DNA of 64,000 bases, from assembly GCA_947629785.1 (NCBI GenBank), contig CANRFB010000005.1, forward strand, positions 1 to 64,000. Direction: 5' to 3'. The stretch's first letter is position 1; each line of letters begins with the position of its first letter. Below the pieces are notes generated by a model. It made no database searches, was not told the DNA's origin, and was given only the letters and a program-made list of their open reading frames with translations. Source of the DNA: an uncultured Clostridia bacterium. GTDB taxonomy: Bacteria; Bacillota; Clostridia; Oscillospirales; Ruminococcaceae. The position numbers and the translations under genes were made by a program. Below are positions 1-64,000 of the stretch, in pieces.

Positions 1-1039
1 AGGGGGTAGGGAGAAATTTTTCCGGCATTTCAAAAAGTAAATAAATTATGAATTTAATTTTGCGAATAAGTTGATTAGATAGTAAAAATCTTATTATTTA
101 ATTCGACGTACGAGGGGCAAGACCAAAAAAGGAAGGGGGAAACCAGTGAAACGGATGGAACGCGGTGGATTTCCCCCTTCCTTTTATGGTCTTTCCCCTC
201 GCGCTCCCCTTGTCCTTTATTCTTACCCCCTTCGCCCAAGCTCGTAAGGGTTTACATATAATCAAAGTATCATAAATTTTATGAATTGCTTTACAAACTC
301 TGCATAATTTCTTTAAACTTTCATTTATAGAATGGACTATATTAAGTTGTGTCCGCAACGCGCGTAAGACTTTGTAAAGTTTACTAAACGCTTAAATTTT
401 GAGTAACTTTACGGAGAGTACATTGAACTCAAAGCGTAAATATACTTTACAAACCCTGTTTTGATGGTTCAACTTTATATTTAAGAACGGATTATTTAAG
501 CTTTGCTTTGATAGGTTCTCAAAGTCCTGTAAAGTTTATAAAAATATTCAAACCAGATTTTTTAGGTTAGACTCTTGGTAGCTTGGGCGAAAGGGGATAG
601 GTTTAAGGAGAGAGAAATGCACGAAAACCAACGCAAAGCGTTGGTTGGGAGAACCTAAAAGGGAAGAAACAACCGCGAAGCGGTTTGTTTTGAAATCACG
701 CCGCGTCCCTATCAAGTTTCCGGTTTCCCCCTTCCCTTTTTGGTGCTTCCCCTCGTTTATCGAATAACTAAGGAGTTATTACTATTATGGTGGATTTTGT
801 ATAATTGTTATTTAAAAGCAATAAACTATTAAATAAATTTTAACTCATTGAAATACCGTGGAGAAATTTTTCCAAATCATTTTTCGGACACGAAAACAGT
901 GTGTGATTTTGCAGGAAAAGCAATATCACATTTCAGAACATCGGGAAACGCATTTTATGTACAGAATATCCATACACGATATAAGGATAACAAAAATCCG
1001 CCAATACCCGTAGGATATTGACGGAAGAACCTAAAGAAT
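1..1039. other. gene-free region rich in inverted repeats
   Basis: No convincing gene is present. The ORF on the minus strand at 98-358 lies across repeat arms and has no ribosome binding site. The stretch is AT-rich except for G/C-run repeat arms. It contains a 665-bp element (101-765) bounded by 44-bp terminal inverted repeats, an inner inverted repeat pair (222-242 with 580-600), and small perfect hairpins near 626-646 and 668-690. A 14-bp direct repeat GGAGAAATTTTTCC occurs at 10-23 and again at 860-873. Nothing is recognisable in 774-1039 apart from this repeat. Confidence 0.6.
101..765. mobile_element. non-coding element with 44-bp terminal inverted repeats
   Basis: The arms 101-144 and 722-765 are inverted copies of each other, matching at about 37 of 44 positions without a gap; the core reads GGAAGGGGGAAACC. 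A further inverted copy of part of the left arm at 168-202 lets 112-200 fold into a long local hairpin. A second inverted pair (222-242 and 580-600) nests inside. There is no transposase ORF and no clear target-site duplication. It is best described as a MITE-like or structured DNA element; mobility is inferred only from the inverted ends. Confidence 0.5.
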
Positions 1040-1855
1040 CTAAAGATTGCTTGCTTCGCGGAGATTCTGACTTTTGAGCTTGTATTTCAAACGCAGATCA
1101 TCGGTGATCAGCGCAATAAATTCCGAGTTGGTAGGCTTGCCTTTTCCCACGCTTACGGTGTAGCCGAACATTCCGTTGAGAATGTCCACATCGCCCCTGT
1201 CCCAAGCCGTTTCAATGGCGTGACGGATAGCCCGTTCCACCCGTGAAGAAGTTGTGGAGAATTTCTCCGCCACGGTGGGGTAAAGCAGTTTAGTAATGCT
1301 TTCCAGCATTTCGGGGTCATTTATGGAAAGAATGATCGCTTCCCTCAGATAATGGTAGCCCTTTATGTGGGCAGGTATCCCTATCTGATGTATAATGTCG
1401 GTAACAATTGTTTCCAGACGTGCACTGTAATCTTCCGAATAACCTGTGGTAAGTTCCACCAGATCTTCGGGTGAAATATGGGTTATAGCCCTTACGAACG
1501 TAGCGGATTCAAAGGGTTTGATCATGATATAAGCGTTCCGCATAGCCATGATCTCTTTTTCGATGTAGGTGTTCTTGTAGGAGGAAGTGATTATGAAAAA
1601 CGGCTTGTTCTCCATATTCTTGGTCTTTTCGATAACGTCGAGAGCGCCGCCTCCGGGCATTATGGCACTGCACATGACGAAATCGGGCATAAAGCTTTCC
1701 AGTTCGGCAAAAACAGCCGTTCCCTCCGCGGGACACAATTTAACTATGTACCCCGCATCTTCCGCGGCAGCCGCGCACTGCTTGGCAAACTCGGTATTTT
1801 CCTCGCCTATAAGGACTTTAAGTGACGTTGGGTTGGGTTTAACGTTTGCAGTCAT
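1040..1855 (-). CDS. spo0A: Spo0A-family response regulator with degenerate receiver
   Basis: 271 residues. The C-terminal half is a textbook Spo0A DNA-binding domain, with [14 protein letters not shown] and the recognition-helix stretch [15 protein letters not shown]; this domain binds TTTGTCGAA boxes in Bacillus and Clostridium. The N-terminal half aligns to the receiver domain, but the phospho-acceptor Asp is replaced by Ser63 (in MCSAIMP) and the acidic pair DD is EE (residues 18-19, GEEN); the conserved Lys of KPF is kept. Phosphorelay activation as in B. subtilis therefore looks unlikely; this is inference from missing residues. I chose the ATG at 1855 over the longer track ORF because AGGAGGT lies just upstream of it. 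A perfect 0A box lies 86 bases upstream, suggesting autoregulation. A paralogue elsewhere could be the true Spo0A. Confidence 0.88.
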
Positions 1856-1909
1856 TGATAATAGACCTCCTGAAAAATTTATCTTTATCCATATATTACC
1901 ATAAAACTC

Positions 1910-1915
1910 ATTATA
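1910..1915 (-). promoter_or_regulatory. -10 element of spo0A-like gene
   Basis: TATAAT on the minus strand, 54 bases upstream of the start codon. No consensus -35 is visible at 17 bp, which fits a promoter that depends on an activator bound just upstream. Confidence 0.5.
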
Positions 1916-1940
1916 GTTTAATAGTAAATTTTCCCATTTA

Positions 1941-1949
1941 TTCGACAAA
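1941..1949 (-). promoter_or_regulatory. perfect Spo0A box upstream of spo0A-like gene
   Basis: The minus strand reads TTTGTCGAA, identical to the known 0A-box consensus. It lies 25 bp upstream of the TATAAT, next to where a -35 element would be, the usual place for Spo0A-activated sigma-A promoters. Autoregulation is inferred. Confidence 0.6.
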
Positions 1950-2443
1950 CAAGGTTATGCGGTGACATAACAGCCGAAAAAATTTCTGTGGCAATATAGG
2001 GAAAACCTTAAAAAATCCGTAAAAGCAGCCTTTGTTGTCAATATGACAGTCAGATTGACTTTCAGCCAGACAGCCGCACCGGAAATTTTCACATAATGTA
2101 TAATATAAAAAATATACACACGCAAAACGCGTACAACGATATTTTGTTTGCCTTGTATTTTGTAAAAAACAAGGCATAGAACCAACTGTTTAAATTATGT
2201 ATTAATTTATAATAATACAAAACTCACGTTTTGTCAACAAATTTAACGATAATATTCAAAATTCGTTGTATATGTCAAAAATATCCTTGCTATTCTGTAC
2301 GAAATGTATAATAAATAGTGCGTGAAACCTTATTTTTATATGTGAAAGGAATGACAGATATGAAATTTGTTGCTGAAATGCTGTAAAAACAAGGCAATTT
2401 GTTCCGTAATTCCGTTTAAAATAACGGATTTTATGTAATTTGC

Positions 2444-2472
2444 TTGACGATAGCGTTATTTTTTGGTATAAT
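2444..2472 (+). promoter_or_regulatory. sigma-A promoter P1 of pseudokinase gene
   Basis: TTGACG, 17-bp spacer, TATAAT. The predicted start lies near 2479, just upstream of the phased operator repeats, so the repeats would be in its transcript and could block it. Confidence 0.65.
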
Positions 2473-2498
2473 TAAAGCTGTGTAAACAGAATCCCAAA

Positions 2499-2542
2499 GG
2501 TTACAAAACGATTACAATTCGGCTACAATTCGGTTACAGATA
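2499..2542 (+). promoter_or_regulatory. four 11-bp-phased operator repeats
   Basis: Four consecutive 11-mers: GGTTACAAAAC, GATTACAATTC, GGCTACAATTC and GGTTACAGATA. The ACA core recurs at exactly 11-bp steps, so all copies face one side of the helix. They end directly at the -35 of promoter P2. This is the arrangement used by OmpR/PhoB-family response regulators to activate promoters; the regulator itself is unknown. Confidence 0.6.
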
Positions 2543-2571
2543 TTGACAAAATGCAGGCTTGCTGATATTAT
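2543..2571 (+). promoter_or_regulatory. promoter P2 of pseudokinase gene
   Basis: TTGACA, 17-bp spacer, TATTAT, abutting the phased repeats on its upstream side. The start near 2578 would leave a leader of about 33 bases before the TTG start codon. Confidence 0.65.
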
Positions 2572-2610
2572 TAATATAAAGCAGGTAAAGCAGAGGAGGA
2601 ATTTTTCAAA

Positions 2611-4419
2611 TTGGAACGCTTGAATCTTTGCTACGGCTGCATGGAGCCAATAGATGAAAACGCCGAGGTATGTCCGGAATGCGGATACCATATGGGCGCG
2701 CCCCATCTTCCGGCTTATCTTAAACCGGGTACAATGCTTAATGAACGCTACATGGTGGGAAAACTCCTTACCTATAACGGCGAAAGCGCATCATATATCG
2801 CTTTCGATACCATCACCGAGTCAAAAGTCATGATAAGGGAATATATGCCCGATTCCCTCTGTACAAGAGAAAAGGGCAGTTCCGTGATAAACGTAAATCC
2901 CGACAGCGTTGCGGGTTATAAGACCCTGCTTTCCGAATTTGTGGAACTTAACAAAGTGCTTTCAAAAATGCGCACCCTTAACCATATAAACGCCGCCATT
3001 GATATGTTCGGCGACAACAATACCGCATACGCGGTTTTCGACTGGATAGGCGGAAAGACCCTTGGCGAATACCTTAAAGAACACGGCGGAAAGCTCTCAT
3101 GGGAGGAAGTCAAAAAGCTTTTCCCGCCCATATTCACGACACTTTCCCTTGTTCATAACGCAGGACTTGTTCACAGGGGCATTTCCCCCGAAAATATCGT
3201 TATCGGCGAAAAGGGCGAGCTGAAAATAATAGGCTTCTGTATTGCCGACGCCCGCACCGCAAACACCGAACTCGTTCCCGAAATGTACAACGGCTATGCC
3301 GCGCCGGAACAGTACGGTTCCAACAACTGGCAGGGAACATGGACGGACGTTTACGGAATATCCGCTCTTTTGTACAGAATACTGACGGGAGTCGTTCCAA
3401 CCGACGCGGTAAGCAGGATTTCCAACGACGAACTGGAAGAACCCGTAAAGCTTGACAAGAATATCCCGCGGAACGTTTCAAGAGTTATCATGGACGGTCT
3501 TTGCGTAAACAGCGAAATGCGCGTGCAGACAATTACCGAACTGGTAACAAGGCTTTTTGAACAGCCGGAAAACGGCACACGGCTGTCCTCCTCCAGCACA
3601 CAGACAATAACCATTCCAAGACAAAGCAGCAGCGGAAACCGCCGCAAGAAGAATTCCGCACCCAGCAGGCACGGGCTTTTCATAATGGTAATAGCGATAA
3701 TACTCTGCATAGGAATGTTCTTTCTGGTAATGGTGCTCATACTTTCGGTGGACGACAACAGCAGCGGCTTTGCAACCGGCGACACGGGGCTTTCTTCCAT
3801 AACCGACAGCAGCGGATTTGAAACAACAACGGAAATTACCCTTGAACCGGTAGTTGAAACAACGACCACCACAATTGTTTCCACTGCACAGAATAACGTC
3901 ATGGTCTATGTAATGAACGACCTGACGGGCAAATTCTTCGATGTAATAAGCAAATCCGACAGCTACAGCAGTCTTGTTTTCAAGGCCGAATACGAATACA
4001 ACGATATATTCTCAAAAGGGCAGATATTTGAGCAGTCCATTCCCAAAAACGAAACCTACGAGGAGGGCGCGGAAATTACCGTAAAGGTAAGCCTCGGGCC
4101 TAAGTATATAACCGTTCCGGAATATCTTTCACTGAGCAAGAAAGACTATTTTGCAAAGCTCGACAGCCTCGGAATAAAGTACGAGGAACAGGAAGAACTT
4201 ACGGAGGACGTTCTGGAGGGCTACGTTTACAAGACAAGCAAGGAAGCGGGCGAACAGATAGACGTTGAAAAGGGCGAAACACTTATTGTATATGTGGCAA
4301 AGAACCCGCCCAAAACCGAAACTTCCACCGAACCCCATTCCACGGACGAACCCGATAAAACGTCTGAAACAGGCTATGTCACCGAAGAACCGGACGTTAT
4401 TATAACTATATTCGATTAA
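2611..4419 (+). CDS. membrane Ser/Thr pseudokinase with PASTA repeats
   Basis: 602 residues from a TTG start preceded by GAGGAGG. Order: zinc ribbon (CYGC...CPEC, residues 7-24), protein-kinase fold (about 45-320), basic linker, one membrane helix (about 355-380), then two PASTA-like extracellular repeats (about 430-570) and a Thr/Glu-rich tail. The kinase fold is catalytically broken: the glycine loop is unrecognisable, the beta-3 Lys is Arg76 (MIREYMP), the catalytic HRD is HRG (188-190) and DFG is GFC (208-210), while APEQYG is kept. PASTA kinases sense cell-wall fragments; this one probably signals by binding rather than phosphorylation (inference). It is followed by a terminator and a second zinc-ribbon membrane protein. 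Confidence 0.85.
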   Translation: MERLNLCYGCMEPIDENAEVCPECGYHMGAPHLPAYLKPGTMLNERYMVGKLLTYNGESASYIAFDTITESKVMIREYMPDSLCTREKGSSVINVNPDSVAGYKTLLSEFVELNKVLSKMRTLNHINAAIDMFGDNNTAYAVFDWIGGKTLGEYLKEHGGKLSWEEVKKLFPPIFTTLSLVHNAGLVHRGISPENIVIGEKGELKIIGFCIADARTANTELVPEMYNGYAAPEQYGSNNWQGTWTDVYGISALLYRILTGVVPTDAVSRISNDELEEPVKLDKNIPRNVSRVIMDGLCVNSEMRVQTITELVTRLFEQPENGTRLSSSSTQTITIPRQSSSGNRRKKNSAPSRHGLFIMVIAIILCIGMFFLVMVLILSVDDNSSGFATGDTGLSSITDSSGFETTTEITLEPVVETTTTTIVSTAQNNVMVYVMNDLTGKFFDVISKSDSYSSLVFKAEYEYNDIFSKGQIFEQSIPKNETYEEGAEITVKVSLGPKYITVPEYLSLSKKDYFAKLDSLGIKYEEQEELTEDVLEGYVYKTSKEAGEQIDVEKGETLIVYVAKNPPKTETSTEPHSTDEPDKTSETGYVTEEPDVIITIFD

Positions 4420-4428
4420 ACTGATCCG

Positions 4429-4457
4429 AAAGCTGCCGTTCCATGACGGCGGCTTTT
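4429..4457 (+). terminator. intrinsic terminator after pseudokinase gene
   Basis: Stem AAGCTGCCGT / ACGGCGGC-type arms with loop TCCATG, followed by a T run. It lies between the pseudokinase stop and the ribosome binding site of the next gene, so expression of that gene would need read-through or its own start. Confidence 0.65.
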
Positions 4458-4489
4458 TGATTAAATCCGTTCCGAAAGGAGGGGAAGCC

Positions 4490-6115
4490 ATGACCTGCGG
4501 CAGCTGCGGCGGAACGGTAAGAGATACGGCAAAATTCTGCCCGTGGTGCGGAGTGAGACTCACGGCAGTTCCCGAACCGCAAGAAACGGAAACCGAAACC
4601 GCAAAAACGGAAATAACAGCGGAAATAATTCCGGAAACGGCGGCAGAAATTCCGCAAAAAGCGGAAATTTCCGACAAAGAAACAGAAAATAAGTCGGAAC
4701 TGGGACTGAAATTCGACAGTGGGAAACAGCTTTTCGTGCCGGATATGTCTGAAAAACCGGAAATTTCCAAAAAGGACCGCAAACAGCGGCAAAAAAGCGA
4801 ACGCACAGTGAGATTTTCTCCGAAAATAGGAAAATCCCTGCTTATTGCGGCATTTGCGGCGGCGGTCTGTATCGGCACAGTGTTCGTAATTCCCGCCTAT
4901 GGAACGCCGTTTTTTAAGTATACAAACGCCGTAAGGCTTTTCCGCGGCGGAGAATATGAAGCCGCCATGGATATTTTTACCGAACTCGGGGATTATAAGG
5001 ACAGCGCGGAAAATGTTATGAAGTGCCGCTACGGAATGGCGGAAATTCTCGCAAATAAGGAAAATTATGACGCGGCGGCAAAAGCATTTGCAGCTTTGAA
5101 CGGCTATTCCGATTCGGACGAAAAAGCCGCGGAATGTCTTATCCGTTCCGCGGATATACTTGCGGAAAAGGGCGAACTTGACACGGCGATGTCCGCATAC
5201 CGTTCGGCGGGAAGAGCCGACCTTGCGGAAAACGCCGCAAGATCACAGGCTGCAAAACTTGCGGAAACGGGAGATTTCTTTGCCGCGGCGGAAATTGCGG
5301 AGAAATATTCCCATGACGCGGCTCTGGAATATATTTACACGGGTTCCCTTACGGCAAAGGACAGTGGCGACTTGGAAACAGCCGCGGCGGGATTCCTGAA
5401 ACTCGGGAATTATAAGGATTCCGCGAGGCTTTTCGGGGAATGTACATATCAGACCTGCGCTGCGGAATACCACAGCGGGAAGTTTTCCTCCGAAACGGTG
5501 CGGAAATTCTACGAAATGGGGAATTACAGGGATTCCGCCGCGCTTTTCACTGAATCCGCATACGAAAACGGCGTGAAACTTCTTGAAAGCGGCGACTACT
5601 ACCAAGCCTCGCTGATGTTCAGGAATTCGGGAACGTATAAGGATTCCTACGCGCAGCTTCACAAGGCATTGTATCAGCTGGGAATGTCCCTGAAAGACAC
5701 CGACAGCGCGTCTGCGTATTCGATTTTCGCCATGCTGGGGAATTATTCGGACAGCGCGGCTATGAAAAAGGCGTCCGCAAACGGTTCGGCATGGTACGCG
5801 GACGGCTACACGGCGGCTGACGGCTTCTGCACATCGGAATTTTATACAGACGACAGGATAAACGTCACCTGCGCCATGGGAACGGATTCCCCCTCCGCGC
5901 CCGTAACATTGGTGCTTTCCCTTACCGACAGCGGTGGAAATATTCTTTCCGCCGAGTGCGAAAACGTCCGCAACAGCAGTTCTTTCAGCGCTGAGATACC
6001 CTTGGACGGCGTGTCCGCAGGCAAAGCGGAAATAACGGTTTCCCTGAAAGACGGCGGAGACGTGCTGAGAAGATTTGAGGTAAACATTTATGACCGCAAC
6101 GCCGCTTCAGGCTGA
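4490..6115 (+). CDS. zinc-ribbon membrane protein with YKDS repeats
   Basis: 541 residues. An N-terminal zinc ribbon (CGSCGG...CPWCG) is followed by a Glu/Thr-rich linker, one membrane helix (about 118-140) and an alpha-helical repeat region, where a motif of the form LGNYKDSA recurs roughly every 35-40 residues, as in tetratricopeptide-like proteins. A beta-rich C-terminal domain of about 95 residues follows. I chose the ATG at 4490 because AAAGGAGGGG lies immediately upstream; the track start is earlier and has none. Function is unknown. The zinc ribbon shared with the upstream pseudokinase suggests they belong to one envelope-related cluster (inference). Confidence 0.75.
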   Translation: MTCGSCGGTVRDTAKFCPWCGVRLTAVPEPQETETETAKTEITAEIIPETAAEIPQKAEISDKETENKSELGLKFDSGKQLFVPDMSEKPEISKKDRKQRQKSERTVRFSPKIGKSLLIAAFAAAVCIGTVFVIPAYGTPFFKYTNAVRLFRGGEYEAAMDIFTELGDYKDSAENVMKCRYGMAEILANKENYDAAAKAFAALNGYSDSDEKAAECLIRSADILAEKGELDTAMSAYRSAGRADLAENAARSQAAKLAETGDFFAAAEIAEKYSHDAALEYIYTGSLTAKDSGDLETAAAGFLKLGNYKDSARLFGECTYQTCAAEYHSGKFSSETVRKFYEMGNYRDSAALFTESAYENGVKLLESGDYYQASLMFRNSGTYKDSYAQLHKALYQLGMSLKDTDSASAYSIFAMLGNYSDSAAMKKASANGSAWYADGYTAADGFCTSEFYTDDRINVTCAMGTDSPSAPVTLVLSLTDSGGNILSAECENVRNSSSFSAEIPLDGVSAGKAEITVSLKDGGDVLRRFEVNIYDRNAASG

Positions 6116-6152
6116 TATTTTAAATTATCCTGAAAGCTTGTTTCAAAAAATA

Positions 6153-6181
6153 TTGACAAATCGGGAATAATGCGGTATAAT
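6153..6181 (+). promoter_or_regulatory. sigma-A promoter of secA
   Basis: TTGACA, 17-bp spacer, TATAAT, followed by a leader of about 55 bases and the ribosome binding site AAAGGTGG. Confidence 0.8.
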
Positions 6182-6241
6182 TATAATGTATGCTAAAAGA
6201 AGTATAAAGAACATTCATAACACAAAGGTGGAATTTTAAAA

Positions 6242-8986
6242 ATGGGTATTTTTGACGGACTTTTCGGAAATTACAGTAAGCGCGAACTTGCTAAGATAGA
6301 ACCTATCAAAAACCGCGTTCTTGACCTTGAAGACCAGTATGCCGCTATGTCGGAGGAAGTCCTTAAAGGTCAGACCAAAATACTGAAAAAACGCCTCGAG
6401 GACGGCGAAACTCTGGACGATATTCTTCCGCAGGCACTGGCTACAGTCCGCGAAGCGGCTTGGCGTGTTCTGGGAAAGAAGCCGTTCCCCGTACAGATAA
6501 TCGGCGCTATCGTTCTTAATCAGGGACGTATCGCAGAAATGAAAACAGGTGAGGGTAAAACTCTCGTTGCCTGCTGCGCTTCCTACCTCTGCGCCTTGGA
6601 GGGAAAAGGCGTTCACGTTGTTACCGTAAACGACTACCTTGCCAAGTTCCAGTCGGAGGAAATGGGAAAAGTTTACCGCTATCTGGGACTTACCATAGGC
6701 TGTATCCTCCACGATATGAACAACGACCAGCGCCGCGAAGCCTACAACTGCGATATTACCTACGGCACAAACAACGAATTCGGCTTTGACTATCTCCGTG
6801 ACAACATGGTCATTTACAAAAGCGAAAAGGTTCAGCGCGAACACCATTTCGCCATTGTGGACGAGGTGGACTCTATCCTCATAGATGAAGCAAGAACTCC
6901 GCTTATCATTTCAGGCAAAGGCGACAAGTCCACGGAACTTTACACCATGGCGGATAAATTTGCCAAAACTCTGAAACCCTACATCGTTGTTGAAATGGAC
7001 AACAAGGTGGATCAGGAAGAAGCTTCCGAGAACTGCGACTACATCATTGACGAAAAGGCAAAGACCGCCACAATCACCCGTCAGGGCGTTAAAAAAGCGG
7101 AGAAATACTTCAATGTGGTAAATCTGTTCGACGCGGACAACTCCACGCTTCTCCACCACATAAATCAGGCTCTGAAAGCAAACGGCGTTATGAAAGCCGA
7201 CATCGATTACGTTGTCAAGGACGGCGAAGTCATTATCGTTGACGAATTTACGGGACGTCTTATGATGGGACGGCGTTTCAACGACGGTCTGCATCAGGCT
7301 ATCGAAGCCAAAGAGGGCGTTAAAGTCGCTCACGAATCCAAAACACTGGCAAGCATTACTTTCCAGAACTACTTCCGCCTGTACAAAAGGCTTTCGGGTA
7401 TGACAGGTACGGCTATGACCGAAGAGGAAGAGTTCAAGGAAATTTACAAACTGGACGTTATCGAAATACCCACGAACCGTCCCGTTCAGCGTATAGACCA
7501 CTCGGATGTGGTTTTCAAGACCGAACACGGCAAGTTCCTTGCGGCTATAAGAAAAATTGAGGAATGTCACGAAAAGGGACAGCCTGTTCTGGTGGGTACT
7601 GTTTCCATTGAAAAATCGGAAATACTTTCCAAAATGCTTTCCAAAAAGGGCATAAAGCACAATGTCCTGAACGCAAAACAGCATGAAAAAGAAGCGGAGA
7701 TCGTTGCTCAGGCAGGTAAGTACGGAGCCGTTACAATTGCCACAAACATGGCAGGACGCGGTACCGACATTATCCTCGGCGGTAACGCCGAATTCAAAGC
7801 TAAAGCCGAAATGAAGAAAATGGGCATGGAGGACGACCTTATCAACGAAGCCATAAGCTTTGCGGAAACCGACGACGAGGCGATCCTCGAAGCCAGAAAG
7901 ACCTACCGCGATCTTTACGACAAGTATAACGCCGAAGTCAAGGAAAAGGCGGAAAAGGTAAAGGAAGCAGGCGGATTGTTCATTTTGGGTACGGAAAGAC
8001 ACGAGTCCCGCCGTATCGACAACCAGCTCCGCGGACGTGCAGGACGTCAGGGAGACGTGGGCGAAAGCCAGTTCTTCCTGTCCCTTGAGGACGATCTTAT
8101 GCGGCTTTTCGGCGGCGACCGTATTACGGGAATGATGGAGGCTCTCAATGTTGAGGAGGATATGCCTATCGAGGCTAAACTTCTTACCAAAGTAATTGAA
8201 TCTTCCCAGAAAAAGGTAGAGGGCAGGAACTTTGCTATCCGTAAAAACGTCCTTAACTACGACGATGTTATGTCCGCCCAGAGGCAGATCATTTACAGCC
8301 AGAGGGCAAAAGTCCTTGACGGCGAGGACATTCACGAATATATCCTGAAAATGATACAGGATATGATCTCCGAAACGGTGGATCAGTACCTTTTGGACGA
8401 CAATGTAAAGGACGACTGGAACCTTGCGGGTCTCCGCGACAGATTCATGGGTCTGTTCACGGTGAACGAAGATTTCCGCTATACCACTGCGGAACTGGAG
8501 GAAGTTTCCAAGCAGGACATTGTTGACAAGCTTGTGAACCGCGCACTTGATTTCTACAAGCAGAAAGAAGAACGCGTGGGCTCGGAAGTTCTACGTGAAC
8601 TGGAAAGAGTTATCCTGTTAAAGATAGTAGACATCAAGTGGATGGCGCATATCGACGATATGGAAGAACTTAAGCGCGGTATCGGACTCCGTTCCTACGG
8701 TCAGAAGAACCCCGTTGTAGAATACCGTTTCGAGGGCTTTGAAATGTTCGACGCCATGGTGGAATCTATTCGTGAAGAAACTATCCGCCTGCTGTTTACC
8801 ATTCAGGTACAGCAGAACGGCGCCGCTCCCAAGCGCGAAAGAGTCATGAAACCCGTTGACACCGGCAGTGACGGAACGGTCACAAGCGCTCCCAGAAAGG
8901 TCGGCGCAAAAGTCGGCAGAAACGATCCCTGCCCCTGCGGCAGCGGCAAAAAGTACAAGAAATGCTGCGGAATGGACCTCAAATAA
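6242..8986 (+). CDS. secA: preprotein translocase ATPase SecA
   Basis: 914 residues, normal for SecA. It drives post-translational protein export through SecYEG by ATP hydrolysis at the inner face of the membrane. Visible: Walker A in [11 protein letters not shown], Walker B/DEAD equivalent [16 protein letters not shown], the preprotein cross-linking region, motif VI with [12 protein letters not shown], and the C-terminal zinc-binding SEC-C tail [13 protein letters not shown]. The ATG at 6242 has AAAGGTGG upstream. It has its own promoter and appears monocistronic or leads into the DUF1015 gene 111 bases downstream. Confidence 0.98.
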
Positions 8987-9097
8987 AGTTGCAGGCTGAG
9001 CCTGCACCCTTATAGAGTCGAGAATTAAGATAAAATATGTAATATTTGCAGATAATTTGCAGAATTATTTTTGAATATTTATGAAAGGGTTTGTGCT

Positions 9098-10363
9098 ATG
9101 GCTGAAATAAAGGCGTTCAAGGGAATGAGATACACCGCAAAGGACAAGAATTCTCTGGTTTGTCCGCCCTATGACATCATTTCCGACAAGCAGAGGGAAC
9201 AGTATATTTCCAACGATCCCCACAATATAATTCGGCTGGAACTGCCAAAGGGCGGAGACGAACGTTATACGGAAGCGGGAAAGACTCTGCGGAAATGGCT
9301 GGATGAGGGCGTTCTTGCCTGCGATGAAAAGGACAGCATTTACGTCTATGAAATGCAGTTCTCCGCAAACGGAAAGCGCAAAAGCCTGAAAGGCTTTGTT
9401 TCCCTTGTGAAGCTCGAAGAATTTTCCAAAGGCGTGGTGCTTCCCCACGAGGAAACTCTTTCCAAGGCAAAAGCGGACAGGTTCAGCCTGATGAGCGAAA
9501 CTTTCTGCAATTTCAGTCAGATATATTCCCTTTACATGGACGAGGACGGTTCGGTCTATTCGCTGATAGACGGCTGTTCCAAAGGACTTCCCGACATGGA
9601 AGTTACCGACCCCGACGGCACTGTTCACAGAATGTGGTGTATTTCCGATGAGAATATTATTTCCAAGGTGACGGCGGCATTTGCGGACAAGAAATTATAT
9701 ATTGCGGACGGACACCACCGTTACGAAACTGCTCTGAATTTCCACAAACATCTTATTGAAAACGGAAAGGACGTTCCCGGAAGCGGTTATATTTCCATGA
9801 TGCTTGTGAACATGGAAAATGACGGCTTGGTGGTTTTCCCCACACACCGAATCGTAAAAGAACTGGAAAATTTTGATATTGGCCGTGTTCTTGAAGAAAG
9901 CGGAAAATATTTTGATATTTCCGAAGCGCCCGGGGAAATTCGTATGCAGGCGGCTCTGAACACAGGCTATGACGACGGCAAAAAGGTCTTTGCCCTTTAT
10001 GCAGGCGCGGGAAAATGCTATGTTCTCACCCTGAAAGACGAGACCGCCGTTAAGAAACTTCTGCCTGATATGTCCGACGCATACTGCGGGCTGGACGTTT
10101 CGGTGCTGCATACCCTTATTTTAGAGAGAATTCTCGGCATTGACAAGGAAAATATGGCAAATCAGAAGAACCTGACCTACACCCGTTCCCGTCAGGAAGC
10201 CCTTGAAGCCGTTGACCTTGAGGACGCCAACTGCGCGTTTATCCTGAATCCCACAAAGGTAACGGAGATCCGCGACGTTGCTCTTGCTTCGGAGAAAATG
10301 CCTCAGAAGTCCACATATTTCTATCCGAAACTTATTACAGGTCTTGTAATGAATAAATTCTGA
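9098..10363 (+). CDS. DUF1015 family protein
   Basis: 421 residues from an ATG with GAAAGGG eight bases upstream; the longer track ORF starts at a TTG without a site. The sequence matches the DUF1015 family, best seen in the conserved ADGHHRYETAL motif near the middle, which resembles a nuclease or hydrolase-like His cluster. The biochemical role of the family is not established; in other Clostridia it is often found near serine biosynthesis genes, which is not the case here. It is followed after 14 bases by cellobiose 2-epimerase, so the two are likely cotranscribed. Confidence 0.8.
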   Translation: MAEIKAFKGMRYTAKDKNSLVCPPYDIISDKQREQYISNDPHNIIRLELPKGGDERYTEAGKTLRKWLDEGVLACDEKDSIYVYEMQFSANGKRKSLKGFVSLVKLEEFSKGVVLPHEETLSKAKADRFSLMSETFCNFSQIYSLYMDEDGSVYSLIDGCSKGLPDMEVTDPDGTVHRMWCISDENIISKVTAAFADKKLYIADGHHRYETALNFHKHLIENGKDVPGSGYISMMLVNMENDGLVVFPTHRIVKELENFDIGRVLEESGKYFDISEAPGEIRMQAALNTGYDDGKKVFALYAGAGKCYVLTLKDETAVKKLLPDMSDAYCGLDVSVLHTLILERILGIDKENMANQKNLTYTRSRQEALEAVDLEDANCAFILNPTKVTEIRDVALASEKMPQKSTYFYPKLITGLVMNKF

Positions 10364-10377
10364 AAGAGGTAATCTAT

Positions 10378-11550
10378 ATGGCTGTTCTTGTAAACGAATG
10401 CAAAAAGGAACTCACCGAGCGGATACTTCCGTTCTGGAATAAGCTGAGAGACGATGAAAACGGAGGCTTTTACGGGTTTATGAACAATAACTTGGAAGTC
10501 GATAAAAAGGCGGATAAGGGAGTAATTCTCCATTCCCGCATACTCTGGTTCTATTCTTCCTGCTACCGTGTTTTCAAGGAGGAATATCTTCTTGATAATG
10601 CAAAACACGCTTACGAGTTCCTGAAAAAGTGCGTTGACAAGAAGCAGGGCGGCGTTTACTGGATGATGACCTATGACGGAAAACCCGCCGATACCATGAA
10701 ACATACATACAATCAGGCATTTGCCATATATGCGCTTTCCACATACTACCTTGCTTCTCAGGACGAATCGGCTCTGAAACTTGCGTTTGAGCTTTTCGAT
10801 ACCGTTGAGGAGAAATGCACGGACGATATTGCGTATATGGAAGCATTTTCAAAGGACTGGAAGCTTGTCCCCAATGACGCGCTTTCGGAAAACGGACTTA
10901 TGGCTGACAAGACCATGAACACCGTTCTGCATCTGATAGAAGCGTATACCGTTCTTTTTGAAGCAAGCAGGGATCACAGGGTGGAAGAAAGACTGCTGTT
11001 CCTGTTGGAAATTACCAGAACCAAGATATTCAACAGTGACAAGAACTGCCTGAGAGTTTTCTTTGACAGGGAACTGAACGAGATAGGCGACATTCATTCC
11101 TACGGTCACGATATTGAAGCTTCGTGGCTTATCGACCGCGCCTGCGAAGTCCTCGGAAACACCCGCGTTCAGGCGGAATGGAGATTTATCGATCTGCGGA
11201 TCGCAAGAAATATTTACGAAATTGCCTTTGAAAACGGTGCTGTCAACAACGAGCGTGAAAACGACAAGATCGACAAGAAACGCATCTGGTGGGTCCAAGC
11301 CGAAAGCGTTGTGGGCTTCATAAACGCTTTCCAGAACGATGGCGACACCAAGTATCTTGATGCGGCAAAGACCGTTTTCAACTGGATAGTTACCAAACAG
11401 GCTGATTCCAGAAAAAATTCCGAGTGGTGGGGCGAAGTCACATTTGAGGGCGAACCCATGCAGACCGTTGCAATGGTAAATCCTTGGAAATGCCCTTACC
11501 ACAACGGCAGAATGTGTATAGAAGTGATAAACAGAAGCGTTTCCCTATAA
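10378..11550 (+). CDS. ce: cellobiose 2-epimerase
   Basis: 390 residues, an (alpha/alpha)6-barrel enzyme of the N-acylglucosamine 2-epimerase superfamily. It converts cellobiose to 4-O-beta-D-glucosyl-D-mannose, the first step in mannan/cellobiose catabolism feeding a mannosylglucose phosphorylase. Segments such as FWNKLRDDENGGFYG, KADKGVILHSRILWF and CPYHNGRMC are close to the Ruminococcus albus enzyme as I recall it. The catalytic Arg (in HSRILWF) and catalytic His residues (in SYGHDIEASW and CPYHNGRM) are present. The general N-acylglucosamine epimerase activity is the alternative. Cytoplasmic; translated from an ATG after GAAAGAGG. Confidence 0.9.
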   Translation: MAVLVNECKKELTERILPFWNKLRDDENGGFYGFMNNNLEVDKKADKGVILHSRILWFYSSCYRVFKEEYLLDNAKHAYEFLKKCVDKKQGGVYWMMTYDGKPADTMKHTYNQAFAIYALSTYYLASQDESALKLAFELFDTVEEKCTDDIAYMEAFSKDWKLVPNDALSENGLMADKTMNTVLHLIEAYTVLFEASRDHRVEERLLFLLEITRTKIFNSDKNCLRVFFDRELNEIGDIHSYGHDIEASWLIDRACEVLGNTRVQAEWRFIDLRIARNIYEIAFENGAVNNERENDKIDKKRIWWVQAESVVGFINAFQNDGDTKYLDAAKTVFNWIVTKQADSRKNSEWWGEVTFEGEPMQTVAMVNPWKCPYHNGRMCIEVINRSVSL

Positions 11551-11670
11551 AATGCGGACGGCGGATCCGAACGGAAATTTCCGCATCGCGGGAACGAGGA
11601 TCCGTTAAATATAAAATTAACGTCAATGTTCGGGGCGGCGTTTTAATTCAACGGAAAGGAATGCGGTATA

Positions 11671-11934
11671 ATGGCTGTTATCAATGTGATGGAGGATATA
11701 GTGCGGGAACGGCTTGATATTTTTCTGTCGGGAATGGACTGCTGTCAGTGCGAAATCTGCAAGGGCGATATGATGGCAATGGCACTGAATATGCTTAAAC
11801 CCAAGTATGTCAATTCCCACAAAGGAGAACTGTTCAGCAGGATAGATTCCAGCAAATATCAGAATACTGTGGACATAGATATAGCCGTTACAAAAGCAAT
11901 AGCCACGGTAAGTTCTTCCCCTCACAGGTCATAA
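11671..11934 (+). CDS. ComFB-like late competence protein
   Basis: 87 residues, matching the ComFB family in length and in the Cys pattern DCCQCEICKGDMMAMALN followed by LKPKYVNS. The four clustered Cys probably bind zinc (inference). In B. subtilis comFB lies in the comF competence operon, but its function is unclear and it is also found in non-competent bacteria. Here it is followed by two unknown genes and aroK, with no competence genes nearby. ATG start with GGAAAGG upstream. Confidence 0.75.
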   Translation: MAVINVMEDIVRERLDIFLSGMDCCQCEICKGDMMAMALNMLKPKYVNSHKGELFSRIDSSKYQNTVDIDIAVTKAIATVSSSPHRS

Positions 11935-12001
11935 ACCCTGCGGGTATTTGCTTTGCGACGGTCTTACTATGACAGAAACGCTTTGAGAAAGGAGCTTTTT
12001 T

Positions 12002-13741
12002 ATGGAAAATACCGTGGGCTTTGCGGTTCGCGATAACAATAATTTTTATAAGATAGATATTTCTAAAACGCTTCTGTATTTTACCGAGTATGATTTTACC
12101 TATTTCTGGGAACAGTGCATAGACGCGGGACGTACTGCAAGAAAGACAGGCAGACTGCCGCAGAATTCGGTCACAAACGCAAAAGCCATTATAAGCAAGG
12201 CTCACCCGTATATTGAAGCCTGTATGTCCACCGACTATTCGGAAATAGTTACAGACTGCATTATAGAATATATCTGCCACAGTGAAAGAATAGGGCTTGA
12301 GGAGCTGTGGGCAAGGTGCATTTCTCCGAAAAATATGTACGAATCGGCTATTTTCCGCCGCATTTCAGAATATAAGACCAACCGCGCCATGAACCGCTGG
12401 TCAAGCATTGTCCGCTTGCAGGAATATGCGCGGAACAAGATAGATTTCATCTTCGGACCCGAAAACGGCGTAACCGTTCTCAACGACGACGTGGTAAGAG
12501 TCCGCAAGGAATACTTCGACCTTGCGCTTTCGGTCGCCGCAAATGAATTGGGCTGTCCTGCCGAAGCGCTTCCGTCGGTAAAATTATGCAGCCCCGCCAC
12601 TATCCCCAGTGCGGCATTTGCCGTGGGAAAAGTTTCAAAAGCAATTTACAGGCGTTTTTCCGAAGCATTGGCGCAGGGACGGGATATGTCCGTTCTTGAC
12701 GGAAAGAACTGTTCCAAGATACACGATCAGGCGGCAATGGAAGCTTACGCTTACGTCAAGAACATGACCCGCCCGGGCGAACTTGACATGAAATTCGCCC
12801 TCGAAACCATAAAGGGCAACCCCGCGGAACTGTATCTTCCCGACAGCCTGAAAGCAATTATAGACCTTGAATTTGAGCTTATGTACAAGCGCGGGATATA
12901 TCTTCGCAAATGTGAAAACTGCGGGAAATACTTCACGGTAGATATTACTTCCGCCGACGAACCTCGCTGCGACCGCGTAAACAGTTCAGGGAAAACCTGT
13001 CGGCAGCAATATGAGGAACTCTGCGAGACAATCGCCGTAAAAGCCCGCGAGACCGCGGAGGAAGAAAAGCGTTCCGCTGCCGTTGAAACGGCAGCCATAG
13101 ACGAACAGCCCGAAATTCCTGCTGCGTCTGTTCACGCTACGCCCGTTCCCGCAGCGGCTGTTCCCGCTTCCGTACCCGATGTTCCCAAGCAGGAAATAAA
13201 AGTTCCCAAGGAACTTGAAAAGCGCGGGCAGAAGCTTTACAATGCGCTTTACAAACGCGTTGACCGCGGCATTGACGAAAACGAGTTCCGCGAGTGGTCC
13301 CAGTATCTTTCAAACATGAAACGCAACATCAAGATAGGCGAAGCCACAATAAGCCAGTTTGAAGAATTCCTTGACTATTCCGACAAGCTTTGCGAGGAAG
13401 TGAAGCTCGCCGCCAAGAACAAGACCGTTCACGCCCCCGTGGAAAAGACTTACGAACACAAGCACAAAGCCGCAGACGCGCAGCAGCCCGTGCAGCTTGA
13501 ACTTTCGGAAATAAATGAAACAGCCGCGGTAATTCCCGCAAGCGAAAAGGTGGAAGTCAAGCCGTTTGTGCCGCAGACATTTGACAGCCTTTTTGACGCG
13601 TTCATGGCGGGTTATGCCAAGGAAAACGAAAATGACGAAGTTGCTCCCGAAAAGCACGAAAAGAAACAGGTCGAAGTCAGACTTCCCCAATGGGAACACC
13701 TTACCCGCGAGGACGCCTACGGGAAAAAGGACAATGATTGA
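12002..13741 (+). CDS. unknown protein with Cys4 zinc finger
   Basis: 579 residues, not assigned to a function. The N-terminal 300 residues are mixed alpha/beta with many aromatic residues. A Cys4 zinc finger follows (RKCENCGKYFTV ... CDRV ... CRQQYEEL, about residues 300-340), of the type seen in DUF6076-like phage/plasmid-associated proteins. Then come an Ala/Pro/Val-rich linker and a helical C-terminal region with charged residues. No signal peptide or membrane helix is seen, so it is probably cytoplasmic. ATG with GAAAGGAG upstream; the next gene starts 24 bases downstream, indicating an operon with 13766-14413 and probably aroK. Confidence 0.65.
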   Translation: MENTVGFAVRDNNNFYKIDISKTLLYFTEYDFTYFWEQCIDAGRTARKTGRLPQNSVTNAKAIISKAHPYIEACMSTDYSEIVTDCIIEYICHSERIGLEELWARCISPKNMYESAIFRRISEYKTNRAMNRWSSIVRLQEYARNKIDFIFGPENGVTVLNDDVVRVRKEYFDLALSVAANELGCPAEALPSVKLCSPATIPSAAFAVGKVSKAIYRRFSEALAQGRDMSVLDGKNCSKIHDQAAMEAYAYVKNMTRPGELDMKFALETIKGNPAELYLPDSLKAIIDLEFELMYKRGIYLRKCENCGKYFTVDITSADEPRCDRVNSSGKTCRQQYEELCETIAVKARETAEEEKRSAAVETAAIDEQPEIPAASVHATPVPAAAVPASVPDVPKQEIKVPKELEKRGQKLYNALYKRVDRGIDENEFREWSQYLSNMKRNIKIGEATISQFEEFLDYSDKLCEEVKLAAKNKTVHAPVEKTYEHKHKAADAQQPVQLELSEINETAAVIPASEKVEVKPFVPQTFDSLFDAFMAGYAKENENDEVAPEKHEKKQVEVRLPQWEHLTREDAYGKKDND

Positions 13742-13765
13742 GGAGATAAAAGGAGAAACTTGTAA

Positions 13766-14413
13766 ATGGTTTTTATCAACGAAGCCGCCGCTCTTAACGG
13801 TCTTGCGGACACAATAATAAAAGGCGGCGTAAGTCTTTACAATGCGATAAAATACATCTATTCCATCGCCGAAAAGGATTTCTACAACGTAAGCATAAAG
13901 GACACATTCAAGGTAGTCCTGAATAATATAACCGACACCGATTCATTACAGGCGCTGGGACTCCGTATAGACGACATTACCTGTAAGGAAATGCAGAACG
14001 AGGAATACAACCACGTTCTGCCAATGATAGTTTATTCATTGGCAGTAAGGATCCCTACGCTGAAAAGCGTCCGCTATGACGACGATACCATGTCGGACGA
14101 TCAGCTTTATCGGCTTTACACCATGGTAATGGACAAGGGCGCGGATAATTACAAAGATATGATCTCGGAAACATTTCTTGAGACCAAGTATCTTGTCCGC
14201 AAGGGGAAACGTCTGCCGCCGTTTACGGCGGACTGGTTCAAAACCTATCTTTACACCAATGTTCCGTCATTAGCGGAGATCACTAACAAGAATATGTTTT
14301 TGCTGGGATTTTCCGATGTGTTATTTGCGATGTTCTATTCCTGCCTTGAGGAAGAACTAAAAAACAAGATCCTTGAATATACAGCGGATATTCCCGAAGA
14401 TGAAACGGAATAG
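13766..14413 (+). CDS. unknown helical protein
   Basis: 215 residues, no family recognised. Predicted largely alpha-helical and acidic, with no Cys motif, signal peptide or membrane helix. The start ATG at 13766 follows GGAGAAAC. It lies between the zinc-finger protein and shikimate kinase (14 bases to aroK), so all three are likely cotranscribed. The pairing with the zinc-finger gene suggests the two products work together, but nothing in the sequence says how. Confidence 0.6.
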   Translation: MVFINEAAALNGLADTIIKGGVSLYNAIKYIYSIAEKDFYNVSIKDTFKVVLNNITDTDSLQALGLRIDDITCKEMQNEEYNHVLPMIVYSLAVRIPTLKSVRYDDDTMSDDQLYRLYTMVMDKGADNYKDMISETFLETKYLVRKGKRLPPFTADWFKTYLYTNVPSLAEITNKNMFLLGFSDVLFAMFYSCLEEELKNKILEYTADIPEDETE

Positions 14414-14427
14414 AAAGGGGAAAAATT

Positions 14428-14922
14428 ATGAGATCGGTTTATCTTTGCGGGTTTATGGGGTGCGGAAAAACCACTGTCGGCAAGCTTTTAGCCGAAAAGC
14501 TCGGCTGCAGATTCTACGACATGGACGAATATATCGTGGAACGTGAGAAAATGAAAATTCCTCAGATATTTGCGGAAAAAGGGGAAAGATATTTCCGCGA
14601 GACCGAAACAGCGGTAATAAAAGAACTTGCCGCAAGCAGCGGGGTAATTGCCTGCGGCGGCGGCGCAATGCTTAAAAAGGAAAACGCGGCGATGGCGGAA
14701 TCTGCAAACGGGATCATAGTTTACATTGATGTGCCTTTTGAGAAATGCTATGACAGGATCTCGGGCGACAGCAACCGCCCGATAGTAATGAGCAACACAA
14801 AGGAAGAATTAGAGTTCATATACGACAGCCGCGCGCCGATATATAGAGAAAATTCCACCATTACCGTTTCGGGCGACGGCTCGGCGGAAGAGATTGCCGA
14901 CAGGATAATAAAGGAAATATAA
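14428..14922 (+). CDS. aroK: shikimate kinase
   Basis: 164 residues, typical length. Phosphorylates shikimate to shikimate 3-phosphate in the chorismate pathway, in the cytoplasm. Walker A is GFMGCGKTTVGKLLAEKLG, the substrate-binding DMDEYI and ERGERYFRE-like motif (EKGERYFRETE) are present, as is the CGGGA shikimate-binding motif. The lid has the SNRPI pattern. ATG with AAAGGGG. Other aro genes (aroF, aroB, aroA) are at the far end of the window, so the pathway is split. Confidence 0.95.
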   Translation: MRSVYLCGFMGCGKTTVGKLLAEKLGCRFYDMDEYIVEREKMKIPQIFAEKGERYFRETETAVIKELAASSGVIACGGGAMLKKENAAMAESANGIIVYIDVPFEKCYDRISGDSNRPIVMSNTKEELEFIYDSRAPIYRENSTITVSGDGSAEEIADRIIKEI

Positions 14923-15281
14923 AAAAGACCGCGTTTGCAATCTTCAGTTTGCGAAAACATATTTTAAGCTTGTTTTGAAACAGTCCACCGGACTGTTTCA
15001 AAAGGCAAAAAATAAATAACTTGCTTATTTCAAGGGGGCGCCCTCTACGTAGGGCAGCCCCCTCTTGCCGCCTGCGGCGGCAATTCACCCCTTGCGGAGC
15101 TTTTAACGTATAGGGGAGTTCCGCCGTCTGCGGACGGCGGCGGGGGCTCCGCCCCTCGACCCCGCAGCCTTGGAAGGCTGGCGAACTTTTCATGAATTTT
15201 GCGCTTCGCGCAAAATTATAATACTTTTTCAACAGACTGAAAAGACCGCATCTGCGGTCTTTTCTTGTTTATACGGGAATA
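14923..15281. other. GC-rich palindromic intergenic region
   Basis: 359 bases between convergent aroK and galK. A perfect hairpin at 14973-15003 has arms TTTTGAAACAGTCC. Then come repeated short palindromes of G/C runs (such as GGGGGCGCCCTC, CCGCCGTCTGCGGACGGCGG and GGGGCTCCGCCCC), a style of intergenic filler common in Ruminococcaceae, and a terminator. The 123-residue minus ORF across it is Arg/Pro-rich and repeat-derived; I do not accept it as a gene. Confidence 0.6.
15239..15264. terminator. bidirectional terminator between aroK and galK
   Basis: Perfect stem GAAAAGACCGCA / TGCGGTCTTTTC with a two-base loop, A-rich on one side and T-rich on the other, so it can end transcription from both directions. 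It is 17 bases beyond the galK stop. Confidence 0.75.
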
Positions 15282-16526
15282 TTACTGCACTCTTGTGCCG
15301 CCTACGGGGCGGATATACAGATTATAGCAGCTGCCCTTTCCGAAAAGGTGTTCCATCTTTTCAGTGAATTCGTCCAGCAGGTCATTGGGAACGAAAGCCT
15401 GTATCGTTCCCGCGAATCCTCCGCCATGAACGCGGCAGGCGCCCCGTCCTTTGAGAATGTTCTCCGCGGTGTAAAGCCCCAGAACAACGCCTTGCTCGCG
15501 GGGGGCAGTGACAGCAAATATATTCTGCAAGTATTTGAAAGAACTGTTCCCGCTTTCCGAAACGACTTTCAGGAATTCTTCAAAATTCCCTTTCCGCAGT
15601 GCTTCCGCTTCACGGTCGGCGCGGTCGTTCTCGTCAAAGAAATGGAACGCTCGTGAAACGGCTCTGTCGCCGCAGGCTTTGCGGACTTCCGCGATATTTT
15701 CCCAAAGCATTTCCTTTGAAATATCCCGAAGCTCGCTCTTGCCGAAGAATTTCGCCACAGACTTCATTTCCGCAGGAATAGCGGCATATTCGGGGGTAAG
15801 ATCCGCATGATTTCCCTTTGTGTCCACAATGCAAAGGCTGTGTCCCGATTTTGCAAAATCGTAGCTTATGGAATCTATAACAGGATTTTCCGTGTCGCCG
15901 AAGTCAATTTCAATAAATCCGCCCACGGAGGAAGCCATCTGATCCATAAGCCCGCTTGGCTTTCCGAAGTGAACATTCTCGGCATATTGGGCGATCTGGG
16001 CGATCTTTACCGCGCTGACATTCCCGCCGTTGTAGATGTGGGAAAGTATGGTTCCGATAAGCACTTCAAAAGCCGCAGAGGAAGATATTCCGCTGCCCTT
16101 TAAAACATTGGAAGTCGTATACGCTTTGAACCCGCCTATTTTGAAGCCGTCCTTTTTCAGACCGTCCGCCACTCCGCGGATAAGTGCCGCCGAGGTGTTT
16201 TTATCGGCTTCCTTAACGGAAAGATCCGAAATATCCACAATATCCTGCGGGAAGCCCTCGGATTTCACGGTAATAATTCCGTCGTCGGCGGGAATTACAA
16301 AGGCTATAACATCAAGGCTTACCGCCGCCGCAAGAACTTTTCCGCGGTTGTGGTCGGTGTGGTTCCCGCCCACTTCCGTTCTGCCCGAAGCGGAAAATAT
16401 CATAGCGTTTTCCGCGCTTCCGAAAAGTTCCTCAAAGGCTTTTTCCGCCTTGGAATAACGCTCTTTCTGGGCGGGAACTGCCTTTTCCCCGTAAAGCTTT
16501 GCAAGTGTGCTGTCGTTGTTTTTCAT
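15282..16526 (-). CDS. galK: galactokinase
   Basis: 414 residues, a GHMP-family kinase that makes galactose 1-phosphate from galactose and ATP in the Leloir pathway. Seen: galactokinase signature GRTEVGGNHTDHNRGKV near residue 50, the ATP-binding GHMP motif GSGISSSAAFEVL, and the C-terminal GGGFAGT motif. ATG at 16526 with AAAGGAG upstream. It lies 23 bases downstream of rodA on the same strand and may be cotranscribed. No galT or galE is adjacent; galU is 16 kb upstream. Confidence 0.95.
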   Translation of the reverse strand: MKNNDSTLAKLYGEKAVPAQKERYSKAEKAFEELFGSAENAMIFSASGRTEVGGNHTDHNRGKVLAAAVSLDVIAFVIPADDGIITVKSEGFPQDIVDISDLSVKEADKNTSAALIRGVADGLKKDGFKIGGFKAYTTSNVLKGSGISSSAAFEVLIGTILSHIYNGGNVSAVKIAQIAQYAENVHFGKPSGLMDQMASSVGGFIEIDFGDTENPVIDSISYDFAKSGHSLCIVDTKGNHADLTPEYAAIPAEMKSVAKFFGKSELRDISKEMLWENIAEVRKACGDRAVSRAFHFFDENDRADREAEALRKGNFEEFLKVVSESGNSSFKYLQNIFAVTAPREQGVVLGLYTAENILKGRGACRVHGGGFAGTIQAFVPNDLLDEFTEKMEHLFGKGSCYNLYIRPVGGTRVQ

Positions 16527-16549
16527 TCTGAACTCTCCTTTAAAATGAT

Positions 16550-17704
16550 TTATCCCGCATCATAGAACATACGGTATTTTTTCTCGGAATGTGAATATGT
16601 GCTCATTACCAAGCCGATGCTTATAAACATACTTACCATGCTCGAACCGCCCTGACTCATGAACGGCAGCGGCAGACCGATAACGGGCATTACCCCAAGG
16701 ACCATTCCCAGATTGAGAACGCAGTGTACGAACATCATGGCGAAAACGCCTATGCAGATGTATTTTCCCAGAGGATCTTTTGCAATACGGCTGTCGGCTA
16801 CTATCTTCATGCAGATATAGGCAAGGACTGCCACAAGTATCACGCAGCCTATAAATCCGAAACACTGTCCCACATAAGTAAAAATAAAATCGTTCTGCAC
16901 ATATGGAACGTGAACATATTCCTCCGCAAATATGCCTTTTCCGAAAACCTGTCCCGACCCGAGGGCAAGTTTCCCCCAGTATTGCTGATATGCAATAGTC
17001 GCAAAATCGGGATTGCTCATGGGATCTTCTTCAAAAAGCACAAGAAAACGCATTTTCTGATGGGGCAGCATTATTTTGTTCCATAGCACCCATACTGCCG
17101 CAGGAGCGGCAATTACGCAGGGGAGTATATATTTCCACGAAAGTCCCGCCGCGAACATCATACACACGAACATGAAGAAAAATACAACAGCCGTTCCGTC
17201 GTCGCCCTGCGCCACAACGATAAGCGTGGGAATTGCCCCGTGCAGGCAGAGAAGCGCGACATTTCCGATATGATTGAGTTTTTCGCCGACTTTTGAAAGA
17301 TGCAGCGCAAAGGACATTATAAATGCAATTTTCAGGAATTCCGACGGCTGCACAGTTGTGAAGCCGAGGTCGAGCCAAGCGGCGTCGTCTGCGCTTTCGT
17401 CGGGCTTATAGACAAGTGAAGTAAACGTCAGCAGAGTAAGCCCCACAGCCCCGGGAACATACAGAAACCACAATTTTGTAAATTTGTGATAATCCAGAGC
17501 GGACATTACAAGCGCAATTGCCGCCCCCGCACACATACAAACGAACTGTATCTTGTACATTGAGGGTTTCCCCGCAACGTCATTGTGCACCATTGAATAG
17601 AGCATAAGCACCGAAAACGCTGAAACACCGCACACGGAAATAAAAAGCGGCTTATCAAGTTTACGCAGATACTGCACGATCAGTTTCAGCAGCTTTTTGA
17701 ACAT
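16550..17704 (-). CDS. rodA: RodA/FtsW-family peptidoglycan glycosyltransferase
   Basis: 384 residues with about ten hydrophobic membrane segments. SEDS proteins polymerise lipid II glycan strands; RodA works with class B PBPs in cell elongation. The C-terminal signature GLPLPFMSQGGSSM is the classic SEDS motif. I prefer RodA to FtsW or SpoVE because of general resemblance and isolation from a dcw cluster, but family assignment within SEDS is less certain. Start at 17704 is chosen because GAAAGGAG lies nine bases upstream; the track ATG at 17722 overlaps that site. Promoter at 17741-17769. Confidence 0.85.
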   Translation of the reverse strand: MFKKLLKLIVQYLRKLDKPLFISVCGVSAFSVLMLYSMVHNDVAGKPSMYKIQFVCMCAGAAIALVMSALDYHKFTKLWFLYVPGAVGLTLLTFTSLVYKPDESADDAAWLDLGFTTVQPSEFLKIAFIMSFALHLSKVGEKLNHIGNVALLCLHGAIPTLIVVAQGDDGTAVVFFFMFVCMMFAAGLSWKYILPCVIAAPAAVWVLWNKIMLPHQKMRFLVLFEEDPMSNPDFATIAYQQYWGKLALGSGQVFGKGIFAEEYVHVPYVQNDFIFTYVGQCFGFIGCVILVAVLAYICMKIVADSRIAKDPLGKYICIGVFAMMFVHCVLNLGMVLGVMPVIGLPLPFMSQGGSSMVSMFISIGLVMSTYSHSEKKYRMFYDAG

Positions 17705-17740
17705 TCGGCGCACTCCTTTCAATTTTTATGACACAAATAT

Positions 17741-17769
17741 ATTATATATCAATTCCGTAACTTTTTCAA
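17741..17769 (-). promoter_or_regulatory. sigma-A promoter of rodA
   Basis: Minus strand TTGAAA, 17-bp spacer, TATAAT. Its upstream edge is directly next to the start of the truncated CotJC reading frame. Confidence 0.7.
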
Positions 17770-17781
17770 GGCTTTTTTCCA

Positions 17782-18249
17782 ATGTTTCAGAACTGTAATG
17801 CTCATTTCCATGGTCAATGTACCTATGAACTTGCGCACATGGAGATGATATCCGCGATCCTCTATCAGCTTACAAAGGGACTGACGCCGGAGGAGATAAA
17901 GGCAAGCGGGTTTGACACCTACTTCGTTGACCACACAACGGGAATTTATCCTGTTGCGGCTTCAGGAGTTCCGTTCACCGCCTCATACTTCCAGTCAAAA
18001 GGCGATATTATCACCGATTTAACGGAGGATCTCGCTGCGGAACAGAAAGCCCGCACGACCTATGACAATATTATCAGACTGACCGATGATCCCGATGTGC
18101 TTGACCCCATAAAGTTCCTGAGAGAGCGTGAGATCGTACACTTCCAGCGTTTCGGCGAGGGCTTGCGTATCGCGCAGGATAATCTCAATTCAAAGAACTT
18201 CTACGCGTTCAACCCCGAATTTGACACCAACTGCAAAGCCCGAGGCTGA
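17782..18249 (+). pseudogene. cotJC: 5'-truncated CotJC/manganese-catalase remnant
   Basis: 155 codons remain open. From ELAHMEMI onward it matches CotJC and manganese catalases: AGVPFTASYFQSKGDIITDL and FLREREIVHFQRFGE keep the His and Glu ligands of the later helices. The first about 50-60 residues of the family, including the helix with the first Glu ligand (GEL-AALRYLNQRY in relatives), are missing, replaced by an unrelated MFQNCNAHFHGQ lead. There is no ribosome binding site or promoter, only the divergent rodA promoter next to it. A 209-bp repeat element follows directly. CotJC is an inner spore-coat protein. A functional short paralogue is possible but less likely. Confidence 0.65.
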
Positions 18250-18449
18250 GCCTCGACCCATTCAGACATTATTTGGTAATTTTCAAATTAATGCCTGCCG
18301 TGAGGTAAAGTAAAGCGCAGTCTGTAACCTTATTTACAAAATCCCCGTTTTAAAAGCGGGGATTTTTGTAAATTCAGCTTCACTTAATGCACGGTATACA
18401 TACGCGGAAAATCACAAAATAAAGCCTGAAAGGGTCAAGGCTCAGCCTT
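18241..18449 (-). repeat. 209-bp inverted-repeat element, copy C
   Basis: Same length as copy A at 37848-38056 and aligned to it end to end in opposite orientation. Ends carry a short palindrome plus GACCC..TCAGGC, forming terminal inverted repeats of about 45 bp. A central hairpin CCCCGTTTTAAAAGCGGGG and the conserved tract TGCCTGCCGTGAGGTAAAG are inside. It overlaps the last codons of the CotJC remnant and reaches to 15 bases from the stop of the next gene. Confidence 0.75.
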
Positions 18450-18464
18450 TCTCTCAACTCTATT

Positions 18465-20987
18465 CTAACGGTTTTCTGCAATGTAGTTTGAAACGCGGTT
18501 CTGGATAATGCCCGCAACGTCCTTGGCGGATTTCTGTCCTTCAAAGAACGCTCCCGCTTCCTCGCTGATGATCTCCATAGCCTGCTGATCGTAACGTCCC
18601 GAAACGTTTACCGACTTGATGAAATCGATCATTCTCTGATTTTCCTCATCGGTATTAACGGGGATCGTTATCTGCTGATCGCCGATCCAGTAGTTGTAGT
18701 CATATTCCTCCTTGGTTCCGTCCTCGTTCGTCCAGTAAGGTCTTTCCTTGGCTGCCGCAGCCTGCTTTTCAAGTGAGGAAATCTTTACGGGGAACTCGTA
18801 AGAGTTGGGCGTTGCATACTGATCCTGATATTCGTCAGAGTAGAAATATTTTACAAAATCCCATGCGCCGTCTGCATTCTTCGCTTTGGAAGTTATCGCC
18901 AATGTAGTGTACGAATTGATGACCGAGCCGTTGCCCTCATTTGTGGGATAGCCCTTTACGGTTATGGGTTCGCCGAACGCGCCCAGTTCGTTTTCCTTAA
19001 AGAACCGGAAATTATTTACATATGCCTGACTGAGCAGTGCTCTGTCCTCTCTGTAACGGCTTTCATATTCCTGCCCGTAGTTGTTGTCCATATCATATGC
19101 CGAATCGTCATATTCCTTGGGGAACTTGTTGCAGAATTCAAGCAGGTTGATAAACTCGTCAGTGTTGAACTTGCACTCGCCTGTTTCCTTGTTGATAAAG
19201 CTTGAGCTGTTGTAGTAAAGCATATTGCTGAGCATTGAAGATTTTGTTCCCCATCTGTCGCCGAATATCTGATCCGCGGATTCGGTGTTCTCATCGCAGA
19301 ATTTGATAAATTCGTCCATTGTCCAGCCCGACTCTGCGCCGACTCTGGAAGTCTTTCCGATAAGTGTGTTTATGGTGAATGACGGAACAACTTCATAGAG
19401 TTTGCCGTTGTTTTCATAGGCTTGGAAAACATTCTGCAGGTAATCATCGCGGTTGAAAGTTTCGTCCTTATCCATAAATTCATACAGATCTGCAAGCAAA
19501 CCCTTTGAAATATAGCTGTCAACGGGAAGCTGACTGTCGATAACAAGAATGTCGGGGAGATTTCCCGCGATCATGTCGTTATTGAGTTTTGTAACGGCAT
19601 CGTCATAGCTGTTTACGGCATAATCCTGATAGGAAGTGAGTTCTATCTCATATTCCATGCTGTTCTTGTTGTATTCAAGTATCTGACGTTTGATGCCTAT
19701 GTCAAGATAAATTGCATAAAGCTTTATAAGCTTCTTGTCGGGGAGAGTTGCGGGATCGATCTCGGTAAGGATATTGACTACCTGATCTTCGCTGCTCCAG
19801 CTGTAACCGCCGCCGCCGTTATAGTCATAATTATAGGTAATGCAGAAAATTCTTCCGTCCGGCAGAACGCTTATGCCTGTTGATGTGTCCATCGCCGTGG
19901 TGTCAATGCCGGATTTCAGCCAGTCAACGATAGTCTCAGCGGTGTTGGTTTCAATATCGTAACCCGCAAGACCGGAATCCCTTGTTATAAGCAGATCATA
20001 TTTATCCGTGCCGTTCATAAAAGAACCGTTTATGGTGCAAGGGTACTCCGTGCCGAACTTCTTGCCGGCTATATCGACCTCTGTAAGCTTGGATTCGGAA
20101 GTATACACATCGCCCTCCATCTTGCTTGTAGTGATCATTGTGAATATCCTGCCGTCGCCTGCTTTGTAAACGCCGTTCATCCATGAATTCTCGTCAAAGG
20201 AATCGTTCTTGATCTCGCCGAGCAGTTCGCCCTTTTCGTTTGTAAGGTAGATCGTTCCGTCACCGTTGCCGGGGAGCAGTATGGTTCCGTCAGCCGCTTC
20301 TGCCATGCTGTTGAAATATACATAGTTATCGTCTTTGGAAGCGGCGTCATAAACAGCTTTCATATCCGACTCTGAAATTTTGCTGCCGTCCTCGCCGCTG
20401 TATTTTACAAGATAGTAATGCTCCTCGGATTCGCCTGTTGTTTCGTCCCATTTGTATGTGTTTTCGATGGAAAGCAGATCGCCGCTGCTTAAAACTATCA
20501 TGTTTGCGATATTGCGGTTTTCGTTATTATTCTGATCGCTGGAAGAAATGACAGTTTCCTTGATAAGAGTACCATTCATGTCAACGACCTGCATTTTGAG
20601 TTCACTGTGCCATTCGGTCACATCTGCTGCCTGTTCCGGCTCGTCCGAAACTTCGTCCGCTGTAATGTCCTCCTCTGCCGCGTCCGTATCTTCTTGGACT
20701 GAAATTGTCGTTTCCACAGACATGGCAAGAGGAACTGTGTCAGCTTCGATATTTGTGGTGCTGCCGTCGGCGGTTTCTTCCCAGCTGTTTTCGCCGAGGA
20801 TAAACAGTTTGTCGTTGCTGTAAAGGACTTTCTGTCTGTAACTCATGCCGTCGGGCAGTTCGATTATCTGTGACGAGTAGACGTGTTCCTTTGAGGCGAT
20901 AACGTCCCCGCCCTTTCCGCCGCAGGAGCAAAGCCCCACGGCAATTGCCGCAGCCATGACCGCGGCTGTTATTTTTGACTTGTTCAT
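18465..20987 (-). CDS. large sensor-fused solute-binding lipoprotein 1
   Basis: 840 residues. A signal peptide ends in the lipobox GLCSC, so the mature protein is lipid-anchored outside the membrane. Residues about 35-420 are beta-rich with recurring short strands, resembling a propeller-like sensor domain with an acidic low-complexity insert. Residues about 430-840 are a family 1 extracellular solute-binding domain (NDMIAGNLPDILVID, KSSGWTMDEF-like GWTMDEFIKF, EFVKYF-like WDFVKYFYSDEYQ). Family 1 proteins deliver sugars to ABC permeases. It is a paralogue of the next gene; the last residues IAENR and following bases are identical. The ATG at 20987 has AAGAAGGG about 12 bases upstream. Confidence 0.8.
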   Translation of the reverse strand: MNKSKITAAVMAAAIAVGLCSCGGKGGDVIASKEHVYSSQIIELPDGMSYRQKVLYSNDKLFILGENSWEETADGSTTNIEADTVPLAMSVETTISVQEDTDAAEEDITADEVSDEPEQAADVTEWHSELKMQVVDMNGTLIKETVISSSDQNNNENRNIANMIVLSSGDLLSIENTYKWDETTGESEEHYYLVKYSGEDGSKISESDMKAVYDAASKDDNYVYFNSMAEAADGTILLPGNGDGTIYLTNEKGELLGEIKNDSFDENSWMNGVYKAGDGRIFTMITTSKMEGDVYTSESKLTEVDIAGKKFGTEYPCTINGSFMNGTDKYDLLITRDSGLAGYDIETNTAETIVDWLKSGIDTTAMDTSTGISVLPDGRIFCITYNYDYNGGGGYSWSSEDQVVNILTEIDPATLPDKKLIKLYAIYLDIGIKRQILEYNKNSMEYEIELTSYQDYAVNSYDDAVTKLNNDMIAGNLPDILVIDSQLPVDSYISKGLLADLYEFMDKDETFNRDDYLQNVFQAYENNGKLYEVVPSFTINTLIGKTSRVGAESGWTMDEFIKFCDENTESADQIFGDRWGTKSSMLSNMLYYNSSSFINKETGECKFNTDEFINLLEFCNKFPKEYDDSAYDMDNNYGQEYESRYREDRALLSQAYVNNFRFFKENELGAFGEPITVKGYPTNEGNGSVINSYTTLAITSKAKNADGAWDFVKYFYSDEYQDQYATPNSYEFPVKISSLEKQAAAAKERPYWTNEDGTKEEYDYNYWIGDQQITIPVNTDEENQRMIDFIKSVNVSGRYDQQAMEIISEEAGAFFEGQKSAKDVAGIIQNRVSNYIAENR

Positions 20988-21258
20988 TAAAATAACCATC
21001 CCTTCTTTAGTACTATATAGTATAAACTATTATTTTTTAAATGTCAAGCGCAAAGTTCAGCTTTGCTCTGCAAATCGTTCTTTAAGAGTTGAGAGTTAAG
21101 AGTTGAGATGTTGACATAAACTGTCAGTGTTCTTTTCACAACTTATTTTTGCTTTATAATTTTATAGCTATTAAAATTGAAAAACAGAAATATAAGCGTT
21201 AAATATCTCAACTCTCAACTCTCCACTCTCAACTCTACTAAAGGCTCTCAACTCTATT
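20988..21258. repeat. GAGTTAAGAGTTGAGAG simple repeats between paralogues
   Basis: 271 bases between the two lipoprotein genes. Clusters of seven/eight-base units (AGAGTTGAGAGTTAAGAG-type at about 21081-21108, and the reverse complement at about 21209-21254) surround an AT-rich middle. The units also occur at 18453, 28827, 40284 and 40866, often touching the 209-bp elements. No gene is seen. Confidence 0.6.
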
Positions 21259-23493
21259 CTAACGGTTCTCTGCGATATAGTTTGCCGCTCTGTTCTGAAT
21301 TATTTCAGAAACGTCCTCGGCGGTTTTCTGCCCCGAAAAGTACGCCCCCGCTTCTTCCCTTACTATGTCGTAAATGTAACTGTTATAAGCGCGGACTTCC
21401 GTCAAAGAGTTTATAAACTCCATCATTCGCGCGTTGTCCTCGTCGGTGTTTGGGTCGGCGGCGGGGAATACGTTTTCCCTGCCCGAATTTGTCTTTGCAT
21501 TCGCCGCGGCGCGTTCCAAAGCGGAAATTTTTACCGGAAAATCATAACTCTGCGCCCCGATGTACTTGGATTGGTATTCGTCAGACCAGAAATATTTTAC
21601 AAATTCCCACGCGCCGTCAGGGTCTGCCGCCTTGGAAGTTATCGCAAGGGAAAAATCCTCCGAGATAAACGAACCGTTCCCGCCGCAGGGGTAACCTTTG
21701 AAAGTCACTCTTTCGCCGAAATTTACCTGTTCAAGAGTCTTTATGTCACGGAAATTCCCGACAGTTGCCGTCATAAGCAAAGTCCTGTCCTCGCGGTAAG
21801 CGTCCTGCTCGGCGGAAAAGTCGATTTTGTCCTTGCTTACGGTCTTTTCGGGGAAACGTCCGCAAAATTCCAGAAGCTTTATAAAATCATCGCCGTCAAA
21901 GTAACATTCCCCCGCTTTTTCATTCATGTAGCTGCCGAAGTTAAAGGACATGAACGTCAGAAGCATATTCATTTCCGAGCAGGAAGTGGATTCAAAAAGC
22001 CCCTGCCACGACCCGTCCGAAGCGTTCCTGTCCGCAAAATCTATAAACTCGTCCATTGTCCAGCCTTGGGTATCGCCGACTTTTGAAGTTTTTCCCGCAA
22101 GGGTTTGTATGCTGAACCCCGGCACGGCTTCGTAAAGTTTCCCGTCAGTCTCGTAAGCGGTGAAGATGTTCTGCAAATAGTCCTCTCTGCGGAAGTCGGG
22201 GTCATTTTCCATGAAATCGTAGAGGTTAGCAAGCAGACCCTTTGAAGCGTAACTTTCCACGGGCATGGCGCCGCTTACGGCGATAATGTCGGGAATGTTT
22301 CCCGCAGTCATTTCGCTGTTCATACGCGAAAGCTTGTCCGCGTAATCACCGCCCACGTCGTAAAAATCCGTGAGTTCTATGTAATATTCGCCGCTGTTTT
22401 TGTTGAAATCGGTTATCGCCCGCTTCACATCTGAATTTACAGCCAGCGCATAAATTTTTATAACATTCCTGTCAGGAATTTCATCGGGAGAAATTACTGA
22501 TAGTATATAAATTGAAAGGTTTAATTCCGAGTAGAAACCGCCGTCAAGCAGGTTTTTTACAGTGAGAATTACCCTGCCGTCAGGGAGAACTGCTATTCCC
22601 TTTTCCGCGGAAACCGATTCCGCGTCTATCCCCGAAGCGGAAAGGTCAATGAAAGTTGAAGTTTCCCCCGTTTCGATGTCGTAAGCGAAAATTTTCGTGC
22701 TTCCGAGGACGAACATATCGTATTCCCCGAAGCCGCTTAATAAATTCCCCGTAAAGTCAACGGGAAACTCCGTCAGCAAGCCCGAATCGCCCACTTCCGC
22801 AAGAGTTCTGTTCCCGCTGGGGTCGGAATATTCCGCAAATATCCTGCCGCCGCCTGTCCTTATGACCTTTTCAAAATACCTGTCCGCGCCGCCCGAAATT
22901 TTTCCCGAGAGTTTATCATTTACAAAATATAACCCTCCGTATTGTGTCAGAAACAGCGTTCCGTCATCGGAAACAGCCGCGGAAGTTATGTATATCCGCT
23001 CTCCCGTTTCGTTCACGATATTTTCAAGGCTTGTCTCGGAAAGTTTATTGCCCTCATTGTCGTATTTCACCATACAGGAAAATCCTTCCGAGTTTTCCAC
23101 CGTCAGGAAACCGTCCCCCCAAGCCGCCGCAAATTCAAGAAAACGCTGTTCCTCGGTCGGGAAAATATCCATAGTGCTTTCAAGCGTGCCGTCAGGGGAA
23201 TATGTAAGAATTTTCCCGCCCACAGCGGTGTAAATCTTTTCACCTTTACAGAAAACGCCGCTGACAGACTGCGTTCCACCCGAAATATTTATGCTTTCCG
23301 CGGAAAAAATATGCTCCTTTGAAGCTATCTCCCCGCTTTTCCTGTTTTCGTCTTTGCTTTTTGAAACGTCCTTTCCCTCGCTGACTGCGCTGCCGTTTTC
23401 GGGAAAACTTCCGCTCTCCGTTTTTTGACAGGAAGCAAAACCCGCCGCCATTACCATGGCAAGAATTACCGCCGCTGCTTTTGAAATTTTCAT
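21259..23493 (-). CDS. large sensor-fused solute-binding lipoprotein 2
   Basis: 744 residues, paralogue of the preceding entry with the same domain order: signal peptide with lipobox AGFASC, a beta-rich propeller-like region (about 60-340) and a family 1 solute-binding domain (about 345-744; RMNSEMTAGNIPDIIAVSG, TQGWTMDEFIDFAD, GAWEFVKYFWSDEYQ). ATG at 23493 with GGAGGT upstream; the track start has no site. It lies 81 bases downstream of the MacB-like gene in the operon. Substrate unknown; the two copies could recognise different sugars or sense other ligands (inference). Confidence 0.8.
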   Translation of the reverse strand: MKISKAAAVILAMVMAAGFASCQKTESGSFPENGSAVSEGKDVSKSKDENRKSGEIASKEHIFSAESINISGGTQSVSGVFCKGEKIYTAVGGKILTYSPDGTLESTMDIFPTEEQRFLEFAAAWGDGFLTVENSEGFSCMVKYDNEGNKLSETSLENIVNETGERIYITSAAVSDDGTLFLTQYGGLYFVNDKLSGKISGGADRYFEKVIRTGGGRIFAEYSDPSGNRTLAEVGDSGLLTEFPVDFTGNLLSGFGEYDMFVLGSTKIFAYDIETGETSTFIDLSASGIDAESVSAEKGIAVLPDGRVILTVKNLLDGGFYSELNLSIYILSVISPDEIPDRNVIKIYALAVNSDVKRAITDFNKNSGEYYIELTDFYDVGGDYADKLSRMNSEMTAGNIPDIIAVSGAMPVESYASKGLLANLYDFMENDPDFRREDYLQNIFTAYETDGKLYEAVPGFSIQTLAGKTSKVGDTQGWTMDEFIDFADRNASDGSWQGLFESTSCSEMNMLLTFMSFNFGSYMNEKAGECYFDGDDFIKLLEFCGRFPEKTVSKDKIDFSAEQDAYREDRTLLMTATVGNFRDIKTLEQVNFGERVTFKGYPCGGNGSFISEDFSLAITSKAADPDGAWEFVKYFWSDEYQSKYIGAQSYDFPVKISALERAAANAKTNSGRENVFPAADPNTDEDNARMMEFINSLTEVRAYNSYIYDIVREEAGAYFSGQKTAEDVSEIIQNRAANYIAENR

Positions 23494-23574
23494 AGAAAAA
23501 CCTCCGTTTTTTCGTTTACGGACAAAAGCGTCCAATTTATAAGACGAAAAATCACGGCAATTCTTACAAAATTT

Positions 23575-24633
23575 TCATACAGCCGCTTCCTTTTTTTCGC
23601 GGCTCCTGCTGCGGATATTTTCGGCACTATCGGAAATTTTCCCTTTAAGTTTGCCGAATATCCTGCTGCGGTTCTTTATAAACAGCCTGAACAGGTAAAA
23701 AACGGTAAAAACAGGTATTACCAGTCCTGTTATCTGCATTACAAGCAGGGAGACCGACCTGTCCTCGGTCATACGCGCGGCGTTTTCCCAGTAAGGGTAG
23801 ACCACGGGTCTGTCCACCACCGAACGTATACTGTTGTCCGCAAGAAGTGCAAAGCGGTTTTTCAGACCATACCTTGCAGAATTTTCCACCGTTACGCGGT
23901 TTTCCTCGCCTACGCCTACCGATTCGGAAATTATCTGCAAGCCCAGTCCCGTTACCGGATCGGGCAGACAGGCTTCATAGCAGGAAAACCTCGCCCCGCC
24001 CTCCGAAATAAGGGAATATCCCTGATAGGGCATGAACAGTCTCGGCTTTTCGCCGTAAACTTTTTCCATATCCTTGTTTTCGCTGCGCCTGTAAACTCCT
24101 GCCACATAGAAATATTTCCCATTTATTGTAACGGGCATTCCCACCACGTCCGAAGCGCCGAAAAGCTGCCACGAAAGCACATCATCAATGACGATCCTGT
24201 CGTACATGGTGTCATTATCGGAATAGTAGTACCCGCTTATCATATCCTGCGGGTGGAACAGGAAAAAGTCTCCGCCCGTGATAATCGCAGCCGCTTCCGC
24301 GCTTGCCCTGTCGGAACTTACCGACATAGGCATCTGATAGGAAGAAAACGCGTCCGCCCATATCCTTGCGTCCTCTTTTTCGGAGGAAATGGAATTTTCC
24401 GTAAGCTTTTTCTCAACATTAACGCGGGTCATGAAAATGCTGTCAATTACCATTTCGTTTTCATAATCGGTAAAAACGCTTACCTGCGAATACCGCACGT
24501 CGTTTCCCCACCGTTCCGCAGCTTGTTGGTCGGGAAGCGAACCCGCAAGAACGGCGGCTATTATCGAAGTGCATATCAGGAACACTACCGAAGCGGCGTT
24601 CAGTATAAGCAAAACTATATGTTTAGGTTTCAT
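23575..24633 (-). CDS. MacB-core-like two-pass membrane protein
   Basis: 352 residues: one membrane helix near the N-terminus (about 8-30), an extracellular domain resembling the MacB/FtsX periplasmic core (YDRIVIDDVLSWQLFGASDV and VTINGKYFYVAGVYRR), and one helix near 295-315 followed by a basic tail. The three further transmembrane helices of a true FtsX/MacB permease are absent, as is any ATPase. It starts 12 bases after the HlyD-like gene, from an ATG with AAGGGGA, so the two are coupled. It may be an extracellular partner of the adaptor (inference). Confidence 0.65.
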   Translation of the reverse strand: MKPKHIVLLILNAASVVFLICTSIIAAVLAGSLPDQQAAERWGNDVRYSQVSVFTDYENEMVIDSIFMTRVNVEKKLTENSISSEKEDARIWADAFSSYQMPMSVSSDRASAEAAAIITGGDFFLFHPQDMISGYYYSDNDTMYDRIVIDDVLSWQLFGASDVVGMPVTINGKYFYVAGVYRRSENKDMEKVYGEKPRLFMPYQGYSLISEGGARFSCYEACLPDPVTGLGLQIISESVGVGEENRVTVENSARYGLKNRFALLADNSIRSVVDRPVVYPYWENAARMTEDRSVSLLVMQITGLVIPVFTVFYLFRLFIKNRSRIFGKLKGKISDSAENIRSRSREKKEAAV

Positions 24634-24645
24634 ATCGTGTTCCCC

Positions 24646-26643
24646 TTATTCTACGAGCCGAACCTGCATACCCGGCTCGATAGGCTTTGTGGAGGTGGAA
24701 ATTATGAATTCGCCGCCCAAGAAACCGCCTGAAACTGCCGATTGCGTATCGTCCGAAGCAAGAACATCAACATCTACACGTTCTGCAATATATCTGTTTC
24801 CAAGGGGGCTGCTCTTTGCCGTCACCACAAGCACGAACTTTCCGTTTGAATCCTCTCTTACCGAACTGTTGGGAACTATGTAGTCATACCTCTGCCCCTT
24901 TGAACCCATGGCAAGCTGCAAATTCTGCCCCGGAGTAACATCGCCCGTAATGGAAAATTTAAGTATTTTTGTCTGCGCAGGATTTGTCTTATCGGGGGAA
25001 ATCGAATCAAGCACAGCCTTTGCATCGCCGTACCAGAAATATTGTATTTCCGCTTCGTCGCCCACTTTGACTTTCCGCGACTGCTCAATTGTAACGGGCA
25101 TTTCAAGAGTGTAGCCCTTTTCGGTCATTTCGATAGTGGCAATTGTTGAACCCATTTCCGCGTCCTCGCCTGCCACTACGGACAAAGCCGTTATCATTCC
25201 GCCGACTTTAGCTTTGATCTCCGCGCCGACAGATTTTGACTTATACTTTTCAACTTCCGCTTCCGCGTCGTCCACTGCCGCCGCAAGTTCGCCGATATTC
25301 AGCGCGTCCCTGCTTGCGGAAAGCGCGTCGTCGCTTTTCTGCTTGGAAAGGGCTATTCTTGCCTTTTTAAGGTTATTTTCCGCTTCTTTTATCTTATCCT
25401 GCTGTTCGTCCTCCGAAACGGAAGCTTTCTCCTTGGCTTCCGCTTCTTCCGCCTGAGCGTCCTCAAGGCGTTCTTTTGCGTCGTCAAGCTTGTCGCTGAC
25501 ATCGCCCGAACTCTTATTTGCGCCTTGTTTCATAGATGCTATCGCATCGTCAAAATTCTTCTTGGCGTTATCGTAGCTTTTTGTCAATTTATCAAGAAGC
25601 TGCTTTTCCGCGTTAAGTTTCTGGACTGTCAGGCTGTAATTGGACGATTGGGAAAGCAGCACGCTGTAGTCCTCCTGCAAATAAACAAGTTCGCGATTTG
25701 CCTTGGTAAGTGATTCTTCCAGCGCGCTGTGCTGACTTTTATACTCGCTGTATGATAATTTTCCCGAATTGTCAGCAAAAGCGCTGCCGCCTTCTCCCTC
25801 GGTTTCGTTTTCTTCCACATTAACGTTCTCTGAATATCCGTCGCTTTCAAGCTTAAATATTTTGCTCTGAATGTCGTTTATTTCATTCTGTTTTTCCTCA
25901 ACTTCGCGCCTTTTTGCGGTAATTGCAGACTGGTCGCCGCCTGCGGCTATCTCGTCCTCATATTCTTTTACGCGGGCTTCGCAGTCGGTCTTTTGCTTTT
26001 CCGCATTGTCAAGTCTGGTTTTTGCGCTCTTTATTTTGTTGTAATTTGCAGTTCCCAGAGATGTGTAATCCTCGGCGGCAATTGCGGCGAGAATATCCGA
26101 ATACTCCTTGTTTTCCTTTTCGAGGGCTTTTACCTCTTCCTCTATCTTCTCGGTCTTTGCTTTTGCTTTTTCGTAAGCTTTCTGATATTCGGAAATATTT
26201 TTCAGCTCGTCTTTAAGCTTTTCTATATTTTCTTCTTGTATCTGAATATCCAGTTCCTCCGCGCTGTAGTCAAATCCCGCTGTCAGCAGGGCTTCGTTAT
26301 AAGCTTTCTGCGCGCTTCTGAGGTTTTTCTCCGCGGCGTCAAGTTCCGCGCTTTCGCTGTCCTCCAATCTGAAAAGCACATCATCTTTCTTCACTTCGTC
26401 GCCGACTTTGACTTCCACTGCTGAAATTGTACGAGTCTCGTCCATTTTCACCTCGTAAGTCTGATTTGCTTCCACCGTGCCGCTTCCCCGTATCTGTTCG
26501 GAAAGCGTTCCGCTTGAAACATACTGCGCCGAAACTTCGGGAAGTGAGTAATTCATTATGGTATTTGAGAAAAACGTCAGCAGCAGCATTATTATCAGGA
26601 AGATTATCGCCGCGTTTTTCACCCATTCTCTTTTCTTGTTCAT
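24646..26643 (-). CDS. HlyD/RND-type adaptor protein with long coiled coil
   Basis: 665 residues. One N-terminal membrane helix (about 10-30), then a split barrel-sandwich (lipoyl-like) domain with EVKVGDEVKKDDVLFRLED and, after a very long charged coiled coil (about 85-450), its second half KSVGAEIKAKVGGMITALSVVAGE, then beta-barrel and membrane-proximal domains. This is the membrane-fusion-protein architecture that links inner-membrane transporters to outer partners; in Gram-positives it works with MacB-like ABC permeases. No ATPase or complete MacB permease is adjacent. The ATG at 26643 has GGAGCG upstream. Confidence 0.8.
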   Translation of the reverse strand: MNKKREWVKNAAIIFLIIMLLLTFFSNTIMNYSLPEVSAQYVSSGTLSEQIRGSGTVEANQTYEVKMDETRTISAVEVKVGDEVKKDDVLFRLEDSESAELDAAEKNLRSAQKAYNEALLTAGFDYSAEELDIQIQEENIEKLKDELKNISEYQKAYEKAKAKTEKIEEEVKALEKENKEYSDILAAIAAEDYTSLGTANYNKIKSAKTRLDNAEKQKTDCEARVKEYEDEIAAGGDQSAITAKRREVEEKQNEINDIQSKIFKLESDGYSENVNVEENETEGEGGSAFADNSGKLSYSEYKSQHSALEESLTKANRELVYLQEDYSVLLSQSSNYSLTVQKLNAEKQLLDKLTKSYDNAKKNFDDAIASMKQGANKSSGDVSDKLDDAKERLEDAQAEEAEAKEKASVSEDEQQDKIKEAENNLKKARIALSKQKSDDALSASRDALNIGELAAAVDDAEAEVEKYKSKSVGAEIKAKVGGMITALSVVAGEDAEMGSTIATIEMTEKGYTLEMPVTIEQSRKVKVGDEAEIQYFWYGDAKAVLDSISPDKTNPAQTKILKFSITGDVTPGQNLQLAMGSKGQRYDYIVPNSSVREDSNGKFVLVVTAKSSPLGNRYIAERVDVDVLASDDTQSAVSGGFLGGEFIISTSTKPIEPGMQVRLVE

Positions 26644-26665
26644 ATCTGTTCGCTCCTTAAATTAA

Positions 26666-27634
26666 TTAGCCCTTGATGCCGCCCGAGTAAGCAATTCCCT
26701 CTACAAGATAATCCTCACCGTAAAGGAACATCAGCAGCGTTGGTATCATGTAAATTGTCGCAACTGCAAAAGCAAGTCCTATTTCTCCGCTGTTTATCTG
26801 AGAAAGGAACACCGACAGCGGGTATAAATTGGTGTCCGAAAGAAGAACCAGCGGCTGTTCCACCATGTTCCAGTAGTCTATGAAAACCAGTATCGCCACC
26901 GAGAAAAGCGCACTTTTGCAAAGCGGCATACATATATGTGCAAATATCTGAAGTTCCCCCGCGCCGTCAAGCTGCGCCGCTTCTATCAGCGAAACGGGAA
27001 TTCTCCGCATTATCTTTGAAAGAATGAACACCGCAAAGGGCGTGAAAATTCCCGGAAGTATTATTGCCGCCCGTGTGTCGAGGATCCCTAACCAATCGGA
27101 AATGAGATAGTTCGGCACAAGCGTTACCTGATAAGGCATGAGCATTACCACTATGTAAACGAAGAATATTACTTCTTTTAGTCGCCCTTTCAGCCTTGCG
27201 AAGGAATACGCCGCCAGCGAAGCCGTCACAAGCTGGAATATCACTATCGGAACTACCAGTATCACCGAATTCCAGAATTTCAGCAGATAGTCGGGACTTT
27301 TGAAAAGCACCGTGTAATACTGACTGAAACTTACCATATCGGGAATGAATTTCAGGTTTATCTTTTCGGCGATATATTCCTTGCCGCCGTCCTCGCTTTC
27401 GGAAAAGATAAGCCCGTAATTTGCGTTTATCTCCGACGCGCTCATAAACGAGTTTGCTATTGTCAGCACCGTTGGCATCAGGAATATTACCGCCGCAACA
27501 GCCGCAAACAGCGTAAGTATCGCCATTATAAGCTTTTGCTTTTTCTTTGAAAGCCGCACTTTCAGCGGAACTTTCGGCTTTGGCTTGGAAATCGCGGCTT
27601 CGGTTTCCGAAATAATGTTTACCGACTTGCTCAA
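26666..27634 (-). CDS. sugar ABC transporter permease, MalG type
   Basis: 322 residues with six predicted membrane helices after a basic cytoplasmic leader. The EAA loop IEAAQLDGAGELQIFAHICMP contacts an ATPase in this family, and the protein ends GGIKG as MalG-type permeases do. The start is TTG at 27634, overlapping the stop of the upstream permease (ATTGA), with GAGAGGACGTGGA upstream; translational coupling is likely. No ATPase gene is in the operon; Firmicute sugar importers often share an MsmX-type ATPase encoded elsewhere. Confidence 0.85.
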   Translation of the reverse strand: MSKSVNIISETEAAISKPKPKVPLKVRLSKKKQKLIMAILTLFAAVAAVIFLMPTVLTIANSFMSASEINANYGLIFSESEDGGKEYIAEKINLKFIPDMVSFSQYYTVLFKSPDYLLKFWNSVILVVPIVIFQLVTASLAAYSFARLKGRLKEVIFFVYIVVMLMPYQVTLVPNYLISDWLGILDTRAAIILPGIFTPFAVFILSKIMRRIPVSLIEAAQLDGAGELQIFAHICMPLCKSALFSVAILVFIDYWNMVEQPLVLLSDTNLYPLSVFLSQINSGEIGLAFAVATIYMIPTLLMFLYGEDYLVEGIAYSGGIKG

Positions 27635-28566
27635 TCTTCCACGTCCTCTCCGAATTTATTTTCGGCAATAAACAGCGCGCCTATGATAATTACCATAACT
27701 ATCGCCATCAGTATAGCCGCCGAAGAAAGTTTCTGATAGTCGATGTTGCGGAATGTGTTATTCATAAAATGCTGTAACATATACAGGCTGTCAAAGGGAT
27801 AATCTCCCGTCAGCAGGTAAATTTCGCGGAAAACCTTAAATGAATTTATCAGCGAAAGTATTGCCACAAACAGTATGGTCGGCGAAAGATACCGCAGCTT
27901 TATGCGGAAGAATTTATAGAAGCCCCCTGCGCCCTCAAGCGTTGCGACTTCGATTATGTCCTTTGGGATATTGTTTAACGCCGACAGGAAAAGTATCATA
28001 TTATACCCCAAGTTTTTCCATAGGAACAGTACAACTATCACTATCTGTCCTTTTGTGGATTTTAGCCAGTCGATTTTCTCAATGCCGAAATTTGACAGAA
28101 AATCGTTCAGCGCGCCGTTGTAGTGGAAAATTACCTGCCATATAAGGACTATCGACGCCACGGGAACCATCATGGGGCATAGGAAACTCGTCCTGAACTG
28201 ACTTACAAAGGGAATTTTGCAGTCCAGAAGCATAGCTAACAGCATTGAAAGCACCACCGCCAGCGGCACGGATATTGCCGAAAACGTCAGTGTATTCAGC
28301 GCCGCCCGCTTGAACGCGGTATTTTTCAGAACGCTTATGTAATTATCCAGAAATACAAATTCCTTATTGATAGGATTATCTACCATAGAGTAGAAAATTA
28401 TTACAAAAAACGGAACGATAAAGAACACCATTACCCCCGCAAGGCTCGGTATAAGGCACAAGTACGGGAAAGCCGCGTCGCTTTTCAGGAATTTCTTTAC
28501 GGAACGTTTCTTCTTCGCCTTTTCCTTTACCTTGGGAACTTTAGGCTTTTTTTGCTTTATTTTCAT
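27631..28566 (-). CDS. sugar ABC transporter permease, MalF type
   Basis: 311 residues with six predicted membrane helices and a Lys-rich cytoplasmic leader. The EAA-type loop reads IEVATLEGAGGFYKFFRIKL. It forms a heterodimer with the MalG-type product in sugar import. ATG at 28566 is chosen since AGAGGT lies nine bases upstream. First gene of the six-gene operon. Confidence 0.85.
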   Translation of the reverse strand: MKIKQKKPKVPKVKEKAKKKRSVKKFLKSDAAFPYLCLIPSLAGVMVFFIVPFFVIIFYSMVDNPINKEFVFLDNYISVLKNTAFKRAALNTLTFSAISVPLAVVLSMLLAMLLDCKIPFVSQFRTSFLCPMMVPVASIVLIWQVIFHYNGALNDFLSNFGIEKIDWLKSTKGQIVIVVLFLWKNLGYNMILFLSALNNIPKDIIEVATLEGAGGFYKFFRIKLRYLSPTILFVAILSLINSFKVFREIYLLTGDYPFDSLYMLQHFMNNTFRNIDYQKLSSAAILMAIVMVIIIGALFIAENKFGEDVED

Positions 28567-28762
28567 AACTATACCTCTGAAATACAAATATTTCCATAAT
28601 TAAACTGTAAAAGAGTTTACTATACTATTATAGCACATAATAAAAAAATTTCTATAGGAAAACGAAAACTGTAATCAAATTTTAACCTTTTTGGTTTTGG
28701 GGAAAATTGCTTTTCCCGCCGTTAATGCCGAAAATACGCGGTTTGCGGGATATTCCCCCGAA

Positions 28763-28800
28763 ATTATACAGAACAAAAGGTTACAAAACAGTAACAAAAT
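28763..28800 (-). promoter_or_regulatory. -10 with phased GTTACA operator, transporter operon
   Basis: Minus-strand TATAAT at 28763-28768 has no normal -35; instead the region upstream carries two 11-mers (plus strand GGTTACAAAAC and AGTAACAAAAT). The first is identical to the first operator repeat of the pseudokinase promoter, and AAGGTTACAAAAC is shared over 13 bases. Control by the same regulator is inferred. Confidence 0.4.
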
Positions 28801-28816
28801 GCTGTTCCTGCCGTCG

Positions 28817-28855
28817 GGCAAAAGAAAAGAGTTGAGACGACCTGTCCCAACTCTT
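28817..28855 (-). terminator. terminator after cyclophilin gene
   Basis: Minus strand stem AAGAGTTGGGAC / GTCTCAACTCTT with a short loop, followed by TTTCTTTT, eight bases after the stop codon. Confidence 0.7.
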
Positions 28856-28862
28856 GAAAACC

Positions 28863-29336
28863 TTATTCTTCAATGTAAACGCGCTTCATTTTCTGTTCGG
28901 TAACGGGTCTGTCGCCGTAACTTGTTTTTGTCGCTGCAATTTCGTCAACAACGTCCATGCCCTCAACGACTTTCCCGAATGCGGCATATTCTCCATCAAG
29001 GTGCGGAGCGTCTTGGTGCATGATAAAGAACTGCGAACCTGCGCTGTCTTTCATCATGGAACGCGCCATTGAAATTACCCCGCGGGTGTGTTTCAGGTCG
29101 TTCTTAACGCCGTTTGAAGCGAATTCGCCCTTGATGTGGTGTCCCGGACCGCCCATGCCCGTGCCTTCGGGACAGCCGCCCTGTATCATGAAGCCCTCAA
29201 TTACCCTATGGAATATCAATCCGTCGTAAAAGCCCTGTTTTACGAGGTTTTCAAAGTTTTCCACGGTTATGGGGGCAACTTCGGGGTAAAGTTCCAGCTT
29301 TATCTTCTTGCCGTTTTCCATTTCAATAACTACCAT
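28863..29336 (-). CDS. peptidyl-prolyl cis-trans isomerase, cyclophilin type
   Basis: 157 residues, a single cyclophilin domain without signal peptide, so cytoplasmic. It catalyses prolyl isomerisation during folding. Conserved FHRVIEGFMIQGGCPEGTG and AGSQFFIMHQDAPHLDGEYAAFGKV cover the active site, including Arg in FHRV and the QFFI pocket. ATG with GAAAGGA upstream. It follows gpmI by 36 bases. Confidence 0.95.
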   Translation of the reverse strand: MVVIEMENGKKIKLELYPEVAPITVENFENLVKQGFYDGLIFHRVIEGFMIQGGCPEGTGMGGPGHHIKGEFASNGVKNDLKHTRGVISMARSMMKDSAGSQFFIMHQDAPHLDGEYAAFGKVVEGMDVVDEIAATKTSYGDRPVTEQKMKRVYIEE

Positions 29337-29372
29337 ACTATAAATTCCTTTCTGCTGCCTGAAATGAAGCCG

Positions 29373-30899
29373 TTACTTTACTATAAGGGACTTGCCCGTC
29401 ATTTCCTTAGGCTGGGGAAGTCCTAATATTTCAAGCATTGTGGGGCAGATGTCCGCTAAAACGCCGCCCTCGCGGAGTCTGAAGTCCGTACCGTACCCCA
29501 CAACAATAAGCGGAACGGGGTTTGTGGTGTGTGCTGTAAAGGGCGAACCGTCCGCTTCCATGAGCTTGTCAGCGTTTCCGTGGTCGGCTGTGATAATAGC
29601 CGCGCCGCCCTTTTCAAGAATAGCGGAAACCATTCTTCCCACGCATTCGTCAACGGCTTCAACGGCTTTCTTTGCCGCGTTAAAAACGCCTGTGTGTCCT
29701 ACCATGTCGCAGTTTGCATAGTTCAGAATGATAACATCGTATTTATCGGAAGCAATTGCCTTTTCAACCGCATCGGTAACTTCGTAAGCGCTCATTTCGG
29801 GCTTCATGTCGAATGTGGCAACTTTCGGAGAATCTATAAGAATACGATCCTCGCCCTCGAATGTGGTCTCCTCGCCGCCGTTGAAGAAGAATGTAACGTG
29901 TGCATACTTCTGTGTTTCGGCAATACGAAGTTGTGTCATTCCCTGCTTGCTGATATATTCGCCCATGGTCATTACAAGCTGTTCCGGCGGGAACGCAACG
30001 GAAACGTTGGGCATTTCCGCGTCATACTGCGCCATGCAGACAAACTTCACGGGGAAGAAGCCTTTCTTTCTCTCAAAACCCTTGAAATCGGGGTCAACAA
30101 AGGAACGGGTTATCTGTCTTGCTCTGTCGGGGCGGAAGTTAAAGAACACAACGCTGTCGTTTTCCTTTATCATACCATTCTTATCCACAACTGTAGGTAT
30201 CATGAACTCGTCGGTAACTTCGTTTTTATAGGAATTTTCAATAGCCTCAACAGGGTCTGTTTCCATAATGCCCTCGCCGTAAACAAGCGCGCTGTATGCT
30301 TTTTCCACACGGTCCCAGCAATTGTCACGGTCCATGGCATAGAAACGTCCCGCAATGGTCGCAACTGAACCTACGCCTATTTTCTTTATCTCCGCAACAA
30401 GTTCTTTCATATACTCGGAAGCGGAGGAGGGGGGAACGTCACGTCCGTCAAGGAACGCATGAACGTAAACTTTGTCCAGACCGTTTCTCTTAGCCATTTC
30501 GAGAAGTCCGTAAAGGTGTTCCGAATGACTGTGCACGCCGCCGGGGGAAACAAGTCCCATAAGGTGGAGCGCGCTTCCCTTAGCCTTGCAGTTTTCCATA
30601 GCGGAAACAAGCGCGGGGTTCTTGAAGAAGTCCCCGTCCTTAATGGACTTGGAAATTTTAACAAGCATCTGATAAACTATACGTCCTGCGCCGATATTTG
30701 TATGACCGACTTCGGAATTTCCCATCTGACCGTCGGGAAGTCCCACGTCCAGACCCGAAGCGCCTATAATGGTATTGGGATATTCCTTGAAATACCTGTC
30801 AAGATTGGGTTTATTTGCGGCGGCGATAGCATTTCCGTAGGTGTCTTTGTTGATGCCGTAGCCGTCCATTATTATCAAAGCAAGAGGCTTTTTGCTCAT
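29373..30899 (-). CDS. gpmI: 2,3-bisphosphoglycerate-independent phosphoglycerate mutase
   Basis: 508 residues, normal for the family. Interconverts 3- and 2-phosphoglycerate in glycolysis using a phosphoserine intermediate and two Mn ions. The nucleophile Ser lies in GQMGNSEVGHTNIGAGR; metal ligands are in IIMDGYG near the start and in ITADHGNADKM-like ITADHGNADKL, and HTGVF and HTTNPVP near the end. ATG at 30899 has GAAAGGAAG upstream, unlike the longer track ORF. Grouped with tpiA on the same strand. Confidence 0.97.
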   Translation of the reverse strand: MSKKPLALIIMDGYGINKDTYGNAIAAANKPNLDRYFKEYPNTIIGASGLDVGLPDGQMGNSEVGHTNIGAGRIVYQMLVKISKSIKDGDFFKNPALVSAMENCKAKGSALHLMGLVSPGGVHSHSEHLYGLLEMAKRNGLDKVYVHAFLDGRDVPPSSASEYMKELVAEIKKIGVGSVATIAGRFYAMDRDNCWDRVEKAYSALVYGEGIMETDPVEAIENSYKNEVTDEFMIPTVVDKNGMIKENDSVVFFNFRPDRARQITRSFVDPDFKGFERKKGFFPVKFVCMAQYDAEMPNVSVAFPPEQLVMTMGEYISKQGMTQLRIAETQKYAHVTFFFNGGEETTFEGEDRILIDSPKVATFDMKPEMSAYEVTDAVEKAIASDKYDVIILNYANCDMVGHTGVFNAAKKAVEAVDECVGRMVSAILEKGGAAIITADHGNADKLMEADGSPFTAHTTNPVPLIVVGYGTDFRLREGGVLADICPTMLEILGLPQPKEMTGKSLIVK

Positions 30900-30968
30900 G
30901 TTATTTCTTCCTTTCATTGGAAAATACACGGTAGCTGCGGAAACGCTGTCCGCAGCCCGTGCCGAGAT

Positions 30969-31289
30969 TCATATGCTGAAATTTTTCGGGATAAACCAGA
31001 ATCCCACATAATATTCCGTTTCACGGTCAAAGGGGTCATAGTCTTTCCAGACTTTGTAGAACAGACCGTAATAATCCTCGCTGCCGTTTTCGTATTTTAT
31101 AACGGGAACGCAGAACAGCGGCGGAAGTTCTTTCTGTTTTGCGCGGATCAGATCCACCGTAAAAAGCACGAACGCTATGCCGATCACAACGCCGCAAACG
31201 GCTGCAATTCTTTTCCGTGCGGAAACGGACAGCGCGGCGTTCCGCCTTTTCTCCTCCCGCCTTGCACGTTTAAGTTTGGAAACTTCCAT
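30969..31289 (-). CDS. small single-pass membrane protein of unknown function
   Basis: 106 residues: a strongly basic cytoplasmic N-terminus (KLKRARREEKRR), one membrane helix (about 28-48) and an aromatic-rich extracellular tail (EDYYGLFYKVWKDYDPFDR). Similar short proteins occur near glycolytic genes in Clostridia as I recall, but no function is known. Between tpiA (15 bases upstream) and gpmI (69 bases downstream), so probably cotranscribed. Confidence 0.65.
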   Translation of the reverse strand: MEVSKLKRARREEKRRNAALSVSARKRIAAVCGVVIGIAFVLFTVDLIRAKQKELPPLFCVPVIKYENGSEDYYGLFYKVWKDYDPFDRETEYYVGFWFIPKNFSI

Positions 31290-31304
31290 TCAGCCGCCGT
31301 AAGA

Positions 31305-32081
31305 TCAGCCGTTAACGGCAGCCTGAACGATAGTGTTGAAGTCGTTGGCTTTCAGTGAAGCGCCGCCGATAAGACCGCCGTCAACATCGGGTTTGGAAAG
31401 GAGTTCCGCCGCGTTGCCCGCGTTCATTGAACCGCCGTACTGGATAGTAACAGCGTCCGCAGTCGCCTTATCGTAAAGATTTGCAAGAGCAGCGCGGATA
31501 AATGCGCATACTTCCTGAGCCTGATCCGCAGTGGCGGTCTTTCCCGTGCCGATAGCCCATACAGGCTCGTAAGCGATAACGGTTTTCTTTACGTCCTCGG
31601 CGGAAACACCGAAAAGATCAAGCTTTATCTGACGTCCGATAACTTCTTCTGTAATGCCGCACTCACGCTCCCAGAGCAGTTCGCCTACGCAGACGATAGG
31701 TTTCAGACCTGCGGCAAGAGCAGCCTTTGTTCTCTTGTTTACCGTTTCGTCGGTTTCGCCGAAATACTGACGTCTTTCGGAGTGACCGATAACAACATAT
31801 TCAACGCCGATCTCGGTAAGCATATCGGCGGAAATTTCACCTGTAAAAGCGCCGCTCTTTTCAAAGTGAACGTTCTCCGCGCCTACTTTTACATTGGAGC
31901 CTGCCGTGGTATTTACGGCAGTTTCAAGGTTGGTGTAAGGAACGCAGGCGATAACTTCGACATTGCCGTTTGCGTTTGCAACAAGGGGCTTGATGGCTTC
32001 AAGGAGTTCCTTGGCTTCGGGGCGGGTCTTGTTCATTTTCCAGTTTCCTGCAATGATAGCTTTTCTCAATGACTTATTCAT
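31305..32081 (-). CDS. tpiA: triose-phosphate isomerase
   Basis: 258 residues. Interconverts dihydroxyacetone phosphate and glyceraldehyde 3-phosphate. Active-site residues are seen in GNWKMNK (Lys), VIGHSERRQYF (His) and the flexible-loop AYEPVWAIGTGKTA (Glu). ATG with AAAAAGGAG upstream. First gene of the tpiA-small membrane protein-gpmI-cyclophilin run, with a TATAAT about 60 bases upstream. Confidence 0.98.
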   Translation of the reverse strand: MNKSLRKAIIAGNWKMNKTRPEAKELLEAIKPLVANANGNVEVIACVPYTNLETAVNTTAGSNVKVGAENVHFEKSGAFTGEISADMLTEIGVEYVVIGHSERRQYFGETDETVNKRTKAALAAGLKPIVCVGELLWERECGITEEVIGRQIKLDLFGVSAEDVKKTVIAYEPVWAIGTGKTATADQAQEVCAFIRAALANLYDKATADAVTIQYGGSMNAGNAAELLSKPDVDGGLIGGASLKANDFNTIVQAAVNG

Positions 32082-32138
32082 GGTGATTACTCTCCTTTTT
32101 ATTATAGTGTGGAAATTTCACACAAAAATTCAATATAC

Positions 32139-32144
32139 ATTATA
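32139..32144 (-). promoter_or_regulatory. -10 element of tpiA
   Basis: Minus strand TATAAT preceded by TGG in a very AT-rich tract; no clear -35. Confidence 0.45.
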
Positions 32145-32209
32145 CCATATATTTTGCAAAAATATATTACTTTTTTGTGAATAACCGAATTTTCTCCCAA
32201 AAATTTGCC

Positions 32210-32983
32210 TCAGTCCTCCCAGACCTTGGCAAGTCTTTTCATATATGCCCGTACATCGGTTTCAAAGACCTCGTTCAGCTTATCCGAACGGAGTACCTGC
32301 TTCGGTTCGCCGCAAAGAACGGCTTTCCCGTCCTGCATAAGGACTATCCTGTCCGAAACTGCCGCCGCAAGGCTCAGATCATGGAAAACGCCTATTACCG
32401 ATTTCCCGCTGTCCGTCCATTTGCGGATAAGTCCGTAAAGTTCCGTCTGGTGTTTCAGATCGAGATGATTTGCAGGTTCGTCCAGAAAGATAATATCCGG
32501 TTCCTGCGCGAAAGCCCTTGCAAGGAACACCCTTTGCAGCTGACCGCCCGAAAGTTCGGTTATAAGCCGTTCTTCCAGACCCGAAAGCCCCGCTTCTGAA
32601 ATACATCTTTCCACGGCTTCATTGTCCTCCGCGGAGGCTTCCGAGAAAAGCCCGCCCGTGTGCCGTGCGTAACGTCCCATCATCACCGTATCGAAAACGG
32701 TATATTCCGAATAGTCCCCGCCCGCGCCTGTCTGGGAAAGCAGCGCCGTCCGCTTTGCCCGCTCTTTTACGGGCATTGACGAAACAGCAGCGCCGTCTAT
32801 GTACGCGCCGCCCGACATTATGGGAATAAGTCCGCAGGCGGCTTTGAGAAGCGTGGTCTTTCCGCAGCCGTTCGCCCCCGCAAGGGAAACGGTTTCTCCC
32901 GCATTCACCGTCAGGGAAACGCCTTTTATTATCTCCCTGCTTCCGTACCCGCAATGGAGGTTTTTTATTTCAAAAAGTGACAT
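32210..32983 (-). CDS. ABC transporter ATP-binding protein, siderophore/cobalamin type
   Basis: 257 residues of the FecE/BtuD-like group that powers iron-siderophore, haem or cobalamin uptake. Walker A GANGCGKTTLLK, signature LSGGQLQRVFLARAF, Walker B IIFLDEPANHLDLKH and the switch His in GVFHDLSLA are intact. No permease or binding protein gene is next to it, so its partners must lie elsewhere. ATG with AAAGGAAG. galU is 28 bases upstream on the same strand. Confidence 0.88.
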   Translation of the reverse strand: MSLFEIKNLHCGYGSREIIKGVSLTVNAGETVSLAGANGCGKTTLLKAACGLIPIMSGGAYIDGAAVSSMPVKERAKRTALLSQTGAGGDYSEYTVFDTVMMGRYARHTGGLFSEASAEDNEAVERCISEAGLSGLEERLITELSGGQLQRVFLARAFAQEPDIIFLDEPANHLDLKHQTELYGLIRKWTDSGKSVIGVFHDLSLAAAVSDRIVLMQDGKAVLCGEPKQVLRSDKLNEVFETDVRAYMKRLAKVWED

Positions 32984-33011
32984 GATGTATCTTCCTTTGT
33001 TTGCCGGCAGA

Positions 33012-33881
33012 TCAAAGAGTTTTTGCCAGTTCTTTTATATATTCCCTGAGTTCCCCGCCGATGTCCTCCCGTGAAAGACCTGTTTCAATTCCTGCTTTTA
33101 ACGCGCTTAACTTGTTTCCCATATCGTACCGTGTTCCTGTGAAATCAACGCCTGTCATTCCCTTTGAAACTGCAAGCTGTTTCATGGCGTCGGTAAGCTG
33201 TAGTTCGTTATTCCTGCCGTAAGGGGTATTTTCCAGAATGGCAAATATTTCGGGCGGAAGAACGCACCGGCCAAGAATGGCATAATTTGAGAACATCTGC
33301 TCTCTTGATGGCTTTTCTATCATGTCGGTTATTTCAAAATACCCATCAGGCATTTTTGTCAGCTTCATTGAGGAATATTTCATTACGTCCTCTGTGGGAA
33401 CTTCCCTTATTCCCGCGGCGCCCTTGCCGTATTTTTCATAGGCTCTGCAAAGCTGCGCAATAGCGGGATCTTCGCCGATAATCACATCGTCTCCGTAAAG
33501 GACCGCTATGGGGTCGTTCCCCGCGAAACTTTTAGCGCAAAGAACGGCGTGTCCCAGTCCCAGCTGTTCCGCCTGACGCACATATGAGATATTCGCCATG
33601 GAAGCAATACGCTTTATCTCGTTGCAAAGTTCCGTTTTGCCGCCTGCTTCAAGCTGACGTTCCAGATCGGGCATTCTGTCAAAATGGTCCTCCACAACGT
33701 GCTTGCCTCTGGAAAGAATTATCAGTATGTCGGTTATCCCCGCCCTTACACATTCTTCCACAATGTACTGAATAGCGGGTTTGTCAAGAATAGGAAGCAT
33801 TTCCTTTGGCATAGCCTTAGTTGCAGGCAGCATTCTTGTGCCGTACCCCGCCGCCGTGATCACTGCTTTTTTTACTTTCAT
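33012..33881 (-). CDS. galU: UTP-glucose-1-phosphate uridylyltransferase
   Basis: 289 residues. Makes UDP-glucose from UTP and glucose 1-phosphate for envelope glycans and galactose use. The nucleotide-binding signature AAGYGTRMLPATKAMPKEMLP, the LGLGHAVLCAK stretch and the EKPSREQMFSNYAILGRCVL region are typical of bacterial GalU. ATG with AAAAAGGAG. It follows the RING-like membrane protein by 33 bases. Confidence 0.97.
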   Translation of the reverse strand: MKVKKAVITAAGYGTRMLPATKAMPKEMLPILDKPAIQYIVEECVRAGITDILIILSRGKHVVEDHFDRMPDLERQLEAGGKTELCNEIKRIASMANISYVRQAEQLGLGHAVLCAKSFAGNDPIAVLYGDDVIIGEDPAIAQLCRAYEKYGKGAAGIREVPTEDVMKYSSMKLTKMPDGYFEITDMIEKPSREQMFSNYAILGRCVLPPEIFAILENTPYGRNNELQLTDAMKQLAVSKGMTGVDFTGTRYDMGNKLSALKAGIETGLSREDIGGELREYIKELAKTL

Positions 33882-33914
33882 TTTTTAAAACTCCTTTTTA
33901 CCCGTCAATAATCG

Positions 33915-34916
33915 TTATTTTCCGAGAAATTCTGCAAACTGCATGAAATACATTGCCAGATACGGTATTGCCGAAAGGCATATGAAAAGCGTCAGCCAAA
34001 GCGCGGAAGTACCGCCTCTGTGTGAAATTTCATACCTGTAATGTTCGCCGAAAACTTCCTTTATATTCCGTATCCGTTTAAGAACATTGTCATAGTATAT
34101 CCTGTTCCCGAAGAATCCGAAAGTGAACATCAGCACATAATATATAGCCGTTCCTATGAACATGACTCCGCTGAAAGCTGAGCCCCTGACATCAAACCTT
34201 GACGCGAACTCGGATAACATTCCGTAGCCTTTGGTTTCCGCAAAAAGATATATGAACTGCGGAATTCTCGAAAAAAGCCGCAGTATGAACGCTCCCAGCG
34301 CAATTAGCGGCATTTTCCGGTAAGCAAAGTAAAATTCCGGAAAAAGCATGGCGCTCAGGTTCAGGCTGAACTTCCTGCCCCACTCCTTGAACTGCTTGAA
34401 CAGCGGCAGGTAGTAATGGGTATTCGTTCCCACAAAATCGCCTATTTCCGACATTTTCACGCCGTCAAAATCCTCGTCCGGACTGAATCCGCAAAGCGGG
34501 TCGGAAAAATTTACAAAAAACGGATCCATCATCAGTCCGCCGTTGGCGTTGCGGTTGTAAGCGTTCGGGTCGTCGTTGATATTCACGCCGCCGTAACGCT
34601 GTTCCGGAATGTTTTCATCGTTGTTTATTCCCGGGATCGGCATACCGCACCTGCGGCAGAAAAGCGTCAGCGGCGGGTTCGTATACCCGCAGAACGTGCA
34701 GACTGTTTCCCTGCCTGCGGCTTCTCCCGCTCCCACGTCATAGGAGGGTTTCCACTCGCCGCCGCTCTGATGGAGAACGGTATTCACGCACTTTCCGCTC
34801 TTTTCGTAACACGCTCTGTGGTAGGGTGTGCCGCATTCGGGGCAAATGACAACATCGTCCTCCGATGTGAATTTCTCACTGCAAACCATACATCTTGTTC
34901 CCACATAACCTGACAT
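33915..34916 (-). CDS. RING-like zinc-finger membrane protein, DUF2628-like
   Basis: 333 residues. The N-terminus has a RING/zinc-ribbon type finger (CMVCSEKFTSEDDVVICPEC, then CGTPYHRACYEKSGKC) and a second zinc ribbon (CTFCGYTNPPLTLFCRRCG). The rest carries about four membrane segments separated by aromatic stretches (LSAMLFPEFYFAYRKMP), as in DUF2628-type proteins. Function unknown. ATG at 34916 is chosen since GAAAGGAG is 11 bases upstream; the track ATG is inside that site. Such prokaryotic RING-like folds are not known to act in ubiquitination here. Confidence 0.75.
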   Translation of the reverse strand: MSGYVGTRCMVCSEKFTSEDDVVICPECGTPYHRACYEKSGKCVNTVLHQSGGEWKPSYDVGAGEAAGRETVCTFCGYTNPPLTLFCRRCGMPIPGINNDENIPEQRYGGVNINDDPNAYNRNANGGLMMDPFFVNFSDPLCGFSPDEDFDGVKMSEIGDFVGTNTHYYLPLFKQFKEWGRKFSLNLSAMLFPEFYFAYRKMPLIALGAFILRLFSRIPQFIYLFAETKGYGMLSEFASRFDVRGSAFSGVMFIGTAIYYVLMFTFGFFGNRIYYDNVLKRIRNIKEVFGEHYRYEISHRGGTSALWLTLFICLSAIPYLAMYFMQFAEFLGK

Positions 34917-34998
34917 TAACGTGTATGCTCCTTTCATTGAACGGGCGCCCGTCCAAATTCATGCCTGCAAAATTTTTGCATATAAATATCCATATTTA

Positions 34999-35027
34999 AG
35001 TATACCACAAAATCTCACAAATAACAA
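34999..35027 (-). promoter_or_regulatory. promoter of RING-like gene
   Basis: Minus strand TTGTTA, 17-bp spacer, TATACT with TGG before the -10. Confidence 0.55.
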
Positions 35028-35079
35028 TATGATTTTTAATTTTTCATCATATTGTCACACATTAAGCCTTTAAAATTAC

Positions 35080-35108
35080 TTGACATTATACAAATTAAGG
35101 TTTACAAT
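35080..35108 (+). promoter_or_regulatory. sigma-A promoter of first cardiolipin synthase gene
   Basis: TTGACA, 17-bp spacer, TACAAT; leader of about 70 bases. Confidence 0.65.
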
Positions 35109-35183
35109 GTATTTATAGATAAATTTTTATGCTGTTATTTGTATAAAATAGTCAAAAAGCATTTTTTAAGGAATAGGATATTA

Positions 35184-36740
35184 ATGAACAAAAAAACCAA
35201 GAGAAAACTTAAAAGCCTTGTAAGGATAATTTTCGGAAGAACGCTGATAGTCGTTCTGGGACTTGCCCTGCAAGTGGCATTTGTGCTGACGGCGCTGATA
35301 TATTTCAGCAGTCACTATGTATTTTTCAGTGCGGCAATGTCGGTAATGTCCCTGATAGCGCTGGTCTGCATTATAAATGACAAGACGAATCCCTACTACA
35401 AGCTTGCGTGGGTAGTTCCGGTAATGCTTGTGCCGATTTTCGGAACGGTGCTGTATATTTTCGTGCGTCTGGAACTGGGTACACGGATAATGAACAAGCG
35501 TATCATAGAACTTATCGGAAAGACCGCGCCTTTTATCCCGCAGGACGAAAATGTCCTTGCCGAACTGGAAACGGTCAGCGCCAAGGAGAAAAACCTCGCG
35601 GTCTACATGAAAAAATATGCGGGTTTCCCTGTTTTCCGCAGCACCGGCGCGGAATATTTCCCCCTCGGCGAGGACGCTTTCCACGCCATAGTCCGCGAAC
35701 TGGAAAAAGCCGAGAAATTCATTTTTCTGGAGTTTTTCATTGTAGAACACGGGGAAATGTGGGACGCGATACTTGAAATTCTCGAGCGAAAATCCAAGCA
35801 GGGCGTAGACGTCCGCTTCATGTATGACGGAATGAGCAGTCTTGTGCTTGTTCCCTACAATTACCCCAAAAAACTCGCCGCCCGCGGCATAAAATGCAAG
35901 GTATTCTCGCCCATAAAGCCCGTTCTCACCACCATACAGAACAACCGCGACCACCGCAAGATACTTGTTATCGACGGGCACACGGCATTTACCGGAGGAA
36001 TAAACCTTGCGGACGAATATATCAACAAGTTTGAACGCTTCGGACACTGGAAAGATACTGCCGTCATGGTAAAGGGCGACGCGGCGAAAAGCTTTACCGC
36101 CATGTTCCTGCAGAACTGGAACATTTCAGAAAAAAGCGAGGACGATTACGCCGTTTACACCACACACATCAGGCATGATTTCCCCCTTGAGGAGGGCTTC
36201 GTACTTCCTTACGGCGACAGCCCTCTTGACAACGAAAATGTGGGAAAGAACGTATATCTGGACATTCTTGACCGTGCGGAACGGTACGTTCATATAATGA
36301 CGCCCTACCTGATCCTTGACGAGGAAATGAGCCGTGCGCTGACATTTGCGGCAAAGCGCGGGGTGGACGTTTCCATAATAATGCCCCACATACCGGACAA
36401 GCAATACGCGTATATCCTTGCCCGCTCCTATTACGGGGAACTCATTTCCGCGGGTGTGAAAATTTACGAATACACTCCGGGATTTATCCACGCAAAGGAA
36501 TTTGTCAGCGATGATGTAACGGCAGTTGTAGGCTCGATAAATCTTGATTACCGCAGTCTGTTCCTGCATTTTGAATGTGCCTGCCGATTCTACCGCTGCG
36601 AAGTCGTCCGCGATGTTGAGGCGGATATGCTGGCAACCATGAAAAAGTGCTGTCTCATAACCCTTGACGACTGCAGGAAATACAACATTTTCAAAAAACT
36701 TATCGGACGTATACTGAGAGTTTTTGCGCCGCTTATGTAA
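35184..36740 (+). CDS. cls: cardiolipin synthase 1
   Basis: 518 residues. Joins two phosphatidylglycerols into cardiolipin and glycerol in the membrane. Two N-terminal membrane helices (about 12-60) precede two phospholipase D domains, each with an intact HKD motif: HRKILVIDGHTAFTGG and HAKEFVSDDVTAVVGSINLD. ATG at 35184 with AAGGAATAGG; the 44 codons before it in the track are AT-rich leader. A second cls gene lies at 42655, roughly half identical by eye over the HKD regions. TVP38-type gene follows after 34 bases. Confidence 0.95.
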   Translation: MNKKTKRKLKSLVRIIFGRTLIVVLGLALQVAFVLTALIYFSSHYVFFSAAMSVMSLIALVCIINDKTNPYYKLAWVVPVMLVPIFGTVLYIFVRLELGTRIMNKRIIELIGKTAPFIPQDENVLAELETVSAKEKNLAVYMKKYAGFPVFRSTGAEYFPLGEDAFHAIVRELEKAEKFIFLEFFIVEHGEMWDAILEILERKSKQGVDVRFMYDGMSSLVLVPYNYPKKLAARGIKCKVFSPIKPVLTTIQNNRDHRKILVIDGHTAFTGGINLADEYINKFERFGHWKDTAVMVKGDAAKSFTAMFLQNWNISEKSEDDYAVYTTHIRHDFPLEEGFVLPYGDSPLDNENVGKNVYLDILDRAERYVHIMTPYLILDEEMSRALTFAAKRGVDVSIIMPHIPDKQYAYILARSYYGELISAGVKIYEYTPGFIHAKEFVSDDVTAVVGSINLDYRSLFLHFECACRFYRCEVVRDVEADMLATMKKCCLITLDDCRKYNIFKKLIGRILRVFAPLM

Positions 36741-36774
36741 TAAGCCGCTTATGTAATGACAGGAGATGAATATT

Positions 36775-37452
36775 TTGACAAAAAAACGCTTTACCGAACT
36801 TCTGAAACGCATAATACAGATAGCGCCCATAATAATGGTCGGGTTATGCGTACTGATATACTTTAAATTTTTCCGCGGGGTGACTATCGAGCATATCCTT
36901 GAATTCACGCCCGAGAACCTATGGCTTGCGGCGCTTGTGATGATAGGGCTTTTCGGATTGAAATCCCTGTCGATGTTCTTCCCCATGCTGATACTGATAG
37001 CCGCTTCGGGGAGCATTTTCCCGAATTACTTTGCCGCGCTTCTGGTAAACGTCTGCGGCGTTCTTATGATGCTTGCCCTGCCCTATCTTATCGGGCGGTT
37101 TGCGGAGCGGGAATTTGTGGAAAGGCTCATAAGCAAAAACAAGAACGCTGACAAACTCCGTGAATTCCAGTCGGAAAACGAGTTCTTCATAGCGTTCTTC
37201 CTGCGGGTAATAAACATTCTGCCCTGCGACATTGTGAGTATGTTTCTCGGCTCGGCGGGATTTTCGCCCATAAAATACTTTGCGGGTTCGTTTCTGGGAA
37301 TACTTCCGGGGCTTATAACCACCACGCTTATGGGTTCAAGCGTTGACGACCCCAAGTCCCCGAAATTCTGGGTCTCCATCATCTGCGAAGTTGTATTCGC
37401 GGCAGGGTCGAGCATTGCATATTACATTTATAAAAAGCGCAAACAAGGCTGA
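36775..37452 (+). CDS. TVP38/TMEM64-family membrane protein
   Basis: 225 residues with about five hydrophobic segments. The DedA-like core is seen in FFLRVINILPCDIVSMFLGSAGFSPIKYFAGSFLGILPG. Relatives are proposed lipid scramblases or flippases, which fits cotranscription with cardiolipin synthase. I favour the TTG at 36775 with AGGAG nine bases upstream; the ATG at 36766 touches that site directly and could not be initiated well. Confidence 0.85.
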   Translation: MTKKRFTELLKRIIQIAPIIMVGLCVLIYFKFFRGVTIEHILEFTPENLWLAALVMIGLFGLKSLSMFFPMLILIAASGSIFPNYFAALLVNVCGVLMMLALPYLIGRFAEREFVERLISKNKNADKLREFQSENEFFIAFFLRVINILPCDIVSMFLGSAGFSPIKYFAGSFLGILPGLITTTLMGSSVDDPKSPKFWVSIICEVVFAAGSSIAYYIYKKRKQG

Positions 37453-37534
37453 GGCGGGGGAGCCCCCGCGGGCATAATCAGGCATTATTTTGTTATTTCC
37501 CGCTTTGTGCCTGCCGTGAGATAAAGTAAAGCAG
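37453..37534 (-). repeat. partial 209-bp element, copy D
   Basis: Matches the right end of the element family read from the minus strand: terminal G/C palindrome (GGGGGAGCCCCC), ATCAGGCATTATTTTGTTATT and TGCCTGCCGTGAGATAAAGT. The central hairpin and other end are missing. It begins right after the TVP38-type stop codon. Confidence 0.6.
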
Positions 37535-37596
37535 ATTTTTCGCCTTTGCACACAAGATATACAATGATGCGGTGGCTTTTTTAGTTAAAAAGACAA

Positions 37597-37626
37597 TTGA
37601 TTATTAAAGCTGCTGTATGTTATAAT
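37597..37626 (+). promoter_or_regulatory. promoter in front of 33-bp tandem repeats
   Basis: TTGATT, 18-bp spacer, TATAAT. The predicted start near 37633 would produce an RNA through the tandem repeats to the terminator at 37792. Confidence 0.5.
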
Positions 37627-37654
37627 ACAAATAGTAAAGCATATATTGCTTGCT

Positions 37655-37759
37655 TAATAGGGGTTGCGAATCCGTCTAAAATCGTTTTAATAGGGGTTGC
37701 GAATCCGTCTAAAATCGTTTTAATAGGGGTTGCGAATCCGTCTAAAATCGTTTTAATAG
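37655..37759 (+). repeat. three perfect 33-bp tandem repeats
   Basis: Copies begin at 37655, 37688 and 37721 and are identical, followed by a six-base partial fourth copy. Each contains the small palindrome TAAAATCGTTTTA across the unit junction and GGGGTTGCGAATCC. No spacers separate copies, so it is not a CRISPR array. Confidence 0.9.
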
Positions 37760-37760
37760 C

Positions 37761-37792
37761 AAGAAAAGACCGCCATAAAACGGTCTTTTCTT
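37761..37792. terminator. strong bidirectional terminator
   Basis: Perfect stem AAGAAAAGACCG / CGGTCTTTTCTT with loop CCATAAAA. It directly follows the tandem repeats. Confidence 0.8.
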
Positions 37793-37847
37793 ATACACAA
37801 GGAAGTTATTTATATGGCGGGGGAGCCCCCGCGGGCATAATCAGGGC

Positions 37848-38056
37848 AGGCTGCAGCCTGCACCCGGTCAGGCTTTATTTAGCTATTTCCCGCCTAAGTA
37901 TACCGTACATTAAGCAATGCTGAATCTACAAAAAATTTTCCCGCCCATATGATATGGACGGGAAATCTATTTACAGATTTAACTTTACTTTACCTCACGG
38001 CAGGCACAAAACGGAAAATCACTGAATAAAGCCTGAAAGGGTCAAGGCTCAGCCTT
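37848..38056 (+). repeat. 209-bp inverted-repeat element, copy A
   Basis: Full-length member. Left end AGGCTGCAGCCTGCACCC.. and right end ..GGGTCAAGGCTCAGCCTT are imperfect inverted repeats of about 45 bp, both with TCAGGCTTTATT inside. The central hairpin (about 37935-37966) reads CCCGCCCATATGATATGG ACGGG, different in sequence from copy C but equally well paired. The tract TTTACTTTACCTCACGGCAG is conserved. No ORF. Confidence 0.75.
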
Positions 38057-38067
38057 GCTTATCTGCA

Positions 38068-38098
38068 ATTACGCATTACGAATTACGCATTACGAATT
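38068..38098. repeat. 14-bp tandem repeat
   Basis: Two copies of ATTACGCATTACGA plus three bases of a third, directly after copy A of the 209-bp element and before feoB. Confidence 0.8.
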
Positions 38099-38160
38099 GT
38101 CAAAAGTGGCGGTGTGTGCATAGAATATATCGAGAAAACTGCACATAAGGAGTGATTCTT

Positions 38161-40281
38161 TTGGGTCTTACCGCCGATTCCGTAGGGAAAAGTGCCTGCG
38201 GCGGAAGCTTTATTCTTGATATAAAAAACGGCGAGAAAGTCGTTGCTCTTGCGGGTAATCCCAATGTAGGGAAATCCACCGTTTTCAACGCACTTACAGG
38301 TATGAAACAGCACACCGGCAACTGGACGGGTAAAACCGTTCAGAACGCGCAGGGACACTGTTCCGTTGGCGAAAATAATTACCTCATGGTGGATATTCCC
38401 GGAACGTATTCCCTGCTTGCACATTCAGCCGAGGAGGAGGTTGCGCGGGATTTTATCTGCTTCGGCGGAACGGACGCGGTAATTGTCGTTTGTGACGCTT
38501 CCTGCCTTGAACGCAACCTGAACCTCGTTTTGCAGACAATTGAAATTACAGAACATACCCTTGTCTGCGTTAATCTTCTGGACGAGGCGAAAAAGAAGAA
38601 AATTTCCGTTGACCTCGAAAAACTTTCGGAAAAATTAGGCGTTCCCGTCTGCGGAACTTCCGCAAGAAGCGGCGCGGGCGTTTCCGAGATGATGGAAAAG
38701 CTTCCGCAAGCGTTCTCCGCGGAAAAAAGGAATTCCCCGCCCGTAATTTACCCCGAAAAGATTGAAAACGCCATACGCATTATTGAACCCGTTCTGGAAA
38801 ATAAAATCCCCCTTTCACCGCGTTGGACGGCAATAAGGCTTCTTGACCGCGACGAGAAATTAAACGCTTCCATAAGCGGATTTGCGGGCTTTGACATTGA
38901 AACCGACGCGGAAATTTCCCGCGCCATTTCGGAAGCGAAAAAATACCTCGCCGGAAACGGCATTTCCGAAGCGGAATTCAAAGATATTATCGTAACGTCA
39001 ATAGTCCGCCGCGCGGAAGAACTTGCAGCGGAGTGCGTAGACCTTGAAAAGCCCGATTATTACGAGCGCGACAGGAAAATTGACCGTATACTTACCCACA
39101 GGATATGGGGCGTTCCCATAATGGCGGCAATGCTTCTGCTTATCTTCTGGATAACCATAGAGGGCGCGAATTACCCCTCGGAACTGCTTTTCGGGGCGCT
39201 GTTCTCACTTGGCGGCAAGCTTTCCCTGCTGCTTTCCGAATGTAATGCCCCCGAATGGTTAAACAGTATGCTTATTGACGGAGTTTACCGTGTTCTTGCA
39301 TGGGTAACGGCGGTAATGCTGCCGCCCATGGCGATATTTTTCCCGCTGTTCACGCTTCTTGAAGATGTGGGGTATCTGCCGCGGGTGGCGTTCAACCTTG
39401 ACAGGTATTTTAAAATTTCCAACGCCTGCGGAAAGCAAGCGCTTACCATGATGATGGGCTTCGGCTGCAACGCCGCGGGGGTAACGGGCTGCCGCATAAT
39501 TGATTCGCCCCGGGAACGGCTCATAGCCATTCTGACAAACAGTTTCGTGCCGTGCAACGGACGTTTCCCCACGCTTATTGCGGTGATAACCATGTTCCTG
39601 ACCGCAGGAACGGCGGGGTTCGGGCAAAGTTTCCTGTCGGTGCTTATACTTACGGGCGTGATAATTCTCGGCGTTCTGCTGACGTTTGTCATGTCAAAAC
39701 TGCTTTCCTCCACCGTTCTGAAAGGCGTGCCCTCGTCCTTTGCGCTGGAACTTCCGCCGTACCGTATGCCCCAGATAGGGAAAGTCATAGTCCGCTCCAT
39801 ATTTGACAGGACGATATTCGTTCTGGGCAGGGCGGCTTCCGTTGCAGCGCCTGCGGGGCTGCTTATCTGGCTTCTGGGAAATATCCATACCGCGGACGGT
39901 TCGCTTCTTGCCGTATGTGCGGAATTCCTTGACCCGTTTGCGCGGTTCATAGGACTTGACGGAGTAATACTTTTAGCGTTCGTATTGGGATTTCCCGCAA
40001 ATGAAATAGTAGTTCCCATAATGCTTATGATGTATCTTTCCACGGGAAAGATAGTGGAATACGAGAACCTCGATTCCCTGAAAAGCATACTTATCGACAA
40101 CGGCTGGAACATCAGAACAGCCCTTTGCATGATGATATTCATGCTGTGCCATTTTCCCTGTTCCACCACCTGCATGACCATAAAAAAGGAAACGGGTAGC
40201 ATTAAGTGGACGCTTTTAGCTTTCTTTCTGCCAACAGCCGTAGGAATTATACTTTGTGCTATGATCGCACAATTTGATTAA
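38161..40281 (+). CDS. feoB: FeoB-type ferrous iron transporter 1
   Basis: 706 residues. N-terminal GTPase domain with G1 GNPNVGKST, G3 DIPGTY and G4 NLLDEA, then a helical regulator domain and two Gate-type membrane blocks (MMMGFGCNAAGVTGCRII; FPANEIVVPIM). Imports Fe(II), possibly another divalent metal. The switch I segment reads NWTGKTVQNAQG instead of the usual NWPGVTVE-type. No feoA is adjacent, unlike the second copy. I chose TTG at 38161, eight bases after AAGGAG; the track GTG at 38152 is inside that site. Not preceded by a recognisable Fur box. Confidence 0.9.
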   Translation: MGLTADSVGKSACGGSFILDIKNGEKVVALAGNPNVGKSTVFNALTGMKQHTGNWTGKTVQNAQGHCSVGENNYLMVDIPGTYSLLAHSAEEEVARDFICFGGTDAVIVVCDASCLERNLNLVLQTIEITEHTLVCVNLLDEAKKKKISVDLEKLSEKLGVPVCGTSARSGAGVSEMMEKLPQAFSAEKRNSPPVIYPEKIENAIRIIEPVLENKIPLSPRWTAIRLLDRDEKLNASISGFAGFDIETDAEISRAISEAKKYLAGNGISEAEFKDIIVTSIVRRAEELAAECVDLEKPDYYERDRKIDRILTHRIWGVPIMAAMLLLIFWITIEGANYPSELLFGALFSLGGKLSLLLSECNAPEWLNSMLIDGVYRVLAWVTAVMLPPMAIFFPLFTLLEDVGYLPRVAFNLDRYFKISNACGKQALTMMMGFGCNAAGVTGCRIIDSPRERLIAILTNSFVPCNGRFPTLIAVITMFLTAGTAGFGQSFLSVLILTGVIILGVLLTFVMSKLLSSTVLKGVPSSFALELPPYRMPQIGKVIVRSIFDRTIFVLGRAASVAAPAGLLIWLLGNIHTADGSLLAVCAEFLDPFARFIGLDGVILLAFVLGFPANEIVVPIMLMMYLSTGKIVEYENLDSLKSILIDNGWNIRTALCMMIFMLCHFPCSTTCMTIKKETGSIKWTLLAFFLPTAVGIILCAMIAQFD

Positions 40282-40313
40282 GTTTTGAGAGTTAAGAGTT
40301 AAGAGTTGAGAGG

Positions 40314-40437
40314 CAGGCTGTAGCCTGCACCCAGTCAGGCTTTATTTTGTGATTTCTAACTTAAATATACCGTGCATGGCACAAAGCTAAATCTACAAAG
40401 AAAATTCCCGTTCATATGATATATGAACGGGAAAATT
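40314..40437 (+). repeat. partial 209-bp element, copy B
   Basis: Same orientation as copy A: CAGGCTGTAGCCTGCACCC, TCAGGCTTTATTTTGTGATTT, TATACCGTGCAT and the hairpin AATTCCCGTTCATATGATATA with a matching right arm ending 40437. The hairpin base pairs again differ from A and C in step. The right third of the element is missing; the toxin promoter starts 12 bases later. GAGTTAAGAG simple repeats lie directly upstream (40284-40310). Confidence 0.65.
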
Positions 40438-40449
40438 TGTTTTTACATA

Positions 40450-40478
40450 TTGACTTACTTCGACAAATGTGTTATAAT
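40450..40478 (+). promoter_or_regulatory. sigma-A promoter of candidate toxin RNA
   Basis: TTGACT, 17-bp spacer, TATAAT. Predicted start near 40485, giving a leader of about 89 bases before the small ORF. The spacer contains a perfect Spo0A box. Confidence 0.75.
40459..40467 (-). promoter_or_regulatory. perfect Spo0A box between -35 and -10
   Basis: TTCGACAAA on the plus strand, i.e. TTTGTCGAA on the minus strand. Binding here would block RNA polymerase, so repression is the natural prediction. Confidence 0.5.
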
Positions 40479-40499
40479 TTCAATCGGAATACACTAAAC

Positions 40500-40565
40500 G
40501 GTGACGAAACAAAAAAACCGGCTATGCCGGTTTTTTTGTTTTATGCTCACCTAAAAAGGAGGTGA
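40500..40565 (+). promoter_or_regulatory. leader with competing hairpins that mask the Shine-Dalgarno
   Basis: TCACCT (40547-40552) pairs perfectly with AGGTGA (40560-40565), hiding the GGAGGTGA ribosome binding site. The same TCACC can instead pair with GGTGA at 40500-40504, extending the upstream 16-bp hairpin and freeing the site. Mutually exclusive folds are thus visible in the sequence; the switch itself is inference. Confidence 0.5.
40507..40541. terminator. 16-bp perfect hairpin, bidirectional terminator
   Basis: Arms AAACAAAAAAACCGGC and GCCGGTTTTTTTGTTT with loop TAT. T-rich on both strands. On the plus strand it sits between promoter and toxin ORF and may act as an attenuator; on the minus strand it is a natural 3' end for the antisense RNA. 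Confidence 0.65.
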
Positions 40566-40573
40566 CGTTTCAC

Positions 40574-40660
40574 ATGATGGTCTTGGGAGTTGTTCTCCAG
40601 ATAATATCTATCATCATTGATATTGTCGCGTTGCTGACGTCTGGAAACAGAAAGAAGTAA
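40574..40660 (+). CDS. candidate type I toxin, 28-residue hydrophobic peptide
   Basis: Not in the ORF track. The peptide begins MMVLGVVLQIISIIIDIVAL and ends with a charged NRKK tail: one membrane-spanning helix plus a basic end, the pattern of small type I toxins (Fst, TxpA, BsrG and holin-like toxin families), though I cannot assign a family. The ribosome binding site AAAAAGGAGGTGA is unusually strong and lies nine bases upstream, but is masked by a hairpin. The gene lies between two convergent consensus promoters and has its own terminator; an antisense RNA would cover it completely. Membrane action and toxicity are inferred from architecture only. A start at the second Met (40577) is equally possible. 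Confidence 0.65.
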   Translation: MMVLGVVLQIISIIIDIVALLTSGNRKK

Positions 40661-40765
40661 CCATATTTTTGCTTGTTAGTCGCACATACCCTTACTTGCT
40701 TGTAAAAATTAACCGCCTAAACTCCACAAATTGACGATTGATTTTTACATTTTATAGATAATTTG

Positions 40766-40800
40766 GGAGCATGCCGTCACTGGTGTGTTCCTTTTTATTT
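40766..40800 (+). terminator. terminator of candidate toxin RNA
   Basis: GGAGCATGCC and GGTGTGTTCC form a ten-pair stem with three G-U pairs and loop GTCACT, followed by TTTTTATTT. On the opposite strand the G-U pairs become A-C mismatches, so the hairpin acts in one direction and lets the antisense RNA pass. Confidence 0.7.
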
Positions 40801-40829
40801 ATTATAACCTACAAACTTTTATTTGTCAA
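40801..40829 (-). promoter_or_regulatory. consensus promoter of antisense RNA
   Basis: Minus strand TTGACA, 17-bp spacer, TATAAT, with no ORF downstream on that strand except the tail of unrelated sequence; stronger than the sense promoter, as expected for an antitoxin RNA. Confidence 0.7.
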
Positions 40830-40891
40830 TAGTTTTTATAATTTTTAATTTAAGCTTCAGCCTGCCTCTTAACTCTTAAATCTTAACTCTA

Positions 40892-42109
40892 TTAAGAGTT
40901 TGCCTTGACCTTATGATAAATTTTCTTGCCCTTTTTGATAATGACTTCCGTTTCGATTTTTATAAGCGCGTTGGGGTCGGTGACCTTAGCATCATCAACG
41001 GAAATCCCCCCCTGCTGAACAAGGCGGCGGGCTTCGCTCTTGGAGGGCGCAAGCGCGGTCTTTACAAGCAGATCAAGAACGTTTATCCCATCAGCGGGAA
41101 TTTCCGAAGCGGGTATTTCGGTGGAGGGCATATCGTCCGTGTTACCCTTGCCGCCGAAAAGCGCTTTCGCACCGTTCTGCGCCTTTATCGCTTCTTCCTC
41201 GCCGTGAACGAGCTTTGTAAGCTCAAAGGCAAGAATTTCCTTTGCCTTGTTAAGCTGACTGCCCTCCCAACCGGACATGGCTTCAATTTCTTCCATGGGC
41301 AGGAATGTCAGCATACGGATACATTTCATAACGTCCGCGTCCGCAACGTTCCGCCAGTATTGGTAGAAATCAAAGGGCGTGGTCTTTTCGGGGTCGAGCC
41401 ATACCGCGCCTTTCTCGGTCTTGCCCATCTTCTTCCCCTCGGAATTAAGGAGCAGGGTAATTGTCATGGCGTGGGCGTCCTTGCCAAGCTTTTTGCGGAT
41501 AAGTTCCGTGCCGCCCAGCATATTAGCCCATTGGTCGTCGCCGCCGAACTGCATATTGCAGCCGTATTTCTTGAACAGCATATAGAAATCGTAACTCTGC
41601 ATTATCATGTAATTGAATTCAAGGAAAGTCAGTCCCCGCTCCATTCTCTGCTTGTAGCACTCGAATGTGAGCATTTTGTTTACCGAAAAGCAAGCGCCTA
41701 CTTCCCGCAGAACGTCGATATAGTTCAGATCCATAAGCCAGTCGGCGTTGTTCACCATGATAGCCTTGCCGTCCGAAAAGTCGATGAAACGGCTCATCTG
41801 CTTCTTGAAACATTCAATATTGTGGTCAATATCCTCTTTGGTAAGCATCTTCCGCATATCGGATTTTCCCGAGGGATCGCCGATCATGCCTGTTCCGCCG
41901 CCAAGCAGTGCAATAGGACGGTTTCCCGCCATCTGCAAACGCTTCATAAGGCAAAGCGCCATGAAATGTCCTACATGGAGGCTGTCCGCCGTGGGGTCAA
42001 ATCCGATGTAGAATGTGGCTTTCCCCTCGTTGATCATTTTTTTGATTTCTTCCTCGTTGGTCACTTGGGCAATAAGCCCTCTTGCAACCAGTTCATCATA
42101 TAAAGTCAT
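40892..42109 (-). CDS. tyrS: tyrosyl-tRNA synthetase
   Basis: 405 residues, class I synthetase charging tRNA-Tyr. The HIGH-type motif is HVGHFM (in [13 protein letters not shown]), the KMSKS-type motif is KMGKT (in [13 protein letters not shown]), and the C-terminal S4-like RNA-binding domain is present ([16 protein letters not shown]). ATG at 42109 has AGGAG seven bases upstream. Preceded by a Tyr T-box leader. The 396-codon plus ORF across it is a shadow. Confidence 0.98.
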
Positions 42110-42222
42110 ATACATTCTCCTATTTTTTGTTTTAAATTATTATTTCCGGAATTTTAATAGTCCATGAAATCATGTAATGATCCCACTTATATCACGACCT
42201 TTCAATGAATTTCACCGTAAAA

Positions 42223-42459
42223 TAAAAAAACGCCCTGCTTGTAAGCAGAGGGCGAAATTACCGCGGTACCACCTCAATTTTATCGGGAAGATCCCGACCT
42301 TGGAACGCTTTAACGGGCGCACCCGCATACCGCTACTAAGATTCACGGTACAAGCTCCATGATGTATTCGCCGAAAATTCCGTTATCCTTTTTCACCTGC
42401 CAAGGACTCTCTGAAACGGTTTAAAAACGGCTACTTCTTCACTTCACAGCATTTGGTAT
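42223..42459 (-). promoter_or_regulatory. T-box riboswitch of tyrS, Tyr specifier
   Basis: The minus-strand leader has the conserved GAGGTGGTACCGCGGTAA T-box (42261-42276 region), an AGAGAG motif at about 42410, and a Tyr specifier UAC in GCGAATACATC (codon at 42364-42366). A terminator stem CGCCCTCTGCTT / AAGCAGGGCG with a T run follows (42223-42254). Uncharged tRNA-Tyr would stabilise the antiterminator and allow tyrS transcription. Confidence 0.9.
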
Positions 42460-42465
42460 GAAATT

Positions 42466-42494
42466 ATTTTACCATACATGAAGCCTTTTGTCAA
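42466..42494 (-). promoter_or_regulatory. sigma-A promoter of tyrS
   Basis: Minus strand TTGACA, 17-bp spacer, TAAAAT, just upstream of the T-box leader. Confidence 0.75.
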
Positions 42495-42589
42495 GGGGGA
42501 GAACAGCATTTTTTTGCCCGCTGCGGAAAAGCGGAAAATTATCCTCAAAATGCCTTTATCAAACAAATATTGCCATAATACACTATTGC

Positions 42590-42618
42590 TTGACATTACA
42601 TGACTTTGGGTGTATAAT
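42590..42618 (+). promoter_or_regulatory. sigma-A promoter of second cls-feoAB operon
   Basis: TTGACA, 17-bp spacer, TATAAT, with a leader of about 30 bases. Confidence 0.8.
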
Positions 42619-42654
42619 TGGTATGAAATTATATTCAAGGGGGAATTTTCTGTA

Positions 42655-44217
42655 ATGGACGCGGAACTCAATCTTCTCAAAAAGCATAAAAAAGGTCTGC
42701 TGAGAATAGTATTCAGCAGGACGGGAATCGTTATCCTGCTTCTGCTGCTGGGAGTCGCCTGCTTTATAACGGCGGAAACATTCTTTGCGGGAATTATCGC
42801 ACATATCCTCGGCGGCGTGGGAGTTTTCAACTTCTTTGTAATAGCCGCTATCGTAAACAGCGATATGGATTCCTCCGCAAAACTTACTTGGATAATGGTG
42901 GTTTCCCTTACGTCGATTTTCGGAACGCTTTTCTACCTGTACACCAAAAACAATATAGGCAGCCGTGCGGTCGGAGCGGGCTATAACTATCTTATAAAAA
43001 CACACAAAGACGACATCAAGCAGGACGAAAATGTTCTTTCCGAAATACGAAAGGAAAGCCCCGAGACTGCCGAATTAGTCCATTATTTAAATAAAAGCAG
43101 CACTTTCCCCATAACCGACAAGAACAGGATAACCTACTACCCCTTGGGCGAGGAAAAGTGGACTGCTATGCTTGAAGCACTGAAAAGCGCGGAAAAGTTC
43201 ATTTTTATGGAGTATTTCATTGTGGAAGAGGGCAGAATGTGGGGAACTATCCTGAACATTCTGGCGCAGAAAGCCGCCGAGGGCGTGGAAGTCCGCGTCA
43301 TGTATGACGGGACCTGCGCTATCGCGCTCCTGCCCTATAATTACCCCGAAATGCTTGCAAAATACGGCATAAAATGCAAGATGTTCTCGCCTATAAGACC
43401 CTTTGTTTCCACTCACTACAACTACCGCGACCACAGGAAAATACTTGTGGTGGACGGAAAAGTCGGTTTCAACGGCGGCGTGAACCTTGCGGACGAGTAT
43501 ATCAACCATAAAAAAGTTTTCGGACACTGGAAAGATACCGCCGTGAAGATAGAGGGCGAAGCGGTCAGAAATCTTACTCTGATGTTCCTGAATATGTGGT
43601 GCCTTGGCGAGAAAGACCCCGATTACAGAACTTACCTTGACGCGCCCGCGGAAAGCTTCCCGAACGAAAAGGGCTATGCCGTTCCCTACGGCTTCAATCC
43701 CTTTGATTCGGACAAGGTGGGGGAGAAAGTCTATATGGACATTCTCAACAGGGCAAATAGTTACGTTCACATAATGACTCCCTATCTTATCCTTGACGAC
43801 GCGCTGCTTAATTCACTGAAATATTCCGCGGAAAGAGGCATTGACACAAAACTCATTCTCCCGGGAATTCCCGATAAAAAGCCTGTCTATGCCCTTGCAA
43901 AGACATATTTTAAAACGCTTCTTGACTCGGGCGTGGAAATTTACCTCTACACCCCGGGATTCGTCCATGCGAAAATGTTCATTTCCGACGATAAAAAAGC
44001 GGTAGTGGGAACTATCAACCTTGACTACAGAAGTCTTTATCACCACTTTGAATGCGGAACGTACATCTACGGCGCGGACGTTGTTCACGACATTGAAAAC
44101 GACTTTTCCGAAACTCTGAAAAAGTGCGAAAAAGTCACATACGAAAGCATTAAGAACGAAAAGGCAATTACAAAGTTAACAGGCGGCTTTATGCGCTTTA
44201 TCGCGCCGCTGCTTTAA
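42655..44217 (+). CDS. cls: cardiolipin synthase 2
   Basis: 520 residues. Same architecture as cls 1: two N-terminal membrane helices and two phospholipase D domains with HRKILVVDGKVGFNGG and HAKMFISDDKKAVVGTINLD. ATG at 42655 with AAGGGGG upstream; the track extension has no site. feoA begins 23 bases downstream, so membrane lipid synthesis and iron uptake are in one transcript. Confidence 0.95.
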   Translation: MDAELNLLKKHKKGLLRIVFSRTGIVILLLLLGVACFITAETFFAGIIAHILGGVGVFNFFVIAAIVNSDMDSSAKLTWIMVVSLTSIFGTLFYLYTKNNIGSRAVGAGYNYLIKTHKDDIKQDENVLSEIRKESPETAELVHYLNKSSTFPITDKNRITYYPLGEEKWTAMLEALKSAEKFIFMEYFIVEEGRMWGTILNILAQKAAEGVEVRVMYDGTCAIALLPYNYPEMLAKYGIKCKMFSPIRPFVSTHYNYRDHRKILVVDGKVGFNGGVNLADEYINHKKVFGHWKDTAVKIEGEAVRNLTLMFLNMWCLGEKDPDYRTYLDAPAESFPNEKGYAVPYGFNPFDSDKVGEKVYMDILNRANSYVHIMTPYLILDDALLNSLKYSAERGIDTKLILPGIPDKKPVYALAKTYFKTLLDSGVEIYLYTPGFVHAKMFISDDKKAVVGTINLDYRSLYHHFECGTYIYGADVVHDIENDFSETLKKCEKVTYESIKNEKAITKLTGGFMRFIAPLL

Positions 44218-44240
44218 TATAAAAGTGAGATGTTTTTAAT

Positions 44241-44483
44241 ATGACTCTTGGAGAACTTAAAACAGGTCAGTCTGCCGTAATAACCGAAGTTGGCGGCGAG
44301 GGCGCGCTCCGTTGCAGACTGCTTGACATGGGACTTATTCCCAAAACAAAGGTAATGGTCCGGAAAGTTGCGCCTATGGGCGACCCCATAGAACTTTTCC
44401 TGCGGGGGTATGAACTTACCATACGTCTTGAGGACGCGGAGAAAATTACCATAATTCCCGAGAAAGCAGGTGCTGAAAAATGA
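44241..44483 (+). CDS. feoA: FeoA ferrous iron transport accessory protein
   Basis: 80 residues, an SH3-like domain that supports FeoB. Conserved LRCRLLDMGLIPKTKV and GDPIELFLRGYELTIR are seen. Stop overlaps the feoB start by four bases (ATGA), so translation is coupled. Cytoplasmic. Confidence 0.95.
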   Translation: MTLGELKTGQSAVITEVGGEGALRCRLLDMGLIPKTKVMVRKVAPMGDPIELFLRGYELTIRLEDAEKITIIPEKAGAEK

Positions 44484-46486
44484 TATTTGCTCTTGCGGGA
44501 AACCAGAACTGCGGAAAGACCACGCTTTTCAATCAGCTTACCGGTTCAAATCAGCACGTGGGGAACTTCCCCGGCGTTACGGTGGAGGGAAAATCAGGCG
44601 ATGTCCGCGGTCTGAAAAATTGTCAGGTTGTAGACCTGCCGGGCATATATTCCATACGCCCCTATACGGGCGAAGAACGGGTAACGCGGGATTTTCTCAT
44701 TGACGGGAAGCCCGACGCCATTATAAATATTGCCGACGCCACAAATATCGAAAGGAATCTCTACCTTACGCTTCAGCTTATTGAAATGAATATCCCCATG
44801 GTTCTTGCCCTGAACATGATGGACGAAGTCCGCAACAACGGCGGAACGGTGGACGTAAAGGGGCTTTCGGAACGTCTGGGAATACCCGTTCTTCCCATAA
44901 GCGCGGCGAAGAACGAGGGCATAGACGAACTTATCGCCAAGACCGAGGAAATAGCTTCAAAGCAGAAAAAGCCAAAGCGGACGGATTTCTGTTCGGGCGC
45001 GGTACATAGATGTATACACGCTGTTTCCCATATGGTGGAGGACCATGCCCAACTGGCGGGAACTTCCTCAAAATTTGCCGCCACAAAGCTTGTTGAGGGC
45101 GACCCCGACATTAACGGCAAGCTGAAACTCAACGAAAACGAACTTGAAATGATTGAACACAGCGTTACCGAAATGGAACAGGAACTTGGCATGGACAGGA
45201 ACGCCGCCCTTGCGGATATGCGCTACACTTTCATTGAGGAAGTCTGCCGCGACACCGTTGTAAAATGCCACGAAAGCAAGGAACACGCCCGAAGCGTGAA
45301 GATAGACAACATTCTTACCAATAAATACCTTGCGATACCGCTTTTCCTTTGCATAATGCTTTTTGTGTTCTGGATAACATTCGGGTCGGTAGGCGCATGG
45401 CTGGGAGATGCGTTTTCATATGTAATCGACAACGCTTCCGAGTACGCCGACAAAGTTCTTACGGCTTACGGGCTCAATCCCGTGGTGAAAAGCCTTATAA
45501 TAGACGGAGTTTTTGCGGGAGTGGGAAGTGTTCTCAGCTTTCTGCCCACCATAATAACGCTGTTCTTCTGCCTTTCAATTCTGGAGGACAGCGGTTACAT
45601 GGCACGTGTGGCGTTTGTAATGGATAAGCTTCTGCGTAAAATAGGGCTTTCGGGACGGTCATTCGTACCGATGCTGATAGGCTTCGGGTGCAGCGTTCCC
45701 GCAATTATGGCAACAAGGACTCTTGCTTCCGACCGCGACAGGCGAATGACCATATTCCTTACGCCGTTTATGAGCTGCAGTGCAAAACTTCCCATTTATG
45801 CGGTGTTCACGGCGGCATTTTTCCCGAAATACAAGGCGCTTGTAATGCTTCTGCTGTATGTTTCGGGAATGCTTGTGGGAATTATCTGCGGAGTTATAAT
45901 GAACCACACCCGTTTCAAAGGCAAGCCCGTGCCATTCGTAATGGAACTTCCCAACTACCGTATGCCCTCGGCGAAAAGCGTTGTGCTTCTCATGTGGGAC
46001 AAGGCAAAGGACTTTATAGAACGGGCATTTACGGTAATTTTCTTTGCGTCCATAGCAATATGGTTCTTACAGAGTTTTGACACGCGCCTGAATATTGCGG
46101 CGGACAGTTCGGAAAGCCTCCTTGCAAAATTAGGTGCGGCAATTGCTCCTGTATTTGCGCCTCTCGGCTTCGGCGACTGGAAAGCCGCCACCGCGCTGAT
46201 AACGGGATTCACCGCAAAGGAAGCGGTAGTTTCCACGCTGGCAGTGCTGACGGGTTCGGACACAAATTCGCTGAATACCGTACTTTCGGGAATGTTCACG
46301 CCTCTTTCCGCGGCAAGCTTCCTGATATTCACGCTGCTTTACACGCCCTGCGTTGCTGCAATTGCGGCTGTCCGCCGTGAAATGAACAGCAGGCTTTCCG
46401 CGCTCTGGATGGTAATTATCCAGTGCGTGACCGCGTGGCTGACGGCGTTCGTGGTATTCCAGATAGGCGGACTGTTTGTAAAATAA
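44480..46486 (+). CDS. feoB: FeoB ferrous iron transporter 2
   Basis: 668 residues. GTPase motifs GNQNCGKTT (G1), NFPGVTVEGKSG (switch I), DLPGIYS (G3) and NMMDEV (G4), followed by the membrane domain with Gate motifs MLIGFGCSVPAIMATRTL and GFTAKEAVVSTL. Coupled to feoA and downstream of cls 2, it is the more canonical of the two FeoB copies in the window. Confidence 0.96.
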   Translation: MIFALAGNQNCGKTTLFNQLTGSNQHVGNFPGVTVEGKSGDVRGLKNCQVVDLPGIYSIRPYTGEERVTRDFLIDGKPDAIINIADATNIERNLYLTLQLIEMNIPMVLALNMMDEVRNNGGTVDVKGLSERLGIPVLPISAAKNEGIDELIAKTEEIASKQKKPKRTDFCSGAVHRCIHAVSHMVEDHAQLAGTSSKFAATKLVEGDPDINGKLKLNENELEMIEHSVTEMEQELGMDRNAALADMRYTFIEEVCRDTVVKCHESKEHARSVKIDNILTNKYLAIPLFLCIMLFVFWITFGSVGAWLGDAFSYVIDNASEYADKVLTAYGLNPVVKSLIIDGVFAGVGSVLSFLPTIITLFFCLSILEDSGYMARVAFVMDKLLRKIGLSGRSFVPMLIGFGCSVPAIMATRTLASDRDRRMTIFLTPFMSCSAKLPIYAVFTAAFFPKYKALVMLLLYVSGMLVGIICGVIMNHTRFKGKPVPFVMELPNYRMPSAKSVVLLMWDKAKDFIERAFTVIFFASIAIWFLQSFDTRLNIAADSSESLLAKLGAAIAPVFAPLGFGDWKAATALITGFTAKEAVVSTLAVLTGSDTNSLNTVLSGMFTPLSAASFLIFTLLYTPCVAAIAAVRREMNSRLSALWMVIIQCVTAWLTAFVVFQIGGLFVK

Positions 46487-46548
46487 TTCCTAAAGTGAAA
46501 ATCATGTGATGAATTCAGAAAAAATTCATAATAATTTACTCTTTTCTG

Positions 46549-46577
46549 TTGCAAAATCATTGATTATGTGGGATAAT
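46549..46577 (+). promoter_or_regulatory. promoter of histidine-kinase-like gene
   Basis: TTGCAA, 17-bp spacer, GATAAT with TGG before it. Confidence 0.55.
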
Positions 46578-46636
46578 ATATCAGGTGCGGTCATGCTCAC
46601 CGCTCATCAATGACTATTTAAGGCAGGTGAACGGCG

Positions 46637-47746
46637 TTGCCTCTTTTCCCTATTCTGAAAAATATTTACGAAAAGTCCGATATGCCCACGGCTATAGCAG
46701 ACGCTGAGGGCTGTATCATCTGGAAAAACAAACTTCCTGCGCCGGGACTGAACGAGGGCGGCAGGTTAGCTTTGCTTATCGATGAAAAACCTCTGAATAC
46801 GGGAATATACAGCGTTATGCGGAATGATGAGCTTATTTCCTATAACATCATAAAAACAGAGTCCGCAGAGGAATGTTACTATATTGTCGAATTGGTGCGT
46901 TCGGAAAGAATGTCAGATATAATGAATACCCCTGCTATACGGAGTTACATGACATACCTCAGTTCAAAGATACGGAATATGGCAGGAGTGGTGACCAATA
47001 CCACGGACGAACTTTACGACTCGGTCTCCTGCGGGATATTTGACAGACAGACCATAACCGAGCGGCTCAATTCCATTGACAAAAGCATGATGTCCATAAC
47101 AAAGGAAGTCATTCAGCCCGACCAGTTCTATGCGCTGCTTGACATGGACAAGCGGAGATCAACGCTTTCCATGGAAAACGAACTGCGCAGGATAGTTTCC
47201 GAAGCCGAAGCTGTTCTTGGCAGAAAAGTCAGGATAGAACTGAAATGCAAAGACGATATATTTTTCCGAATGGACAGAGATACATTTGAAACCGTTATCG
47301 GCGGAATGACCGCCATGTGCTGCGGCTGCCGTTCCAATCCCGAAAAGCTGATATTTTCCGCCAAAAAGATAAACGGCAGCAGAGCGGAAATATCCGTTGC
47401 AAGCATACGAAACAAGTCGGACAAGTCCAACGGCACAAGCACGGAGAACAATATGTTTTTCCATTACACCTGCGACCTGCTCTGCAAAACCATGGGTGCG
47501 GTATTCACCAGAACCGAAAAAGCCAACGGCTGTACCGTAAAAGTGGAATTTGACATCATCTCCAAAGGCGACGCCCGCGTGGAATTATCAAGCGTGGAAT
47601 ATTCCGTGGACAAGGGGCATTTTGAAACCGTTTCACTTATGCTTGCCGACGCCGATACCGAAGAAAGGTATGTCCTTTACGATATTGACGATGAAGACAA
47701 GGAGGCAAGAGAGAAAAATATAGTAATGTCAGGTTCATCAATTTAA
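46637..47746 (+). CDS. degenerate histidine-kinase-like cytoplasmic protein
   Basis: 369 residues from a TTG start with AGGTGA upstream. The N-terminal 80 residues resemble a PAS sensor (AIADAEGCIIWKNKL). A helical region near 105-150 (YLSSKIRNMAGVVTN) resembles the dimerisation helix of histidine kinases but lacks the phosphorylated His. Residues about 185-300 follow a HATPase fold, with RMDRDTFETVIGGMTAM where the N box should be; Asn is missing. A lid-like FFHYTCDLLCKTMGAVF follows. No membrane helix. Probably a non-catalytic binding or sensor protein (inference). A lipoprotein gene follows after 21 bases. Confidence 0.6.
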   Translation: MPLFPILKNIYEKSDMPTAIADAEGCIIWKNKLPAPGLNEGGRLALLIDEKPLNTGIYSVMRNDELISYNIIKTESAEECYYIVELVRSERMSDIMNTPAIRSYMTYLSSKIRNMAGVVTNTTDELYDSVSCGIFDRQTITERLNSIDKSMMSITKEVIQPDQFYALLDMDKRRSTLSMENELRRIVSEAEAVLGRKVRIELKCKDDIFFRMDRDTFETVIGGMTAMCCGCRSNPEKLIFSAKKINGSRAEISVASIRNKSDKSNGTSTENNMFFHYTCDLLCKTMGAVFTRTEKANGCTVKVEFDIISKGDARVELSSVEYSVDKGHFETVSLMLADADTEERYVLYDIDDEDKEAREKNIVMSGSSI

Positions 47747-47767
47747 TAGAACAGAAAGGAAATTAAA

Positions 47768-48508
47768 ATGAAAAGAACAAAAATTTTTGCGCTTTTATGT
47801 GCGGCTTCAATATCGGCGGCAGTATTTACCGGCTGCGGAAATCCCGAAGGAAATACTCAGACCGAAAGTACATCTTCCGCTTCGGAAACAGCGGAACAGG
47901 ATCCCGCTCAGACCACCGCTCCCGATGAGGACGTGGACTTAATGAGCAGCATATACGAGGAAGTGAATTCCACACGTCCTCTTGAAGAAGGCGACGATTA
48001 CGCCATAAACAAGATAAACCCCAAGTCTCCGGAGGGCGAATTCAAGGGCGGATATACCCTTGCAAGCTATGACGAAGTAAATCAGGGTAAACTTTATGTA
48101 AATGACAAGTCAAAAATCGTTATCCGCGCATATAATTATAAAGATGATCTCCACGACATGGCGGCATGGGCTGACCAAGCCTGCGGCGTTATAAGAATAA
48201 ATAATGTTATTACCGCCGCCTGCGACACGGTTTTTGAAAAACCCGAGGACGCCAAGGTCTGCGGTTTTGACGCCATCAAATATGATTATCAGATAATCCA
48301 GAACGAGTTTGTTGATAACCCCGACGATCCCGACGGCGAACAGATCAAGCAGGAAATGTACCGTTTCAATGCAAGGGTATACTATTTTTATTCCGAACAG
48401 GACGCATATGTTATAATGTTCGATACCCTTGAGGACGACTGGGAAGAACAGTCAAAGAATTTCGAGGATTTCGTTGCTGATCTTGAAATTACCAAGACAG
48501 AATATTAA
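47768..48508 (+). CDS. lipoprotein of unknown function
   Basis: 246 residues. Signal peptide with lipobox VFTGC, then a Ser/Thr/Glu-rich linker (about 25-55) and a mixed alpha/beta domain containing aromatic strands, ending without a membrane helix. Lipid-anchored to the outer face of the membrane. It is the only partner gene of the histidine-kinase-like protein, 21 bases downstream, which suggests a linked role. No known family is recognised. Confidence 0.7.
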   Translation: MKRTKIFALLCAASISAAVFTGCGNPEGNTQTESTSSASETAEQDPAQTTAPDEDVDLMSSIYEEVNSTRPLEEGDDYAINKINPKSPEGEFKGGYTLASYDEVNQGKLYVNDKSKIVIRAYNYKDDLHDMAAWADQACGVIRINNVITAACDTVFEKPEDAKVCGFDAIKYDYQIIQNEFVDNPDDPDGEQIKQEMYRFNARVYYFYSEQDAYVIMFDTLEDDWEEQSKNFEDFVADLEITKTEY

Positions 48509-48519
48509 TAAAATTTCTG

Positions 48520-48548
48520 TTGCAATTTTTTTGGAAATGTGGTATAAT
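48520..48548 (+). promoter_or_regulatory. sigma-A promoter of cysE operon
   Basis: TTGCAA, 17-bp spacer, TATAAT with TGG before the -10. Confidence 0.7.
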
Positions 48549-48554
48549 GTTTCC

Positions 48555-48797
48555 GTAATATTTTAAAGACATATCGGGCAAGAGTAACTTTTCCGCTTTT
48601 TTCAGAGAGCGTCGGGGCGGTGGAACGGCGCAGGGCGGTAAAGCGAAGTGCGGTCCGACAGTCCGGACGGGGAAAGGGTTTTCCCTGCGTATACGTCCGC
48701 GTTCCCCGCGTTAAGGGATAATGAGCAAAGAATTGAAGTGGAACCGCGGTCATGCCGCCTTCAAGGGTAATTCCCATGGAGGCGGCTTTTTTGATAT
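48555..48797 (+). promoter_or_regulatory. T-box riboswitch of cysE-cysS
   Basis: The T-box sequence GAAGTGGAACCGCGG lies at 48735-48749. A terminator follows: GCCGCC (48754-48759) with GGCGGC (48781-48786), inner GGG/CCC pairing, and TTTTTT. CAGAGAGCG (about 48602) is an AGAGAG-like motif. A candidate Cys specifier UGC lies in TTTTCCCTGCGTATA near 48686. tRNA-Cys sensing fits both downstream genes. The specifier position is my inference; the T-box itself is clear. Confidence 0.8.
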
Positions 48798-48820
48798 TTT
48801 TAAAAGGAGCTGTTCGGAAA

Positions 48821-49519
48821 ATGCACAAAGCACACACAATTTCCCACACCATAGAGCATATAAAATCGGATATCGAGTCGGTGAAAAGACGCGACCCCGC
48901 AGCAAGAAGCACACTTGAAATTCTCCTGACATATTCGGGACTTCATGCGGTGCTGATGTACAGAGTCGCACATTTCTTTTACACAAAAAGACTTTACACT
49001 ATTGCAAGGTGTATTTCCCAGTTTGCAAGACTGCTTACGGGAATTGAAATTCACCCCGGCGCAAAGATAGGAAAGGGATTTTTCATCGACCACGGTTCGG
49101 GAGTGGTTATCGGCGAAACTGCTGAAATAGGCGATAACTGCCTTGTCTATCAGGGCGTTACCCTCGGCGGTACCGGAAAGGAAAAAGGCAAGCGTCACCC
49201 GACCCTCGGGAATAACGTCATGGTTGGCGCAGGGGCAAGAGTCCTCGGACCTTTCAAAGTAGGTGACAATGTTAAAATCGCCGCAAACGCCGTGGTTCTG
49301 GAGGAAGTTCCCCCCAACTGCACGGCGGTAGGCGTTCCTGCAAGAATTGTCCGCCGCAACGGCAAAAAAGTTGTAAACGATCTGGATCAGGTTCATATCC
49401 CAGACCCCGTTTCGCAGGAACTCTGCGCATACCGTATTCGTCTGGAAAAGCTTGAAAAGCAGATGAACAGGCTGGAAATCGCCGAAATAGGAAAGAAATT
49501 AAATAACGGAAAGCAGTGA
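48821..49519 (+). CDS. cysE: serine O-acetyltransferase
   Basis: 232 residues. Acetylates serine to O-acetylserine, the first step of cysteine synthesis. The C-terminal left-handed beta-helix is seen as hexapeptide repeats: GIEIHPGAKIGKGFFIDHGS, VVIGETAEIGDNCLVYQGVT and VGAGARVLGPFKVGDNVKIA. The active-site His and Asp lie in FIDHGSG. ATG at 48821 with AAAAGGAG upstream. It is controlled by the upstream T-box, and cysS follows with a five-base gap. Confidence 0.95.
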   Translation: MHKAHTISHTIEHIKSDIESVKRRDPAARSTLEILLTYSGLHAVLMYRVAHFFYTKRLYTIARCISQFARLLTGIEIHPGAKIGKGFFIDHGSGVVIGETAEIGDNCLVYQGVTLGGTGKEKGKRHPTLGNNVMVGAGARVLGPFKVGDNVKIAANAVVLEEVPPNCTAVGVPARIVRRNGKKVVNDLDQVHIPDPVSQELCAYRIRLEKLEKQMNRLEIAEIGKKLNNGKQ

Positions 49520-49524
49520 TCTTT

Positions 49525-50943
49525 ATGAAATTATACAATACTCTTACAAGAAAAAAGGACGACTTTATCCCCCGCTTTAAGGGAAAAGTAAGTATGTACA
49601 CCTGCGGTCCTACGGTGTACCATTACGCGCATATCGGAAACCTCCGCAGCTATATCATGGAGGACGTTCTGGAAAAATATTTCCGCTATTCGGGATATGA
49701 TGTGAAGCGCGTTATGAACATCACCGACGTGGGACATCTTTCAAGCGACGGTGACACCGGCGACGACAAAATGTTAAAGGGCGCAAAGCGTGAACACAAG
49801 ACCGTTATGGAAATTGCGGATTTTTACACGAAAGCGTTCTTTGACGACTGCAAAAAACTGAACATCAAAACTCCCGACGTAGTGGTTCCCGCAACGTCCT
49901 ATATTGACGAATTTATCCGCGTGATAACCGTTCTTATCGAAAAGGGGTACGCTTACGAGGCGGGCGGAAATATCTATTTCGACACTTCAAAACTTGATAA
50001 ATACTACGTTTTCAATGATTTTAAAGAAGAGGATCTTGAAGTGGGCGTTCGTGAGGGCGTTGAGGAGGATTCCAACAAGCGCAATAAGGCGGATTTCGTG
50101 CTGTGGTTCACAAAGTCAAAATTTGAGGATCAGGAACTTAAATGGGAAAGCCCGTGGGGGCTTGGCTATCCCGGCTGGCACATCGAATGTTCCTGCATAA
50201 GCATGAAAAATCTGGGAGAATACCTTGACATTCACTGCGGAGGAATTGACAATGCATTCCCGCACCACACCAACGAAATTGCCCAGAGTGAAGCTTATCT
50301 CGGGCATGAATGGTGCAGACACTGGTTCCACGTTTACCACCTGAATACGGATAACGGAAAGATGAGTAAATCTTCGGGAGAATTCCTTACCGTTTCCCTG
50401 CTTGAAGAAAAGGGTTACGACCCGCTTGTATACAGATTTTTCTGCTTGCAGTCGCATTACAGGAAATCTCTTGTTTTCAACTACGAAAACCTTGACAACG
50501 CGGCGGCGGCTTATGAGAAATTAGCGGCAAAAATTTCTGGTATTCTTGACGGAAGCGGCGAAATTGACAAGGCAAAATCCGACGAATTAAAGAAGAATTT
50601 CACCGACGCCATGGATAACGATTTAAATACCGCCCTTGCAGTAACGGCGGTTTACGACGTTCTGAAAGCCGACACAAACAACGCCACAAAACTTGCGTTA
50701 ATAAAGGACTTTGACTATGTGCTTTCGCTGAATTTAATTGAAGCGGCAAAGAAAGTTTCCGAGGGAAAATCGGGCGGCGATGAGGAAATTCCCGCAGAGA
50801 TACTGGAACTTTCGGAACAGCGGAAAGCCGCCCGCAAGGAAAAGAACTTCGCTCTTGCGGACGAGATACGGGATAAGATTTCCGCCCTCGGCTATATTGT
50901 CACCGAAACGCGGGAGGGCACAAAAATCACTAAAAATCAATGA
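49525..50943 (+). CDS. cysS: cysteinyl-tRNA synthetase
   Basis: 472 residues, class I synthetase charging tRNA-Cys. Zinc-binding residues are in YTCGPTVYHYAHIGNLRSY (which also contains the HIGH-type HIGN) and PGWHIECS; the KMSKS motif is in GKMSKSSGEF. The ATG at 49525 has GGAAAG upstream; the track start GTG at 49516 lacks one. Cotranscribed with cysE under a shared Cys T-box. Confidence 0.97.
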   Translation: MKLYNTLTRKKDDFIPRFKGKVSMYTCGPTVYHYAHIGNLRSYIMEDVLEKYFRYSGYDVKRVMNITDVGHLSSDGDTGDDKMLKGAKREHKTVMEIADFYTKAFFDDCKKLNIKTPDVVVPATSYIDEFIRVITVLIEKGYAYEAGGNIYFDTSKLDKYYVFNDFKEEDLEVGVREGVEEDSNKRNKADFVLWFTKSKFEDQELKWESPWGLGYPGWHIECSCISMKNLGEYLDIHCGGIDNAFPHHTNEIAQSEAYLGHEWCRHWFHVYHLNTDNGKMSKSSGEFLTVSLLEEKGYDPLVYRFFCLQSHYRKSLVFNYENLDNAAAAYEKLAAKISGILDGSGEIDKAKSDELKKNFTDAMDNDLNTALAVTAVYDVLKADTNNATKLALIKDFDYVLSLNLIEAAKKVSEGKSGGDEEIPAEILELSEQRKAARKEKNFALADEIRDKISALGYIVTETREGTKITKNQ

Positions 50944-50965
50944 TTTCCGGAAGGAGAAGAAGTTT

Positions 50966-51913
50966 ATGAAAATTGCCATGCTGGAAGCGCGGACCGTTTC
51001 CAAAGGCGATGTTTCCTTTGAGGAGATATACAAACTGGGCGAAGTAAGGGAATTCCCCCTTACGCCCCTTGAAAAAATAACCGAAAACGTGGGGGACGCG
51101 GAAGCCGTTCTCTGCAACAAAACGCCCTTCACAAGGGAAGTTCTGAAAGCTTGTCCCAACCTGAAATATATAGGGCTCTGCGCTACGGGGTATAATAATA
51201 TCGACCTTGACACCTGTAAAGAACTGGGCATAACCGTTTCAAACGTCCCCGCCTATTCCACAGCGGCGGTGGCACAGCAGGTTTTCTCGTTTATACTGTA
51301 TTTCGCGGGAAAAACTTCAAAATACGCGGAATTTGTGCAAAACGGCGGCTGGATCCGCTCGGAGACCTTTTCCGACTTTGTTTTTCCCATAACCGAACTG
51401 GCGGGGAAAACCATAGGCATTATCGGTTACGGTTCTATAGGCAGGAAAGTTGCGGCAATAGCGCAGGCATTTGACATGAAAGTTATCGTAAACACCCGCA
51501 CGGCAAAACAGGACAGTTCGGTGAAGTTCGTTGACCTGACAGAACTTTTCCGCGAATCGGATTTCATAACGGCACATTGTCCGCTTACGGAAATTACTAA
51601 CGGCATGATAAACAAAAGCGTTCTTGACCTTTGCAAACCGTCCTGCATTATCATAAACACCAGCAGAGGCGCAGTGGTGAACGAAGCAGACCTTGCAGAC
51701 GCTCTGAACAGCGGGAAAATCGCAGGTGCGGCACTGGACGTTCTCTGCGAAGAACCCATGTCTGAAAATACTCCGCTCCGCGATGCAAAGAACTGCATTA
51801 TCACTCCCCATATCGCATGGGCGGCTCTGGAGACCCGCAGACGTCTTGTGAAAACCGTTGCGGAAAACCTGAAAGCATTCATTGACGGAAAGCCTATAAA
51901 TACCGTTATATAG
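50966..51913 (+). CDS. D-isomer-specific 2-hydroxyacid dehydrogenase
   Basis: 315 residues, NAD-dependent; most like glycerate dehydrogenase/hydroxypyruvate reductase. The nucleotide-binding fold has GIIGYGSIGRKVAAIAQAF; catalytic Arg is in INTSRGAVVNEADL, Glu in DVLCEEPM and His in ITPHIAWA. ATG at 50966 is chosen because GGAAGGAGAAG lies just upstream; the track extension overlaps cysS in another frame. Substrate not certain. Confidence 0.88.
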   Translation: MKIAMLEARTVSKGDVSFEEIYKLGEVREFPLTPLEKITENVGDAEAVLCNKTPFTREVLKACPNLKYIGLCATGYNNIDLDTCKELGITVSNVPAYSTAAVAQQVFSFILYFAGKTSKYAEFVQNGGWIRSETFSDFVFPITELAGKTIGIIGYGSIGRKVAAIAQAFDMKVIVNTRTAKQDSSVKFVDLTELFRESDFITAHCPLTEITNGMINKSVLDLCKPSCIIINTSRGAVVNEADLADALNSGKIAGAALDVLCEEPMSENTPLRDAKNCIITPHIAWAALETRRRLVKTVAENLKAFIDGKPINTVI

Positions 51914-51936
51914 AATTATAATGAAAGGAAATTTAT

Positions 51937-52725
51937 ATGTTTGATATAAACGAAAAAAAGAGGATAGTCGTAAAGGTGGGAACTTCCACGCTTACGCATA
52001 AAACGGGCAGGCTCAATATCCGCCGCGTTGAAAAGCTTGTAAAAGTTCTTGCGGATATTCACAACAGCGGAAAGGATATAATACTTGTTTCTTCGGGAGC
52101 CATAGGCTTGGGAATGTCCAAAATGAGCCTTACCGAACGTCCCAAAGACACGCCTATGAAACAAGCCTGCGCCGCGGTGGGACAGTGCGAACTTATGTAT
52201 ATGTACGACAAGCTTTTCGGGGAACACAACATCACCGTTGCACAGATACTTCTTACAAGGTACATTCTTGATACTCCCCGCAAAAACAATGTTGTAAACA
52301 CTTTTGAGAAACTTCTTGACCATAATGTCATTCCCGTTGTAAACGAGAACGACACCGTTGCCATTGACGAACTGGAACTTGAACTGGGCGAGAACGACAG
52401 CCTTGCGGCGCACGTGGGAATAATCAGCCGTGCGGATATGCTTATAATCCTTTCGGATATTGACGGCTTCTACAACGGAAACCCCAACGAGAATCCCGAC
52501 GCGGAAGTCATTCCCGTTATAAACAAAGTTGACGACCATATACGTTCCCTTGCAGGCGGCGCAGGTTCAAAACTCGGAACGGGCGGAATGGTGACAAAAC
52601 TCAACGCCGCCGAACTTGCCATGAGCGCGGGCATGGATATGGCTATTCTCAACGGAAGAAACCCGTATATTCTCTATGAATTTTTTGACGGCAAACAGGT
52701 AGGCACGGTATTTACCGATAAGTGA
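51937..52725 (+). CDS. proB: glutamate 5-kinase
   Basis: 262 residues. Phosphorylates glutamate to glutamyl 5-phosphate, first step of proline synthesis. Only the amino-acid kinase domain is present (VVKVGTSTLT, VSSGAIGLGM, NENDTVAIDEL, GTGGMVTKLNAAELA); the C-terminal PUA domain of longer ProB is missing, a known short form. ATG with GAAAGGA. proA follows 14 bases after. Confidence 0.95.
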   Translation: MFDINEKKRIVVKVGTSTLTHKTGRLNIRRVEKLVKVLADIHNSGKDIILVSSGAIGLGMSKMSLTERPKDTPMKQACAAVGQCELMYMYDKLFGEHNITVAQILLTRYILDTPRKNNVVNTFEKLLDHNVIPVVNENDTVAIDELELELGENDSLAAHVGIISRADMLIILSDIDGFYNGNPNENPDAEVIPVINKVDDHIRSLAGGAGSKLGTGGMVTKLNAAELAMSAGMDMAILNGRNPYILYEFFDGKQVGTVFTDK

Positions 52726-52739
52726 ACGGAGGAACTTAT

Positions 52740-53987
52740 ATGACTTATATCGAAACTTTAGGCGCAAACGCCAAGGCTTCCGAAAAGGCTTTGCGCTGCG
52801 CTTCCACGTCCGGAAAGGACAAGGCTCTTTCCGCAATTGCGGAAGCCCTTGAAAACAGGACGGAAGAAATACTTTCCGCCAACGGAAAGGACCTTGCGGC
52901 GGCTGAGAAAAACGGAATGTCCGCAGCTATGCAGGATCGTCTCCGCCTTACAAAAGAGCGCATAAAAGGCATTTCGGACGGTGTCCGCGACGTTATCAAA
53001 CTTGACGACCCCATCGGTTCGGCGGATTCGGGGTCTGTTCGCCCCAACGGTATGCGGATAACGAAAGTACGCGTTCCCCTTGGGGTAATAGGCATAATTT
53101 TTGAATCCCGCCCAAACGTTACCGTTGACGCGGCTGTTCTCTGCCTGAAAGCGGGAAATGTTGTCATTCTCCGCGGCGGAAAAGAGGCGTACAATTCCAA
53201 CAAGACCCTTTGCAATATAATGCGCGAAGCCATAACTTCCTGCGGATTCCCCGCCGACGCCATACAGTTCGTTGACGACACCACCCGCGAAGTTACCGCT
53301 CAGCTTATGAAATGCAACCGTTACCTTGACGTGCTTATCCCGAGGGGCGGCGCGGGACTTATCCGAGCTGTAAAGGAAAATGCTTCCGTTCCTGTAATTG
53401 AAACAGGGGTTGGAAACTGCCATGTATTTGTGGACGAGACTGCCGACCTTGAAATGGCTGTCAACATCGTTGACAACGGCAAGACTCAGCGCCCCTCCGT
53501 CTGCAACGCCGTAGAATCCCTGCTTGTTCACGAAAAAATTGCGGACAAGGCTTTGCCGCTTATCAAGAAACGCCTTGACGAGCATAATGTGGAATTCCGC
53601 GGCTGCGAAAAGACCGCCGCTATCCTCGGAGAATGTGTTGTTCCCGCCGCGGAGGAGGACTATGCAACGGAATTTCTGGACTATATAATTTCGGTAAAGG
53701 TGGTTTCGGGAATTGACGAGGCAATCGAGCATATTTCAAAATATTCCACGGGTCACAGCGAGTGCATTGTGACAAATTCCCTTGCAAACGCCGAGAAATT
53801 CAAGAACGAAATCGACGCGGCGGCGGTCTATGTGAACGCTTCCACACGTTTCACCGACGGAGGAATGTTCGGATTCGGCGCAGAAATAGGCATTTCCACG
53901 CAGAAACTCCACGCCCGCGGTCCTATGGGACTGAGAGAACTTACTTCCATGAAGTACCTTATTGACGGAAACGGTCAGATACGCTGA
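52740..53987 (+). CDS. proA: glutamate-5-semialdehyde dehydrogenase
   Basis: 415 residues. Reduces glutamyl 5-phosphate to glutamate semialdehyde with NADPH. The catalytic Cys lies in QRPSVCNAVESLLVH; ILRGGKEAYNSN and VIETGVGNCHVFVD are family signatures. ATG at 52740 with CGGAGG upstream; the track GTG at 52722 overlaps proB's end and has no site. Confidence 0.97.
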   Translation: MTYIETLGANAKASEKALRCASTSGKDKALSAIAEALENRTEEILSANGKDLAAAEKNGMSAAMQDRLRLTKERIKGISDGVRDVIKLDDPIGSADSGSVRPNGMRITKVRVPLGVIGIIFESRPNVTVDAAVLCLKAGNVVILRGGKEAYNSNKTLCNIMREAITSCGFPADAIQFVDDTTREVTAQLMKCNRYLDVLIPRGGAGLIRAVKENASVPVIETGVGNCHVFVDETADLEMAVNIVDNGKTQRPSVCNAVESLLVHEKIADKALPLIKKRLDEHNVEFRGCEKTAAILGECVVPAAEEDYATEFLDYIISVKVVSGIDEAIEHISKYSTGHSECIVTNSLANAEKFKNEIDAAAVYVNASTRFTDGGMFGFGAEIGISTQKLHARGPMGLRELTSMKYLIDGNGQIR

Positions 53988-54006
53988 TTACAGGAGCTGT
54001 TTAATT

Positions 54007-54966
54007 ATGAACGATGATAAAAAGGACATTTTCGATTATGAGACCTATATCAAGGGCGAAATCGGAAAGGTAAGGAAAATCGACCGAAAACCAAAGCCCA
54101 AGCCGACCCCGAAACCACAGCAGAAGCCCGCAAAATTCTCCTCTCTTGACCTTCCCGAAAAGCAGAAAAAGAAACAGTTGGAGAAAGAGGAATCCATTGA
54201 AAATATCCGCCGTATGTTCGGCGAAGCTCTGGACGAGTCCAAAGAGGAACTTGCGGAGTTCGCCGACGAACAGGTGGTGGATATGCCCGAAACAAACCCC
54301 GAGGGCGTTCGGAGAAAGCTGTATTTCCTTTTCGGGATAGTAATATCCGTTCTTGCGGTGATAGGGCTTATTTCCACAATAAATTTCACGGCGGACAAGA
54401 TAAAGGCTTTTGCGGACAACACACAGCAGAAAACCGAATTTGCGCGGTTTGTCTACCCCATTGTGATATGCGACCCCGCGCCGTTCAACCAGACGGTGAA
54501 ACTCCGCAACGATACCATGATAACCGCGGCTATATGGGATATTATCCTTTACGAGGACAAATCCAAGTATGAAGCGGATTTTGACATGATAATAGTTCCC
54601 GAACTGGACGTTGAACAGCACGGCACGAAACTTTTCGGGGCGGGGCTTAGTTTTGAACATCAGTCCATTCTCGGCGCGGACGTGCAGTTCTATTATGACG
54701 AAAGCATAAAGTCCTACCGTGTTCCCTCAAACCCGAAGTATTTTACCTATTCGCCGTATATTGAAAATATTTCCCGGGTCGGCGAGCGTTACACCCTTAC
54801 CGTGGGATATGTTTCGCCTACTCCCGCATGGCTCACCCTTACTTCCGAGGAAGAACCCGAACCCGAAAAGTATGTTGAATATGTGGTTTCCAAGCGCGGC
54901 GATGAAATGACCCTTGTTTCCATTCAGGAATCGGACATCAAAGTGGATTCTCCCCACGGACTCTGA
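54007..54966 (+). CDS. single-pass membrane protein of unknown function
   Basis: 319 residues. A Lys/Pro-rich cytoplasmic region (KPKPKPTPKPQQKP) and acidic helical segment (about 70-100) precede one membrane helix (about 103-125, LFGIVISVLAVIGLIS) and an extracellular beta-rich domain of about 190 residues. No family recognised. ATG at 54007 with ACAGGAG. It lies between proA (19 bases upstream) and ybaK (14 bases downstream), so it belongs to the operon. Confidence 0.7.
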   Translation: MNDDKKDIFDYETYIKGEIGKVRKIDRKPKPKPTPKPQQKPAKFSSLDLPEKQKKKQLEKEESIENIRRMFGEALDESKEELAEFADEQVVDMPETNPEGVRRKLYFLFGIVISVLAVIGLISTINFTADKIKAFADNTQQKTEFARFVYPIVICDPAPFNQTVKLRNDTMITAAIWDIILYEDKSKYEADFDMIIVPELDVEQHGTKLFGAGLSFEHQSILGADVQFYYDESIKSYRVPSNPKYFTYSPYIENISRVGERYTLTVGYVSPTPAWLTLTSEEEPEPEKYVEYVVSKRGDEMTLVSIQESDIKVDSPHGL

Positions 54967-54980
54967 TAAGGGGGCGCAAT

Positions 54981-55451
54981 ATGAACAGGACAAACGCGAT
55001 GCGGCTTTTAGACGCCGCGGGCATAGTTTTTGAAACGTCGGAGTACGAAGTGGACGAAAGCGACCTTTCGGGAACTCACGCGGCGGAAATGTTAGGGTTT
55101 GACCCGGATATTGTTTTCAAGACCCTTGTTTTAAAGGGCGACAAAACGGGGTATTTTGTCTGCTGTATTCCCGTAAACAAGGAACTTGACCTTAAAAAAG
55201 CGGCGAAAGTTTCGGGCAACAAGAAGTGCGAAATGCTTCATGTAAAAGACCTGCCCGGCGTAACGGGATATATCCGCGGGGGCTGTTCTCCCATAGGAAT
55301 GAAGAAGAAATTCCCCACCTATATAGATATTTCGGCGGAGGATAAGGAGAAATTTTCCGTAAGCGCAGGAGTCCGCGGCGCGCAGATAATTACTTCTCCC
55401 ACGCGGCTCTGCGAATATCTCGGCGCGGAATTCAAAGACATTACTGCATGA
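54981..55451 (+). CDS. ybaK: YbaK-type Cys-tRNA(Pro) deacylase
   Basis: 156 residues. Hydrolyses mischarged Cys-tRNA(Pro), a proofreading role. The conserved Lys of the family is in IVFKTLVLKGDK, and GYIRGGCSPIGMKKKFPTYID is the YbaK/EbsC signature loop. Its presence next to cysS and proBA in one gene run fits the cysteine/proline editing role. Confidence 0.92.
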   Translation: MNRTNAMRLLDAAGIVFETSEYEVDESDLSGTHAAEMLGFDPDIVFKTLVLKGDKTGYFVCCIPVNKELDLKKAAKVSGNKKCEMLHVKDLPGVTGYIRGGCSPIGMKKKFPTYIDISAEDKEKFSVSAGVRGAQIITSPTRLCEYLGAEFKDITA

Positions 55452-55466
55452 AAGGAATGATTTACT

Positions 55467-56711
55467 ATGAAAAGTGAGATACGGAACGCCGACCTCTGGG
55501 AAAGCGGCGAAATAAAAATTCAGTGGGTAAAAGGAAATATGCCGCTTCTGCGGGGTATTGAAGAAGAATTTGCCAAGGAAAAGCCGTTCAAGGGCATAAA
55601 AATTGCGCTTTCGGTACATCTTGAAGCGAAAACGGCATACTTGTGCCGCGTTTTAGCGGCAGGCGGCGCGGAAATGTACATTACGGGCAGCAATCCGCTT
55701 TCCACACAGGACGATGTGGCGGCGGCGCTTGTACACGGCGGCTTGAACGTTTTTGCATGGTACAATGCCACTCCCGAAGAATACCACCGCCACACTTCCG
55801 CGGTCATAGAAGCGGGTCCGAATATCATAATAGACGACGGCGGCGACCTTGTAAATCTTATCCATAACGAATATCCCGAAAAGATAGCGGACGTCATAGG
55901 CGGCTGCGAGGAGACCACCACGGGAATTATCCGCCTTATTGCCATGGCAAAGGAAAACAGGCTGAAATTTCCAATGGTTCTGGTAAACAACGCCGACTGC
56001 AAGCATCTTTTCGATAACCGTTATGGCACGGGGCAATCCGTCTGGGACGGCATAAACCGCACAACTAACCTTATTGTAGCAGGAAAAAACGTTGTAGTCG
56101 CGGGTTACGGCTGGTGCGGAAAGGGTGTTTCAATGCGTGCAAAAGGCTTGGGCGCGGAAGTTATCGTTACGGAAATTGACCCCATAAAGGCTATGGAAGC
56201 GGTAATGGACGGTTTCAAAGTAATGAAAATGACCGAAGCCGCGAAGATAGGGGATTTCTTCATAACTGTAACAGGCTGTCGGGACGTTATCACCGAGGAA
56301 AGTTTCCGCGTTATGAAAGACGGGGCTATCTGCTGCAACGCGGGGCATTTTGACGTGGAAGTTGACGTTGCCACATTAAAGAAAATCGCCGTTGAGACCA
56401 AGACCGCCCGGAATAACATTCAGGGCTATAAGCTTGACAACGGCAAGTGGATATATGTTATTGCCGAGGGACGTCTTGTGAACCTTGCGGCGGGCGACGG
56501 ACACCCCGCGGAAATAATGGATATGAGTTTTGCCATACAGGCGCTGTCCGCGCTTCATCTTGTGAAGAACAGAGGACAGCTTGACGAAAAGATAATTGAA
56601 GTTCCCAAGTACATTGACCGTCAGGTTGCAGAGCGCAAAATACGTTCATGGGGAATGGAGATAGACAAGCTTACGGACGTTCAGGAGAAATACCTTAACA
56701 GTTCCTTATAA
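55467..56711 (+). CDS. ahcY: adenosylhomocysteinase
   Basis: 414 residues. Splits S-adenosylhomocysteine into adenosine and homocysteine to recycle methyl cycle products. Substrate-binding HLEAKTAYL, TGSNPLSTQDDVAAAL and the NAD-binding VVVAGYGWCGKGVSMRAKGL are intact; the KIGDFFITVTG stretch follows. The C-terminal extension of eukaryotic enzymes is absent, as in other short bacterial forms. ATG with GAAAGGA upstream. Last gene of the plus run before a hairpin-rich gap. Confidence 0.95.
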   Translation: MKSEIRNADLWESGEIKIQWVKGNMPLLRGIEEEFAKEKPFKGIKIALSVHLEAKTAYLCRVLAAGGAEMYITGSNPLSTQDDVAAALVHGGLNVFAWYNATPEEYHRHTSAVIEAGPNIIIDDGGDLVNLIHNEYPEKIADVIGGCEETTTGIIRLIAMAKENRLKFPMVLVNNADCKHLFDNRYGTGQSVWDGINRTTNLIVAGKNVVVAGYGWCGKGVSMRAKGLGAEVIVTEIDPIKAMEAVMDGFKVMKMTEAAKIGDFFITVTGCRDVITEESFRVMKDGAICCNAGHFDVEVDVATLKKIAVETKTARNNIQGYKLDNGKWIYVIAEGRLVNLAAGDGHPAEIMDMSFAIQALSALHLVKNRGQLDEKIIEVPKYIDRQVAERKIRSWGMEIDKLTDVQEKYLNSSL

Positions 56712-56728
56712 AATACTAATCCCTCATT

Positions 56729-56797
56729 AAAGTGTAGACAAAAAATCTGCGCAAAAACACATATATTCAAGTTTTTGCTTGATTTTTTGTACACTTT
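56729..56797. repeat. long imperfect hairpin after ahcY
   Basis: AAAGTGTAGACAAAAAATCT... (from 56729) pairs with the inverted ...GATTTTTTGTACACTTT (to 56797) over about 27 pairs with two small bulges and a 12-base loop. It may be a terminator or an AT-rich processing element. Confidence 0.6.
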
Positions 56798-56821
56798 ATA
56801 ATCGGGATAAGTATAAAATCT

Positions 56822-56847
56822 GCGGCGGCTTTTTAAGCCGCCGTTTT
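56822..56847. terminator. bidirectional terminator ahcY / DUF58
   Basis: CGGCGGC / GCCGCCG stem with loop TTTTTAA and T runs on both strands, between the convergent genes and touching the DUF58 stop codon. Confidence 0.7.
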
Positions 56848-58025
56848 CATGTTTGTTTATAAATATTTTCGTTAAGGTTTTCCGCAAGGGAATATATTAT
56901 TTCCGCGGAGGAAAAGCCCGTGTCCTTGCTCTGTTCCGAGGGGGCGGCGGTACAGAATACCGTCAGCGCAGTCTCGCCGCATATCCGCAGAAGTTCCTCG
57001 GTAAAGGCTTTGCCGTCGTCCTTGGAAACAGCCAACACCCGCGAACAGCCTTTCCTCAGTATGTCCGAAAGCCCGCGTATGCAGCTTTCGTCGGTAACGC
57101 GTTTCCCGAAAGATACCGTTCCGCCGCACATTTCCGTAAACGCCGCGGCAAAATCTTCACTTTCCGTAATATGCGCCGTGAAAAGCGTTCCGTCCTCGGC
57201 AGGGGCGGCAATTATATGAGCGGAATGAAGTTTCACAAGGAACGCCGAAAGCGTGGCGGCAATATCAAGCATTGCGTCAAAATCATCACAGTTCCCGCAG
57301 GAACCCGTATCGCATAGGATAAGAACTCTGTCGGCAGCGGGCAGGGAAAGTTCCTTTACTATGAATTCCTCGCCGCGGCTGCTTAATTTCCAGTGAATAC
57401 GGTTCATGCTGTCGCCGGAACGGTATTCCCGCAACTCAAATATTTCGGACGGGTCGTCGCCCGGGGAAACTGCGGAAAACTTGTCGCTTTCGCTGTAAAC
57501 GGAAGAATTCTTTTCGGAATTCGGGTAAAACTCATAGGTTGACGGCATGACGGTTATTCTGTCGCTTAGCCTGAATTTTCGGGGAATTGCCGTAAGCCCC
57601 AGCAGGTCGCCGATAACGGCGTATTTTACCGAAATATCCACATACCCGCAGTGAACGGGCGTGAACCCAACCGTAAGGGTTTCCTTGGAACGGGGACTTA
57701 CCGGCGCTGAAACGATATATTTTTCCGCTTTGGGCTTGTCCGGCGGGAAACAGCTTATATACCTGAATTTCAGCTTTACCGACGCCACAGGCAGGAACGA
57801 ACGGTTTTCAACGGTTATTCTCAGAAGTTCCCGTTTCCCCCGCCCTGCCGCTCCCGAAATGTCCGCCGCCGAGATTTTCAGGAAAAACGACTGCACTGTC
57901 AGCATTACGAAAAGCGCAAGCGGCAGCACAAGCAAAAATACAAGGAGTATAAACGACAGGTCGCCTTTATACAGAGCGTGAAAAACACACATTAAGAACG
58001 TAAGTACGATATATATAATGCGCAA
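56847..58025 (-). CDS. DUF58 domain protein
   Basis: 392 residues. Two N-terminal membrane helices (about 1-45) precede a beta-sandwich and a C-terminal von Willebrand-like DUF58 domain with EYRSGDSMNRIHWKLSSRGEEF, the family signature, and LILCDTGS near the metal site. DUF58 proteins pair with MoxR ATPases, often with a transglutaminase; none is here. I chose TTG at 58025, ten bases after AAAGGAGG; the longer track start overlaps moxR and has no site. Confidence 0.85.
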   Translation of the reverse strand: MRIIYIVLTFLMCVFHALYKGDLSFILLVFLLVLPLALFVMLTVQSFFLKISAADISGAAGRGKRELLRITVENRSFLPVASVKLKFRYISCFPPDKPKAEKYIVSAPVSPRSKETLTVGFTPVHCGYVDISVKYAVIGDLLGLTAIPRKFRLSDRITVMPSTYEFYPNSEKNSSVYSESDKFSAVSPGDDPSEIFELREYRSGDSMNRIHWKLSSRGEEFIVKELSLPAADRVLILCDTGSCGNCDDFDAMLDIAATLSAFLVKLHSAHIIAAPAEDGTLFTAHITESEDFAAAFTEMCGGTVSFGKRVTDESCIRGLSDILRKGCSRVLAVSKDDGKAFTEELLRICGETALTVFCTAAPSEQSKDTGFSSAEIIYSLAENLNENIYKQT

Positions 58026-58050
58026 AACGCGCCCGCCTCCTTTCGGAAAG

Positions 58051-59007
58051 TCATATTTTCGGAGCGGGAGTCCGCGCGCTAATGTCGTTGAGAACGTCGC
58101 GGACGGCAACGCCTGCGGCTTTGGCTTTCGGGGTAAGGAGTATGCGGTGTTCCGCCACATCGTTAAGTACGAACTTCACATCTTCGGGAATGACGTATCC
58201 GCGCCCGCTAAGAAGCGCCGCCGCTTTTGACATCATGGAAAGGGCAATTGCTCCGCGGGGGCTTAAACCGAGCCGCACCTGCGAATGTGCGCGGCTTGCG
58301 GCGGCTATCGAAGCGATATATCTGTAAATTTTATCGTCGGCAAAAATCTCCTCCGCCGCTTTCTGCATGGCAATAATATCTTCGGCAGCGGCTGCGGGAA
58401 CAATGCTTTCAGTGCGGTCGGAACTTTCCTTTGATTTCAGAATTGCAATTTCGCTGTCAAGGTCGGGATAGCCCATTGAAAGCCGCACGATAAATCTGTC
58501 AAGCTGGGATTCGGGAAGCATCTGCGTTCCCACCGAACCGATAGGATTCTGGGTAGCGATAACGATAAACGGCTTGGGAAGCTTATGGGTAACGCCGTCC
58601 ACGGTCACCGCGCCCTCCTCCATGGCTTCAAGAAGCGCGCTCTGGGTCTTGCTGGAAGTACGGTTTATCTCGTCCGCAAGGAACAGGCTGCAAATTGCGG
58701 CGCCGGGTTTATAGTCAAACGCCCCTGTCTGTCTGTTGTAAACGGTAAATCCCGTAACATCGGCGGGGAGAACATCGGGAGTAAACTGCATACGTTTATA
58801 GTCAAGGGACATAGCCTTTGAAAAAGCAAGGGCGAGGGTAGTTTTCCCCACGCCGGGGATATCGTCAAGCAGGATATGCCCGCCGGCGATAATGGCAAGC
58901 AGGGATTTTATAATAATATCGTTCTTGCCTATAACGGCTTTCTGCACTTCCTCAATGATATTCTTAGCCATGGGCATTATATGCGTTTTTATGTTCTGTT
59001 CGGTCAT
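58051..59007 (-). CDS. MoxR-family AAA ATPase
   Basis: 318 residues. Chaperone-like AAA+ ATPase, usually acting with DUF58/VWA proteins in cell-surface complex assembly. Walker A is LDDIPGVGKTTLALAF, Walker B LFLADEINRTSSKTQSALLEAM, and sensor/Arg finger segments (ATQNPIGSVGTQMLPESQLDRF) are intact. ATG at 59007 follows AAAGGAG with a long 14-base gap. It overlaps nothing and is 25 bases upstream of the DUF58 start. Confidence 0.93.
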   Translation of the reverse strand: MTEQNIKTHIMPMAKNIIEEVQKAVIGKNDIIIKSLLAIIAGGHILLDDIPGVGKTTLALAFSKAMSLDYKRMQFTPDVLPADVTGFTVYNRQTGAFDYKPGAAICSLFLADEINRTSSKTQSALLEAMEEGAVTVDGVTHKLPKPFIVIATQNPIGSVGTQMLPESQLDRFIVRLSMGYPDLDSEIAILKSKESSDRTESIVPAAAAEDIIAMQKAAEEIFADDKIYRYIASIAAASRAHSQVRLGLSPRGAIALSMMSKAAALLSGRGYVIPEDVKFVLNDVAEHRILLTPKAKAAGVAVRDVLNDISARTPAPKI

Positions 59008-59047
59008 AACTTATGGGTTTGCTCCTTTCGCGGAATTGTTATTGTTA

Positions 59048-59365
59048 TCATGATCCATAAATTACCTTTCTGTCTGTTTCAAGTTCTTCAATAAGTTTTT
59101 TATACCGCGTGTCATTGCGGTTACTATTGATCTGAGATTCTGTCAACAGGTCGATCTTTTTATCAAAAGCGTTTTTCAGTTCTTCATAAAAGCCAAAAAA
59201 TTTCAGACCTTTTAATTGCTCAGCATCAACTATCAGATCGACATCACTTTCCTCAACGGCTTCACCTCTGGCATAAGAACCAAACAAACAAATTCTGCTG
59301 ATTGGATAGTTGTCGGCTATGATTTTAACTTTATCGGTTATTTCTTTAATATTATACACACACAT
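59048..59365 (-). CDS. orphan minimal nucleotidyltransferase
   Basis: 105 residues. Nucleotidyltransferase (MNT) fold with GSYARGEAVEESDVDLIVD, the two metal-binding Asp being in DVDL, and a third acidic residue in KKIDLLT. Minimal MNT proteins usually pair with a HEPN protein as a toxin-antitoxin module (MNT/HEPN); no HEPN gene is adjacent on either strand. ATG at 59365 with AAGG upstream, promoter TTGACA-N17-TATAAT at 59406-59434. Cytoplasmic. Could be a solitary antitoxin or tRNA-nucleotidylating enzyme. Confidence 0.8.
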   Translation of the reverse strand: MCVYNIKEITDKVKIIADNYPISRICLFGSYARGEAVEESDVDLIVDAEQLKGLKFFGFYEELKNAFDKKIDLLTESQINSNRNDTRYKKLIEELETDRKVIYGS

Positions 59366-59405
59366 AAACACGCCGCCTTATCATTACTTGACTTGATCAA
59401 GTACA

Positions 59406-59434
59406 ATTATACACTAATTTAAAGGCTTTGTCAA
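59406..59434 (-). promoter_or_regulatory. consensus promoter of nucleotidyltransferase gene
   Basis: Minus strand TTGACA, 17-bp spacer, TATAAT; 41 bases to the start codon. Confidence 0.8.
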
Positions 59435-59601
59435 TTATTTATGATAAAGGCAGCATGGTATTTCAACAAGTTAAAATTTGTTTAATAATTTATGACTTTT
59501 AAATGACGAAAGTACAAAATTCACTATACAATTAATTTATTGAAATTATATTCATAATTTATTCGCTTATTGAACCCTCATGCTTTTTTTGCCAAAAACT
59601 A
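59435..59601. other. AT-rich intergenic DNA
   Basis: Very AT-rich stretch between divergent promoters; no gene, repeat or hairpin of note. Confidence 0.5.
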
Positions 59602-59630
59602 TTGACATTGGCAGAAAAATGCTGTATAAT
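59602..59630 (+). promoter_or_regulatory. consensus promoter of LRR lipoprotein gene
   Basis: TTGACA, 17-bp spacer, TATAAT; start near 59637. Confidence 0.8.
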
Positions 59631-59636
59631 TAATGT

Positions 59637-59879
59637 GTATCTTGATTTTTTGTGTATTCGGAGCAATCAAAAAGATGAATGCTGCGGCAATGTCTTTGAT
59701 CTCGGATCGGCATAAGCTCCCCCGCTTCGAGCATAGACTTGATTTTCCATTTTTTGTGTAAAATATTTTGCCGGTACCGGAATGAAAGCTTTGATCCTTT
59801 ACGCGCATTGACTGTCTGCGGCAATTATGTTTGTCACAGGCTTTTTTGTTTGGTTTCCGAGCCGAAAGGAATGTAATTT
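59637..59879 (+). promoter_or_regulatory. long structured leader of LRR lipoprotein gene
   Basis: About 243 bases. GGAGC (59660-59664) can pair with GCTCC (59716-59720), enclosing a stem AATCAAAAAGA / TCTTTGAT. The phrase CTGCGGCAAT occurs at about 59681 and again near 59813, and CTTGATTTT..TTTGTGTA occurs twice. No known riboswitch class is recognised. The minus ORFs in the track across this region are not supported. Confidence 0.4.
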
Positions 59880-60902
59880 ATGAAAATTTTCAATATACGC
59901 CGCTTTGTTTCCGCAGCCGTTCTTGCGGGAATGGTGTTATCCTTTGCAGCTTGTAAAGACGGCACTTCCGCCGAAGCAGAAACTACCCTTGACGCTTCGG
60001 GTTATGAGTCCCGCATAAGCGAACTGGAAAGTCAGGTGGAATCCCTGCGGGCGGAAACCGTTGCAAATATCAAATTCAAGGACAAGAACGACTATATCAT
60101 GGGCAAGGATAACCCCGCCGTCAGCGAAGCCGCCGCGTTCAAGGAGGAAGCTATGGCTGATATGCCCGAAACCATTACCATCAAAGGCACCGAATACAGC
60201 ACAAAACTTACTTCCCTGACCCTTAATAATATGTCGCTGACGGACGACGACATAAAAGATTTAAAATATATGGTAAATCTTACCGAACTGCATATCTATC
60301 AGAATAAGATCACCGACATTTCGCCCATAAGAGGACTTACCGACTTGCAGACGCTCTCGCTGTTCAATAATCAGATAAGCGACCTTTCACCGCTGGCAGG
60401 GCTTGTTTCTCTTGAATCCCTTTATCTGCGGGCAAATGAAATAACGGATATTTCCCCGCTGGACGGGCTTTACAGGCTGAAATCCCTTGACCTGTCAGAA
60501 AATTCCATAAACGACATTTCCCCGCTTCTGGAACTGCACGAACTTACGCTTCTCAGGCTGAATGATAACAATATTTCCGATATTTCCGCGCTTAGCGGCA
60601 TGAAAAGCATGAGCAGACTGCATTTGCAGGACAACAATATCTCGGATATAACACCCGTTTCAAATATGGAGGACCTTACGGAAATTTACCTGCAAAACAA
60701 CAATGTTTCAGACGTTGAACCGCTTATGTCGCTTACTTCTCTTGGCTGGATAAAATTAGGAAACAACCCCGTTCAGAACCTTACTCCACTTACAAATCTC
60801 GTGGGGCTGAAAAAGCTTTATATTGAGGGTGTGGAGATTTCCGACGAGGAATTACAGGCTTTCGCGGACAAAATGCCCGATACAACGATCGTGACCCGCT
60901 GA
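59880..60902 (+). CDS. leucine-rich-repeat lipoprotein
   Basis: 340 residues. Signal peptide with lipobox LSFAAC, then a short coiled coil (about 40-60) and about nine 22-residue leucine-rich repeats of the internalin type (LTELHIYQNKITDISPIRGL, LESLYLRANEITDISPLDGL). A surface-exposed binding protein lipid-anchored to the membrane. Partner unknown. ATG at 59880 with GAAAGGAA upstream. It is 52 bases upstream of aroF but its role in that pathway is not evident. Confidence 0.88.
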   Translation: MKIFNIRRFVSAAVLAGMVLSFAACKDGTSAEAETTLDASGYESRISELESQVESLRAETVANIKFKDKNDYIMGKDNPAVSEAAAFKEEAMADMPETITIKGTEYSTKLTSLTLNNMSLTDDDIKDLKYMVNLTELHIYQNKITDISPIRGLTDLQTLSLFNNQISDLSPLAGLVSLESLYLRANEITDISPLDGLYRLKSLDLSENSINDISPLLELHELTLLRLNDNNISDISALSGMKSMSRLHLQDNNISDITPVSNMEDLTEIYLQNNNVSDVEPLMSLTSLGWIKLGNNPVQNLTPLTNLVGLKKLYIEGVEISDEELQAFADKMPDTTIVTR

Positions 60903-60954
60903 CGAATATACGGGTTCAGATAAATGCAATTTTTAAATTTCGGAGGAAACAAAA

Positions 60955-61971
60955 ATGATCATTATTCTCAAAAAAGGCGCGCAGTCGGACTCCGTCCGCA
61001 GACTGGAAGATAACCTTAAAGCACAAGGCGTAAGCGTTAACCATATTGAGGGCGCAACTCAGAACATCATCGGTCTGGTGGGAGATACTTCCGCAATAGA
61101 CGTTGAAAATATACTCGCTCAGGACTGCGTTGAAAATATCAGGCGCGTTCAGGAACCTTACAAGAAAGCCAACAGAAAGTTCCACCCCGATGATACCGTT
61201 ATCCCCGTCAAGAATACCGTTATCGGAAACGGCTCTTTGCAGATAATCGCGGGTCCCTGCTCGGTTGAAAGCGAGGAACAGATCATAACCACCGCTATTG
61301 CCGTTAAGGAAGCTGGAGCTACCATGCTCCGCGGCGGCGCGTTCAAGCCGAGAACTTCCCCCTATTCTTTCCAAGGACTGGGGGCAGAGGGCATAAAGCT
61401 TCTCATCAAAGCAAGGAACGAAACGGGACTTCCCATTGTTACCGAGATCATGGACTGCTCTGACATCGACCTTTTTGCAGATGTGGACGTTATTCAGGTA
61501 GGGGCAAGGAATATGCAGAATTTCAGGCTTCTGAAACTTCTGGGTCAGTGCGACAAGCCCATACTTCTTAAAAGAGGTCTTGCCAACACCATGGAGGAGA
61601 CTCTCATGTCCGCCGAATATATCATGGCGGAGGGAAATATGAACGTTATCCTCTGCGAAAGAGGCATACGCACATTTGAAACAATGACAAGGAATACTCT
61701 GGATATTTCCGCCGTTCCTCTTTTCAAGGAAAAATCACATCTTCCCGTATGCGTTGACCCGTCTCACGCAACAGGAATAGTTTCCCTTATAGAACCCATG
61801 TCCCTTGCGGCTGTAGTTGCAGGCGCGGACGCTCTGGAAATCGAAGTCCACAACGACCCCAAGAGCGCACTTTCGGACGGCGGTCAGCAGCTTACTCCCG
61901 CAAGATTTGCGGATATTATGAAGAAGATACAAAGTCTTACTTCCTACCTCGGAAGAACTATCGGAAAGTAA
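60955..61971 (+). CDS. aroF: 3-deoxy-7-phosphoheptulonate synthase
   Basis: 338 residues. Condenses phosphoenolpyruvate and erythrose 4-phosphate, first step of the shikimate pathway. The N-terminal ferredoxin-like regulatory domain (about 1-70) and TIM barrel match the AroF/AroG I-beta type. IIAGPCSVES with metal Cys, LRGGAFKPRTSPYSFQGLG and CVDPSHATG with metal His are visible. ATG with CGGAGG. The N-terminal domain suggests feedback inhibition by an aromatic amino acid. Confidence 0.95.
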   Translation: MIIILKKGAQSDSVRRLEDNLKAQGVSVNHIEGATQNIIGLVGDTSAIDVENILAQDCVENIRRVQEPYKKANRKFHPDDTVIPVKNTVIGNGSLQIIAGPCSVESEEQIITTAIAVKEAGATMLRGGAFKPRTSPYSFQGLGAEGIKLLIKARNETGLPIVTEIMDCSDIDLFADVDVIQVGARNMQNFRLLKLLGQCDKPILLKRGLANTMEETLMSAEYIMAEGNMNVILCERGIRTFETMTRNTLDISAVPLFKEKSHLPVCVDPSHATGIVSLIEPMSLAAVVAGADALEIEVHNDPKSALSDGGQQLTPARFADIMKKIQSLTSYLGRTIGK

Positions 61972-61995
61972 TTTTTGAAACAGGAGCTGATTTCC

Positions 61996-63069
61996 ATGCC
62001 GCCGAAAAAAATAACCGTAAAAGCTTCGGGAGTCTACGATGTGCTTATCGGCAGCGGACTTCTTGACAACTGCGGAGAACATGTCAGAACCGTTTCAAAG
62101 GCGCAGAAACTTGGTCTGATTTCGGACGATAACGTAAATTCCCTTTACGGGGATAAAGTTACAAAGTCTCTTGAAAACGCGGGCTTTGAGGTTTGCAGAT
62201 ATGTTTTCCCCCACGGCGAAGCCTCGAAGAATTCCGCAACGCTTATAAAAATATGGGATTTTCTCTGCGAAAATCATTTCACCCGTACCGACTGCCTTGT
62301 GGCTTTAGGCGGCGGCGTTACCGGGGATATGGTTGGATTTGCGGCGGCTTCATACCTGCGGGGGATAGATTTTGTACAGATACCCACTTCCCTGCTTGCT
62401 CAAGTGGATTCCTCGGTGGGCGGAAAGACAGGCATTGACCTGCTCGGCGGCAAGAACCTTGTAGGCGCGTTCAAACAGCCCATACTTGTTCTTGCGGACA
62501 TTGACGCCCTTGACACCCTTACGGACGAATTTTTCACCGACGGCATGGGCGAAGTGGTAAAATACGGCATGATAAAATCCGCCCCGCTTTTTGAAAAGCT
62601 GGAAAAGCACACAGGCGCGGAACTCCGTGAAAACAAGGAAGTTCTTTCGGAGATAATCGCGGAATGCGTTTCCATAAAGCGCGACGTTGTGGAAGCGGAC
62701 GAACGCGAAAAAGGCGAAAGAATGTTATTGAATTTCGGACACACTCTGGGACATTCCATAGAACAGTATTACAGCTACACGGGAATTTCCCACGGAATGG
62801 CAGTTGCAAAGGGTATGGAAATGATAACTTCCCTTGCTGAAAAGCAGGGACTTTGCAGCGCGGGGCTTCCGGAAAAATTATCTGCTTGTCTGAAAAAGTA
62901 CGATCTTAAAATAAACGTAAAGCCCATGCCGAGTGAACTTGGCGAAGCCTGTCTCAACGACAAGAAGCGTTCGGGCGGCAGCATAAATGTTGTTATCTGT
63001 TCGGACGTGGGGGAATCTTCCGCGGTAAAGATGACAGTGGAAAAATTCATGGAATTTCTCAGACAGTGA
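61996..63069 (+). CDS. aroB: 3-dehydroquinate synthase
   Basis: 357 residues. Converts DAHP to dehydroquinate, second step of the pathway, with NAD and a divalent metal. GGGVTGDMVGFAAASYLRGI and TSLLAQVDSSVGGKTGID form the NAD-binding and Lys-containing active site; FGHTLGHSIEQ carries metal His. ATG at 61996 with CAGGAG upstream; the track TTG at 61975 overlaps the leader. Confidence 0.96.
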   Translation: MPPKKITVKASGVYDVLIGSGLLDNCGEHVRTVSKAQKLGLISDDNVNSLYGDKVTKSLENAGFEVCRYVFPHGEASKNSATLIKIWDFLCENHFTRTDCLVALGGGVTGDMVGFAAASYLRGIDFVQIPTSLLAQVDSSVGGKTGIDLLGGKNLVGAFKQPILVLADIDALDTLTDEFFTDGMGEVVKYGMIKSAPLFEKLEKHTGAELRENKEVLSEIIAECVSIKRDVVEADEREKGERMLLNFGHTLGHSIEQYYSYTGISHGMAVAKGMEMITSLAEKQGLCSAGLPEKLSACLKKYDLKINVKPMPSELGEACLNDKKRSGGSINVVICSDVGESSAVKMTVEKFMEFLRQ

Positions 63070-63081
63070 AAGGAACAGCCT

Positions 63082-64000
63082 ATGGATATAAAAATCTATC
63101 CCTCCAAGCTGATAGGAACGGTGAATGCGCCGTCCTCAAAGGCATATTCCCAGCGCATGATAATCGCGGCGGCATTAGCGGAGGGCGTTTCGGAAATATC
63201 AAATATCACCGTTTCAAATGACATAAGCGTTTCGGCGGCGGCTATGGAAGCGCTGGGCGCAAATATTTTTAACGAAAACGGAACTTTCACGGTGAAAGGC
63301 ATAAAAACTCCGCCCCAAAAGGCGGAAATAGACTGCTGCGAAAGCGGCGCGACGCTTCGGTTCGTGATACCCATAGCTGCGGCTCTTGGAACGGAATCCA
63401 CCTTTCTCGGCAGGGCGAAACTTCCCCAGCGACCTATAACCCCATATCTTCGGGAATTTCCCCCAAAGGGCGTTACATTCGAGCCGCAGGGCGGGCTTCC
63501 GTTACACATGACGGGGAAACTCACCGCGGGCGAATACAGAATGGAGGGGGATATTTCCTCCCAGTTCATAACGGGGCTGCTGTACGCGCTTCCCCTTTGC
63601 GACGGGGATTCGGCGGTGAAAATGACTTCCCATTTGCAGTCAAAACCCTATGTTGACATGACGATCTCCGCGCTTGAAAATTTCGGAATTACAATAAAAG
63701 AGACCGAAAAGGACGGACTTCCCGAATATCATGTAAAGGGCGGTCAGAAATACCGTCCCTGCGACATCAGCGTGGAGGGCGACTATTCACAGGCGGCATT
63801 TTTCTATGTTGCGGCGGCGCTTGGTTCGGAAATTGAGATAAAGAACCTCGACCCCAACACGGCGCAGGGAGACAAGGAAATAGTTGACATCATCAATTCC
63901 TGCGGAAGCGAAATGAAACCTTTCACCGCTGACGTGGGAGACATTCCAGACCTTGTTCCCATACTTACCGTTTTAGGCTGTTTTACCAAAGGAACAAGCC
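63082..64000 (+). CDS. aroA: EPSP synthase, cut by window end
   Basis: The first 306 codons, open to the window edge and therefore absent from the ORF track. Transfers enolpyruvate to shikimate 3-phosphate, sixth step of the pathway. SSKAYSQRMIIAAAL (phosphate-binding), CCESGATLRFVIPIAAALG with the catalytic-site SGATLRF, SSQFITGLLYALP and EGDYSQAAFF follow in order. ATG with AAAGGA upstream. Follows aroB by 12 bases. Confidence 0.95.
   Translation, partial: MDIKIYPSKLIGTVNAPSSKAYSQRMIIAAALAEGVSEISNITVSNDISVSAAAMEALGANIFNENGTFTVKGIKTPPQKAEIDCCESGATLRFVIPIAAALGTESTFLGRAKLPQRPITPYLREFPPKGVTFEPQGGLPLHMTGKLTAGEYRMEGDISSQFITGLLYALPLCDGDSAVKMTSHLQSKPYVDMTISALENFGITIKETEKDGLPEYHVKGGQKYRPCDISVEGDYSQAAFFYVAAALGSEIEIKNLDPNTAQGDKEIVDIINSCGSEMKPFTADVGDIPDLVPILTVLGCFTKGTS

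Follow-up and report, generated by a model that had tools for sequence, protein, structure and literature searches.

Importer permeases and an efflux-type adaptor are encoded side by side in a genuine hybrid operon, as the original prediction held, in the window analysed here (the whole 64,000-nucleotide stretch of DNA), and the recurrence of this arrangement in about 100 syntenic loci marks it as no local accident. The conserved set suggests an envelope machine that is built around an importer and is present in hundreds of gut bacteria. The reading that we favour, to which we give roughly an even chance, is that of a dedicated type I (CUT1-class) importer with two permanent additions, a MacA-like adaptor and a MacB core without an ATPase. 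All six predicted genes are present on the minus strand, with families assigned by Pfam (Table 1).

Table 1. Genes and candidate regulatory features of the operon region (positions within the window)
Feature	Position	Strand	Description	Basis
permF	28566-27631	-	MalF/UgpA/SugA-type CUT1 permease, 311 aa	Pfam BPD_transp_1 3.2e-12
permG	27634-26666	-	MalG/SugB-type CUT1 permease, 322 aa	Pfam BPD_transp_1 3.3e-16
adaptor	26643-24646	-	HlyD/MacA-type, 665 aa	Pfam HlyD_3 1.7e-7
two-pass MacB-core protein	24633-23575	-	352 aa	Pfam MacB_PCD 6e-7
SBP1	23493-21259	-	lipoprotein, 744 aa	Pfam SBP_bac_8 7.9e-18
SBP2	20987-18465	-	SBP1 paralogue, lipoprotein, 840 aa	Pfam SBP_bac_8 8.8e-18
promoter-like site 5' of permF	28627-28654	-	TAGAAA-16-TATAAT, TG before second hexamer	consensus match only
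terminator-like site of gene upstream of permF	28827-28855			consensus match only
promoter-like site 5' of SBP2	21019-21047	-	TTGACA-17-TATACT, 11/12	region's best match; consensus only
inverted repeat between SBP1 and SBP2	21082-21232		7-bp units (AGAGTTG), 31-nt arms	

The genes are tightly packed, with an overlap of 4 nt between permF and permG and gaps of 22 nt between permG and the adaptor gene and 12 nt between the adaptor and MacB-core genes, and a scan of the region found no terminator-like sites on the coding strand in the gaps of the permF, permG, adaptor and MacB-core run. Judged from the sequence, permF to SBP1 are most likely transcribed together, with a further start probably belonging to SBP2. 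The single transcript originally proposed for the whole set is therefore likely only for permF to SBP1, given the near-perfect promoter-like site in front of SBP2.

An analysis of conserved neighbourhoods had been put forward as the check on the prediction, and it found synteny kept in about 100 loci, which rules out coincidental neighbours; separate transcripts for the two halves together with a lack of conserved synteny, the outcome named as adverse, was not observed. Among 199 genomes of the same family that were searched, about 20 besides the window's own contain strong homologues of the two-pass protein, and nearly all of the contigs that are long enough carry the order permF-permG-adaptor-MacB-core-SBP, with the middle gene pair swapped in two related loci and no further conserved neighbour beyond the core set across the same-family loci. 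A scan of genome contigs with a profile made from the permG alignment confirmed at least 588 loci. The best 80 of these, which were picked by permG motifs including WNMVEQP and are thus biased towards that signature, belong almost entirely to Lachnospiraceae and Oscillospiraceae, have a gut and rumen distribution and include Kineothrix alysoides, Parablautia muri, Acetivibrio ethanolgignens and Butyrivibrio sp. WCD3002 among their carriers. The permG gene adjoins the adaptor gene in 80/80 of these best loci, and the full set is found in nearly all where the contig permits. In all 102 examined loci with the complete permease pair, the core genes share one strand, about 95% retain the permF-permG-adaptor-MacB-core-(SBP) order, and the median gaps are -4 (permF-permG), 24 (permG-adaptor), 12 (adaptor-MacB-core) and -4 nt (MacB-core-SBP); genes mostly overlap or lie <=50 nt apart across about 100 loci, and 48 of the 102 have an extra SBP gene 5' of permF. 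There is usually one copy of the set per genome. For 86 gene sets, the distance matrices calculated for the permeases, the adaptor and the MacB-core protein correlate at r=0.85-0.89, as strongly as those of permF and permG do with each other (0.86), a weak proof of contact since co-inherited sets correlate partly through shared history.

Two grades of the operon can be distinguished. In the extended grade, to which the operon in the window belongs, the adaptor coil is long, the MacB core is two-pass, the SBPs are propeller-like with about 720-1090 residues and the operon has no ATPase. In the compact grade the adaptor has 341-403 residues, the MacB-core protein has 4-6 predicted TM helices and the SBPs, where seen, are ordinary; its members are three loci of the same family (L054, L055 and L209) and two from other families of the phylum (L193 and L194), the latter pair with the operon permF-permG-adaptor-MacB-core-MalK ATPase-SBP. 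L052 is an intermediate: its adaptor is long, its MacB-core protein has four TM helices, and an ABC ATPase with a TOBE_2 domain is encoded 3' of permG. Extended and compact operons alike come with SBPs.

The predicted MalF/MalG permease pair is confirmed by Pfam and by profile matches of permF to SugA (7cad, 3e-32), AlgM1 and MalF and of permG to SugB (3e-29), AlgM2 and MalG. The two BPD_transp_1 permeases with an EAA coupling motif that characterize CUT1 importers are thus both present, and alignment shows the motif to be intact in the EAA loops of permF (EVATLEGAGGFYKFFRIKLRYLSP) and permG (EAAQLDGAGELQIFAHICMP). Both proteins are well conserved (0.76 for permF and 0.82 for permG) and have signatures of their own, FKxFRE in 99/99 members of the permF family and WNMVEQP in the permG family, which a motif check found to be absent from the remaining CUT1 permeases of this genome.

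Of 104 core loci that were searched for Walker A and signature motifs, 103 have no ABC ATPase inside the operon, and in these no MacB NBD, fused or adjacent, was found; the exception, L052, has a TOBE_2 (MalK-type) ATPase. The same search rules out an operon ATPase overlooked in the original prediction, whose statement that there is no ATPase is true of the operon but not of the genome, where a stand-alone MsmX-type gene (contig C15) encodes the only OB_MalK ATPase. This protein has three of the four tested multitask residues (D77, R104 and E110), with Q154 in place of K154, and further CUT1-like permease loci of the genome (on C1, C35 and C62) are likewise without an adjacent ATPase. A stand-alone ATPase together with ATPase-less CUT1 loci fits the multitask arrangement known for MsmX in Bacillus subtilis, in which the ATPase is encoded separately (PMC7658222). 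The main evidence that the module would be powered by a MalK/MsmX-type ATPase comes from three distant relatives that have one in the operon, L193 and L194 (OB_MalK, TOBE_2) and L052 (ABC_tran+TOBE_2). As a claim about function, the absence of an ATPase is not supported, in view of these relatives, the intact EAA motifs and the stand-alone multitask-type ATPase.

The predicted MacB-core-like protein without permease helices is likewise borne out. Its layout is TM1, MacB periplasmic core, YPYWENAAR and TM2, with no NBD and neither TM3 nor TM4. Pfam and Foldseek agree on the MacB periplasmic-core domain, and an AlphaFold (AF2) model with a pLDDT of 91.5 matches Acinetobacter MacB (5gko, 2.5e-12) and SpMacB of S. 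pneumoniae (5xu1, 3.9e-12), with YknZ (5f9q, 1.1e-9) ranked lower. The four TM helices of FtsX/MacB-type proteins are not found in the extended grade, which has two, and four or more occur only in compact relatives. The motif YPYWENAAR, just ahead of TM2, is conserved (0.82), and the TM helices vary freely (0.36-0.40). A truncated or decaying MacB is ruled out, since 45 aligned sequences keep the two-pass form with its invariant motifs and the model has a high pLDDT. We know of no role for a MacB core that lacks ATPase-coupled FtsX-type helices, which speaks against the favoured importer reading. One possibility, which we consider rather unlikely, is a mechanotransducer or sensor in which the ATPase/permease cycle serves less for transport than to move the MacB core and adaptor for extracytoplasmic work while the propeller-SBPs sense ligand, on the model of FtsEX, which activates wall enzymes. 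The retention of the MacB-core and adaptor domains with loss of MacB's own permease helices would suit such a role, as would the usually single copy without catabolic neighbours, and the MacB family acts by mechanotransmission (PMC5985334); however, the permeases, with the EAA motifs of an importer, rank among the best-conserved components, beyond the needs of sensing alone, and no kinase, hydrolase or regulator is a conserved neighbour among the loci.

The two predicted lipoproteins of 740-840 residues were found, and can now be described more closely as fusions of an N-terminal all-beta domain to a C-terminal CUT1 solute-binding domain. SBP1, in which the lipobox AAGFASC can be read, is 43% identical to SBP2, its tandem duplicate. 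In the AF2 model of SBP2 (pLDDT 86) the all-beta part covers residues 37-385 and the SBP fold residues 402-840, and Foldseek relates the protein to CbpC (7x0o, 6.7e-16), to Lmo0181 with cycloalternan (5f7v, 1.2e-15) and to other oligosaccharide binders. The N-terminal domain has no confident family; the matches, which only a minority of the sequences give, are mostly weak ones to beta-propeller families (SGL in 7/31, Reg_prop in 6/31), and the domain is probably a propeller. The PDB relatives of the SBP half bind oligosaccharides, cycloalternan and glucan included, and the operon thus has the extracytoplasmic oligosaccharide-class SBP of CUT1 systems. These relatives, the likeness of permF/permG to AlgM1/AlgM2 as well as to SugA/SugB, and the gut and rumen distribution would all accord with a nutrient polysaccharide importer that takes up dietary glycans in a conventional cycle after its adaptor has collected these long chains at the wall. 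We hold this to be improbable, since no glycoside hydrolase, sugar kinase or regulator is conservedly linked, the set is usually single in a genome, and one tightly conserved permease pair is kept over many genera.

The adaptor has, as expected, an HlyD-like architecture with a very long coiled coil. Its N-terminal part is MacA-like (5nik, 1.9e-7), the overall architecture is RND_mfp/HlyD and its domains comprise an N-terminal TM helix, split lipoyl halves, a hairpin, a barrel and a membrane-proximal domain, so that the complete domain set of MacA-type adaptors is represented. The lipoyl halves are split by a 373-residue insert, largely coiled coil, which would reach about 28 nm at most if it forms one straight antiparallel hairpin. 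Across the family the insert has 162-455 residues (median 323) and its length shows no link to that of the SBP (rho=-0.21, p=0.07), which leaves a fixed reach across the wall unsupported. Conservation of the adaptor is very uneven, at 0.83 in the TM helix (residues 9-35), 0.73 in the membrane-proximal domain, 0.58 in lipoyl and barrel domains and 0.25 in the coil. The TM helix (LLLTFFSNTIMNYSLPEV) has the private motif LTFFSNT, of which the strict form (TFFS/SFFS) occurs in 90 of 100 operon adaptors, with close variants in most others and the core also in the distant L193 and L194, but in 0/10 adaptors from ordinary MacAB-like loci. A one-sided pattern of conservation of this helix was not significant (p=0.12). 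Because it is as conserved as the permeases while the two membrane helices of the MacB-core protein are variable, the simplest reading of the alignments is that the adaptor helix packs against the conserved permeases and the MacB-core helices are anchors; self-assembly of the adaptor could also account for the high conservation.

The adaptor's profile matches span MacA, RND and HlyD adaptors, and the characterised HlyD/MacA adaptors are, to our knowledge, all parts of export systems. The permease pair might thus work in reverse and export an envelope polymer or lipid-linked glycan via an adaptor tube, with the SBPs as outside acceptors; we judge this quite improbable, as operons of either grade have SBPs and, as far as we know, all characterised systems that pair CUT1-fold permeases with an SBP work as importers. 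That an importer and an orphan adaptor/MacB-core pair are two independent systems merely sharing a transcript, as mixed family origins and the promoter-like site at SBP2 might suggest, is highly improbable: about 100 loci, from distant families and both grades, show this one arrangement, the private signatures are shared, and the TM helix of the adaptor is conserved to the same degree as the permeases.

In the favoured reading, that of an importer with added adaptor and MacB core, permF and permG would form the channel, with energy from the stand-alone MsmX-type ATPase of the cell or, in some relatives, from the operon MalK-type ATPase instead. The conserved TM helix would be the part of the adaptor that docks onto the permeases, and the two-pass protein would prop the adaptor ring as the MacB core does for MacA. 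The kinship of the SBP half with oligosaccharide binders also favours this reading. From the membrane the coil would rise through the peptidoglycan zone, by up to the length estimated above. The lipid-anchored propeller-SBPs would capture ligand and pass it to permF/permG. The cargo would be a large or envelope-bound glycan, from the cell's own envelope or its surroundings, and not an interchangeable nutrient sugar, the usually single copy and the lack of conserved catabolic neighbours making an envelope or otherwise fixed glycan the likelier. The envelope-spanning uptake or sensing machine envisaged originally remains an inference; no TolC-family (OEP) match was found in the genome, so any span would cross the peptidoglycan and not lead to an outer-membrane channel. 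We also suggest, more tentatively and with somewhat less than even confidence, that the set represents a separate ABC class in which MalK/MsmX-energised importer permeases act via a MacA adaptor together with a detached MacB core. A type I importer would then have taken over the mechanotransmission module of type VII exporters to draw wall-associated or long glycan through the peptidoglycan.

HlyD/MacA adaptors are generally treated as export parts and importers as needing only permeases, an ATPase and an SBP. Taken singly, the genes of the operon would be called 'sugar permease' or 'efflux adaptor', and a conserved joint set at hundreds of gut loci of Lachnospiraceae and Oscillospiraceae would change the annotation of both families, as well as offering a possible reason why Gram-positive bacteria retain membrane-fusion adaptors. 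The CUT1 importers MalFGK2, SugABC, AlgM1M2SS and AraNPQ-MsmX are alike in the permF/permG family, the EAA motifs and the lipoprotein SBP, but the SBPs here have an N-terminal propeller-like domain, and an adaptor and a MacB-core protein are added, neither of which is known to us from any CUT1 system. The MsmX systems of Bacillus subtilis share the separately encoded multitask ATPase (PMC7658222). MacAB(-TolC), YknXYZ and SpMacAB are similar in having a MacA-type adaptor with a TM helix and the MacB periplasmic-core fold, whereas here the MacB NBD is absent, there are only two TM helices, the genome has no TolC, the partners are importer permeases and SBPs, and the coil is far longer. MCE/Mla-type importers also combine an importer permease with an extracytoplasmic conduit, a likeness in working principle only; nothing found here points to a lipid substrate, an MlaE permease or MCE domains. 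The open-access literature searched yielded no description of an ABC importer joined to a MacA adaptor and a MacB core, and neither did the searched passages of reviews on the MacB family and on adaptors. The parts each belong to known families, and it is their assembly that appears to be new.

The two paralogous lipoproteins with a solute-binding domain, SBP1 and SBP2, carry the signature of a tandem duplication in their genes, as two 125-nt stretches comprising the 3' ends and the first bases downstream share 78% identity. Between these genes lies an inverted repeat built of 7-bp units (AGAGTTG), which is a dispersed repeat, since the sequence TCTCAACTCTCAACTCTC is present in 22 copies across the genome assembly; it is perhaps a miniature element.

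Coordinates of the features described
Feature	Location	Positions
Matching stretch, SBP2 3' end	window	18451-18575
Matching stretch, SBP1 3' end	window	21245-21369
Inverted repeat	window	21082-21232
Tandem permF-permG copies	L054	171-8437
Swapped gene order	L048	9192-12595
Swapped gene order	L060	3133-5522
MacB-core homologue with a TGA in its match	L208 (G749)	8902
Further permease pairs	L213 (G000:C35)	5857-18705

Among the extended-grade loci examined (long adaptor coil, as in the window), the only core rearrangement was a swap in the order of the adaptor and MacB-core genes, found in two related loci. The compact-grade locus L054 carries permF-permG in two tandem copies with MacB-core proteins, one copy having a normal short adaptor and the other only a 146-residue protein in the adaptor position. 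In one genus (G749 and its relatives G712, G788, G833, and G846), MacB-core homologues have one TGA reported within the matched stretch, probably an earlier stop close to the C-terminus and possibly a site of recoding.

The window's own genome encodes two more CUT1-like permease pairs at L213, adjoining proteins of 505, 765, and 975 residues with no ATPase alongside, and these constitute another pair of unusual transport loci.
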